Source: Rhodamnia argentea
Taxonomy: Eukaryota > Streptophyta > Magnoliopsida > Myrtales > Myrtaceae
Length of the DNA: 64,000 nucleotides
Assembly (NCBI RefSeq): GCF_020921035.1
Contig: NC_063156.1
Coordinates: forward strand, 26,088,283-26,152,282
Reading direction: 5' to 3'
The notes below the pieces were generated by a model that worked only from the letters and a program-made list of their open reading frames with translations, was not told where the DNA came from and searched no databases. Position 1 is the stretch's first letter; each line of letters opens with the position of its first letter. Below, one piece after another: positions 1 through 64,000 of the stretch. A program made the translations under genes and the position numbers.

Positions 1-155
1 CCATATATCGCTCACATGTTAGAAAGTATTGGACATGACGCGAAGGCCCTCGTAGAGTGTCGGTGCTACATAGTGGAGGCAGGCACAACTCCCGTTCAGG
101 CTCGACCGGTTCAACTTGATTCCAACAAATAGTCGGTTCGAAATATAATTAAACC

Positions 156-161
156 GGCCCA
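156..161 (-). promoter_or_regulatory. Site II-like element upstream of UTP14
   Basis: GGCCCA, read as TGGGCC on the minus strand, lies 110 bases before the UTP14 start codon. TGGGCY 'site II' elements are typical of plant ribosomal protein and ribosome biogenesis promoters, which fits the gene. A six-base match alone is weak evidence. No TATA box is evident in 1-270, which otherwise holds only the proximal promoter and 5' leader. Confidence 0.35.
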
Positions 162-270
162 CTGGACCAGTGAATCTGTTTTCTGTAAGAGAGGCCAATT
201 CGCCGCCAATTCACACGCACACAGCGGAGCCGCTCTCCTTCCCTCTGGTCTGCCCTGAACCCTCTCCATC

Positions 271-3200
271 ATGGCGGAGAAGAAGAGCAAGAGCGGCGAC
301 TCGGGGAGGCCGAACAATAAGCGCAACCAGTCCATGTCTAAAACCCTACCTAAGGACAAGAACAACAATAAGAAGCTCAAGAACAAGAGGAAGAGGACCG
401 GACCTCGCTTGCCGAACGCACTGAGGAAGGAGGTTGAGCGGCTGAACCCTCTCCGGCCATCGGACAGCGAAGGAGAAGAGATTGATTCCGACGAGGCGGA
501 GTTTGGTAACGGCCGCGATGTGTACGAGTACGAGGAGGAGGCGCCTCCGGAAGAGTCCAGGAGGAACCGCAGGTTCGATCCGGTGGACAATTTGGAGTAC
601 GAGTTGCCTGATGAGTTCGAGGTGAGTGAAATTTGTTTGCTCTCTTTTTATTAGAAAGGAAGCGAATTGGCCATCAATGGGTTGATGCAGTTCCTGCTTA
701 GCTTTATTGGTCTTGGAGTCAACTTGTTTTCCTTGATTTGATTCGAACTGTTAGGATTTCTGTTAGTTTGGAAATGAATTGGCTGTTCCTTTTTCTTTTT
801 GTTAGTTTACAAGTAAATTTAGTTGGCAATGCTTGGACCTTTGATGAGTTTAGGTTTAACCTGAGGTTTTGGTTTGCTCTAGAATTTGATTTATTTAAGA
901 GCTGATGTTGAAACTGTTTCGTTAGGTGTTTTGATCATTGCTAAAGTAGGACTTTTCTCTTCAAACTTTTTACTCCTGCAGGATGAGATTGTTTCATCCG
1001 ACGATGAGGAGGATGTTGGCCGCAGTGATGATGCAAATCTGTCCGATGCTGAGGCTGAAGATGATGAAGGAAGGCACATCAGAATGTTGCAGGAGATTAC
1101 TGGAATGCCAAGCGAGACATTTCAGGGTAATGGCTTTCTGAAAGTTTAAACGAGCATGGCTGTGTGATTTGATGGTTACAATCATGGCATTCTCATGGCT
1201 TAGTTAATATGCTTGCATCTTGTATACTCTTCAGTGTTGGATCTTCATACTTATAAGTTTTGTGATGATGAAGCTGATGTGCAGTAAATGTTATTCTCAG
1301 GCAAGAAGAGGAAAAAGGGTGATCTTGTTGTGTCAGAGGCATATCCGGAGTCTGAGTTCAATCCTAGCCATAATGTGGGGGATGGTGATGGCCGCATTAC
1401 CATTCAAGATCTTCTTGACCCTCTTCATGGAAAAGCTGGTTACAGCAAGCTTAGAAAGAGGACATCTCAGATGGAAAGAAAACCTATGTCTATTCAAGCT
1501 CCACTTCCCAAGCCATATAGAGAGAAGTTAGAGAGGAAGGTCGCATACGAACAGTCAAAGAAAGACATAACAAAGTGGGAACCTTTGGTAAAGAGGAACA
1601 GGGAGGCACCCACTATATATTTTGATCAGGACTTAGACTTGGGGTTTTCAACTGTGGGGGCAATAGCTTCTGAATTTGAACCAAGAACTGAGTTTGAGAA
1701 AAAAATCGCTTCATTAGTTCATGACGACAAGGTTAAAGAAGCACACGAAAAAGATGGTGCCAGGCTTCTTGAACTAAACAAGGTATTGTCTTTATGGAGG
1801 TTCCTATTTCATCGTAATCTTGATTTTTAATTACTTCTGTCCCACAGTTTGAATTACTGTAGTCCTTCCGATGATACATGATTTTTCACTATATTTAGAA
1901 GTCCTGGACTTGTGTGTTTTCTTCCAGACTGACTGTTCGTTTAGCAAGTTGATGCTGTCAAGTGTCAATATGTAGTCTTCCGAAGGAGACTTCTTGGGCA
2001 GCTAATCCTAATTTTTAATGGACGTAGAAATCATTGGTAAATATTACTTTTCTCCCAAACTAAGCTCCCAAAGAAACCATCATCTGACTCAGGAGAAAGG
2101 GGTGATAAGCTGTGGAAAGTTTCTGTATGTTCACTAGTAAACAATTCAGTTGTTAAAAGTGTTGTGATGGTGCCGTTACCCTCACCTAGAACTGAATAGA
2201 TTGTTTCTATAACAGATTTATTTAGACGTAATTTTCCAGTCAGTAGGATGTCTGCGATTTGGTTCATGTTTGTGCTTTCATATACCAATCGTCATGCTTG
2301 TAGGTATGCAGTTGCAGGATATGATAAACTCTCTATGCTTTGCAAAGTCTTTTACTTCTGAGAATTTACTTTATTAGGTGCTTTCAAGTAGTGATTTAAA
2401 GGCTATTGCAAAAAAAAAAAAAAAAAATCTACGCTTTTTGAAGGGGAAGTTTGTATATCATAAACATTGCATTGAATTGTAATTCTCTCTCCCAAAATTT
2501 TCCAGACATCAATTGAAGATGAAAAGGAACGAAGGGATCGTATCGCCAAAATGCGCAGCCTTCTTTTTCGCCATGAGATAAAGCAAAAGCATATAAAGAA
2601 GATTAAATCGAAAACTTATCATCGATTAATGAAGAAGGATAGAGCAAAAGCTACCTCTGCACAAATTGAAATGGATCCAGAAGCTGCTAAAGAGCAGGCA
2701 ATGAAGCAAGAGTTCAAACGGGCAGAGGTAATTTAATCACAAAACATGCAGAAAGAGATTTTTCCAAGTAAACTACAGAACTATCTGACTTATTTGAGCT
2801 GCGACATCTGCTCATTTGATACAGGAGCGTATGACTTTAAAGCACAAAAACAGCTCAAAGTGGGCAAAGCGCATTTTGCAGCGTGGTTTGACTACCCAAG
2901 ATGAGGGTACTCGTGCAGCAATTTCAGAACAGCTTCACCAACATGCCCTGTTAACCAGGAAAATGAACTCCATGAAGGACGGTAGCAGTAGTGAGGAGAG
3001 TAGTGATGAGTATGATGATGAAAATTCTGTCGGCTCAGACCAAGATAAAGAAAATTTGTTGGCCAAAGCAAAGGAGAAGACACTCAAAGTATTCGAGGAA
3101 GATGATGAAGTTCCCAACACTGGAGTCCTTTCTTTACCTTTTATGGTAATACCTATAATTCAATCTTTTTTCCATTTGACGAATAAGGAGCATGAATCTT

Positions 3201-5336
3201 TTCAGTTGCATGCAGAGAAGAGAAATCTAATAAACAAGTTGGTTTTTTCTCTGTCTTGAAGTGTGCATTTATTATTAGCTTTTTATGCTAATACAACATG
3301 CTGGGAGGAGTCTGGTGCCCCTTTACATTATGGTTCCATGGTTTCAATGTTCATATAGTGTTTCCCCAAATATCCAACAGTGAGGCCCTTTGCATGTATT
3401 GTTCTTGAGAGGAGTCTGATGCTCTTGAATCATCTTCGTTGTCCTAGGCACGTGGACTGAAGAAAAAAAGAGATGCAGCCGTAGAAGAAGCTAGACTTGC
3501 TCTTCAAGAGTATGAATCATCATCAAAGCAGATGGAGGATTCGCAGGGAATAGAAGATACTAAAGAAAATTCTATGAAAGGTAGAATGGTATTCGGTGCA
3601 GTTCAGCTGCAGGCCCCAGGAGCAAACAATGTTAGTAAATCAGAAAAAACTTATGATGATAGTGATGGCGAAGATGACATGGAAACCAGAGAAAACATTG
3701 ATGGCGGGAGCCACTCCGGGAATGACATGCAGAATCAAGTTCAAAATGGTTCTACCGTCCTTCACCCTGACTCCGAGACACATGATTATTCTGTCTTCAA
3801 GGTGGATTTGAACTTCTTTTTTTCTGCCTAAAGTTGCCTCTTTTCTGTACATCTGATGTCCTCTACAAATTTATCTTTTCAGAGCTTTGATGATATTGTA
3901 AAGAACCCTGGTGCCAAGACAACATATGAAGTTGCTATATTTGCATCAGATGGATGGAGAAAGGTTATGTAGTAGTTGAATAATTTTCATTGAGCTATTC
4001 TTTGGGGCGGACTAAATTTCATGCTAACTCTTTCTGCATGATATGTGCAGATGAAAGGCAGCAATAAAGAGACTGCTATGAAAAAGAAGCAAGATTTATT
4101 GGAACCTGCTTCGCAGAAGAAAGATTTGGAGGTTTGTGGAAGGGCCCTTACCCGTTTCTCTACCTGCTCTCTCTCTTTCTCTCTCACAAGAATAATGAAT
4201 GAGCTTATGTAACTCTCCGTGCAGGAAGCGAGTGGAGATAGTGATACTGAGAGTGAAGGACAGATGGTAGATGGAATATTATCTTCTGGCCCTACACAAT
4301 CGTATGAACTTCCTTCACAAGCGGACCTTATTCGCCATGCTTTTGCTGGGGATGATGTGGAAGAAGATTTTGACAAACATAAAATGGAGATTCTGAACGA
4401 GGAAAATCCTGAACCCGAGAAACCCATTGTACTTCCGGGTTGGGGCCAGTGGACCCATATCCAGCAAAAAAAAGGGTTGCCTTCTTGGATGTTGAGAGAA
4501 CATGAAAATGCCAAGAAGACGAGGCAAGATGCCCTTAAGAAGAGAAAGGATGCACATCTCAAGAATGTTATTATATCTGAAAAAGTGGATAAAAAGGTTA
4601 GTTTCTTTAGCGTTTACCTTGTACTCATTTGTTTACTTCCATATCAATTTCTTGTTTGCTATTATAGTCAGCAAGCAGCAGCAGAATATGTGGCATAGAA
4701 TCTAATGGATGTAATTTTAGTGTAATTATCTGGTTTTGAAATTCATGTGTGCTTCTTGTCAGACTCATTTACCTGGATGTTTCTATGCTTGTTTGGCAGG
4801 CTGAGAAGCTACACACAAAATCATTGCCTTTTCCTTTCACCTCTAAGGACGTTTTTGAACAGAGTATTCGCATGCCCATTGGCCCTGAATTTAACCCAGC
4901 AACAGCAATTGGAGCTCTTAATCGCCCTGAGGTATGTGTCTAGCTACACCTCCATACAGTATATTTTCTTCAGAGAACCTTCCTCTCTTTAAGCGAGCAG
5001 TCTAGTTTTAACTGAATTGAAAAGGACCGAATTCGATTCGTAGTGTCACAGAAAGGTTGTCGTGCTCATTAGCAGAATGTACTGGTTTCTCTTTATTTCT
5101 CATTGTGAACATGCGCATGTAATAGGGCATGTGCTTGTTTCTTTCCCTCTCACTCACTCAGCTGTTCACTGCTTTTGCAGGTGGTGAAGAAATCAGGGAC
5201 AATCATAAAGCCCATCAAGTTTGAGGAGGTGAATCCTCATGAAAAAGCAGAGTATGGGAATGAACAGAAGCATTTGAGCAAGAAGAAGGAAGTTGGCAAG
5301 AGTAGTAAAAAGAACAGAGCCAAGGCTAAGAACTGA
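271..5336 (+). CDS. UTP14: UTP14-like U3 snoRNA-associated protein (SSU processome)
   Basis: Nucleolar component of the small-subunit processome, needed for early 18S pre-rRNA cleavages; the yeast homologue activates the helicase Dhr1. I place 11 exons: 271-621, 982-1126, 1301-1782, 2506-2727, 2825-3145, 3448-3801, 3883-3963, 4051-4131, 4225-4596, 4800-4931, 5181-5336. All have GT..AG junctions and consistent phase, and they sum to 898 aa, close to plant UTP14 proteins. The N-terminus is Lys/Arg-rich, as in nucleolar proteins, and is followed by acidic serine stretches. The family hallmark PGWGQW falls at residues 750-755, followed by a basic Lys-rich segment. The C-terminus ends in lysine-rich repeats. 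The start is the first ATG in the only long frame. The intron 7 donor (GTTATG) is weak. GCP4 follows on the same strand after 1.2 kb. Family assignment is firm; individual exon edges are predictions. Confidence 0.9.
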
Positions 5337-6572
5337 TGAGAAATGCTGTTTAGTTTCTTCCTTTATGATTTATTGATCCGCCCATATGTGATGTATTTCC
5401 AGTTTTGAGAGCAGGATAGGCTCAACGAAGCCTTTCCCGAGGGAAAGCTAAGTTCAGTTTTCCACAGAAGCGATAGTGAATTTTTTTTTTCCCAATAGCC
5501 ATTGGGCATCCTTGTTTGTTCTGTATCTTACGATAATCTTACGTGGGCAAGACGGCGGGCATCTTTTAAATTCTGTACTTCTATTTCGTTGGCATTATAT
5601 TCTGAAAGCGTTCCCCGTTAAATCCTTTCGTCCTCTTGAGCAGCGATTGCAAGGTACGGATGACGTTCATTTCTAAACAATTTTTATCAAACTAAACGAG
5701 AAATGAAATTAGGAGCAGAAAAAGGAAGTAGGAGCACATTGCAGGGTTAGGAGGTAGGCGATCGCGACGGTGTTTGCTGCTCTTGCGGAGCCCTTTCCTT
5801 GCTCTCTCCTCCTGATCCGTTGTTCTTCCTTCTCCACTCTTTGCTTATGTACATCTCATAGTGGTCGTGGTTCTCGGGTGTTTCATATCCAAAGGCGATC
5901 AATTTGCCGTCGTTGCTATACTCTCACAAAGGCACGGCGAGCGCCTCTTTGCGATCGGAGTGGCCACAATAACAAGTTGGTTGTCGACTAGTTTGGTGGA
6001 GGCTTTTTCCTTTCACTTTTCTTTTAGGGAAAAATTATGATAACTTCACATTTCGTGCTCACATTAGCTTATCCCTCGAGTTGCGGCGGTCTTCAATTAA
6101 CATCTCAACTTGCATGTTATTTCTAAATGCAAATTGTAGATTTTCAAAATTGAGGAAGCAAGTTGATAGTGGAACGAAAACGAGGATGGTTTTTTAGAAT
6201 TTTTACAAAGTCTTTTTCACAGTTGATTATCTAATAAAAAGAGAAAATAAGAAGGCAATGAGATGGACGGGAGAGAACTTAAAAATCAAGTGAGCAGGCA
6301 ATTTTTCATTTTTCCCTCGCCCTACTCTTGGGTTGGGCTTTCATGAATTCAAAAAACTGGTCCTCTCCTCCTCCTCCTTCCGTCATTTCCTCTCTCTCTA
6401 AACACACTCTCTCTCTAAAAGTCTCTCGGATCGAAGCCATGAGAAGGAGATCCCACGCTACGTGTTTCTGCAATTCTCTCTCGTCAAGCACTCATCAGGC
6501 TATCGCTTCCCTCCGTTGACACTCGCAGTTTCGCGCCGATCGTCACTGAAGAAAAAGAGGCGCGAGTAAAAG
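5337..6572. other. Intergenic region UTP14-GCP4
   Basis: This holds the 3' UTR of UTP14 and the promoter and leader of GCP4. A pyrimidine-rich leader (CT runs, about 6360-6430) precedes the GCP4 start, as is common in plant 5' UTRs. The short open frames here have no recognisable homology and no codon-like structure. I see nothing else. Confidence 0.6.
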
Positions 6573-9500
6573 ATGTTGCACGAGCTCCTACTCGCGCTTC
6601 TCGGCTACACCGGAGATCTCATTGTCGACGAGCGAGAGCACCGACAGTCTCTCGGGCTCCCTCTCTCTCCCGATGCTCCCATTTCCGATGAGCGCGCTTT
6701 CAAGCTCGCGCCTGATGTCTCCTTCATCGAGCCTAGCGAGAGGTACTTTGATCCTGCCGTCCTTTTTGCTGATTTTTCGCTTTGAAAGCGCGGGACTGTG
6801 TTAGGGCAGGCTACTTCTGAACGCGAACCTCGCGATGTCTGTTGTGCTCCGTCTTTTAGGGTACTTGTCTCGGTTTCTATGTGATCGCGTGTTGATTTCG
6901 CGATAATGAGTTTCTATGTTATCGTGCGTTGATTTCGCGGTAATGAGATGCCAGTTCCTGCTGATGTCGAGCATGGAAAATTTAGGAAATGCTATGGTTT
7001 AGTGTGACTCGGTGAACAAATTTTTCTGTTCAATGGTTATAAGTGAAAGGAATGTGGTTGCGACTGGAGATTTTAGATTATGTCTCAAGCTGAGAAGAGA
7101 AGGTCGCGTTGATGTAGTTGGAAGGGGAACTTGTGTGATTCTAAAATGCTGCTTACATACCTTATCTACGTCATGCGTGTCTGTACTGATTTACTTAATT
7201 GAGTTTTGATGTTCATCAGTCCTCGCTAAGAACTGTTATGTCGGTCTTGGCGGCAAAAATTCTGATGTTGCAGGGATCTCATCGAGAGGCTCATCACATT
7301 AGGATTCTATTATCGAGAGTTGGATAGGTTTGCCACAAAATCTCGAAATTTAAGTTGGATAAGGTCTCCAAACTTGTCTCCCTTGGAGAGAATTTCTGAG
7401 TTGTCAAAGAAGAAAGAAGAAAAACCAAGCGTTTACCGTAGGGCCATTGCTAATGGCATTGTTGAGATACTGTCAGTCTACAGGTCTGCTGTTCTCCACA
7501 TTGAGCAGAAGTTGTTGTCAGAATCTTTGCCCATTTTGGCCACTGTCACTCAAGGCCTTAACAAGGTTTCATTGCTTCCTTTGCTTTTTGTCCTTGATAT
7601 TAGTTTGTGTGATGCTTGAATTAACAATAGAACTCTTCCTCTTTTTTTGTTTAACGTTTTCTGTATGATGGCCTCTTTTCTCAGTTTTATGTGCTCTTGC
7701 CACCCCTATATGAGCTCATACTTGAGATTGAACGGAATGATATTCGTGGAGGACAACTTCTTAACCTTTTACATAAGCGATGCCACTGTGGGGTACCTGA
7801 ACTGCAGACATGCATTCAGAGGTACGTTTTCTGATGACTATGTATGCATGATTTCTACTTGATGCGTTTTTTGGTTGCATTTCTGCAGACATGCATTCAC
7901 CATCCTGTCCATTGGCCTTGTCCGCCTTTAATGAACCAAAGCTAATGTTGACCTAAAAAGAAACTAAAGCTATGGGTGCCTTTCTTTTTTTAAAATGTTA
8001 CAGGCTTCTGTGGCACGGGCACCAAGTCATGTACAACCAACTTGCATCTTGGATGGTCTATGGCATCCTTCAGGACCAGTATGGAGAATTTTTCATTAGA
8101 AGGTACATACATATACTGACTATTAACTGAGATGCTTGGAAATGAACTTCTTTAGGCAGCCACCATATGTTAAAGTTCATGGAAAACAATGCTGGCTCAG
8201 ATGGCCAATGGTTAAAGTGGATTTTTTTTTTTTACAGTATCAAATTTTGCTGCCATTTTGTTTTGCCTAACTGACCTATCAAAACGGAATGGTGATGTTT
8301 CGTATTATCATCACAATTTAACCATGTTTTGTGAGCATACTTGCTAAGGGAATATGATGTTGGCACCTTAAACGTGACTTATGGAAGTATGACATAAATG
8401 CGCTCAGATATCCCTCATGATGTGGAGCTTGTCTCTCATGGAATCCTACTTTATTTTTTGTTTTTATATTGAATCACAGGCAGGAAGAGAGGGATGTAGA
8501 TCATGGCTCAAGCAATGCAGATCTATCCAGAAGATTGTCTCGTTTATCAACTGATGATACTTCTTTGACAGATTGGCACCTGGGATTTCATATTTTTTTG
8601 GTATAACTTGATGATATATTAAATGTTTGTATTAGTTGTTGTGGTTTTTGTTTGTTTCCTCAGTCTGGTCAATGTAAGTTTTTGATTTTCTTGAACATCC
8701 CTATCCCTTGGTGTTCATCAATGAATTTTATATTCAAAAAGAGAAAAAAGAACATAAATCAATATGGCTTTCTTTACTGAAGTGAGTCCCGCAAACTTGG
8801 ATTGTTTTTTGGCAGATTGTTGTTGCTTTGAAGTTTGATATTTTCGTATAGTAGTACCATGATTCAATTTATTTGTCCTTTTAATTTCAAGTATAATCAA
8901 TATTGTTTACTATACTGGAGACTGTTTCTCTCATTTATGCTTGTTCAAATTTTCTTTCCTTAGAGCCTTTCAAGTCATCTTGTGATTCTCTTACTTTTGC
9001 TGTAATGTGACATAAGTTTTATCATTCCCACTTTTGGAATGTTCTGGCTCTGTTTCCTTTAATTTCTTTTATGTTATTTTGTAGGATATGCTTCCTGAGT
9101 ATATCCATATGCGTGTCGCAGAATCAGTGTTATTTGCTGGTAAAGCAATCAGGGTTCTTCGCAATCCGAGTACTTCCTTTCGGTTTGACGATGCTGCTAG
9201 TCATCAACAAATGCAAAGAGGCCCTCAAAAAATTCAAGGGTTTGTTGGACGATTTCCCTTCCTGAAGGAGCCCCTTGTGGACTCAAAGCTCAGTGCAGAG
9301 GACTTATTTCCACAGTCTGAGGCTGATAAGATTGAAGCAATGCTTAGAGACCTAAAGGTCTGTACTGCCTATATTCTTTGTTGCCAAGACTAAATAACAG
9401 CATTGGACTCCATGTTCTCTTGATACGACTATAGTATCTGGGCTTCCCCTACGCTACTTTGAACTTGGATGATGTCTGTAGGAGTCATACGAGTTTCACA

Positions 9501-12500
9501 AGAGATCATTTGAATGTGCCATTGACTCCATTCGAGCAATTGCTGCCAGTCATCTTTGGCAGGTGATGGATGCTTATTTCTTTGCTCTGTATTATTTTCA
9601 AATTTCATTACTCATTCTTCTTTTTCTTCAGCTCGTGGTCGTTCGTGCTGACTTAAACGGCCATCTGAAGGCTTTGAAAGACTATTTTCTTTTAGCAAAG
9701 GGAGATTTCTTCCAGGTATGGAATAGGGTAACTATATATTTGCGGATATTTGCTCAGATGTTGAATTCAATCCATATGTTTGCTGTGTGGAGTCCTTTGC
9801 AGTTAAGTTAAACTTGTAGTTATACTTTTCTTACACTGCATGGAGTCCTTTGGCCGTTGAGTTGTTTGACTAAGTGGCTGATAATTTTTTTCCAGTGTTT
9901 TCTTGAGGAAAGTCGGCAACTGATGCGCTTGCCACCGCGTCAGTCAACTGCTGAAGCTGATCTTATGGTCCCCTTCCAGCTGGTAAGCTGTAGCTTTCGC
10001 ATATTCTGAATTTATGTCATTTTGCAATAGAATTTTGAGGCATGGCAGTTTGTTTGTCTCCTGTTTCCCCCTTCAGGCTGCGCTAAAGACGATCAGTGAG
10101 GAAGACAAGTACTACTCTAGAGTGACCTTGCGGTTAGTGCTTATGTTGACTTTCTGCAGGGTTACGTTTGAGACTGAATCTGTAAACTTACATTTACAGC
10201 ATGTTGCCAATGACAAACTTAATTTGGAAATGTGTTAGGTTGTCTTCGTTTGGGATTCCAGTCAAATCTTCCCAGGTAGATTTAATAAAGGGTAAACTTA
10301 ATGCTGCTCCTCCAAATGTGTCCTCAGAGATGTCCCTCGATGGATGGGATGGTATTTACCTTGATTATTCTGTTGATTGGCCCCTCGAATTGTTCTTTAC
10401 TCAAGAAGTTCTCTCTAAGTAAGATTCCTTTCCAGCAGTTCTTTATGTTGATTTACTGGGAGAAGGGCACTCTGAACAAGAGTCCTTTTTGTAAAGTAAT
10501 TAGCGTGCTAAACAAGTGAGAATTTTCCAGGTACTGCAAGGTCTTCCAGTATTTGCTACGGCTAAAACGAACACAAATGGAGTTGGATAAATCATGGGCA
10601 TCTATGATGCATCAAGATCACGTAGAATTTTCCAAACATGTTAATGATGGTGTAAACAGCTCGATGCCTCAAAAACGACGTCAATACCTCAAACCTGCCT
10701 GGCGGGTTAGAGAGCACATGGCATTCTTGATCAGGAATCTTCAGTTTTATATCCAGGTTTGTAAGTTTACTACAAGATTCTATTGGAAGAAGAGCTGCAT
10801 GGAGCGCTGTGTCCACTAAAAGAAAGATGGAAGAAAACAGGGAGGGAAATCATGAAAAGATAGGGCAACTTAAGTAAGGGAGAAGAAAAAACAATGGGGA
10901 AGTTTTTTAAAAAGTTGGGCTATTAAAGGTCTAAAGCATGGATTAGAACTATTTTTGAATTGCACTCAGCAATCAGTATAAACTTCGGAAGGCTAGAGTA
11001 TAGACTTTAAAGCAACCTCCGTAATTTCATCCGGACATGTGTATCCTTACCATATCTTTTTGTACTGTAGAAGTCAACTGATCTTTTTACTTGTCTTCGT
11101 CTGTAAACTATGCTACTCTTAGTGCATGAATCTCCCTGCAGGTGGACGTGATAGAATCTCAGTGGAATGTCTTACAAGCACGAATCCAAAATTCTAATGA
11201 CTTCACTGAACTTGTAGGATACCATCAAGAGTAAGTAAAATATTTTTTTTTGGCTTATGATTTATTAATTGCTTAAAGAAAATACATAAAACATGAGGTG
11301 AGTGATTTCGGATTATTCTAGTATTAATAGCATAATGGTAGCACCAATAACATCGGCAACTATATGGAAAACTGTGATAGATATCCTTTAAAAAATTATA
11401 GGTTGTTTCAGTGCAAAAGTGAACAAAATTTTATCTCCAGGGTGCACCATCTGGTTCGTGATTATAGCAATATAGCATCTTCAAAGTCAAGTCACGAAAA
11501 GATAAATGAAATTACCTGTTATATTGATATATAAACTTGCATAACGAGTGTGGAGAAATGCAATATCCAACATCCTCCCCCTTTCCTGGGAGCCAATTTT
11601 GTAGATGAATTATAGAGATTGCCGCGGAAGAATATGATGGTATGGCGGCGGTGTCCTTTCTTGGGATCTTTTATTGATGGCGGAGATTATATTATGAGGG
11701 CCACCACGATAAAACTATTTCACCACAGGATACACTATTTCACTAGTGATCTGCTGTTCAAAATGCATATTGCGGTTATATGTTCTCTCACATGATATAT
11801 CCTTCATCTCGTTATTTTGTAGTAGAAAATGTACTTAAACATAAGAATATCTGTTTTGACATGCTACTTAGTGTGTTGGCTATGTTTTAAGCATAATGAA
11901 TTATCTATCAAATCTCAAATAATCATGTCTTTTTGGTACCGCATGCTCAAAAGAATCTTTCCTCTATCCTACCACATTTTGGTAGGGGAAGTTTCTCGTC
12001 CCCTTTGTTGTTCCACATACTGAAGCTTACTACGCTCATGTACTGAAATGTTCTGGGGATCATGTTTTGCTGTTGTATGACCAGTTTCTATTATGGGGTA
12101 TGCATGTGATTAAGGAGGCTTCATTTTTTTACTAGTCTTGTTAGATGCTGTCCTGTATGACTGTACAATCTAAGAAAAGCCAAAAAAGAGCAAACTCATT
12201 TTAAAGTGAAGTAAACTCTCTCTCTGACATTGAATATAAGCGGGCTCCATTCTGATTGTGGAATACCATGGGGTTAATTCTTTTTGCAACTCATCTCATG
12301 CGACTGCCTTTCTTGTGAAGTTGGTGGGATGATTGCTGTGGGATAACTATTTCTCCGAGCATCATTGCAATCATTGGACTTTCACAGCTAATCTTTTCTT
12401 GATGCATTCCTTTCGGAGTAGCTTGGATTAGGTTCATTTGATTCATTCCATACAATTCCCTCTCTGCTTAGTTCAAGTTTCTAGTTGGACAATTATGGTT

Positions 12501-13571
12501 CCTAACCATCAAGGTTGCACTTCAGACATTCTTGTCTTTGCGCACTTCCTTTTCAGAGGGCACTGCCTTAGACCTTAGTTCTCATGTTTTGTAGTGGATC
12601 ATTGTTGCTCTGATTGTTTATGCTTGCATCACAAGGCTTACATCTCTGTTCCATGATTTGCAGGTACTTATCAGCCTTGATTTCTCAGTCTTTCTTAGAT
12701 ATTGGTTCAGTGTCAAGGATACTGGATAGCATAATGAAGCTTTGCCTCCAGTTTTGCTGGACCATCGAGAATCAGGATGGTTTTACAAATACAGCCGAAC
12801 AAATTACTGAGGTATTTTATGACATCATTTCCATTTGTTCGGTTTATGTTTGTCCATGATCTAGCTGACTGACTTACAACCTCACCATTGAGTGACAAAA
12901 TGGTCAATCTCCATCATTAACTGCTCTGTCGAAGATCTGTTTCATGCATCAAGAATCGTTACTTGTTAAAGTCAACATGTATTGTAACAGAATCAGATCG
13001 GCGCCTTGATATGACTTTATTCCCATCTTAGCAGAGGAGAGTGAACGTTAATGGCGTCAATATTAGAAGTAACACATCAATGAAAAAATTACTGCGTCTT
13101 GAGGCTAGGCTAGCATTCTGTTGTCATTCCCTTTGTCATGACGTGTAAAAGTTCTAGCCTTGCAATGCTTTCATGTGGACTAGCTGTGCAACATGTATCG
13201 GCCGATATACCCTTATGATAAGCATCGAAAATATTGCCGTGGCAGGACTCTTGACGAACTCATCCTCTATTATAACCTCACCTCTTTTATGGGTTCCAGG
13301 AATTCAACAAGAAATCCAACTCCTTGTATACTATATTGCGTAGCAGTAGGCTTGCCGGAAGTCAACGGGCTCCATTTCTCAGGCGTTTTCTTTTGCGGCT
13401 CAATTTCAATTCCTTCTTCGAGGTAATATTTTAATGCGAAACACCAACAGTTTTGGTCCTAGGATGTTCACAGGAGCTTTAACTACTTACCTTCATTGAC
13501 AGGCGACTGCAAAAGGTGTGCTGAATATAGTCAGATCCCATCCTGCCCTTCCTGTTCTGAACCAACCGTAG
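6573..13571 (+). CDS. GCP4: Gamma-tubulin complex component 4 (GCP4)
   Basis: Subunit of the gamma-tubulin ring complex that nucleates microtubules. In plants it acts at dispersed cortical sites and in the spindle and phragmoplast. I place 16 exons: 6573-6742, 7274-7565, 7685-7821, 8004-8102, 8480-8600, 9085-9357, 9482-9562, 9632-9715, 9896-9982, 10077-10132, 10239-10418, 10531-10756, 11142-11230, 12664-12811, 13300-13422, 13503-13571. They total 744 aa, essentially the Arabidopsis length. The N-terminus (MLHELLLALLGYTGD) matches GCP4. The Spc97/Spc98 (GRIP1 and GRIP2) regions span most of the protein, and the C-terminus ends ALPVLNQP. Phase is continuous throughout. The longest intron (11231-12663, 1.4 kb) shows no gene. 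GCP4 is convergent with MHX. Confidence 0.93.
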
Positions 13572-15091
13572 ATCTCGGTTTTCTTTAAGCTCAGGCGTAT
13601 ACTCCGGTTATCCTTCAGCCTTGATTTTTCTTCTCAATTACCTCAAGTGATGCCGAGTCATTGAGTGAATTCCAGCCGCCGCTCTCTCAACTCAAGTACG
13701 AGCTAGATGCCTTTGTTTGCTATTTGGACCATGCTCATTGAATGAGGGATGCCCAATAAGTCCCACGAGCAATCCCAATTAGATGTGGCATTTGTTGATT
13801 GGCTGGAAATCGTGAATTGATGGCCTTCAAACCAGTGAAAATTGGGAATCATCTTTTTGCAAGTCGGTCTGGAGTTGCTGTGTTTCTGCTCCCTGGGTAC
13901 ACAATCCACAGATGCAGGGAAGAACGCACTTCATGGTCGGAGCTCTACTGCACTGTTTCTAGGTGAGGAAATGGCAATTTTCCTGTAGTTTATTTGCTTG
14001 TCTGGGTTTGGTGAAAGTGTGGTTTTGTGGCGCGTAGGGTCACTCTAAGAGAGAAGATTATTTGGAGGATGTATTTTTGTTGATGATTTCCAAGTGTCTT
14101 TGCAGTTTCTTGGAAACATGGTATGACAAATCTGTGGCTCCAGCGATTCTGGCCGTCCATTTAATCTGTATATGAATTACAAATATTGTGGGTGCACGAT
14201 GTAGCTTTTGTGACTTGGATTTATAAATAGAGACCAATGAGAGAACTGTTGCCCTTGTCAACAAAAAGTTTTTTTCATGCAAGTATTTGACTGAACCCTG
14301 AGAACAGAGAAAGGTGGCAAGGAGCAGAGAAAAAGTGGTGTCGGCAATAATAGGAGGCAGGCATAGCAACGACCATTGACGCCCTCAATAAATGAGATCA
14401 AATTGAACGTGTCTGCTCTTAGTGCTGCTCGGTCATGTAAATCCTTAAAGAACTTGTAGTATAATCTCTCGGTATGCTTCTTCATCCAGTGTTTTGAGCT
14501 CATCTCACCGTTGCAAACTGGTACACATCTTAATATAAGTTAATCTGATCTAACCACCTGAGTACCTGCGGTAGGAGAAGGCTTTGAGGATCTGCCTCGA
14601 GCAAATGGAAGTGTACCTGTGAGGGGCCCTGGGACAAACCGCTGGATGGTGAGGGTTTGTAAGGTAGATCCCCGGCAGCGTCTGGACCTATGGAAAATGT
14701 ACGTTCATCTTGGAAAAAATAGAGAAAAAAAGGGAAACAAACAGTCTACAAGCAGAAGACGTTCGTATAAGCGAGGATTTTTCTCTCTTCCGATTGGCTA
14801 ATAGAGGAATGGACTCGGTATGAGAAAGGTCCAGAGTGTTCGAGCAGACGCAACTTTCGTACTTTTCAAGGGAGAGTTTCCCGTCCCACGATAAAAAGAG
14901 CTATGCTAACCTGTAGAGATTGAGACCGAATTAAGAAAAGAAAATGCCCCTGCTTCAAAGGACGATATGTTGGAATTACCATGCTCCCAAGGAAATACCT
15001 TCCAAAGCGATTATATAAGCAACAAGACAAAGATTAAAGAGAGGAGAAGAGAGTGACGAGAGCATAGGGAACTGACCTGAATAAATCCTTC
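13572..15091. other. Convergent 3' region between GCP4 and MHX
   Basis: 1.5 kb between two convergent stop codons, holding both 3' UTRs. Minus-strand open frames at 14058-14369 and 14258-14503, and a plus-strand one at 14619-14801, have no recognisable homology. A GC-rich patch at about 14600-14690 reads on the minus strand as a Pro/Ser-rich open stretch ending at a possible GTACAC donor. I could not connect it to a gene. Confidence 0.4.
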
Positions 15092-18000
15092 CTATATGAT
15101 CCCAGAAACTTTGAGAGAGGAAAGCACCACAAAGATGAGCCAGAGCAACATGAAGTATATACTAGTTAACCAAGCCCAAGGCTTTGGCCCTCCCAATTCG
15201 GCGCCCAATGTCAGACGCCGAAGCACGAGAACTGATATACACCCCACAGAAGTAGAAAAGAACACGAGTAAACAGAAGCTTAGTCCGGCTGCATTTTGGA
15301 TCCTCAAAGGTTCCCGATACACGATGAAGTTGTATGCGGTGTCAATTAGCCATGGGACACCTATGCCAAAGTATATGTTCACTGAATTACTGCAAAAGCA
15401 CGGTAAGAAAAAGAAATGGTTAGTGCAAAGATTTCAGTGAAATCATATGAACAACGTGGATGAGGTGCTGCAATCTCGATTAAGAAGCCACACAACATGG
15501 CCTTAACACATCAGACAAGGCCAACATCAGATGAAGAACGATGATTGTGTAGTGCTCCTCGCAGAAATATCTTTCATTTCATTAGTCACTGTGGAGAGAC
15601 AGCCAATGAAAGAGTAAATAAACCTGTTTGCAAATTTCCAAGTTGAATTGTCACACAGAAACTAGAGACAAGAAGCGAGGAGAGAATGGCCCCCTGCATT
15701 TAGAGGAAATATTTCGCTAGCTATGGCATTATGAAGATTTTATAGTCAGATCCTGTGAGTTACTTCCAATCAACAGAAATCTAGTTTCTACATGCAGTAC
15801 TGTTTCGCAAATACCCCAGGGTTATTAGTTGGCAAACATGCAAAATGAATATTTCGGTTACAATTGGCTAGGGAATTTCCAAATCCCAATCTTATGGGCA
15901 GAAGAGGAAAGGCTTTAAGATAAAAGTAAAACTGACAACTAAATGATTCGAGAGAAAACATTTATGCTAACATGAAATCGTGTGAGTGAATGCAAGTTTG
16001 GAAGGAGGCAACAATATTTAACTAAGTAAAACCTGCAAGTGATGTTTGCAATCGCAGAGTCAGCTGTCGTCTGCCTTTCGGCGGCAATCTTACTAGCAAC
16101 TAAGTCTGGCCATGACGTTCCGCTAGCCAGCGCAGTAAATGCTATGACATAAGCATTTATCCCTGCATGACAAATAAGAGTGTAACTCCCTACCTGAAAC
16201 AAAGAAAATTTGTGGCTGACCTCAAATTGCTACCCATTCTAAAATGAAGCAGAGATTGGTAACACTCACAGCAGTAAGGATTAGGTACCTGTGACGCAGC
16301 TAATTAAATCTGTGAGTTGGGTCACTACATAAGCTATTCCACTGATAAAGATTAAAGAGCAAATGAAAGCAACCCAGCCATTAGCAATTTGGCAAGGAGG
16401 AACCAAAGCAAACATGAGCCTCCAGGGTGCAAGAAGAGACTGCCACAATATTCGCAAAGCCTGCACACATATGCTATTCAACTTCTTCGTCTCTGCACTC
16501 TCCAGCTGTTTAAAAAACAGAGGAGACTCAAACAATGAAAATGCAGGTGATTGAAAAAGGACTAGGATATCGTTGTCAGAAAAAATTGATATAACTCATG
16601 AATTTCCTTCAAGACTAAATGATTGAAGTTCATTGCTGATGACAACTAATTATACGAGTTGCATAAAAAATTGTGATGTCTAAAAGTCCAGTTTTTTCAT
16701 GGAGACATCAAGCCTGGCCAAGAGAAAACAAAACAATTAAGAACTTCAGTTCAGACTCCTCATGTAAACGAAATGGAAGTGAATTCCACTTTTTTCTCAT
16801 GTTCAGATGCCTAAAATAATAGGACAATAAGCATTCCCAGGAAGTCGAAGGAACTGGGCCAATGCCCATCACCATAAGGTTCTTCTTCATGTACTTCATA
16901 TAGGGAATATTACAGGACCATCCTCAAGTTTCCCCAGTCAGACTTCACATCCCCTAGTTTCAAAACCAATACTTTTTTTTTGGTAAGGTCAAAACCAATA
17001 CTTTACACCCTCAAAATCTCAAAATCCAACATTTCACACCCTGAAATTTTGAAAGGACCACACTTTGCTCCATCCATTTTCAATGGTTATCTTTTGAAAC
17101 TGTCAGGGATAAAGTGTGCATTTTAAAGTAGAGCATGCAAACCGTAGAACAAGAAAATGTTGGGTTGGTTTATGTTATTGTCACTGAGCATGCAACCTAT
17201 AGAATAAGAGAAGTCTAGATTGCTTTTCTAAATTTCCTTTAAGGATAAATTTGACTCTTCGAATTTCATTCATGCTAAGAATTGAATAGTCAATCCAAAA
17301 AAAAGGTGCTATCGTCTACATTGAAAAGAGGGAAGTCGCATTCAATTGACTCATTACTTTATATAATTTTCCTTCAATCAGAATTCCGTAAACAGATACC
17401 CATGTTACACGATTTCACAAGTTCACATAGAAATAGTTCTAACCACAAGAAGCCAGGTATAAATTAAGCGAACGATATTAGGGACCATAAAAATAAAGAA
17501 CAACTCAAAAAAGTATCTCTCATATCAGATGAACTATCGATCTCGCAAGTTGCAAGAACAGACATCAAACATGTACATGAAGAAGCATGCATACAAAATT
17601 CGAAATGAAGAAAAAAAGAAAATAAAAGAAAAGGAAAGATGGATGACATTAGTAGACCCTTTAAGTAACGACCCTTAGACTTATAAAAACAAGCAACTCT
17701 CCAATATGATCAGAGGCATCATTCTTGCCTTAGAGAGAGAGACACAGACCTTAGCATTCCATTAGAATGTCGTCATCCCAAAAGAACTAACAGAGATAGC
17801 ATAGCTTACCATCAGTGCATCAACAAACTGTTGCTTCCAAAGTGACAGCACATGAAATTCTTCCAACTTAATCTCACTTTGGAGAAGTTCATTAGAGGAG
17901 TCAGCCAAATCACTGCCTTGTACATTGTGATACATTAAACCTAAAAAGATGATCCTCCTTAAATTAAATGATTCATGTTAAATCAGAGTAGAAGCTGAAC

Positions 18001-20941
18001 AGGTAGAATAAAGAAGCCTACCAAAAGCATGCGGAACTACCAGAACTCAAATAAATAATGTTACTGTAAGCATACAAATATTTGTTACTGGGTGTAAGAA
18101 CCTCTCATAATAACACTTTTTCTAGCAAGCCAGGTTATTTACCACATGCACATAGGCAACTATTAGATCCTGTGCACTAAATGCCAATGTCACTAAGAGC
18201 AGCTGGACAGAATAATTTCTAAAAGGGAAAATTGTGGTGGGGCCAGAAACTATATGTCACCTATAAACATGACACGAGGAATCAGATTAACAATAGCTAC
18301 GGCATGTCACATGTTTGCTCCCATGGACATGGGATCAATGTGTATACGTCTGTGCCAGAGGCAAAGGAACTTATTAGCCAAGCAGGGTCAAATAGTAAGT
18401 CAAGAATGTGGTTGTTTAGAATGTCATGTGCAGCATAACTACCAATAAGCAAATAAATGCAGGAAAGATCTGCACAGCAGCAACTTCAGAGATTGACCTG
18501 TTTCACTTCTGGAATGAATGGAAAATATATCCACAATTCTCCTCTCATCATTTTCACCAATTTGAATTATCTCGGAATGCTCATCATCCACACTGTCTAC
18601 ATGTTTATATGCAGCACCCTCTCCTGGCACCCAGTCCTCTGGCCTCTCGCCCCTTGCTCTTTGGACAGGCAGAAAAAGCATTGTCAAATGAAACATTGTG
18701 AGAAGGCCAACTCCATTAACAGATATAAACTGAAGAATCCTTAGTCGAAACAAAAGTTATCACGGAATTACTCAGACATACAAAGGAAGAGATACATAGG
18801 GCCAACGCTTGTCTTGAGCATATGCATGTACCACTAGTAACCCGAACTGCAACACAGTTAACAGTGCCTCCCAAAGTGTGACAATGTCAGGAGTCCAAAC
18901 CTGCATCAATGTCAAACATCCCTGAGTAACAGGTTTGGTAGGTAATGTCTCCTTCAAGCAAGTTCGAGCAATTTCTCTGATAACCGCATAACGTTACAAA
19001 GCTTGTTTATTTTAATAGTCAATATGACAATCTAAGGCAGGAATTTGTCACTATTTTCTTCAAAAAAAAAAAAAAAGAGAAAAAGGAATGCCACTTGGAA
19101 ACACTTTATCCCAGCTGCAGGAGAAAGAAGCAAATCGAGAAACTTTAACGCTATTGTATCCTGTCAGAAAACGCAATCCCCTGAGTTTTTGGCAGTATTA
19201 CCTTCAAAATAATGTACAGCCAAAAATAAGCCCAGAAAGACCAAAAGAGCTCCACAATCCAAACGCCAAGATCAGATATCTTCTTCAATTCACCAGCTTT
19301 AGGAACCAGAACACAGACAGCATGAATAGGAAATAGGTCAAATGCAGCAGAGCCTACAAGCGTTCCAGGACCCAAACCTAGGATACAAAGATTCTGCAAA
19401 AGGTTAGCAAAGTATACATTTATCTATTTGCTTGAACGAAATTAAGCATGAATCAAAGTAATCTATAGATCAAGCATTAAGGCTGGGAACACTAAAGTAA
19501 AAGCTATAAAAATTAGAATAGTATAATGTCCACGAGATTTTTGCAGAAGAGCGAAGACTTCCAGGGCCATGTCCAAAGTGAGCATAAAACAGAATATCTA
19601 TGTGGAGTGTTTCATTACTGTACATGAATCCATAATTCGACAAAGATATAACAAGAAAATCAACTCCTCGCAAGGAGAAAACGCAGATTGAAATTCTAAA
19701 GCCCAATCATCCACTGTATTCAGAAAATAGGCCAAATACCAAATAAAAGCACAACCTTTTATTACTATGACATGGTTAATATGACCTTTCAAACTTACTG
19801 AAAAAATACAAAATATCTGGCTTGCTTGACAAAAATATCATATGTTATTATTCCGTCTGTAACCAAAAGGTATCCAAAAGTCCTATTCTAAAGAGAATAC
19901 CGTGTATCCGTTTTACGGGAAGAGGGAATATTTTTTCTTACGTTTATTTAGAGAAAATAATGTGATTTCAGTGTTGAGGAGACATCATGAAATCAATGTT
20001 AAAAGAAAGTGAACTGTATTTGGGGGGTTGAGAATGTATTGCTACTAGCCATTACTAGTTGCCAACGCAGTAAGAGTTAGGCAAGCTGAAATGTGCACAA
20101 GATAATGCCGAGAACAGACGGAATACTAGAGGATGCTATTTTTGTGACAGTGGTAAAAAGTTATGTGTTTATTCTGGTAAAAGCCTTGTTAAGTCAGCAG
20201 CAGCAGTAAATGTAATGCTTTTTTCTATAGACCTTTGAAAGAGCATATTAAAGTTGCCACAGTGGTAAAAGGTTGTGTCTTTTTTTGTGGTATTTGGCCC
20301 TGAAAAGATCACAGATCCTTCTACAGAATCACAATAACCAACATGTTTGGATCATGATTCCTTCAATAGAGGACAATGGTATTGCCAAAGTAAGAATTAC
20401 ATCACTACAGGTTGACAAATCGGAGATGCTTTTGTTAATAAACTTGCTTCCATTTCCCATGAGAATAAAACGATCAGTGAATCTTATGAGTTGTCCAGGT
20501 AAATGGTTTGGTTAGACAAAACAAGTACGAGAGTTCGAGACTATTACCTCCAGCATAGAGGTCCCCCAGGTTTCTTAGAGCATCAATAGTAGCTAAAGAT
20601 ATTTGAGGGAAGCTAGTCCCAAAAGCTAGTAGAGTGATGTCTGCAATAGTGTAATTCCACACCTTTTCTCGTCTAACCACCATTGAATTCGTATGAGGAT
20701 CTATCTCTACCACCTCACGTGTTTGCTTCACAACATTCGCCATAGAACGGAAAAACCTTGCAGTGATAGCTGATAATCCAATAAAGCAGTAAGCAAGACC
20801 AAGGCAATAGAGGAAGGTTCGGAAGGCTTCACCGAGGGCTGTTTCACCTGGAAAAAGCAAGTAGCTCTCGCATACTTCATGGCCCAAAGTGCTGGAAACA
20901 CCAAGTGTGCTATTACTCGGTGGCTTATGAACTGAGGTCAT
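15092..20941 (-). CDS. MHX: Magnesium/proton exchanger MHX (vacuolar Na/Ca exchanger family)
   Basis: Polytopic tonoplast antiporter that, in Arabidopsis, exchanges protons for Mg and Zn. Coding exons in transcript order: 20941-20548, 19377-19202, 18900-18782, 18658-18498, 17940-17810, 16505-16289, 16162-16033, 15389-15092. They total 541 aa (Arabidopsis 539). The two Na/Ca-exchanger alpha repeats are clear: AFGTSFP at residues 106-112 with [11 protein letters not shown] at 134-144, and [13 protein letters not shown] at 407-419. Between them is a hydrophilic cytosolic loop (GERPEDWVP...[10 protein letters not shown]). The C-terminus ends SSLKVSGII. The start is the first ATG of the frame; the upstream in-frame TTG is not credible. 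A non-coding leader exon and a leader intron lie upstream. The intron between the first two coding exons carries a small MITE. Confidence 0.93.
19849..20125. mobile_element. Stowaway-like MITE in the first coding intron of MHX
   Basis: A perfect 12-bp terminal inverted repeat, TATTCCGTCTGT at 19849-19860 and its reverse complement at 20114-20125, bounds about 277 bases with no coding capacity. Size, terminal sequence and intronic location suggest a Tc1/mariner (Stowaway-type) miniature element. A TA target duplication is plausible but cannot be placed unambiguously. Confidence 0.6.
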
Positions 20942-21001
20942 ATTTAACAAGCACAAGGCACAGTTCAACAATGTGGATGTATATGTCAAAATTCACATTT
21001 C
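20942..21001 (-). other. MHX 5' UTR, second exon with minimal start-stop uORF
   Basis: On the minus strand a TGATGCAG acceptor ends at 21002, giving a 60-nt untranslated stretch before the MHX ATG. It contains ATGTGA (20998 to 20993), a start codon followed directly by a stop codon. Arabidopsis MHX is known for a leader intron and an inhibitory upstream ORF, so this arrangement is relevant to its control. The acceptor is predicted, not proven. Confidence 0.5.
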
Positions 21002-21398
21002 CTGCATCACATTGATCACCATAAACCCAACTGCATTAGGATCGGAGTAAAAGAGTGCAAGCTTAAAAACAAGTTTAACAGAGCATACTCCCACTCAAAT
21101 AGAAAGAGGACAATTATATATATTCAGCTACATATTCCTCTTAAAATCTCAGTCCTAGAAGGAGGACAAGTTTACGCATTCAGCAACATGTTCCTGTTAA
21201 AAACTCAGTCTTACATGCACAGTGAAAAATCTTCTTCCCTCGGTCTCATTGACAAATTCAATTCACGTTAACCACAGATAAAGCATACAAATGAATATCT
21301 TGAGGACTTAAGGGGTATTATATCCGCAGTTCCAATAATATACTTCTAGGAACATTTAAAGACAAGGGAAGCCCTCAAGTCCGTGTCTCATCAAATAA

Positions 21399-21421
21399 GA
21401 GAGAGAGAGAGAGAGAGAGAA
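21399..21421. repeat. (GA)n microsatellite in MHX leader intron
   Basis: An uninterrupted GA dinucleotide run of about 11 units. It reads as CT on the transcribed minus strand, inside the predicted MHX leader intron (21002-22037). Confidence 0.85.
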
Positions 21422-22037
21422 TTGTTTAATCCTAGAAGAAGGGAGAACCAGAGGAGTGATATCTAGAAAGTGCCGATGCAGCCAAGAAGAGGAGGAGAAA
21501 ATAAATCCAGACCGATTAACTTCATGATGCGTGTTCACACACCTCATAAGTTCCACAGTTGCTGGAAAATTCACAGCAGACCCCACTTCTTCTGCCATTA
21601 AGCTCCCCCAAACTTGAGTCTCATATGCAGAGCACGACACTAAACTCAGAAAAACGCAACAGATCGGTAGTCCCGCGGAATTTAACCGCACGCGACTATC
21701 GTTCGCCAGATCTTCAACCTCATGATAACAGAGCACGAAAAGCAGCGGGGATATCCAGAGCAAGAGATCACATTGGGATGATCAATCGCCAATCCAAGTT
21801 GATCGAGGCAAAGAAATTCCAAATAGAACGACGGCGAACTGAGAGGAGGAGCAACGATCGAGGAATGCAACGGAACCAAATCGCACGCGTGGGAAATCTC
21901 TCAGTATTTGAACAAAGAGCAAGCCGATCGACACACGAAAGTTCGCATACGATCGCGACGAGGCAAACGCGAACTTGTGGAAAACAAGAAAGGAGAAACA
22001 AAGAATCGGTGAATGCGCGAAGGATCGTCGAACTTAC

Positions 22038-22150
22038 ACGAGAGAAATCGCCGTATGAGCCGCGAGAGGAGGCGCTGAAGCGACCTTGCGGCGAATCGGA
22101 GAGAGATCGCCAGCTTGCGAGGCAGAGTGCGAGAGAGAGAGAGAGAGTTT
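22038..22150 (-). other. Predicted MHX first (non-coding) exon
   Basis: On the minus strand a CT-run (22147-22131) and a GC-rich leader end at a strong donor, GTAAGT, covering 22037-22032. Its right limit, the transcription start, is not determined. The predicted leader intron is then 21002-22037, about 1.0 kb. If transcription starts beyond 22170, an additional 7-codon upstream ORF would enter the leader. Confidence 0.5.
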
Positions 22151-22170
22151 AAGGCGGCGTGGACACAAGC

Positions 22171-25019
22171 ATTGAGGCGAAGGAAGCATGCATGGCTCTG
22201 GCTTGGGCGATGACCTCCCGTTAATGATAAACACCAATACTGGCAAAAGAGCGCCATTTCTTTTTTTTCTTTTTTGCTACTTTAGTTAAATTAAAAAAAG
22301 AAGTGGGGTCCACTATAATGGCCGGACCTCGAGCACGTTTTGCAGCTATCATCATTATGCTTTCGAATCATCTTGGGCATACATAATTCAATTCCCGAAT
22401 TTTCATGTCCGAAAAAAATCAATCACGCGAAAATTCAGGCACGTAATTATGTTCGAACTCACCTTAATCGAGGCTGTTTATGACGTCATCAAATAAGCTA
22501 AAAGCAAGGCCACCACTTCAACCCTTCTCCCTTAACTTCCCTCATATTTTCCCTCTCTGTATTCATGTCCCCTTTCTTCCTTTTTCACTTCATTTTCTTC
22601 TTTTTTATCGTCATCATCTTATTTCCTTTTTGTTGATTGATTTAAGAAAAATTCAAGTTCATGCTTTCTATGTTATTTAGATGTTTGACAAACATCTAAT
22701 TTCTTCGGCTATTGAATATTCAAATTAACGTGCGCCGCAGGAAAGCAAGGGGCAGCTAATGTAAAAAAACAACGCAACGCCAAGAAAGATAGCGACAGGA
22801 AACGACTGGGGGGAAGCGAGGAACATGTGGGTGAGGCGGCAGCTGAAGATGGAAAGTTGATGAAATACTTGGAAAAGTCGCTCGGACCGCCACGTGTTCA
22901 TAACTAGTCCGCTTGTCAGATTTTTGAGGAAAAATTCTGAACGTGAGTCCATTGGGACATGTGATGATTACAGAGTGAAGTTAACATGGCTTATGGGACA
23001 AGAGACAAGCTTCCTTATGCTCAATCGAGAGAAAAAAATTTTCCTCCCTTCGTTCCGGTGAATACCTCTCAATTTTAGATTCTAGATTTCAGATCCACCG
23101 CCTATCCAATATTTTCTAGGAAACTTAGGTATTTCTCTCTTTGGCCGGATAGGAAAGTTAGGTTTACTTCTTCGTTTATTTGGGTCCCATGTGAAGATAC
23201 TGTCCGGCCTTTTCTGGCCAAACATGGGGGACACTTCAGTTCTTTTTATTCAGCAATCATCAAAAAGAGGAAAAATTCAAGTCCCCGTCTATTCAATTAG
23301 TCCCGTTTCCATTCCCATCCATGTGAAAACTTTTATGAACTTGGCTATGGGTGGATTGAATCAAACAAGCAAATGCCCTCAGGATATATTACATCAAATC
23401 GAGATGGGGCTTGTACGGTACCTAGTGAGAATACCGCAGCATGAGCGCGGCAAGACATACTCGTACGCGTGGCTTTGCTTCACCGGTGCTCCATGTCTGA
23501 TGTAAATTTTCTTCTGCAGCAACAATAGATTCCGCAATTCAAAATTTGCTTCTGGAAATAACACAAGCTAATCAAAGTCCTATCGGGAGCAGTTCCAAGA
23601 GCACGATGTTTAATGCACCAAATCGATACTGAGTAAACGTACCTTTAAGATAGCGTGGGACGTCAATTTTGTTGAATTGCGTGATAACAACTTGGGCATC
23701 ATCTAGCTGCTAAAAAGAAAAGGCAAAGATAAAGCTCGCATCATAAGTTCACAACAGACCGATTCCCGCAACTTGATTTGATTACGAAAGGGGAAGATGT
23801 TGTTGGCCCATTCATAAATTGATGGACCATTTATCGATGACCACGAGATTATCGTTCAACTCCATTAAGTCTTTAATAATCTTTGAACTTTTGCTCTTTG
23901 TTCAATGTCATCTCTTGAATTTTCTTTTCTTTTTTTCAATAAAACTTTTTAAAAAAGTTTTATTGAGGTCTTTCCATTAAAATTACTGACGAGGTCTGCT
24001 GACGTGGACAGAATATTCTTTTTAATTTATGATGTACTCTTGTTAAATTCCGCTCCCACACCTCTTTTATTGATCAAATTAGTCCCAGAACTGTTCTTTT
24101 GTTCTTCTTAATTGCACCATAATTTAGATTTAGTCTGACATGTTTGTTATTCGTTACGATTAAATTTATATGAACACACCAGCCCGCTTATAGCTTGTGT
24201 TAAAGCAAAAGTTCACAGACAATATGAAACAAACCAAAAAAGTTCAAGCGCAAAATTAAACCAAAAAAAAAAGGATGACAAGTTAGTAAATTTAACGGCC
24301 ACAACAGCAAAATCTTGTCAAATTTTTAACGGACGACATTAAACAAATATGAAGAAAGTTCAAGGATGATATTAAATGACGAGGAAAAATTCAAGGACTA
24401 CTGATATCATTGACCGTGATAAGAATATGTCGGAATATAGCTACTGCCAACAACAGGAAAGTATGCAAACTCTAAACAGAGGCCTTTAACGGGTACCTGT
24501 CACCGACTATAAAGAGCCAAAGGCCTTCAACTACAAGCAGCCACAGTTCAGCCAAGGGTGATGCTCTTTCTCACCTCAAGGAAGGTCTTCAACCATAACC
24601 TGCACAAAGATCCAAAGTCTAATTATTTCTGTAGTAATTAAGAGTGTCGGAAGAACTTGGAACCATATAGATCATCATCATGTCAATTCTTTGTGCGGTC
24701 ATTCAGTGCGAAGGCGAAAAAACTCTTTCATTATACTCACAATTTCACACAGCCTTGCAGGATTTTCAAGTCGATGTCCTCTTGGGAGATGACTATACTA
24801 CCAGGGCTCTTGTGGTTCAGACCACTCAATACAATGCAAAGTTCAAACTGAATCTTGACAACCCGACATCTGCCTTTTCAGGGTATTTGACTGCCAGAAT
24901 TGGTGTGAATGATTTATTGTTTCAGTCTATGTCATGTCCAAATTTCTGTGGCCACAAGCGCCTATGAAAATTGACAGGACCCTGAAAATTTCATGAAATT
25001 GACCCAGAAACCTTTTCAT
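22171..25019. other. Intergenic region MHX-PPR
   Basis: 2.8 kb of mostly AT-rich DNA with the MHX promoter at its left and the PPR 3' flank at its right. It contains one inverted-repeat element (listed separately). Plus-strand open frames at 23191-23505 and 24680-24967 have no recognisable relatives. A TATAAAGA at about 24509 precedes the latter, but I cannot support a gene. Confidence 0.5.
23873..24415. mobile_element. MITE-like element with subrepeat-containing inverted arms
   Basis: The left arm (about 23873-23929, with CTTTGAACTT..TTTGTTCAATGTC) is mirrored by the right arm (about 24302-24415), whose reverse complement reads CCTTGAACTT..ATTTGTTTAATGTC. The right arm carries a second copy of the same unit. 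Ends are approximate and no target duplication was assigned. The architecture resembles the elements at 37740 and 60181. Confidence 0.45.
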
Positions 25020-26732
25020 CTACCAGAAATCTTTGCAAGAGCAAACTCCGTCATTGAAGTGGTGAAACCGGTTGCAGTCCCTGATTACGATCTCGCGTCT
25101 GTAGACTTTGGATATCATCTTTATGGCAACGTGACAATCACCACATATTCTGAGGTTCTTAACAATTCGTATGGGAGTGCCGGCACTTGTTTGTAAAAAG
25201 CAAAATGCTACAGCCAGTTTTTCAGTATGAAGAGATAGAGCAAGCTCTTTTGCTTCCTCATCCAAATCAAGCAATACTTCTTTTGTGTTTCCCACATAGC
25301 CTGCCTTCTTCAATGTCGTCATGATCTCATCAAGCATCATATAAATCTCTTTAGTTTCCGGATGGGAATCATCTCCCACAAAAAACTCATGAAGTACCCC
25401 GTCAAGCTCTACTAAGCTACACCCAGGGACTTTATAAATGCCCTTTGCTTCCATTAGATTTCTGACTTGTCTCACTTCATTCCATCTACCCAATTTTGCA
25501 TAAACATTTGACAGAAGCACATAGGCACCACTATTGCCAGGATCCAGCTGGATTAGCTTTCTGAGCGCAATCTCACATGTTTCAATGTCACCATGTGTCC
25601 TGGATCCACTCAGTAGAGCACCCCATATAAGCACATCAGGCTCCATAGGCATCGATTTCACCACGGTCCATGCCTCCTTTAGTAGACCTGCTCTCCCAAA
25701 AAGATCCACTAGACAACCATAGTGTTGAATTATCGGAGTTATTCCATGCTCCTCGCTCATTTCCCTGAAAAATTCTTTCCCTCGACTCACCAAACCTCCA
25801 TGAACACAAGCACAAAGAATACCCAAGAATGTTACGCTATTAGGTTTCAGACCCTGCTGTCTCATGTCCAAGAACAAGCTGAGACATTCCCCAGCATGAC
25901 CATGCATTGCCAAGCCTGATATCATAGCACTCCAAGCCATCACATCCTTATTAGGACCCAAATTGCCGAAAACCAACCTCGCCCTCTCAATACTCCCGCA
26001 TTTAGCGTACATGTCTATGAGACAAGTCCCCAACACAACATCAATTTCTATCCCACATTTGTCAATATAAGCATGAACCCACTCCCCATGTTCCAGTGCA
26101 CCCAACTGCCCACACGCCGAAAGCACTCCGGACATGGTAAACTCATTAGGCCTAACCAAAGCACCTTCCACGAGTTGCATCTCCCTGAACAAAGCAAGCG
26201 CTTCCTTAAACTCCCCACACCTAACGTACCCATTAATCAAACAGCTCCAAGAGATCACGTTCCTCTCAGGCATTACGTCGAACAGCGCACGGGCAGTGTC
26301 ACTCCGACCCACTTTCAAGCACGCGTTGATGATAGAATTCCAAGAAGGCAAATCCGGTTCAGCAATGTCGTCGAACACTTGACGAGCTAGCGCTGAGTCG
26401 CCGCAAGAGGAGTACATGTTGATGAGACAAGTCTGGACGAAGGTTTCGCGGTCAAGCCCAAAGACGAAAGCTTGAGCGTGGATCTGTCGACCAGATTGGA
26501 GATGGGGAACGGAATTGAAGGACTGGAGGAGGAAAGGGAAGGTGTCGAAGTCGGGGTAGACGCCATGGGAGCGCATGCGAGCGAAGACTGACAATGGAGG
26601 TTGAAGAGAGACGGTGGATTGGACATGGGCTCGAATGATGTTGTTCCAGACAAAGGATTCAAAGGTGCGGTGAGCGAAGTTGAGAGTCGGGTGCGTTAAG
26701 GAAATGAGCTTTGTGGTTGTGGAAGGTCGCAT
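25020..26732 (-). CDS. PPR protein, PLS class with E/E+ and DYW domains (At3g62890-like)
   Basis: Probable organellar RNA-binding protein that selects and deaminates specific cytidines (C-to-U editing). Single exon, 570 aa, typical of plant PPR genes. The body is tandem pentatricopeptide units (for example NVISWSCLINGYVRCGEF and VVLGTCLIDMYAKCGS), followed by E/E+ motifs. The deaminase-like DYW domain covers about residues 437-570. Its zinc/catalytic signature is present: H502-T-E504, C530-x2-C533, and the CxC at 564-566. The protein ends Asp-Phe-Trp instead of Asp-Tyr-Trp. I recall the same DFW ending in Arabidopsis At3g62890 (573 aa), so it is probably ancestral rather than damage. No frameshift or stop is present. 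The editing site and target organelle cannot be told from sequence. Confidence 0.93.
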   Translation of the reverse strand: MRPSTTTKLISLTHPTLNFAHRTFESFVWNNIIRAHVQSTVSLQPPLSVFARMRSHGVYPDFDTFPFLLQSFNSVPHLQSGRQIHAQAFVFGLDRETFVQTCLINMYSSCGDSALARQVFDDIAEPDLPSWNSIINACLKVGRSDTARALFDVMPERNVISWSCLINGYVRCGEFKEALALFREMQLVEGALVRPNEFTMSGVLSACGQLGALEHGEWVHAYIDKCGIEIDVVLGTCLIDMYAKCGSIERARLVFGNLGPNKDVMAWSAMISGLAMHGHAGECLSLFLDMRQQGLKPNSVTFLGILCACVHGGLVSRGKEFFREMSEEHGITPIIQHYGCLVDLFGRAGLLKEAWTVVKSMPMEPDVLIWGALLSGSRTHGDIETCEIALRKLIQLDPGNSGAYVLLSNVYAKLGRWNEVRQVRNLMEAKGIYKVPGCSLVELDGVLHEFFVGDDSHPETKEIYMMLDEIMTTLKKAGYVGNTKEVLLDLDEEAKELALSLHTEKLAVAFCFLQTSAGTPIRIVKNLRICGDCHVAIKMISKVYRREIVIRDCNRFHHFNDGVCSCKDFW

Positions 26733-28354
26733 CGGGTGAAGCTAGCGAAACGCATGGAATTTCAACTGGTGGCGAGCTCTCTTCATTATAGCAAAGGAAA
26801 CCTACAAACCTTTGGCTTGTCGCAATGACATGCTACCTTAGGCAGACACAACACGCCATAAAGTCATGACACGATGAGTCGACACGTAAATTTTTAAAAA
26901 AATAAAAAATTTCGACACATTAAGGCACGTTATATATTATATAATATATTTTTATGTATACATTGTAAAGAACAGAAATAAAAATTCTGATCTCTCCTTG
27001 CTCAACATTTTTTTCCTCCACTCAAAACTCTTTCTTTTCTCTCTTCTAATTTTGATTCAGTCAACTCTTACCTCCTCCAAAATATGTTCTTTTGTACATG
27101 TGTGTGTGCATGTGAGTAGTGGGTGGACGTGGGAGAAAGAGTGGATGTGTGTACGTGAATAAGTACATCCCCCAACTTTTTTTCCTTTCCTCCATTCTCT
27201 CTCCTCTTTTCTCCATTCCCATAACCTTTTCTCTCTCGTGGAAGTCTCGCCATATCTACTGCAACCCCCTTTCCTATCTCATCACCATAACACCCACTCG
27301 CACTAATCTCTCTCTCTCCCTCATGACTCGACATCATCGGCAACAGCAACATACGATCTCCGCCTCTGCTGCACCACCACTCCCCTCGCAACAGCGGCGC
27401 CATGTCGGCACACCACCATCACCGGCTGTACGAGTCGACAATGTCCACGCAGAAGCTATGCTGGTTCAACTGGCTGTCCTGGTGTTGCGGCTCGCCGCCT
27501 TCTTCTTACCTCTCGTGTCTATGTAATTTCCTTCTCTTTGACTCACCTTATCCCTGGACACGCGAGTCCCTTCCGTGTCCGTTTAGTTGACCGAGCGTTG
27601 AATCTCGGACACACATTGACCGTGTGTTTGGACTTGTCCGGTGCGTGTCAGACACCGACACGTGTCCTACATGCAAAATTTTCCCTAAGAGGGGTGTCCG
27701 TATAACATAGGTGACATGCACGTGGACATGATCAAAGTTAAAAAGCCAAAACCACGTTCTGGATAAATAGATCTAGATTTGGCCTGAAAAATAAAAAGGC
27801 AAAAGGCAATTTTTTTTCTAATAATACGCTAAAATTTAAAAAATATATATTTAAATATCAAAGACGAATAAAAAACTGTATACGAATCTTTATTCCACGG
27901 CGGACTGTTTTGAACATTTTGCATTAACGCGTCAAAATGCGCCACAAGATTTTTAATGGAAAGTAAATATGTAAAAATCACCTCATTGAATTAATTTATG
28001 GAGCATGGCGCGAAATTTCTAATTAATTATTAAGCGTGAAATTTTTATTGCACTTTTAAATTATATCTCCCATTACTTAATCGGTTGTCCAATCCTCCAG
28101 AAGGCAACTGTTACATGATTTAATCCTAAAGTATGCAAGATCATAAGTTTAATTGTTAGCATGGTCGGTTCGAGCCAATACGACCAATGCACAAATAGGA
28201 TGAGCTTGAACGAGTAATTTTCCTTCTTAAGTGTAAACCGGCTCATATATATTCGTTTGGCCCACTCACATCTAGAGGGTGAATGGTTCTAGAGATCGGA
28301 AATCACTCGTGGCCGATCGTCCCGTCATAATAATAATAATAATAATAATAATAA
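26733..28354. other. Intergenic region PPR-PPAN, left part
   Basis: The PPR promoter and AT-rich DNA. A CT-rich, Ser/Pro-coding-like stretch (27100-27600) gives open frames on both strands through base composition. No homologue is recognised. It ends in a (TAA)n run next to the plastid-derived segment. Confidence 0.5.
28324..28353. repeat. (TAA)n microsatellite
   Basis: About ten TAA/AAT units ending immediately before the plastid-derived segment. It could mark the insertion junction. Confidence 0.85.
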
Positions 28355-28900
28355 CGTATTGGTTCATAATACACCGGTCTTTTGGGAATTCTTCAAGCTT
28401 TAGCAGATGGGACAAAATTTATTTTCAAAGAGAATCTTTTTCCATCAAAAGAATATACTCATTAATTCAGTATAGGACCATCCATAGTAGTTATATCCAT
28501 TTTACTAAGTTTTTTAGTAATTCCTTTTAGTTGGCACCTTATTTTATCCGATCTCAATATCGGTGTTTTTTTTTAATGGATTGCCATTTCCAATCTTGCT
28601 CCCATCGTACTTATTATGTCGGGATATGGATCAAATAATAAATATTATTTTTTAGGTGATCTACGCGCCGCTGCTCAATCGATTAGTTATGACATATCAT
28701 TAACTCTGTGTGTGTGGTCAATATCTCTATGTGCGATTCGTTAAAATATAAAAATCTCTTTTCTTTATTTTTTGAAAAGAAATTGAATAGATATCTCTTT
28801 TTTAATTCATCATTTAGTTTGATGACCGAAATCAGATAGTTGTATGAATGAAAGAAAATGAATGTTTTCGTTTTTGTAATTTTATAATATATATATCATT
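28355..28900 (+). pseudogene. ndhA: Nuclear plastid insertion (NUPT): broken ndhA exon 1 plus start of its group II intron
   Basis: One frame from 28355 to 28730 (about 125 codons) matches the middle and end of plastid NDH subunit A exon 1. Examples are [12 protein letters not shown] from 28382, [10 protein letters not shown] around 28620, and RAAAQSIS. It is broken by several in-frame stops, for instance three codons after the start and again before the FSIGPS and WIA segments. At 28731 the exon gives way to GTGCG, the conserved 5' end of group II introns, exactly where the plastid gene has its intron. Intron-like sequence continues to about 28900. It is therefore a DNA-level transfer, not cDNA, and cannot make functional protein. 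The right limit is uncertain. Confidence 0.82.
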
Positions 28901-28999
28901 TTTTTGTTTGTCGTTCTTTTTTACCTATTTATTTACTTGGTTTTTGTTAAAGAGAACTCCGATTAAGCCCTAAAGGTTAAAACCGTGCAAAAAGCCCTA

Positions 29000-29008
29000 A
29001 AACCCTAA
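29000..29008 (+). promoter_or_regulatory. Telo-box in PPAN promoter
   Basis: AAACCCTAA, preceded by a near copy (AGCCCTAAA) at about 28992. Telo-boxes are enriched near transcription starts of plant ribosomal and ribosome-assembly genes, which agrees with the downstream Brix-domain gene. CT-rich leader sequence follows at 29102-29120, and a possible leader donor (AAAGGTAACC) at about 29130. Confidence 0.65.
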
Positions 29009-29838
29009 CCGCGGTCCACCGACCGGTTCTTCTCTGGAACTCGCCTGCAAATCCGCTTCTCGAAACCTTTCGTCTGTGGACTGGAGAACCAGATCATTGG
29101 ACCTCTCTCTCTCTCTCTCGTCAAGCGCAAAGGTAACCCCTTCCGAGCTCTGAAGCTCCTGATCCGGGACTCTCATGTCGTCTTCTATCTCTCAATCTTC
29201 CTCGAGATTTCCCATAGACGGCTTCACTCCTTTATCCTCATTCTCTCCCGCTTCTCTCCATCGGCGATTCGGTAATCTCAACCTCCCTGCTTCGCTTCTC
29301 CTCTCACACGACCGCGACGCCACCAAGGCGTTCGCTTCTCCGAGACATGGCCTTGTGTTCGCGCTTTTGAGCTCGGGTTCTGAATGGAGTTGTGATGTTC
29401 GCTACATAATCGTTTGAAGGGATCGATTAGTCTAGTATATTAGCTGGCCTTCTGTACATCCTCGACGCTGTGTTTTGTCCTGCTTGCTTGTGCGTGGAGT
29501 TGAAAACTCGAATTCTGGTGGAGTACATATAGATTGGGAATCCAGGTTCTTGCTGAATGATATCTGAAGGCTAGGTCTAGATTTAGGTTTATCAATACTC
29601 TGCTAGCTTGTAGAAAATTCGAGGCTGAGAACTTCTGCATTTATTTAATGGGAATCAGGTTGTACTTGTTCTGCTGGGAACTTTGCTTTGTGTTCTGAAT
29701 AGCCGTCTTGCTTATTTAGCTTTACTCTCTAATAGGGACTGTCCGATGATATATTAATGTGCATTGTGTAGGTACATCTGCTTAAGCTGAAGGCATAGCA
29801 GACATTGGGGTTTCTTGTTGAGATCGTGAAACGACACG

Positions 29839-32800
29839 ATGGCCCGTTTTCGTAATGTATGGTTCCGTTTTGGCACCAATGTTCTTGGTTGAGAAAAGTG
29901 AAAGAGATATGATGAAGTTATATTTTTAGTCTTTATATCTTATTCAGGAAAAAATGAATTGAGCACGGTAGTTGTAATTTTATCTTATGCTGCACTTAAC
30001 TTTCTATTTTGTTGCGAATTCAATTAGAATAAGAAGAAAGCGTTTGTGAAGCCAGTTATGAAAAAGCCCAAGCCCGGGAATGTTGATCACATAACAGGTG
30101 ATAAGATCCCTAAGAGCTTTGTCTTCTCGAGGGGGAAGCTGCCAGGACCCCTGAGGCAACTTGAAATGGACTTGAGGAAGTTAATGCTCCCGTATACTGC
30201 CCTCAAACTCAAGGTATAAGCTTTTTCATCATAATATTTTGTTAAACTTGATGGTAGTCTTTCTCCTAGATATATGTAGCTTATGCTTGAGGTGACCGCT
30301 ATAGTATGGTAGGTGTTTGCTTTGATGTGTTTTTGTCTTTCATTGCTGAAGAAATGTGGAGAAATTTATTCTATCAAAAGTTGAACAGCTGCATCAATTG
30401 AAATGGGTGTGTTCATTAAAAGAATAAAGTCGAGGTTAATTTGTCAGTATATTGCCATTTAAATATTTCGGGTCGCTTTTAGAAATCAGCATAGTATGTG
30501 GATTTTCTGTAGTAATTATAGCTCTTATTCTGGAGTTGTAGTCTTCTGTTGCTAATACCTAATTTGAATTGCAGATCGCTTATACCTTTATCTGTAGTAG
30601 GACATTTACATGTTTCTTTTCTTTGTTCTGTGCACCCTTTCGATATGATTTAAACTTCAAATTCATTTTTCATTTCCTACTTTGTTCATACAGGAGAAGA
30701 AAAGGAATAACCTCAAAGACTTTTTGAATGTGGCTGGACCTATGGGTGTTACTCATTTCCTCATGCTGTCAAAAACTGAAACTGCACCTTACTTGAGGGT
30801 TGCAAGGACACCACAAGGTCCCACGCTTACTTTTAAGATTAAGGAATACTCTCTGGTAGCTGATGTTGCACAATCTCAATTGCGTCCCAGAAGTCCAAAG
30901 GATCTCTTCAAAAACCCTCCTTTGGTAATCTCATAATCGAAGAACTGCGCCTATTTTTGTGTTTCCCCTTATTATCCCTTGGTTGCTTACTTCAAAATTC
31001 ATCCCTTAGGCTTGTGTTCGACTAAGGTTGTAGCATCAGGATCCGGTAGTTATGTGTTCTGTTCATGGAAAGAGCCTCTTTGCAACATAGATGCGTATGT
31101 GTGTAGTTGATGACCATCTCATATGCACAATACATAAGCCTTCCAGCTATTAGGATGTTTCTTGTTTCAGCTGAGGTTGTGTTAATGGTGGCCAGTTACA
31201 ATTCTGAGATATTATGAATGCAATAAGAGGTGATGATAATCTTTGGTTTGTCTAGAATTTTCTTTGCCCAGAAGAATGAGCCTCAATGGTGCAAATAAAT
31301 GCCATGTATCCATCTATTGTCTAGACATTTTTCCAACCGAGTAAACAAGTTGTAGCTTGAGTCAGTGATGAGGATTTAAATATGTATAGTTCATACAAGT
31401 TGACCATCTCTTTGTTTAAAATGTATCATGTTATTTTTAGATCAGTTGGTTGATTGCGAGGGTGTTAGGAAGTCCTGTAAATACTATGTGGGACATGAAT
31501 AACTCTGAGAGCTTATTGCTTGATTTGGACTCTACTCACTCAAGAATGGTTAGGCTTCATTTTCAGCCCTGAATATGTATCACTGCGTTTTATTGACGCG
31601 TTTATACCTCTAAACCTTCAAACTGAAAGGATGATGATCTGATACTTTGACTCAAATTAATTATCTTTGTGCATCTCATCTCCTGCTGTTTTGTATATTG
31701 TATTGGTTTGAAACAGAAGAGCATTTCTGATAAGATCTGTCTGTCTAGAGCTATGACCGAAAGATGGGCTAGGAGATCCCGTAATCTCTCCATTTGGATT
31801 TGTATCATGTCTCATGCACGGAAGTCTTTACTGTACACGCAGATTGTACTTTCTGGATTTGGAACTGGTGAACAACATTTGAAGCTCACTACTATCATGT
31901 TTCAGAATATTTTTCCAGCCATTGACATTAACACTGTGAGTAGTTAATATTTTTTCATCGCATTCCATTATAGACTGCACTTTTTTGCTTTGTTGATGTT
32001 TGATATTTGTTGTCATTTTCAGGTAAAACTTTCTTCTTGTCAGAGAATTGTCTTGCTTAATTACAATAAAGAGACGAAACTTGTAGATTTTTGTCATTAT
32101 TCAATTAGGTTACAGCCTGTTGGAGTATCTCGTAGAATTAGAAAGTTTGTGCAGAATCATCAAGTCCCTGATCTTAGGAATCTACAAGATGTGAGTGACT
32201 TTGTGACAAAGTAAGTATTCTTGTCTTTTGATCTGTAACAGACCCTGAAAATTAGAGGATAGGGCCAACCCGTTCATTCCTTTTTGGTGAGTACAGGGCA
32301 CAAGTGGCTATCCACATTGATCATATTCGAACTGTAAAGATTTTTTGGGTTGTTCCTGTTACTTTGGTAATGGAAAAGTAAAACTTCCTATTCTTAAAAT
32401 GCAGGTTTATTCGGTTCTTGTTTCGTTGTGAAAGTGGTGTTAATTAGATGAAATAGTATTGGAAGGTGATAAAGTTTATGGAAAGAGAAAAGTACCCCCC
32501 CGGGCATCCTTTTCAAAAACCGAGTCTGTGGCAGCTTCACTCATTGCACGTTGTTAATCAATTGTCTCTCGTTAATAATGTGTTTACTTCCATGCGTGTT
32601 TGAAGGGCTGGATACGGATCAGAAAGTGAAGCAGATGATGAAGCTGCGACAGTAACCTTGGCTAGTGATCTTGGTAGAGTAAATCAAGCTTCGTCAAAAA
32701 GCGCAGTTAAGCTCCAGGAGATTGGACCTAGGATGACTCTTCAACTTGTCAAAGTTGAGGAAGGGTTGTGCTCAGGTGGAGTCATCTTCAATGAATATGG

Positions 32801-33305
32801 TACGCTAACTAAACATTGCCAATTTATTCCTGCATAAGCACAAAAGGAACTGTAGATGCACCGAGGGACATGGCCTTTTTGATGTTGTGAGCCGTGAATC
32901 ACAACTTTGTTTCCTTTTTGTTACTTGGAAACTTGCCTTCATGAGCATTCTTTTAAGAGTTATGCTGTAAGCATATGATAGATGCTTGACAAAGTAGGTG
33001 CTAGGCTTAATTTCTAGCTTCCTAAACTAAACTCATTATCACCTCAGTTGTTTTTGCTGGTCTTTCGCTCATGGTAGACATTTCCTTTTGGAAACATTTT
33101 TATTCAATTGTGATTATATATCTGTTCCTGTCCTAGCAGCAGCTTTTCTGTTTGCCAGAATAATCATATGTTGTGCACCTGTAAATACCTTCTTTATCCT
33201 TCAGGTAATGCTGCTGACATTAAAAAAAAGCTAGGCAAGCAAGAAGGCGGTGAAAAAGATCCGGATGATGTTGAAGAAGATCAAGAAGATGATGAGGAAG
33301 AATAG
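29839..33305 (+). CDS. PPAN: Peter Pan-like/SSF1 ribosome assembly factor (Brix domain)
   Basis: Nucleolar factor for 60S subunit maturation (27S pre-rRNA processing). Seven exons: 29839-29856, 30028-30213, 30694-30924, 31843-31935, 32023-32210, 32606-32799, 33205-33305, total 336 aa. The first exon encodes only six residues (MARFRN) and continues into a lysine-rich start. The Brix domain runs from about PKSFVFSRGKLPGPL to the conserved block LSSCQRIVLLNY..YSIRLQPVGVSRRIRKFV. The protein ends in an acidic tail (EEDQEDDEEE) typical of the family. Phase is continuous. Upstream is a telo-box promoter and probably a spliced leader. It is convergent with the unknown gene at 34157-36184. Confidence 0.92.
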
Positions 33306-34156
33306 TGTCCACCAAACGACAGTTTTGTGGCTATACAACCAATCTCTCACGGTTATCACATCTCCGCTGGATAGAGTCCAACGCTCAGATGTATATTTAT
33401 CATGTCTTACATTTAGAAGAACCTGTGAATTCCCATGGGCTTATAGGCACTGATCCTGCTTTACGGAGTCTCGACTTTTATAATATTCATCTAATAGCTA
33501 TAGAAGAGGTTCTCTCATTAATGCCACGACACATCTCCCAGTTTTGCTTGTTTCTTAGTTTCTTGTTCTCATCGTATGACCTTCACTAACCATTTGCATT
33601 ATCCTGCACGGTAAATGAGTTGCCAAGAAAGAGGGTTGTGCTTTCTCGATTGGAAGAACTCCCTATGTTTTGGGAGATACTGCAATCGCACAATGTTTTG
33701 GGAGATACTACAATCGCAAATAAAGAGATTCCAAGACAATAACAAGTATGCTTTGGCATACTGTGCAATCAAAGTTAAATTTGGTATGCCTGCTCACTTG
33801 ATAAGCACCAACACTCCACTCCACTCCACTCCACTCCACTTGCTTAATGTACAAAATTAGCTTTTCCCTGACGGATGTCATTTACAAGACGACAACACTG
33901 GGGTCTCTTTACCAGTTCTCCTTACAGATGGAAATACTAGGATTAAATCACTCTCAACTCACTGTTTAAGAAACCCATTTAGGCTTTTGGCCATGAAAAT
34001 GAGAAATTGCGCTTACATTGACTATTTTCTCATGCATAGAGTAATATATCCAATGAGGCAATTTTTCAAACCAAAACCCTGCTCCAACCAAAAGCCAGTG
34101 AACTTACGAAAACTAGACGCTGGGTGATGGAATAAGGAGATCACCCAAAAGAGAGA
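33306..34156. other. Convergent 3' region PPAN / unknown gene
   Basis: 3' UTRs of two convergent genes. It contains a short direct repeat (GTTTTGGGAGATACT-like, twice at about 33667 and 33695) and an ACTCC microsatellite. No further gene is visible. Confidence 0.6.
33811..33840. repeat. (ACTCC)n pentanucleotide microsatellite
   Basis: Five to six consecutive CCACT/ACTCC units in the PPAN 3' flank. Confidence 0.8.
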
Positions 34157-36184
34157 CTAGCTATATCTGGAAGGTTCGACCATTCTAAAGTCGTGCTTCT
34201 TCCTCCGGCATCTGTGATGAGCCTTCTGATCCGTGAATGTGTTCTCACCAACCATCTCCATTTTCGAATCTGTATATGACACAAACGTACCAAAGCAAAA
34301 TAAGATGAGACAAGCCACTAGAATGAAAACATGGCAGACATACAAAAGGAGGATCATTTGACTGACAAGACCTAACAACTCAAGATCATCGAAGATGATT
34401 TCTCAATCTCTCTCCATCAGCTGAACTGACCATGACCAGTTGGGGGAGAATGGATAAGTGTAACATGTAAAATATGCAGATTCTGTCAACCATAAACGTC
34501 TAAAATAAGGTTTCACTTAGAAAGTAACAGATGAGGGCTGAAAAAACGTCGACACTTCATAGTAAAGGAAATACTTTGTTTGTATTAAAGCATAAAAGCT
34601 TTTGCACAGTCATGTAACCATTGTGACGGCAAGATACTAGCATCCAAAAATAAGATGAACAGGATATATGAGCAAAAGAAGTTCACACGAGATGCAATGA
34701 AAGCAGGTTTGCTCTTAATCTGAAACCATATGTATCGGATGCCTTCCGTTATCAACTCACTTAACATCTTAAGTTCAAAACTCCAGGCCTTGTGCATGTT
34801 GCTTAAGAACAGCTCAATCCAAAATCGTCCTTAACGTACAGGGTTCAGTGAAAAGAAGGGTTGAAATTTCGTTCTTCTCATGAACTAATGTCGCGTATTG
34901 GGATAACAGAAAGAGGAACTTGCTACCATAAGCAATACCATAACCAATGAATGCTGCTAGGAAATTGACAGCACCTACAAATTGAAAACCATCAAGAGAG
35001 ACTTGAATTGGCTCTAGCATGTGACTCCTGGAAGAAAGGACATCATGAGCCTCATTCAATTTATTCAACTCTAAATCATAGTGGAGCACGCAGAGAACAC
35101 GAAGACCTGCATCATACATGGTATTAGTGCTTCCAGCATTCAAGACCATTCCGAACCCGTTCTCAAACCAACAAAAGAAAAGGCCAATTGTAACCATGCA
35201 GCTAAGAGAAGCATGCTAAAGAACCCCAATGAATTCTCACGACTAGTCAATTTCAAATTTACCAAATAACACTAGCTGATCAACAAAATTCCACCCTATT
35301 GTTAAATGTCATATGCCTCAAAATTGGGTTAAAAAAAAAAAATCTCTGCTCTTCCAAATACCAATTCTAAAGCAGACAAAACAGTAGGATTCAAGTTAAA
35401 ATGACAAAACTTAACAAAATCATCAAAGATCGAGCGATTGAATTGAAGCCGAATCTTATATACCTCCAAATTGGTGGCCCCAAAACAATGCCCTAGCATC
35501 CTCCTCCTCCTCATCCACTTCATCCCCATAACCAAACTCGGCGTCACCGCGATAGCCCGGCTCACTTCCGTACCCCGACTCGTTCCCCGGCACCACATCC
35601 CCAAAATTCCCAGTTTGCCCAAACCCTAAGCCCACATTCTCCCTCTCCCCACTCCCTCCTCCACCACCATCTTTGTCCCTCCTTGGGCCGATATTATTCC
35701 GCGCCTCGCTCACGTCTGACGCCCAATCCCCATTGCCAAACAGCTCCCCGCTAGAGTCCGTCCCCACCGCCATCGGGAAATCAGACGCTGCGGCAGACGC
35801 CCCGACGGAGCAGCACCGCCGCGTCCCGCTCCGATCGCTGCTCCGCCCGGACACCGACCTCGACCCCCTCCGCCTCCGCTTCCTCGCGATCAGCTGGAGG
35901 CTCTCTCTCCGCTTCGAATTTCCCACATCGACGATCGGCCTGTCGTCATCGAATAGACTCAGCCTCGACATGTCGAGGGCGGCGTCGATCGAGAATGAAG
36001 TCAACCGATCGGAGAGGCAGGGCCGCTTGGAGTGGAACACGCCGCCGCCATTGGAGGAGGAGTTGGGTATCTGTGGGTGATCGGAGTCGAGGGTTTTGGG
36101 GTGGAACGGCCTCCACGAGTGGAGCTGGACGGCGCAGGAGTCGATGGAGTGACGGGAAGCTAGAGTTCTGTGCGAGGGCGACAT
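34157..36184 (-). CDS. Conserved plant protein of unknown function (At4g02920-like)
   Basis: Two exons, 36184-35464 and 34269-34157, give 277 aa. The start ATG (MSPSHRTL) follows an in-frame TTG that I reject. Conserved-looking blocks are SIDSCAVQLHSWRPFH near the N-terminus, an Arg-rich basic segment ARKRRRRGSRSVSGRSSDRS, CCSVGASAA, GYGSEPGYRGDAEFGYGDE, and a C-terminal HHRCRRKKHD basic motif encoded by exon 2. The basic runs suggest nuclear localisation. There are no membrane spans or catalytic motifs. I recall an uncharacterised Arabidopsis family with the same blocks, but no function is known to me. The 1.2-kb intron contains a 127-codon open frame that is probably chance. Confidence 0.75.
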
Positions 36185-38602
36185 CTGCAAAGCATGGCAA
36201 GTAATGGGTTCTGGCTCAGTTGATCTCGTGTGAAGAAGACCTGGAGATGGAGGGGTTTAACAGAGAAAGTTGCGATCTTTCCGAGGAGGAGGAAGAAAAA
36301 GAAGAAGAAGCTGATTTCGGTGGGTCGCGGTTGGATTTGGAGAGTTGGGATTTGGGAAGACTCGCGGTCGCAGCTGATTGTACAAGACTCCGGATACCGA
36401 AACAGCTACGTATATTTTCTCTTGAGAGATGAGATGGCCCCCGAGCAAATCGAAAATCGCGCGAGCATTTACAAACGCGGAACGTCCATCCGCGCTTTGA
36501 CACGTCACGCACGTTTAGATTACGCGCTTCTGCACAAAAAGAACAGGAAAAAAATAATTAAGCGGTTGTTGGGCGCGCATGGTAACATTCCTAGACCTGA
36601 ATTTTTGCTCCAAAAACGTTTTTGAAATAAGAAATCTGTTTGATTAAACAACATTATATTTCTACTTTTGAAATTATTTTTGCACTAATTTCAGAAACTT
36701 AAAAAAATTATTTTTCTTACTCCTAATATTAATATCTCTATTACTTCAGCCTCATTTTATTTTCAGCGTCTCGCTCTCTCAACTACACCTCCGCCATTAC
36801 CACTACCCTCCGCACCATCGGCGAATCTTGTCACCGACCGTTGTTGACCTCCGCCGGCCACCGTCGCCACTTGTCGGCCGCCGACCACTGTTGGCCGATG
36901 TTGCCCCTCATCAATCGCCGATGCCGACCACCGACCACCACCAACTACCGCCGCCACCGCACCGTTTTCAACCACCAGAGTAAAAAATAAATAATAATTT
37001 TTAGTTTTATTTTTAAAAATTAAATAATATTTTTTAATAATAAAAAAAAATGCAGTTAAAAAATTTTCGTAGCTGATAAGAATTTCTCGTATAAGATTTT
37101 GTGTTACTAATGTTTCAAAAGTAAAAATTTTCAATCATTACCAAATGAATTTCTCTAATCAGAAATCAATTTCTAGAGTACAAATAGAAAAATCAATTTT
37201 TGCTTTTTGAGTAAGAGTAGAAAAATAAAAAGGTTGATTTATGCAGCCAAATCTCATGTTCAAACGACGATGAGATCAAAGAGAAATTCGACATTAAAAA
37301 TAAATAAATAAAACAACAACAACAAGGAGATCAAACAAGAGCAATTATAGTTTGAAGTCGTAACGGCCAACCATTTTTTACGATTCAATTGTCTATCGGT
37401 CTCTTTTTTTTTTTGTTTCTTTTGCTTTTACTATTTGTAATTCCGCTGAGTTTAGATCAACTCAAAAGCAGCTCTGATAAAGTATGAATTTCATGAAAAT
37501 GTAACCTTCTTTATATTTTTTTTGGTCGAACCAACCTCACGCACGAAACTTTCGAAAAAAAGACCCCTTGAACCATCGATTCATATTTAACCAAAAAAAA
37601 AAAAAAACCATAGACTCATTGGACCGGAAAAAAAAAACATAGATTCAAACCTTCATATGGCTCACCCCAAGTTGGACTTACACAGTGCTTTTATGTTGAT
37701 GTATATAACTGGGATCATAACACAAATAGTAAATAAACTTTGACCAAATGTGCAATTATATATCTAAATTTTTAATTTGTTCAATGTAACTCCTAAATTT
37801 TAACTCAATTTGCAATAAGACCCTTAAATTTTAAATTGTCCTTCATAGTCCCTAAACTTTATATTTGATATAGTCCTTAAACTAAACAATTTTATCCTTT
37901 TAAATAATGAACCTTTATGTATAATTCTAAAATTAAATTAAATATATATATATATCAAAAGTCCATATATTATATTAAAGTTCAAAAACGACATCGCACG
38001 TCAAACTAAAATTCAGAGACCGCATTAAACAAATTAAAAATTTAAGAGACCACAGTGCACATTGAGCCAACGCTCACAAATCGTTTCTGTCATTTTCCCT
38101 ACATTTTTAAAATTTTCTCCTTCCATAGAAGGAGAGTAGCATCCTATCCAACCAAATTGTAAGTTGCTCTTCCTATCTAACTCTCTTGGTTAAAACTTAA
38201 ACGCCGTTCTATCCTCAACATGAGAACTGGATCCAAAGTATTGACGTCATTCATCCTAACTGTCGTCTCAAGTCACTTCACATCCAAATTGTCCATGGCA
38301 GCTTCAGTATCAAACATCCTAACAGGTCTCGTAAGCGTTTGTCAATCTCAAAGGAGGGAACCCGAGAAGAGCTTCCAATGGCCCGGAAGACCTGGACACG
38401 TGATACTCAAGATAATTTGAATCAACCGACACACCGCCTGAAGAAACAATGTAAGAACCGAGAAGGACTTTCGGTAGTTCAATGGCATAGGATAAACATC
38501 CTGTCATCTAACATAACACGGCAAGACCTAAGGGCATTCCCTGAAGAACCTCGCAAAGGAGCCATCCTCGAAACTACTTACAAACAATCATCAAACTGAA
38601 AA
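36185..38602. other. Intergenic region unknown gene - C3H31
   Basis: The promoter of the unknown gene, then very AT-rich DNA with a GC-rich patch at 36780-36970 (CCGCC/CCGACC-type repeats that create open frames). Further right are an inverted-repeat element and the helicase 3' flank. No gene is recognised. Confidence 0.5.
37740..38070. mobile_element. MITE with ~65-bp imperfect terminal inverted repeats
   Basis: The left end (TTGACCAAATGTGCA..TAAATTTTTAATTTGTTCAATG) pairs with the reverse complement of the right end (TTGGCTCAATGTGCA..TAAATTTTTAATTTGTTTAATG). Each arm contains tandem copies of a CTAAATTTT..TTGCAATG-like unit. It is about 330 bp with no coding capacity. The target duplication is not resolved. 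Confidence 0.6.
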
Positions 38603-41600
38603 TTACTGAACATCATGCAGACATTGTCGAATTGCAGCCCGGAAATCATCAGACTCGATGTCTGATGGTGGGTACAGGTGAAAAACATAAGAGATGGACT
38701 TGGATACCACCATCGGTTTCTTGGTGGGTATACCATCCGACAATTTCCCAAAGCTCTGCTCGTCGAAAGGAAATGACCCGCTGAGAAAGAAGAAGCTGCT
38801 CCTCCCCAGCTTCTCCACCTGGAACAACAATCACGCAGGTGTCAAAACAACATCAAGGGTAAGGACGGATATATACAAAAGATGTCTTGAACACACTATT
38901 TTGAACTATTAGAGCTGCTACTCAAAACCAAGCTGACAAATTTATCAGTGCAGCAACCGATCAGGAAAGAAAAACTCGAGAACGAAAATGAAAATCTAAA
39001 TTATTGGCCATGCATGGAACTAGTATGCTCTCTGCCGAGCACATGCAATTGCCTGAGGAACACAGATTCTTTACAAGATCCTGTGATCAAGCAAACGCAG
39101 CCATAAGAAAACATTATGCCATCTTTTAGCAACAGTAAATTACCTGCAGTTGTGAAAACCTAAGGTTATTCATGGTAAGAATAACCGGCACTTCATATAA
39201 AGCTTCACTAAGTAGCCGAATCGCCAAATACTCGAAGAAGTTCTTCATGAAACTTCTCTGTCCCTCCAAATTTTTTCCATATCCATGAATTTCAAAATCA
39301 GGAAACCACAAGACGCATTTTACTGACTTCCACAGAACTTGGCTCTTCGCAGATTTCCCTATGATGGTCTGGTATGGGTGATGGAGTCCCCACATAATCT
39401 TGACATCAGTCAATGACGGGTCGAATATCGAGGATTCAAGAAGAGATGTGGTGGTGACCATTCTTAAAGGATCATAACTGCGGGCAATGTTGGAGGTATA
39501 ATGAAAGTTGGTGTCATCCAAGATGAGAATTTTCCCATCATCAGCAAAAGGAAATAACTGAATGAGTAATTCTGGGTCAGCATCGCCATTTTCTGGGATG
39601 CATGAACTTGGCTTACTGACTGACGAAAATGATGTGCCCATATCATGAGAGAAGGAACATGAATCACCGTTCCGACAACCCTGCAAATCCAATTACACAA
39701 TCAATTAATGAACTAGTTGCATTTTGTATGGGGGAGCAAAGTAGCAGCAGTGATAAAAACAAGACTTAGGAGCATATGCGGAGAGTTGTGGCATGACTTA
39801 AACATAATCAGCTACAGGTACACTTATTCATGAGCAATCCCACTACCAGCTTTTGAATCTCTTGCTTCAGACAAGAAGCGACCCACTTAGGCTCAGAAGC
39901 GTCTAATCTCTTAGGAGGACTATATGCAAGCAATACCAATTTTTGAACTCTTGCCTGTGACAAGGACCAACCAATTTAAGCTCAGAAGCCTCTACCAATT
40001 TAAGCTTAGAAGCCTCTAATCTCTTAAAAGGAATATACACAAAATCCAGAAATTTATTTTCTTTTTTTCATTTCAACTCCCATGAAGCATCAATAGCATC
40101 CATTTTATAAATACCCAATTAAGGTTTGGTTGTTTTTGCAAAAACTTCTGTTATTACCTTTAGTGCCATAGCCTGTATTTGTTTATACTGTGGCTTCAAA
40201 ATGAGCATTGACAGAGCATGTTCCTAAAGTGCTATAGACCTTCAGACATAAAGTACTCAAAAGGAATGCTCCACATCAGAGTGACTCCTTCAGAAGCTGC
40301 TGAAGAATGAACACCATTTGAAAGTTCCTCATGCACCAGTTTTAGAGTGCTTGCCAAGCATCTAAGAAGAACTGAAGCACTCTGAAAAAACTAAAGCAGG
40401 TGGCAAGCAGTACTCCCAAGCACGCGTGTAATGAGGCAATTTTCAATAGAGGCCTCCAAATGACAGAATCATAACGTTGAAATTCTCAAGAAAAAGAATG
40501 AATTCTCTCACAAATTTCAAGAACCTCAGGAGACAGAAAAGGTGTTATTCGTGGTCTTAGTTTGATTAACTTAATAACATAACTAGATAGGAGGAAACTT
40601 ATTGAAGCATATACCACTGAGCATGGACAACAAAGCAATGGAATCTACTATGCTGACAATTTAGCAGATCAATTCACAATTACATATAGAGGGGTTGTAT
40701 TGTGCTATGGATCAAGACAACCATGCCTTGAAAATGGGGAAGAATCTTAAGTATGTATCATGTGGTTTCTGTGAACAGAGTCTCGTGAATCGTAGTAATG
40801 CGAAAGTCAACTATAAGATATCATGCCACCAACTTGTCAATGTTATCTGCTTTATTTGCTTCAGTCAACCGGTAAAGAATTTTTCAATCACATTCATGAT
40901 AAAGCAAAACATTTCACCAGACATTCACTTGGTAAGTGGTTACAAATGTGAGAATGAAAATTCATATCTGGTTAACACGTGCATGCATATTATATAGAAT
41001 GAAATTAAAGTCGGAGTGAAGTATGAACCTGTAAAGAGAAGAAGAATTTGCACATAGGTTGTTTTGCTTGAAAGGAATGAGAAAATAAGCAATTACTGCC
41101 CCTGTTGCAAGATCCTTTAAGAAAATATATACATATTTCACCCTTGTCAACAGAGAAATCACTCCCAGAAGAACTCTTGGGCTGATCACCGTGGGCCACT
41201 CCAGAGTAATGAGCTCTTATCTATTAAAAAATTGCAGACAAAAGAGACTTAATTCCATAGGTATCTCCAAAAAGGAGCACATAAGAGATGATATTGTACC
41301 TCTTTGACAACAGCTGTCAATTTGTCAGTCACAATTTTTGTCTGGAAGTCATTTGGGGCAACAAACGGCCCAGCAACACATTTCCTGCTGTCGGCAGAAG
41401 AATTAAGTCGTTCGTCATCTAGGCCAGCCGCATCTTCATTTTCATTTGGCAGACCCTCAAGGAGGCACTCGTGTTGGAACTCGTGCGGATAGTAATAAGA
41501 AGGAAAAGAATCAGATGTACTAAGGAAGATGGGCCGAAACCGATGCAATGAACTCAGGACATCTTCATCTGAGGAAAAGCAAACTGAAAATCAAAAGGCT

Positions 41601-44600
41601 GACTAATGGAAGAAAGGGGAAGAGAGGTGACAAGAGAGAACTCAAAGGACAAAGTTGCAGCTGTACATATTTCGGCAACGTGATTAAGTGACGACTGCAC
41701 AAGATTGTGAAAGAAGCACCATTCTTCTTCAGTCTTCAGCACCATCTTCTCTGTAGCTTTCATGTCATCAAATTGTAGAACTTGATTCAAATGCTTAATG
41801 CGATACTTGTCCTTCAGAGAAAAACAACACATAGATATGAGAATGAATACCTGACAGATCTTCAAGAATAAATTATGAGAATACCTTGAAAATGCGCTGC
41901 CAAAACTTAAAGGCACACAAGTTCGCCATTAACATCACCTCCTTTTGACCGACTGGGGGGTTATTAGTATCTCCGCTAAAATAGCAGTCAATGTACTTTC
42001 TGAACTGGAAAGAGAAAGGGAATAGCCAATGAGTGTAATGACTTTTTCTTGTTGATGGATCTAAATAGAAATTTGCATTTGCTTGATAGGAAGTACCAAA
42101 TTTTCCTCCCCAAAAGGATGCACGATGGGTAGAGGTTGTGTATCCATCAATACACCAAGAAGAATGCCCTCATGCAGCAACCCAACTTCACCAAACTTGA
42201 TTATGAGCATAGACGCATCAAAAGACAGAGAGAAGCAGGCAAGCAAACGTCCATAGAATGTTGGCTCAAGCCTCCCTCTAGGAGATGTCTTTAGTGCACC
42301 CATAAGAACTAGCAAATCTAATGCATCTTGAACAACATCAGGATCAGGAGGGTCTAAAGCCTTCTGCAACAACACTGACATTTATTTTTCACGGATCAGC
42401 ATTTCTATTAATCAATACACTGAATATGTGAATGCAGAAAATCATGGAATGAAAAAGGATAATCATGGAAATGTGTCTCGTATATCTTAGAGATCCAGAA
42501 TAGATGCGAGTTCCCTTTTAAGATCATCCAATGCCAATAACAATCAGATACTGATAGATGCAGCAGGACACGTTAGTAACATAGCTTCAGAATAATTTCT
42601 GCATGAACTTTTCCAGTAGTAGTCCTTAGCTAAGCAGAAAAAGGAAAAGATCCAAAGACAATACTTCTTCATTTAGATAAGGATCCTAGCTAAGCAGAAA
42701 AGGAAAAAGATCCAAAGACATAAGGACTCGTGACTCCCCTTTCAGTATCTTCCATATGTGGCATGACTTGCCATTTATATACCTGAAGGTGTGTAAGGTA
42801 CCTATTTCTTGATTAGTCATTTAAAGGGTGACCAAAGGACAGATAAATTCCTCAATGCTTTGTGAATATTGAAAATGAGATGTCTCGAGGTGTTTCTTTA
42901 AGCTGGAGTTTGGCTGCATAGGGTTCCAAAATGGAGGGAGGCTGATCAAAAGGAAAAATTTGGCAAGGCAGAATGCCGTGCCGTGACTAATGTAATTGAT
43001 CTTTTAAAATGCAACACCTAACGGGAACAGAAGCTGTATGGGCAAGTCCACTGGCACAAAAAGGAGGTAAATCGGCTTTGGATTTAAGCGGCAGTGGAGG
43101 GGGAGGCCCTTAATGCTCTAGAAAATCAAGGCTTGCTAAAAGAGAGAGGAAAACAAAGAACTCGTCAGTTTTGATTTTGCCCTCTTCCCTACATATGTTT
43201 ATTTCCCATTCTTTCGCATGATTTCTTACAAATAGGTTGGAGACCCATTTTGCACTTCCAGTTCTAAGAGATGGATGCATCTGGGAAGTTATGTTGAAGG
43301 TAAGGCGAAACAGGAAAAGAGAACATTACAACAGAACACTTACTGTTTTATAGACAGAATGAACATACCTCTGGGATCGTTAATGGCCCTTGATTCAGCA
43401 CAACAGATCAGAAGTACTTGCTGTCGCAGTGATAATCTCAGTATAGTTGGACACTCATACTCCTCTAGATTACTGAAAAATGATCCTGTTACTAATCTAT
43501 AAATCTCTCCATCACAGGTCCGACCCGTTCTTCCTCTCCGTTGTTCAGCCTGCATAAAACTTTGAATTTCATGAACTTCACATAGAAACTGAGACAAAGT
43601 TGCTGAGCTTGATATGATACCTGAGATTTGGATACCCACATGAGCTCTGAGTGTTCACTTTTCCTATTACCATCCCAGTAAACTTGCAATGACCGACATG
43701 AATCAATTATAAAAGCTACTTTTGGAATTGTCACTGATGACTCCGCAATGTTTGTAGCTAATATTATCTGGTCAAAAAGAACTTTCAAAGTCACAAGGAA
43801 CTCAAAACATATAATATTTTCTCTGACTGGCCAAAGAAAAGAGATCCAACTTATTCATAATCTATATTATTAAGGAAAAGTCATATTTGTCTCCCTTATT
43901 TGGCATTCCAATATAACCCTTCCTACTACCCCCACTATTTCATCAGGTAACCACCCACTTTATACATGTCTGATAACTATCAATTATCACTATATCCACC
44001 CCACCAGATAATCACTTAATTCCTCTCAATACTTTTTTCTTTGTTAATAACCTCCCACTCTCGTGCACACATTTCAACACTAATAATGGCATAAGAAAAC
44101 GTACAGTCCCACAGCAAATGCTATAACGGTCTCATACTAAATTCACACTGATACACACACATAAGTTCGTAACCTAACAAAAGCGGAGACAAGCTAATCC
44201 ATTGCCTTCATGAAGAGAAAATGCCTAAAAGATCTGCACCCGTGCAATGATATCAGTAGGGTAAGCAAGATCCTTGGCTTCCGTTTTCTGCATCAGTCCA
44301 TTGACATATGTGTTGCTGAAGATTCCCAAGTCAATATAAGCAAAGTTACCATCTAAAATCTATTGATACAGTTTTCCATTGCGATAGCATTTCAAAAGTA
44401 CATAATTGCCATGTTTTATTGCTTTCTCAAATACTTCTGCAAATTAAGAGAACTCCAATTCCAAAACATGATAATTTTATTTGAGCTTCCCAAAAGTGCA
44501 TCTTACCTTACGGTGGGACTTCCAGATCTTCATTGCCAGCAAAGCTTGTTCTGTGTCTATACTACTATGTAAAATATGAACTTTGAACAATGGACTTAAG

Positions 44601-47600
44601 GACTTCAAAAGGCGCCATTGCTCCTCCAGTGAACGGTACGTTGGCAAAAAAATCATTATGCTCTTCTCAATGTCGGGCTCATTTTCATGGATATGCATTA
44701 CCAAATCATGAATGAGTTTGTGAACTTCAGGCTTGATATTTGCATGGGCTGTTGAAGGGCTTTCCCCATTGCAATATTTCACTGATGATGACTCCGAACT
44801 AATTCCGAGCAATTTGGTTACCTGTTCAGTAAAATCTAATAAATCCATCATTCCTCCCAAGCTAAATTTGTAAAAACCTTAAACATACTTATTTCTTTAT
44901 GAGAAACATAATAATTAATCTTTCCATAGAGAAAAGACAACTGTCAGGAATTATCATGCCTCCCAAGGTCACCCTTGGTTCTATCATCACTCGATATTTA
45001 CCATCCTTATTACAATTGGCGGACATATTTGGAAGGCCCCTTGCTCATAATGTCTTTACGCATTTTAGATACAAACTCAGTCTTTGGACTATCCCAATGA
45101 CAAGTTTGATGGGGAGTGTTGATCCACACATTCAACCTCAGGCTAAACCAAGCCAAATTCGGAAGATTTCAATTAACATCGCGCATGACAGATTTGATGC
45201 TGAGTTGTTTTTACTTTTATTGGATTCTGTAATTAAGATGTTTCACTTGCCTTTTAGATTTTTGTTCATTAAAAGAATCATGGGACCATTATTTCTCTTG
45301 TATACATATGAACCTCTACCAATGAAATGGTATAAAAAGGGATTTGTATATACTCTCATCTTCATTTGTCTTTAATAACTTCCCCATCATTCACCATCAC
45401 TTTTCCAACCGATCACTGCTACCACGATGACCTCTCCTGCGTTCCCTCCTGTAGTAACTGCAGCCTAGACTTAATAAGAATCCACATCCCCGTCTCAATT
45501 CAGACCGCAACATCCATACTAACTTTCAATCTCCCGACCTATCCCCATCCAAATCAAAATCCTCTAGGTACACCAGCCGATGATTGTGCCGAACCATTGG
45601 AGCATGCTCACATGTCTAGAGTTCATTCTAAATCTTCATCAATGAGGCAATTGCTTCCATTGTTGTCATTAGTTGTTACTAGACATGCCTCCGCTCTCAG
45701 GGATTTTGTCAACCAACTGACATAGTAGAAATGGCAGAAATGCAGATAAATCAATCCTTAGAAAACGCCCCAGGAGCAACACTCTCACAAGCACAAATCC
45801 AGGGAAAAATCTCATAATTCTTTCATTAATTTAAAAAAATAAGCTGCTTTGCAACAAAATAAAAGCACATGTTTATATAGTACTAAACTAGAAAAAAAGA
45901 AAACACAATGTCGGAAAGTATTGTTAGTAATAAGGGTTTTACACACACACACACATGCATATGATTTTTGAATAATAGAAAGTGATAATCTCTTCAACAT
46001 GATATCGGTAGGGGTGAGCATGGTCTGGATTAGTTTGGTTCCCTCAAGAACCAGAGGCCGGACCAGTAGTCCCGGTATTTCTAGAACCGGGGATCGGACC
46101 AAAGGTCTCTGGAACAAATAAAATGAGGAAAAAAAAAGTAAAGGGAAATTTAACTTGTTTGATAAATGGTAAAAACTCAAAGAGAGGATAGATGAAGTGC
46201 TCACTCTTTGTCCAGGGCAAGACTTTTGTGGTCACTAACCATGATAAGAAATTGTCGCATCCTCTATTGAGAGGAACTTCGCATTGTGTAAAAGGGTATT
46301 GCATTTCGTCTAAGAGTCTAGGGGAACTAGTATAGAACTATTTGTGGTCAAGGTTCGTTTTGATTGCTTGGCATGCTCTGTTTAATAACAAAGTTGAGGT
46401 AAGAGCTTGCAGTATGTCATTGGAAGTTCGTGTGTTTTTTGGCAAGGACTCTGTTGTGGTTGATCAAGGTGTTAGCGTTGTCATTTCACGAGAGCACCAG
46501 TATGTGATTGAGACGTTATTTGGTAAACTCACCATGAAAATATTGAGGACAGTGGGACAGGAAGATATAGTCACAGCTAATCTTCAAAAATTGGAGGCTG
46601 CAAGCAGGACCGTGCTGTCAGATCTCGGGGCAGCTGCTTTTCCGAGGGATGGTGGGAGTGTAACTGGGAGGGGAGAGCTTTAGAGAAGTTCCCTAGCAGA
46701 AAGCACCAAGTTCTCTAGAGTAGGGTTTGGAAAGAGTGATCAGGGGGATGACAGTAGATCACTTATAGGAGCTGAAAACTAAGAACATGGTCAGAATTAA
46801 GTTGTACATTTAAAAATAAAAATAAAAATTCAAAATTTGTCAGTCCGGGTGGGCGGTCCATTGGTCCAATTCCCCTAGAACCGGGAATCGGACCGACCGA
46901 ACACCGGTTCCATCTTGAGGAACCGGAGACCAAATCGGTGACTTCTAAAACCAGACCAAACCCGTCTGTGCGGTCCGTCCGGGCGGTTCCCGATCCAATC
47001 GGTCCAACTTGCTCACTCTTAGATATCAGAGCCTAATTCCTAATCCCTTGAGGTCACCGGAAAACCACTGTTCGGGCTGCCAACAGCAAAACCCTAGCCT
47101 ACAATTCCGGTGACTCACTCGCTACCGCTGACTCTCTCATCACCAGCAAACTGCTCGACCCTCGCCTCTCCTCTCCATCTCACCCCAGCTAGTCCACCCA
47201 ACTCACTTTGCCCCAGCCCCTCGCCAGCCTGCTTACACCTCACCATCACATCTCTACTGCTCGTATCTCACCACTGTAGCTCAAATCCAGCATCACCAGG
47301 CCGTGATAGTGCCAAGAACGACGTCGCAAAACAAGTCAACGCTAAATCCACTGCCGCCCAATGTTGCCCAGTCTTGTTGAGCTCAAATCTAGCGACGTTC
47401 AGCCAAGACCTGACGTTGAAACCCACTGTTCTTCACCCAAGAAGTTGATGTGTCTTTGTTCTATGCTGATTTTGTTTGTGGTCAACCTCATTATCTCTGT
47501 GTGTGGAGTTGCATTGGATCGAAGGAAATATTGGGAATAAGGTTGCTGATTTTTCGATGATTCATACCTTTACTTACTAATAGATGGTATCTACAGACCT

Positions 47601-50600
47601 CTCTAACGGAATTCTTGGGGAACCAAATGCCTTTCCATTATATTGTTACGGCGTTGTATACCAATTTAATGATATTGCTAAGTCTCGGGAACTGCTGAGA
47701 CTAGTGGTGGTCGGATTGAATCCTATTTTCTTTTCGAAACTACTTGTGTGATTAATTGGATTTTTGGATTTAATTTTGGGGGGGGGGCCGCGGCTCAATC
47801 ACATTCTCTATTCACCGATGGCGGGATCAACTTCTAGAATCTCTTTTGCTCACTTTCAATTAACCTCTGTCAAGTTGGATGGAACTACTTATACGTCCTG
47901 GTCTAAAGCCGTCGAGGTCTATCTTATGGCTACCAAGCAACTTGACTATCTAACGTCTACGGTACCGGCAACTTGATTATCCAAAGTCTATGGTACCATC
48001 TAACAAGGATAAAGTTGTTGATTGGATTGCGGGAGATGCGATGATTCGGACTCTTTTATGGAATAGCATGGACCCTAAGGTCAGTCCTCACTTTATTCAA
48101 GTATGACTCGCTAAGGCATTTTGGGAGAAATGCGCATTGCTCTGTTATGGGCATAATAATATAACACGGGTATGTGGCACGTGTGAAGCCTTATTTGATA
48201 TTCGGCACAGAGATCAATCTTTATCTGATAATTATGCTTGGTTCATGACCTTTTGCCAACAATTGGATACTTATCTTCTCACCTCGAATGATCCAATTGT
48301 TTTGGCCAAATGCCAAGAGGAGTTGCAGTGGTATCATATCTCAAGTCAATGAGGCCTCAGTATTCATCTCGTCGACAATATACTATAGTAGAAATTCTAA
48401 TAAGAGTTCCCTTTTACACATAATTATCAATAAAGAATATATAGAAGGGAGATAGAACATCCCAGCAAGAGCCGAAAGGCATCCTAAAGGAATGGTAGCA
48501 CCATGATCCACCCACGCGGCCACCTCTCATCCCGAGCTTCTTTGAAAGTGCTTTCTTTTGAGTGAAGGCAGCATAAGTGCATTGGTCACATAGGCTTGAT
48601 TCCTGGAGGTCTGGAGAAAGCTGCAATGAGATAAGCGCTACGCTTTCCCATGGTCTTAGTGGACATAGAGGTCGAGGTTGAGGTTACCAATGTCATGGAT
48701 GCGGTTTTTTCCATAGTGGAGGTCGTTTTGCAGGGTTAGTACTTGTGGAGCCATTAGTTATGGGAATTGTCGTGGCTCACGCTATAGCCATCATTGTCAA
48801 AGAGCCAAACATACAAAAGCTTATTGTTATACTCTTCGCCCACAGCTTAAACTAACACTTGTTGCCCATGCAGAAATTGAGAATTCTGTTGTTCCTCCCT
48901 CACTGGTTCCACAAAGTTCGAGTACTATGCAAAATACAAACAATCCCGTTACATTGACACATGTTGATTATCATACATTGGTACGCTCTGAACAAATAAA
49001 AGGATCTTCAGCTCCTACTGCAACTTCTGCACAAACCTCCAAAGGTAGTTCATCTTGCTTGTTTCCTACAGCATCTGACTCCTGGATTATTGACTCTGGA
49101 GCTACCAATCACATGATTGGTAACTCTAATCTACCGTCTTCATTTCATTCTACATCTCCTTCATTGTCAAACTCAGCTACAATAGCGAATAGCTCACAAT
49201 CTCAAGTAACTGGTACAAGAGTTGCTCATTTGAGTCTCTCTCTTTCTTTATCATCTATCCTTCACCTATCAAAATCTCCTTATAATTTGATTTTTAGCTC
49301 ATTAACAAATTGAATTGTTTTGTAACCTTTTCCTATCCCCGCTATGTCTTTCAAGATCTAAGGACTGGGTAGATGATTGGTTTGGTTTTTTTTTTTTTGG
49401 GGGGGGAACATGAATAAATAAAATGGCTTGTACTATCTTCACAAGAAGGTATTAGCTACCGCAGCTGTGAAGCGTACATCCACCGAAGTATATCGGATGC
49501 ATTCTCATGCTTGTCACCCGCCACCGAACAAACTTCGGTGACTATTTCCTAAGTGTGTCAATTCCTTCCAAGCTTGTCGGTTTGGTAAATATCATAGAGC
49601 CTCTTTTCCTTCCCGCATTCAAAACCATGTGTTTAGTCCATTTGAGCGGGTTCACTCATATGTATCCAAATAAGTATCGGAGATTAGTTGGTAAGTTAAA
49701 CCATCTTACCATCACAAAACCTAATATATCTTTTGCTATTAGCGTAGTAAGCCATTCCATGAGCAAGACCCGATATACCCCTACCCCATGCTTCGAATCG
49801 CCAAATATTCGAAGGGAGCACAAAGTAAAGGACTAATGTTTAAGAATTACGGTCATCTAAACACTATAAGCTTCTATGATGCTGATTGGGTTGGATGTAT
49901 GTCATATGGATAGGATATCTACTTCAGGCTATTGTGTGTTTCTCGTGTGATAACCCGAAAACCCTCACCAGCTTAAGAGTGAATTAATATTTGCAGATTG
50001 TTATCCGAACTCAATGGTGTTTTTAAGGAATTACTATTGGCCCAATAATATTTTTTAGGGGCACTAAGTATTTAACTAGGGTCCTATCGGGTCAAATATA
50101 TGCGAAATTGGGACAACCGGAGACGGGGAACAGCACGTGGCTGCACGTTGGGGCCCACATGTCACCGCCACAAGACACGTGCCAAAGGCGGTGCCACGTG
50201 TCCCCGTAAGGCGACCCGTGTCACGCCGTGGTGCTTCGGGCACCGACTCGCCCAAGCCGACCGATCTTCACTCTGCTTCCCTATATAAACTTCTGACGTC
50301 GGTTCATTTCGTTGTACGATCGTCAAAACACGTTACTTTGCCATTATCCATACCCGTCCGCCGCCATCCTCTCTCTCGGCCGTGCATCCTCACCGTTGTG
50401 GTCGCGCTGCCACCGTGCCGACGCATTGCCGTCCACCGATGCCATGTCGCCGTGCCGAAGTCATCAAGTCGGCTTAAGGAAGGTAAACTCAAGATCATTC
50501 GTTTGTCGTTTCTACTTCCGTTTTCTTCGAATTCATAACTAAGGCAAGTAGATCTCTAGTCCTTATTACTAGGCTGTTTATGGTTTTCCATTGTGAACAT

Positions 50601-53600
50601 TGTTTGCCAATCTGTTTAGCTATGATGACTTCAATTTGGATGATTCCGAGGTTCTGAAATTCTATCTTTTGAGTTCCTTGGATTTTGGTTTGATTATGAG
50701 ATTCTATTCCAGTTGGATTCTGAATTTGATTATGAGATTCTATCCTTTATGTACCTTGGATTCCATCGTGGTGACTCTGTTTGCAATCTTGTGATTCTAT
50801 AGCCAATTTAGTCATTTGGCCTAGTGATTTCCTTGCGAAGCCTTGAGCTCACCCACGTTGATTAACGCCTTTTTTAAATAAGCAAGCTAGCGAGGATAAA
50901 GCCGGTGTGATGTTATCCTCGATTGATGGAGGCCGTGAATAGTTTTGATACTCGGGAGTAGATTATCTTCTTTTGTAAATCCTCCTAGGTTAATCCATTT
51001 GACTAAAGAAGTTATGTAAATGGCTTAGACCATATGTGAATATGAAGTATACTTCCCGAACAATCTTGTTGCTAGAGATGTACGTTATTTGGTTAGTGAA
51101 AACCATGAAAAGCCATACCCTTTTCTTTATAAGCGTGCCTGCCGGTGGGTGTTTAGTGGTTTATCATACACTTGTGCTGTATGGCCGCCCTATCGAATTT
51201 TCTATTTAAGCTTCCGCATGCGCCATAGTATAATGAAAGATTAAAGCAAAAAGAGTGTGAGTTTGGTAAGCCTTAAGGTGTGGCAGACTAGGACTCTACA
51301 TCTCAAAAGTAATTTAGTTGCGCGGAGAGCAAGAAACAACATGTAGTTACCTGATCAAGCGCTTTAGCTGAATATCGAGCTACGGTACATGTGATAATTG
51401 AATTACTATGGTTGAGGATGTTACTATCGGAGATTGGAACGTCACCGTTGAATCCATCAGTGTTATATTGTGATAATCAATTTGCTATTCATATTGTATT
51501 TAATCCTGTCTTCCATGAGCGAACTAAGCATATAAAGGTTGATTGCCATTGTCCGAGAAAAAGTTCAAAAAGGGGGTATTATTCTTCAACACACAAAGAC
51601 AGAGGATTAACTCGCAAACATCTTTACCAAGTCTCTACAAGGAAATAGAGTGAGCTTCTTATGTAACAAGTTGGGACTATTTGATATTTACATCCCAACT
51701 TGAGGGAGTGTGCTGGAAAGTATTGTTAGTAATAAGGTAGAATAGTAATAAGGGTTTGATATATATTCTGACCCTATTCTGATTTTTGAATAATAGAAAG
51801 TGATAAGCTCTTCAATATACATGAGTGTTAGAGGAAAAAAGAAGCAAATGATATTATTCAGTAAAGTAGTATTTATACATTTTATTTTATTTTATTTTAT
51901 TTTTTATGATCGAGGTTCCGCGCGGCCGGCGAGCTTCGCTCAACACGGCGGTGGAGTACGACTAGTCCTCGGGAGGGGCTAGCGCGAGAGCCCACCACCA
52001 CGACCCTCCACTTAAGACACCGGCGCCGAGGAGTTTTGAACCTCGGACCTCTCGTGAAAGGAACTAAACTCAAACCAACTCGGCCACCTATGGGTGGGTG
52101 TAGTATTTATACATTGGTAACCAAATAAACCCAAAAGACCAGTTATCATGCCCAACTTGTTACAAATATATTATATCCTCCCGTTACCCAAAGGTTTAGC
52201 AAAAATGTCTGCAAGTTGTTCACCGGTTCTAACATGACTAGGAAGAATCATTCCACTATGTAACTTCTCTCGAATAAAATGACAATCAACCTCAATATGT
52301 TTGGTTCTCTCATAAAACACGGGGTCGGAAGCTATATATGCATTGCAGCCTTATTATCACACCATAAAGGCATAGGAACCGAAGCTCTCAAGCCTAACTC
52401 GGTCAATAGCCGCTGAATCCACACTAATTCACATGTAGCTTGTGACATGGCTCTATATTCTGACTCAAGACTGAAATAGGCAACAACTCTCTGTTTCTTA
52501 CTCTTCCACGACACCGGATTTCCTCCGACAAATGCACAATAGCCTGTAGTAAATCTCCTATCATCCGAAGACCCCGCCCAATCAGCATCGGAAAGTCCTT
52601 CAACTCTACTATGACCACGATTTTGGTAAACAATTCATTTTCCTGGAGTCATCTTCAAGTATCTTAAAATTAGAATTACCGCATCCCAGTGAGAGGTACG
52701 AGGAGAAGACAAAAACCGGCTTACCACACTAACCGGAAAGGCAATGTCCGGTCGAGTAATTGTGAGATAATTCAGTTTGCCTACCAATCTTTTATATCTC
52801 TCGGGATTATTGAATAGCTGTCCTCCCTCCGCAACCAATTTAACTCCTTGTTCCATGGGTGAATCAAGGGTAAAGTGATCTTTTGGATTTATTTGGTTAC
52901 CAATGTATAAATACTACTTTCTTGAATAATATCATTAGCTTCTTTTTTCCTCTAATATGATATCAGAACCAGGTTGAAACCCTAAAACCTAAAACTAGCC
53001 GTTTACCACCGTTCACCACCAAACACCGCCACCAACCACTACTTAATCACCGTCGACCACCCACCGCTTACTCACCTTCGACCATCGACCCTCTTCCCGC
53101 CACCGCCAAAGACGACCACCAATCCCCTTCTCTCCGGAATCCCCGGATCTAGCGTCGCCGGGCCCCACGAGCTCGGACCCAGGCTAGCCCAAATCCAGCA
53201 ACCCTTGCAAGGGTGTCGCTTAGGCCAACAAGCCTAGTTCTAGCATCACCTGACGTCGACTAGGCCCGGCAAGGCCGGATTCAACATCTACGAGACCCGG
53301 CGAGCCTTGTAGGGACGTTGCTCGGCGTTGCTTAGGCTGGAGAGTCAAATCTCGCGTCGCCCATCGTCGGTGAGCCTTGTAGGGACGTCGTCTAGCATCA
53401 TGGAGGTGTCGTCCATCGTCAGCGAGCCCGGATCCGGCACTCTGCCCTCGGTTTTGACCATACAACCCCCACAACCCCTCTATTGCTTGGCTATGGCTCC
53501 ATAGGTTTGATTTTTTGGTGAATTGATGGTCATTACAGCCCTCTGTTGCTCTATTATAGCTCTACGGGTTCATTTTTGTGGATTGATGGTTATTGAGTTT

Positions 53601-56600
53601 CAAAGCCGGAGCATTGAAGTGTTAGCTTGTTGATTAGGCTTGATGATTATGTGGGTAGCTCTTAATTAGAGATATTGATCTATTTGTGGAACACTTCTGA
53701 CTTTTTGGAGCTGACATGAAGCTGGTTAGGTGAATTTTGGAGTTGATTATTTAGGATTTTGGTAGATTATTAAACTATTAAGGATGGGCGATCCTGATAA
53801 GAGTAAAGTTAAGGGTAGTTCTGAGACGAATAATGTTGTGATGATCGAGGTGATTTCGTCCTCGTCTAATCAAATCACCGATAAGAAACTCGAGGGTGGT
53901 ACAAACTTTCATCGGTGGAAGAAAATTATGAAGCTTACTTTGACGGGCGGGAATAAATATAGACACTTAAGCGAGACTAAGCCCACAAATGATGAGACTT
54001 GGGATGTTATTGATGCACATATTCTAGGTCGGATGTTAAAACTCTATGGAGAGTAATATAGTTGATTTAGTAACTCATATTGATATAGTTAAAGAAGCGT
54101 GGGAGTATTTGGATGTATTGTATTCGGGCCAAAATAACCTCTCACAAACATATGAGTTATCATAGGAATTTTACCGATCCGAGAGGAAGAGGCGTTCTAT
54201 CATGCAGTACTTGGCTGATTTTAAGAGAATGTATCAATGATGTTCTCCCTATTTCAGCCAATGTTCAGCAAATGCAACTTCAGATAGAACAATTGATCGT
54301 AATGGGATTTCTAGGAGGTCTTAGCCCCGAATATGAAACTGTCAGGTCTCAAATTCTTGGAGGAGAGATTGTTGCATCACTCACGGATACGTTTGCTCGG
54401 GTTCTTCAAGTATCTTGTGAGTCTTCTCGAGATTCCACATCTGTGGTAGATAATTTAGCTCTTGTGTCACGCTCTCAAACCGGTAGTGGAATTAGGAGTG
54501 ATGGAGGATAGAATGAACGTGGTGGCCGAGGGGGAGGCCGAGGCACGGGAACAGGGAGAAGCCAATGCCAACCGCATCTTTATGGACAACCTCAACCGTC
54601 TACCGATAACTCGGGGGCAGCCCGAACTTGTCATTATTGTGGCAAATCAAGTCATATTCAGAAGTTTTGCTACAAGTTACATGGGAGACCAGGGCAGCAA
54701 CAACAATTTGCAAATATAGCATCTGGTGCTAATTCTTTTCCACGGTCTTCTGAGGGCAAGGTAGTAGTTATGTCCGAAGAGGAGTTTGCACAGTACAATC
54801 AGTCTCAAAGTTCAAAGCCTACTTCTTCCACTGCTACTTTAGTACGGATAGGTAATGCTACTGCGTGTGTTTCAGTTGCTTCTCGTCCTTGGATCATTGA
54901 TTCAGGGGCTTCTAATCATATGTCGGGTCTTTCGGGTATATTTTCCTCTCTTACTCCATCTTCATCCACAGTTACATTAGCCAATGGTTCATCTACTCGG
55001 GTTGAAGGAGTTGGCACAGTTCATCCAACTCCTTCATTGCCTTTCCCCTCGGTGCTTTATCTTCCACAATTTCCGTTTAATCTCAACTAATATTCCTTAT
55101 TTTCTTATTTCAACTAATATTCTACCTATGCATAAAGAAATAAAAGTAAAATCCCACTCACACTCTAATTAGAAAATATCAGCCATTAGGGTAATAAACG
55201 ACACCAAATATTGCCTTGACGGACTCCCACGTAACGATTTCAAGAGTAAAAGGCAAACTTTATGAGTATTCTCCGACACTTACAATCAGAAGTTAGAACA
55301 GCCACAGCTGCAAAATCGATCCTAGGTAGCTTCTTGAAAATCTGCTTTTAAATCGTTTCAACATCCTCTTGCTTCTGCTTTTAGAAGTCTGCTGCTTGTG
55401 ACTTTCTGAAAGCAGGAGCAAGAACTCCCGTATTGCCCTATGGGCATTATGCTTCGCCAGTAAGACTGCCACAGGAACTATTTACTACTAAGGCCAACAT
55501 GAATTTTTGTTCATTTGTTCACTAATACACAGTGATATCAGGGAGTAATTCATATCGCAAGTATTAAAAAATGAGATTAGGAACCGGGTTGTAATGCCAA
55601 AAGTTCAATGATCCCAGCAAAGTCAATAACTGTTCAAGCATTTGATAAGTGCAAAAACATGGGTGGCTCAAATAAATGAAGAGGCAATAGGAGATTCAAG
55701 GTGTTACCAATAAAATAATAGTCAATCTAAATACTAAAAGCAAAAGGTAAATTCTTTAGTTAAAAAGCAAAAAGTACACCAACACACCTTGAGATTCAAG
55801 AATGCCAAATGATCAACCATTGAGCAGGTACTCTTTAAATTAATGCTGCAAATTTAGGCCTATATGGTGAATAACCAAGCTTTTACCTGCTCAAGATATA
55901 ACACTCTTTTTTGATAAATGATTTGATTGTTGGAGTTAGGAATGGCAAGCACATCTACTCTTTCATCCCTAGCAATATCTCCAAAGTAGTCCCTGTATCT
56001 TGCAGTATCAGCTGTTGCAGACATTAATACCACCCTGCAAAATCCCAAACAGCAACTAAGTTTCTAAGGCCACAAAGCAACCAATATCCATGAAAGATCA
56101 CATCAAAGAACAGTTTCCTGTATACATCGCAAGTGCAATTTATTCTTTCCACTTGGTTATTCAATCAATGCAATGTAAGTTATTTTATCCGTATGGCTAT
56201 TCAATCAAATGCATCCACATCCTATTTGAACTAGTATTTGATAGAAGCTTGATACTGATAAACTGCCTGCTGTCATTCTTGTTTTCACAAAAGATCCAGA
56301 GTACTAAAAATCCTGAAGATAAAGAAAAACAATTCCAGCACATCATAACCGCAAACTCGCCCAAATATCACCAGCAATTATTATGGATCAAACTATTTGG
56401 AAAAGCTTCTACCACACCATCATTTTGTGCAGACTGAACCATAAACTTCGAATGACATCAAATAAAAGGAAATGCACAGAAGTCCAATGAAAAATTGATA
56501 ACCTGACCTGAGGTTCTTGTTCTTCAGGAGAAACTGCTTCACGCAGACAAGAAGGAGATCGGACTCTACAGATCTCTCATGCACTTCATCTAGTATGATA

Positions 56601-59281
56601 GCCTTGTAATCAAGCGCATTCCCACCTTTCTCACGTATCTCCTCCAACAAAACTCCTGCAGTTTTGAAAGCAATCTTTGAACTGTAAAAGAAGACAGATA
56701 GAAAGGTATAAGGACTTTAGTTTAAGATAGACACAACATAAATGCCTAAGGCACTTCCATATAATGAATCAATGTAAAATTAGCATGAGCCACTGAAAAA
56801 AAGAAAAATGTCTTAACCAATATATACATTGAGCATAAGTCAATGGAAGTGACTCTTGCACTTACATGTTTGACCATTTAAGAGAGTGTTTTACTTTCTT
56901 GAACATGCATTAAAAACATAGATACGACAGAAAAACTATTATCATATGAACTCAAAAGATAAAATGATCTAACATCACATTTGTGAGGAAAAAGGTCAAT
57001 TACAATGTCAAATGTGGACCTATTTGTCCAACTTTGTACTTCAATTAAAGACTTTCCCTTTATAATTTTGAAAAAGAAAATAAATTGTTAATTTTTGGAA
57101 CTTGTGAAAAAATTTTACAGGATTCTACATTTCGATATTTGGATATTTTGACATGTTTCGAGAGTTTCACATTAACTAAAAGTTCAGACCCCACAACTAC
57201 TTTACATGCAACAGCTTGATGAATACCATAGTACATTCTGCATGCTGTAACTATTTATCAGTTATGCAGATGTTGAAGCCACCATGCTCATGGACATCCT
57301 CACTACTTAAGACGATCATAAAATTTGGAAACTCTTTACACTACAAGAAATTGACGGGTAAAGAGTTCATATTTCTGTAATGGTCTGCCTGAATATGTTG
57401 GAACAATTTAGCATAAAGGACTGTCAACCTGTGTTATCATTATCAATTAGCTCACTGAAGATTAGCTCAAAGTAACAGAGGAGAGAAAGAAGGCAAATAT
57501 TAAAAACCTGCAGACAGAAATAAAGGACCGTAGAAATTTAAACAATAGATGACAGGTAGTGCCAGCCAACAGCAAAGGAAGCCCAACGAAAAAGACAGAC
57601 ATCAAACATCATGGACCGTCTAAGTCTTGCTATTAAGGAAATGGTGAAGATATACACACATTTCTTTCAGTTAATTTTTTTTCCGGTGTGTGGGGGGTGG
57701 GGGGAGAAAGAGAGAGGCATTGCATCACTACCTGGATGATATATTCTTTAAATGACCAATGTGATATCCAACTTCCCCTCCCAACTCACAATTACGGGCT
57801 TTTGCAACCATTTTTGCCACAGCTACCGCTGCAAATCTGCGAGGTTGTGTACATACTACGGGATAGATGTTCCTCTCTAGCAGAAACTGGGGCACTTGAG
57901 AGCTCTTCCCTGAATGTTCAGAATATAAAATCAGATCGAAGCCAAGCAGAAAACTGTGGAGGACTAGCAAAAGCAGGTCGTAGCATCATTCAGATGCAGA
58001 GAAGTCGATAACACAGGTTCCAATGAAATTCGATTGCCAATCCACATTTGTAACTTCAGGCCAAATACAAGTATAATCATCCCAGTATTGAATTACACAG
58101 GTAATTGGCTTACAAACAACATTCAGTCAATAGAAACTTGTGATGATACAGATCTTAAACCCCCCATCTTCAGTTTCAGTCGAAAGCTTCCTTTAAACTG
58201 AAGGAAAATCAAATATGCGACTAGAAAAACCAAACTATTTGGATCCTGAATAATCTTTTTCAGTCCTCATAAAAGCTAGATAATAAAAGACTCTATTCAG
58301 CTTTAGTATAATAAAATGATGATAATAATAAGAATGATAGCAGTAGCAGCTATACCATTAACAATAAAAATAAACCGTTCACTTCCAGGCATCAAGCCAT
58401 ATCCCCATTTTCCAGATGTGACTTAAGAAGATCGCAAAATTTCAGCTTCCTTCTCCTAAAAGTTTTAGCAATCGGAATAAATAAAATGCATGGTCTACAA
58501 GGTTTACCAGCTAAAATGAGCTCATATCTGCTCCAATTTTCCATTCGATAATCAAAATAACAAGATCAAGAATTCTTTAGACAGACTTTCCCTTTCCATG
58601 CAACGGCGCTATTGCAGAGATCAACTAAGATACAGAGTACTAGATTTTCAGTCATTTTAACAAAATAAAAACGTTGACGCAATCACATTCCCACAGTTTT
58701 GTGAGCTTCGGTACGTGCTGCATCAGACCAAATAATACAGAGCTACACCAAAGTGACCTCTTCATAATTCATGAAGTCTCAGGTTCTTCGGTTCAGCTTC
58801 CAAAGCAGCAAAACACCATGAAAAACGAGTGCAAAGTCCTCGAACTAGCGATGAAAGGAGAGGCAACGTGCTGGATAATCGCAAACCAAAAAGCTAGCGA
58901 GAATAAAGAATCGTATGCGCTCGATTCGCATCACACGAGTTCTAAAGCTTCTAAAAAAGGAGAAATGAAGCACTTCTTCGCCAGAAATCTCCCAATGACG
59001 ACCCCGATCATCCAAAATCGCAGCGCCAAATTCAGCGTCTTAACCCATCGTTCACACCTCAAACTTAATGCAACCACAATGCAATGCAGCAGAGGACTCT
59101 ACAGAGAGAGAGTACCGCATCCGGTTTCGCCGATGATGAGTGTGACGCGATTCTCGAGGATCTTCTCGACGATTTTCTCCCGTAGGGCCAGGATGGGGAG
59201 GGGAGGGAACCTGGAGGACGAAGAAAACTGAGACGAGTACGAGGAGCTACACGACGACGTCGGAGAAGAAGGCCCCGCCAT
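38603..59281 (-). CDS. C3H31: DEVH-box RNA helicase with tandem CCCH zinc fingers (zinc finger CCCH protein 31 type)
   Basis: Predicted ATP-dependent RNA helicase coupled to RNA-binding CCCH fingers. Fourteen exons: 59281-59116, 57909-57732, 56681-56508, 56034-55887, 44821-44507, 43767-43621, 43549-43369, 42374-42097, 42004-41885, 41811-41667, 41568-41300, 41220-41029, 39680-39144, 38818-38603. They total 1021 aa, near the Arabidopsis protein. Walker A GETGCGKSSQ is at residues 51-60, DEVH at 146-149, SAT at 178-180, motif V (ATNIAESS) at 331-338 and motif VI QRRGRTGR at 379-386. The fingers are C737-x7-C745-x5-C751-x3-H755 and C764-x8-C773-x5-C779-x3-H783, the latter split by an intron. All phases agree across the 11-kb intron 4, which is filled with transposons, so the gene may still be functional. 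Confidence 0.9.
42621..42720. repeat. Tandem duplication, 60-bp period
   Basis: About 34 bp (CTAGCTAAGCAGAAAAGG..GATCCAAAGACA) occurs at 42626-42660 and again at 42686-42720, inside the intron between exons 7 and 8 of C3H31. Confidence 0.75.
45909..45999 (+). repeat. 5' LTR of copia A
   Basis: Starts TGTCGG and ends CAACA, directly before the primer-binding site sequence TGATATC. It is shorter than the right copy because the segment with TAGAATAGTAATAAGG is replaced by a CA-dinucleotide run. Confidence 0.75.
46009..47021. mobile_element. hAT-like non-autonomous DNA transposon inside copia A
   Basis: Imperfect terminal inverted repeats TAGGGGTGAGCA (46009-46020) and TGCTCACTCTTA (47010-47021) match at 10 of 12 positions. 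They are flanked by 8-bp duplications GATATCGG (46001-46008) and GATATCAG (47022-47029), 7 of 8 identical. Termini starting TAGGG and 8-bp duplications are hAT hallmarks. Both ends carry inverted subterminal GGACCGG/ACCGG-rich repeats. A 113-codon open frame (46342-46683) has no recognisable transposase signature. Confidence 0.78.
48360..48640. other. Unassigned segment interrupting the gag region of copia A
   Basis: Between the gag end (about 48350) and the zinc-knuckle region (about 48660) lies roughly 280 bp that does not read as gag in any frame. It may be another small insertion. I could not define ends or a target duplication. Confidence 0.3.
49946..51300. mobile_element. Solo LTR (1355 bp) inserted in the RNase H region of copia A
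   Basis: Begins TGTGATAACC and ends GGACTCTACA (TG..CA). It is flanked by TCTCG (49941-49945) and TCTCA (51301-51305), a 5-bp target duplication with one mismatch. It has no coding frame, but contains TATATAAA at 50282-50289, a plausible LTR promoter. The RNase H frame of copia A is collinear on both sides once one duplication copy is removed, confirming insertion into the element. The family is unknown; the length would suit a gypsy-type LTR. Confidence 0.78.
51711..51821 (+). repeat. 3' LTR of copia A
   Basis: Starts TGCTGGAAAG after the polypurine tract and ends ATATACA. It is directly adjacent to the LTR of the minus-strand element B with no intervening host sequence. Confidence 0.75.
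51822..52875 (-). mobile_element. Truncated copia B: 3' half only (RT end, RNase H, LTR)
   Basis: Reading on the minus strand, coding remnants run from about 52870 (DSPMEQGVKL, then RYKRLVGKLNYLTITRPDIAF) through RNase H (SWKSKKQRVVAYFSLESEYR at about 52512, WCDNKAAMHI) to about 52170. The LTR follows at 52148-51822 (TGATAACTGG..AACACTCA), itself split by a SINE. Without the SINE and one duplication the LTR is only about 93 bp. Gag, protease and integrase are absent. Confidence 0.78.
51881..52100 (-). mobile_element. tRNA-derived SINE with perfect 14-bp target duplication
   Basis: On the minus strand the body begins CACCCACCCATAGG. It carries an A-box-like TGGCCGAGTTGG and a B-box-like AGGTTCAAAACTCC with tRNA-like spacing, and ends in a (TAAAA)n tail. 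Perfect 14-bp flanks TAGTATTTATACAT lie at 51867-51880 and 52101-52114. It is inserted in the LTR of copia B. The tail and long duplication are marks of LINE-type target-primed insertion. The perfect duplication suggests it is fairly young. Confidence 0.88.
52876..55130 (+). mobile_element. Truncated copia C: 5' half only (LTR, gag, protease)
   Basis: The LTR (about 52876-52957) matches that of copia B (TTTATTTGGTTACCAATGTA, CTTCTTTTTTCCTCTAA), followed by a primer-binding site TGATATCAGAACC at 52958-52970. A 5' leader of CACC-rich sequence leads to gag from 53784 (LEGGTNFHRWKKIMKL). Several frameshifts follow. A CCHC zinc knuckle (CHYCGKSSHIQKFC) is at 54629-54670, and protease WIIDSGASNHMSG at 54890-54928. 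Coding ends near 55090 and nothing of pol or a 3' LTR follows. Confidence 0.8.
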
Positions 59282-61197
59282 TGTCGAAGCCCTCCGAGCA
59301 CTTCTTCTCTCTCTGTGTTCCGATCGCGAAGGAATCGCTCGCGGTCGCTGCTAGCGAGTGGAAATGAAGTCGAAGCAAAAGCGGGCTCGCTTTTCCCTTT
59401 TTCCACAAAAGTTCATGAGGGCGGAAGGTGGTCGCTCCCGCGCAGTCGCGGATCCCCTGCTCGGTGGCGTATTGGGAACTACACGTGTCGGCCTATGGAT
59501 GGGTTCTGGGGAGGACCTTTGTCTTTGACTTCGAGTGTCGTCGGTTGACTTGCTCCCGGAGAATGGCCTAACGCTGGTCGCGGGGGCACGCGATCAAGCG
59601 CCGGTTACCTTCTCCCCCAAGGTCGCTAGAAAATGTGGGTCCCGACATATTCCCTGGGTCTTCGCTTGACGTGGAAAGAACATTGATCATGATTGGACTA
59701 GAGACGACTCGGCACGAGATCAACGGTCACGATGTCCCCGGACTAGACGGATGACTCCACGTAAAGGAGCGGACGTCCTCGGCGTCACCCCACGTCGCGG
59801 GCTAGTGCTCACCCCACCCCCAACCCCAATCTTTTGTATTTTTTCTGTTTTCCTTTCAAAAAATTCGAAAATAGATCTTTTATGATTTAGAACATTTATC
59901 GGGTGATTCCATGATAATCTTTTAGACATGTTATCTCATATATCACTTAAATAAATCAAAAATCGAATCCATCATAATATTACCTTTTTTTTTATCGAAT
60001 TTGATTAGAAGTTAACACGTTATCATTCTAATAACTTTTGCTTTAGCCATGAATACACGTTTTCTTTTTTGAGTCGAATGTGGATACAAGTTGAAATGCT
60101 AAAATGTTATTTTTTGCTTTTTATAACCAACCTTGAGCATTGTCCCACAAGTTAGACAAACGTTTCTTTCATAATTTAATAGATTAATATCATGAAAAAT
60201 CCTAAATTAGTACATTTATGACAAATTTACGTCAAACTATTTTTTTTACCACAAAAAACTTAAAATCGGTACATCTATGACAAATTTACCCTAAATTATT
60301 TTTTTGACCACCAAAAATCCTAAATCGATATATATGTGACAAATTTACTCTAAATTAATTCTTTTGACCGTGAAATACCCTAAATTGATATACCTGTGAC
60401 AAATTAACCTTCTATTAAATTGAGTTAATATTACGAAAAATCACAAATTGATAAACATGTGATAAAGAGAGAGTAAAAACCCCGAGCTAGTATACTCATT
60501 AAGCGCCACGTATCACAAACTTAGTAATTTGAAAGTTAAATTTAACGAAAACTAACGGAGGGTAAATTTGTCACAAGTGTATCAATTTGAGATAAATTTG
60601 TTATAAATATACCAATATGGGATTTTTTATGGTCAAAAAAATAATTCAAGGTAATTTGTCATAAATGTACCAGTTTGAGACTTTCCGTGGTATTAACCCT
60701 AATTTAATTTAAGGACAGTTTGCTTAGTATTTAGCAAAAGAAAATATCCCTTAAATGCTATTGATTTACATGTGAAATTTTTATAAGGAATTCAATGGAA
60801 TTTATGTACCAACACGCACATTTTCTGAAAGTTTCAGATAAATTAGATAAACAAAAGTCAAAATGAGAATGCTGCAAGGTTTGAATTTAAAAAAACAAAA
60901 ATTAAAACTCAATCCAAACTTGCCTTCCGATACCAGAAAGAACTGACTGCAAGACAGCTGAAAGAAGATCAACATCCAAAACTTTAGCATCAGGACATAT
61001 TAAATTGAATAAAGGTATAAAAGTGCCACGAGACAGAATGACTCGAAAGATGACCAACGCGCATCGCTCCTCCAATGATTAAAACCACGGCCATGTACAT
61101 ATAAAAAAGGAAATGCCATTCATTTTGGAACACAAAAGTTTCATAATTGCCTGCCCACGCATTTCCATCACAGCTTAAATTGCTCACGGCAAAGCCA
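59282..61197. other. Intergenic region C3H31-SWI3A
   Basis: The C3H31 promoter and leader (left, GC-richer) and the SWI3A 3' flank (right), separated by AT-rich DNA that carries the Mutator-like MITE described separately. No gene is recognised. Confidence 0.6.
60181..60699. mobile_element. Mutator-like MITE with subrepeat TIRs and 9-bp target duplication
   Basis: Flanked by TAATTTAAT at 60172-60180 and 60700-60708 (perfect 9 bp). The ends AGATTAATATCATGAAAAAT and (reverse complement) GGGTTAATACCACGGAAAGT are inverted repeats. The left arm contains about four tandem copies of a ~60-bp unit (CTAAAT..GGTACAT..ATGACAAATTTACCCTAAAT..TTTTTTGACCA). The right arm contains about three copies in inverse orientation. 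There is no coding capacity. A 9-bp duplication is characteristic of the Mutator superfamily. Confidence 0.8.
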
Positions 61198-64000
61198 TCA
61201 GCTACCAGTCAGTGGTTTCAAGGAGAACTGATCTCTCCACCTAGATATGCCGGCACTCAATGCCTTCTGTAGAATGTTAATCCGCTCCGACACGACCAGC
61301 CCTTTAAGGTCATCCATTTCGGCGTACTCTTTCTCCATTATATGTTCAAGATGTTCGAAATACTTGATCTTGTCATGCACTTTCTTCATCTGCCCCAAAC
61401 AGAAAAAGAAAGGCGATAAATAATATATAAATCCACAAGATCGTGAAAAGTCAACAGAAGAAATCATGCCCAAAACCAAAAGGTTGTAGCCGATAATCTC
61501 CGATTCAGTAAAAAGCAAAGCTACCTCGCAGCTTATCACGACTCAAGAAACATGAAGTTGCACTAGAGCATTGACCATCCATATTGCATTACTACTAAAT
61601 AAGCAGACCGTAAGAATCACCTGTGTTTCAATCATTGAGGCAACTAAATGTTCAATTTCTCTATCTTCCTGGTCTGCCAACAATTTGGCACGAGCAGCAG
61701 CTACTCCAAGAGCTGTCGCAGTTGCAGCTCTTACTTGCAAAGGCATGTGACCTTCGGTTGGGAGTGGCCCCTGGGCATCTGTTATTGCAATATGAGATGA
61801 AATCAGTCTAGTTCTGATATAGATTATAACTAATGAACCATGAGCACGAATGAAGTTCATATTATGGTTGACAAAGAAAATACCAGATGGGGGGACCTCA
61901 TCCTTCATCTCGGTTTCTCCATTTTCAATGTCCCTGGAAAGCAGAAGGTATACTCGGCATCATAGTTAGACGAGAGAACCTTTTTTTCACAATCTCATCA
62001 TAGATCAGTCATGTTACCTTCCTAGGTGGTTCATCGCAGGAACAGATGAACCATTGCTTACATGACTGTTGGAACCATAAAAAATCTCCCTTGGACAAAA
62101 CGTTTCATTGCAAATTGCTGAAACAGCAGATTCAGTAGCAGCAGAAGCGATATTTGGGCTAACCAGAGCCGACATCAGAGACACCTGATACAGAATGATT
62201 ATAGAAGTGTAAAAGAAAAACCACATTAAAATTGCCCACCTCATTTATCTATGAGCTGCTTGAAAAGGAAAGATAGCCTACTAATGATTCAGAGTAAATC
62301 TCTCTCCAAAGAGAAATGACAGCATTTATCAGGCTTGTAGCATAATATAGCCTTGGAAAGCCGACAAGAATATTGCACCACAAAATATGGAACTTATACA
62401 ACTGGACTATAAAAAATCACTGACATCCCTAAACAGGGTCTCCATACATGGGTTCGCCTATAAACAACATATAACAAAAAAAGTACCTGTTTCATGAGAG
62501 AACTACCACCATCGGAGAGGGAAGCAACACGCTTCTTTTTAAGAGGAGGACCCTCATTGAGAACATCGTTAATCTGGTTCGGCTCAATCTCTTCTGTTTG
62601 GTCATTAGCTTGTTCCATAGTTTTGGTTTCAGGTGGTAATTCAGAAGTAGCTGACTGAACTTGAGATACATTGTTAGCATTTCCGTCAACATTACAATCT
62701 CTACCATTCCTGTTGGTATATCCTAACATGAACTCCCCAAAAGGTAACTCTATGAGCTTCAAAATGCAATCAAGCTTAGTCTTTGTCTTCACATCTTGCG
62801 CCACTAAATCCCAGTCATCCCCATGCTTTAAAATGGATTCCAGAAGGAGTTGAGTTTCTGCTTCGGTCCAGGTAGCTGCATGACTTGCGGAGTTCCCCTT
62901 GCCTTCCTTGAACTCAAAATCATCTAATGACTTGTTCTCTCCACAATTTCCATTGTTGTAGCAGTTTGCACAAATGTTAAACTCACCCTGCTGAAGTGTG
63001 TACTTAATGGTAAAAGAGAAGTTTTGCGCATCAAAATAGGTAAAATGCAAGTTGACATCTAAAGAAACGACTTAGATCTTGCCCGGTAAACTTTGATAGA
63101 GCAAGTTATACGAAAAGGAAACTTCATCAAGCAATTTTTCCACTCACTGCCTGTTGTTGCTGTAAGGACCAAAGCTCAGAGAGAAAAGGAAACGAATGAA
63201 AAGAACATGAGGAAGGAAGGTGGGTGAAGCAGCGAATGCTATAGCCCTTTATATTGTTATCCCGAAAGGAATTAAGAGAAGAAGATCAGCCAAAAAGAGG
63301 GACGTGGATAAAGAATCACCGTAATGTCCCTTTAAATGAACTTACTCCTATTTTTCTGCTGAGTGCGTAATTTAAACCCCGAATAAAGGGCAACTAAGTA
63401 TTAACTAATTGTCCGGCGTTTTCTGTCTTCAGTACATGTACTCGCTGCATGAGTTAGCTAAACACAGTTCAATGCACCTACATCAAATCATGGTCTGATT
63501 GCCACTTAAATCTAAACAGATCCTTCCATCAAAGAAATTTGCAAACTACGGTCACAGAACACACCCCCACTAGTGCTTCGTATTAAAATCCAGTTGGTTT
63601 TTAAAAAAGCGCCAATCAGGAAAACCTGCTCCTTTTGAATAGGTGAGCTCACTGGCCCAATTAACATGAAAAAAATCCAACATGAAGTTGCATCATCTTA
63701 GCAAACGCCAAGTTCGCAAGGTGATAAAGACATAGAATCTTGAACCAGATCATCCACAACCATTGGAGCAAAAATGTAGCAAATTAAGTTCATGTGCTGG
63801 AGGAGGTGTTCAGAAAGCCAAGCTTAAGTAATGTGACAGACACGAGGAATTGACTCGGCAAAAACATAGCCAGCCTAATCATTTGGTTGTCCAAAGAACT
63901 AATCAAAGAGAGTATACCTTTGTATATTCATAGCATCCAGACTCATCACAAGTTCCGCGACAACTTCCACAAACCAACCCCTTCTGCTTCATCAATCCGG
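61198..64000 (-). CDS. SWI3A: SWI/SNF complex subunit SWI3A (C-terminal part, cut by window edge)
   Basis: Core subunit of plant BRM/SYD-type chromatin-remodelling complexes, nuclear. Visible exons in transcript order: >64000-63918, 62987-62487, 62184-62018, 61933-61884, 61778-61621, 61389-61198, all in phase. The SWIRM domain lies outside the window. Visible parts: a ZZ-like zinc finger split by an intron (CGSC..C then CANCYNNGNCG); a SANT domain (WTEAETQLLLESILKHGDDW, then LDCILKLIELPFGE); a basic patch PPLKKKRVA; SSLMKQ; and a C-terminal helical, leucine-zipper-like region (ARAKLLADQEDREIEHLV, KVHDKIKYFEHLEHIM). The LIELPFGE block and overall order fit SWI3A rather than SWI3B. The 930-bp first visible intron (62988-63917) shows no gene. 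It lies in tandem with C3H31. Confidence 0.88.

What the first reader, a model, noticed from the sequence alone, without database searches (positions are those of the whole stretch)
44822..55886. About 9 kb of nested transposons carried in one intron of an apparently intact helicase gene
All 14 coding exons of the CCCH helicase remain in phase, yet intron 4 is 11 kb and holds at least six insertions: copia A, hAT-like element, solo LTR, copia B, SINE and copia C. The host gene must splice across promoters and polyadenylation signals of several elements. Such introns in plants are often kept spliceable by heterochromatin-dependent factors (the IBM2/EDM2 pathway). This makes the locus a candidate for methylation-dependent isoforms.
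Basis: partly seen in the sequence, partly recalled or inferred. Interest (0 to 1): 0.72.

Follow-up and report, generated by a model that had tools for sequence, protein, structure and literature searches.

The report
Helicase gene with transposon-filled intron
A plant RNA-helicase gene that looks intact carries one very long intron filled with old, broken transposons; this is a clear example of a situation already well described in plants, not a new kind of thing.

Summary
A minus-strand DExH/CCCH helicase gene reads as 14 coding exons in phase (1021 aa, 13 of 13 introns GT-AG). Intron 4 is 44822-55886 (11,065 bp), of which about 9.2 kb (45909-55085) is transposon. A search of its 347-Mb genome found no second close copy.

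The inventory needs correcting. Copia A holds a hAT-type element (8-bp target duplication, one mismatch) and a solo LTR (5-bp, one mismatch). A SINE sits in its LTR (perfect 15-bp duplication). A further copia-like remnant, read by eye, lies at 44936-45908.

The elements are decayed and mostly antisense to the gene. AATAAA is not enriched on the gene's strand (7, expected 8.0; 4 of them in the SINE tail) but is on the other (16, expected 6.0; 6 of these outside the mapped elements). Transcripts, heterochromatin and IBM2/EDM2 control could not be tested. Known kind; low to moderate interest.

The parts
38603..59281 (-). DExH/CCCH helicase gene, ATG to stop, 14 coding exons, 1021 aa
55887..56034 (-). 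Exon 4
44822..55886 (-). Intron 4, 11,065 bp, GT-AG
44507..44821 (-). Exon 5
44936..45908 (+). Copia-like remnant(s), boundaries approximate, recognised by eye only
   Evidence: no Pfam match for two ORFs there
45909..51818 (+). Copia A, incomplete, antisense to the gene; short LTRs at about 45909-46000 and 51711-51818
   Evidence: LTR pair, gag domain, protease-region domain
46009..47021 (.). hAT-type non-autonomous element in the primer-binding site of copia A; TSD 46001-46008 / 47022-47029
49946..51300 (+). Solo LTR inside copia A; TSD 49941-49945 / 51301-51305
51826..52868 (-). Copia B: RT/RNase H and 3' LTR half of the probable single B+C element, gene-sense
   Evidence: 91.4% over 724 bp to a relative of C
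51866..52114 (-). tRNA-derived SINE with its two 15-bp target duplications (51866-51880, 52100-52114), gene-sense
   Evidence: A and B boxes, TSD
51881..51901 (-). Four AATAAA in the SINE tail; candidate poly(A) signal in gene sense
52863..55085 (+). Copia C: 5' LTR (first ~12 nt missing), gag and protease half of the probable single B+C element, antisense
55086..55886 (-). Remaining intron sequence next to exon 4, unassigned
   Evidence: homology to kin of C stops at 55085 (6 of 7 fetched loci) or 55053 (1 of 7)

Best explanation
This is one intact helicase gene, apparently without a close duplicate, whose fourth intron has grown by a series of old, partly nested transposon insertions that have since decayed. 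Its pre-mRNA is most likely transcribed through the whole block and spliced from 55887 to 44821. It can do so because the elements are broken and mostly antisense, so the gene's strand carries few canonical poly(A) signals. The likeliest weak point on that strand is the A-rich SINE tail at 51881-51901; stopping there without splicing would give a 230-residue protein, the first helicase lobe plus VKAWLFTI. Shown: gene anatomy, phase, lack of a second close copy in the search, target duplications, hexamer counts. Inferred: splicing across the block, the SINE tail as risk site, and that chromatin marks, if present, would act by hiding that site.
For: Gene model in phase; DEAD, Helicase_C and CCCH domains above cut-offs; one unbroken local alignment to Spindle-E over residues 21-525, E 8e-65, with no gap at the exon 4/5 junction; 14 of 36 genome matches are this gene's own pieces at 77-98% identity, the other 22 are at 29-52% (45 of 54 candidates scored); target duplications; B and C in one family; AATAAA at shuffled level on the gene's strand; T-rich stretch (10-11 of 15) after the SINE-tail AATAAA; unspliced exon 4 stops after VKAWLFTI.
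Against: No transcript was seen. Only 6 of the 60 solved-structure matches listed cross the junction in one stretch; the other 54 align in two, leaving the linker unaligned, so a small loss there is not strictly excluded. The hexamer comparison is one locus: 6 of the 16 antisense AATAAA lie outside 45909-55085, and 2 lie in copia B, which is gene-sense. TGTA[ACT] was below expectation on both strands (30 against 35.5, 26 against 36.1). No TGTA or TTGT was found in the 80 bases upstream of any of the 7 gene-sense AATAAA, the SINE tail included, which speaks against the SINE tail as a good plant poly(A) site. The rice study found no strong orientation bias of intragenic elements (PMC7145194).
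Confidence: 0.75

Rival explanations
1. One reading: the intron is heterochromatic and the gene depends on an IBM2/EDM2-type pathway; loss of marks gives truncated isoforms.
For: Such introns are common and regulated this way in rice and Arabidopsis (PMC7145194; PMC10241880). About 9.2 kb of transposon in one intron. Candidate poly(A) signal in the SINE tail.
Against: No methylation or RNA data. CpG content is unremarkable. About half of transposon-containing introns in rice do not overlap heterochromatic introns (980 of 1,967; PMC7145194). Elements are decayed and mostly antisense.
Confidence: 0.35
2. The gene is split: the block stops transcription, so exons 1-4 and 5-14 are separate transcription units or a decaying gene.
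For: 11-kb block with one gene-sense AATAAA cluster; no RNA evidence either way.
Against: Whole frame open over 14 exons with all splice sites kept, although copia A has LTRs that differ at 12 of 89 aligned bases, so the block is not new. No second close copy was found to take over.
Confidence: 0.08
3. Assembly join inside the repeat.
For: Nested repeats are hard to assemble.
Against: No N in the window; position inside a long contig; three elements with both target duplications in place.
Confidence: 0.03
4. Copia B and copia C are two separate insertions.
For: They lie in opposite orientations; the shared LTR letters could mark a subfamily; neither half's partner LTR is left to prove one element.
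Against: Same family; the two LTRs share four differences from four kin LTRs, which come from three elements (read by eye); the parts are complementary (5' part in C, 3' part in B) and the junction joins mid-RT to the 5' LTR start.
Confidence: 0.25

Closest known systems
Plant genes with transposon-bearing or heterochromatic introns (e.g. Arabidopsis RPP7, IBM1, AT3G05410; 4,227 rice gene models)
   Same: Functional gene with a long intron holding transposon or other inserted sequence
   Different: Chromatin state and transcripts are unknown here. RPP7 and AT3G05410 hold elements of about 5 kb, the one in AT3G05410 with an intact frame (PMC4417168, passage); here the elements are decayed and partly nested
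Arabidopsis At2g47680-type CCCH zinc-finger DExH helicase (likeness recalled, not tested)
   Same: Helicase core plus CCCH fingers
   Different: No plant orthologue was at hand to compare intron length; nearest solved chain by sequence is Spindle-E
Short-LTR Ty1/copia elements, hAT-type non-autonomous elements, tRNA-derived SINEs
   Same: Copia gag/protease domains; TIRs with 8-bp duplication; A and B boxes, A-rich tail and duplication
   Different: Degraded copies; the hAT-type element carries a 553-bp segment that matched two other loci in the search

Membership tests
Heterochromatic intron under IBM2/EDM2-type control | Transposon or repeat inside an intron of a gene with open frame | tested here: met
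Heterochromatic intron under IBM2/EDM2-type control | CHG methylation / H3K9me2 over the intron | not testable with these tools
   No methylation data; CpG content inconclusive
Heterochromatic intron under IBM2/EDM2-type control | Premature intronic polyadenylation when the factor or the marks are lost | not testable with these tools
   Only a candidate site in the SINE tail
CCCH-type DExH RNA helicase | DEAD and Helicase_C domains plus CCCH fingers in one frame | tested here: met
   All above Pfam cut-offs
Ty1/copia (copia A) | Copia gag/protease-region domains and paired LTRs | tested here: met
   Retrotran_gag_3 and Pol_BBD above cut-offs; LTR pair
Ty1/copia (B+C) | Copia domains and paired LTRs | tested here: met
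   Pol_BBD in C above cut-off, gag of C only below cut-off (E 0.015 and 0.024), no Pfam hit in B; LTRs of B and C and one family by kin
Ty1/copia (remnant 44936-45908) | Copia domains | tested here: inconclusive
   No Pfam match for two ORFs; by eye only
hAT superfamily | 8-bp target duplication and short TIRs | tested here: met
   Duplication 7 of 8, TIR 10 of 12
hAT superfamily | hAT transposase (autonomous members) | tested here: inconclusive
   Only its longest ORF was scanned, no Pfam hit; at most a non-autonomous member
Solo LTR | Single LTR flanked by target duplication, with LTR pairs elsewhere | tested here: met
   Duplication 4 of 5; paired copies in 3 of 3 fetched regions
tRNA-derived SINE | A and B boxes, A-rich tail, target duplication | tested here: met
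   (B box by a loose pattern); no Rfam tRNA match; copy number not obtained

The most novel reading that the evidence does not exclude
The intron acts as a regulated switch: the SINE tail, lying in gene sense inside a rearranged copia, is a poly(A) site that yields a 230-residue first-lobe-only helicase fragment when the block loses methylation, giving a chromatin-sensitive short or silent form of a helicase that has no close duplicate.
Probability: 0.05. Interest if true: 0.5.

Novelty: new member of a known kind. Interest (0 to 1): 0.22.

Why it matters
It is a well-delimited test case: one gene without a close duplicate found, one intron, an ordered stack of insertions and one named candidate poly(A) site. 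It does not change what is known: rice alone has 4,227 gene models with heterochromatic introns (PMC7145194).

Tried and rejected
Two genes, or coding sequence lost in the intron: judged unlikely from phase, domains and the Spindle-E alignment. CpG depletion as a methylation footprint: inconclusive. Rfam over the intron: 3 matches, all far below gathering scores. Pfam for the RT/RNase H pieces: no hits, so kin DNA was used for B. Paper search for long introns with nested LTR elements: 2 papers, neither about plants by title. Search for At2g47680: 3 papers, none opened. Never answered: genome searches for the SINE, for the 44936-45908 remnant (76, 105, 107, 111) and for copia B alone (101). Copia A kin were not searched. 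Species: contigs numbered C1-C11 among the hits and a 347-Mb genome made me think of Myrtaceae (recalled); not tested, and one search was seen as a listing only. How unusual an 11-kb intron is in this genome was not measured.

Papers: PMC7145194, abstract, part 1 of 3 of the results, and section 10. PMC10241880, abstract, section 12 and passages. PMC4417168, abstract, part 1 of 2 of the results, and one passage. All others: listings only.

Full report
What was checked. The window lies inside a plant contig (C7:26088283-26152282 of a 346.7-Mb, 74-contig assembly). I built the minus-strand gene from its splice junctions: 14 coding exons from 59281 to 38603, 3066 nt in frame, a single stop at the end, 13 of 13 introns GT-AG. 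The protein has DEAD, Helicase_C and CCCH domains above Pfam cut-offs. Its best match among solved chains is Spindle-E (E 8e-65); that alignment covers residues 21-525 in one stretch and has no gap at the exon 4/5 junction (residues 222/223). Of the 60 matches listed (78 in all), 6 cross the junction in one stretch and 54 align in two, leaving the linker unaligned. So no helicase domain is missing, but a small loss in the linker is not strictly excluded. In the whole genome 36 matches were reported (45 of 54 candidates scored): 14 are this gene's own pieces (77-98% identity), and the other 22 are 29-52% identical, presumably other helicases.

The intron. Intron 4 is 44822-55886, 11,065 bp; the next longest of this gene's introns is 1,348 bp. 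The stretch 45909-55085 (9,177 bp, 83%) is assigned to transposons.

Copia A (45909-51818, plus strand, antisense to the gene) keeps two short LTRs (77 of 89 aligned bases identical, plus gaps), a gag domain and a protease-region domain; its frames are broken and much of pol is missing (by eye). It has no clear target duplication. In its primer-binding site sits a hAT-type element, 46009-47021, with TIRs matching at 10 of 12 and an 8-bp duplication matching at 7. Its 45 other matches in the genome are 71-87% identical (40 of 121 candidates scored). In the RNase H region of A sits a solo LTR, 49946-51300, with a 5-bp duplication matching at 4. The best near-full-length relative is 69% identical; shorter pieces reach 86%, and one of 37 bases 92% (74 other matches, 40 of 208 candidates scored). 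In 3 of 3 regions fetched, such LTRs come in pairs 2.5-3.2 kb apart.

Copia B and C. The stretch 51826-52868 (minus) carries RT/RNase H-like sequence and a 3' LTR. The stretch 52863-55085 (plus) carries a 5' LTR, gag and protease region. One relative of C on contig C5 matches C at 86% and, in its 3' part, matches B at 91.4% over 724 bp, so B and C belong to one family with LTRs of about 100 bp (by eye). The two window LTRs share four differences from four kin LTRs, which come from three elements (by eye), and differ from each other at 6 of 81 aligned bases. C's LTR lacks its first ~12 nt and is fused to the middle of B's RT region. One inversion of the 5' part of a single element, then a deletion ending at 55085, explains this in fewer steps than two insertions. 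This is inference; two members of a subfamily remain possible. In 6 of 7 fetched kin loci homology runs to 55085 and in one to 55053.

SINE and remnant. Inside the B LTR lies a tRNA-derived SINE on the minus strand, with an A box, a loosely matched B box and a perfect 15-bp duplication (51866-51880, 52100-52114). Between exon 5 and copia A, 44936-45908 contains copia-like peptides that I recognise only by eye; Pfam finds nothing.

Age. Jukes-Cantor distances worked out by hand are about 0.15 (A) and 0.08 (B+C, if one element). At the often-used 1.3e-8 per site per year (recalled) that is about 6 and 3 million years, and longer if this plant evolves slowly. With 89 and 81 aligned bases the errors are large.

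How it probably works. A gene-sense transcript meets only the poly(A) signals of its own strand. AATAAA occurs 7 times there (60 shuffles: 8.0 +- 2.8) and 16 times on the other strand (6.0 +- 2.1). Four of the seven are the SINE tail, followed by a T-rich stretch. Against this: 6 of the 16 antisense AATAAA lie outside 45909-55085 and 2 in the gene-sense copia B, so the excess does not come from antisense elements alone; TGTA[ACT] is below expectation on both strands; and no TGTA/TTGT lies within 80 bases upstream of any of the 7 gene-sense AATAAA. The likely reading is that the gene tolerates the block because the elements are broken and mostly face the other way, with the SINE tail as the main, but not strong, risk. 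Without splicing, exon 4 runs to a stop after VKAWLFTI: a 230-residue protein with the first helicase lobe only.

Comparison with what is known. About 11% of rice gene models (4,227 of 37,866) carry heterochromatic introns; of 454 genes changed in OsIBM2 lines 93 carry such introns, with premature polyadenylation in the intron (PMC7145194). A curated Arabidopsis set has 241 intragenic elements in 214 genes (PMC4417168). In Arabidopsis, IBM2/EDM2 are thought to suppress proximal poly(A) use rather than to help splicing (PMC10241880). The present locus fits this class by anatomy; its epigenetic features could not be tested, and CpG content does not help.

Verdict. Real, correctly located and correctly read as a gene with an intact frame; ordinary in kind; one structural correction (B+C) and one weakening of the mechanism (decayed, mostly antisense elements).

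Noticed in passing
46233-46785: The middle 553 bp of the hAT-type element resemble two other loci (C10:23.90 Mb, C5:14.54 Mb; about 74-75%) with no hAT-end match in the fetched flanks, while copies on C6 and C9 have only about 120 bp there: perhaps a captured segment.
   Followed up: partly
44237-44320: Intron 5 holds an exon-like stretch on the minus strand coding TYVNGLMQKTEAKDLAYPTDIIAR; no match among solved structures.
   Followed up: partly
60184-60696: Diverged repeats of about 114 bp (76-79% alike) between the helicase and its upstream neighbour.
   Followed up: no
61198-61542: Upstream neighbour has a SWIRM-associated region match (E 2.6e-5, below the curated cut-off), perhaps a SWI3-type gene.
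   Followed up: no
45725-45895: An LTR-like stretch with a TATA-like motif on the gene's strand, read by eye only.
   Followed up: no
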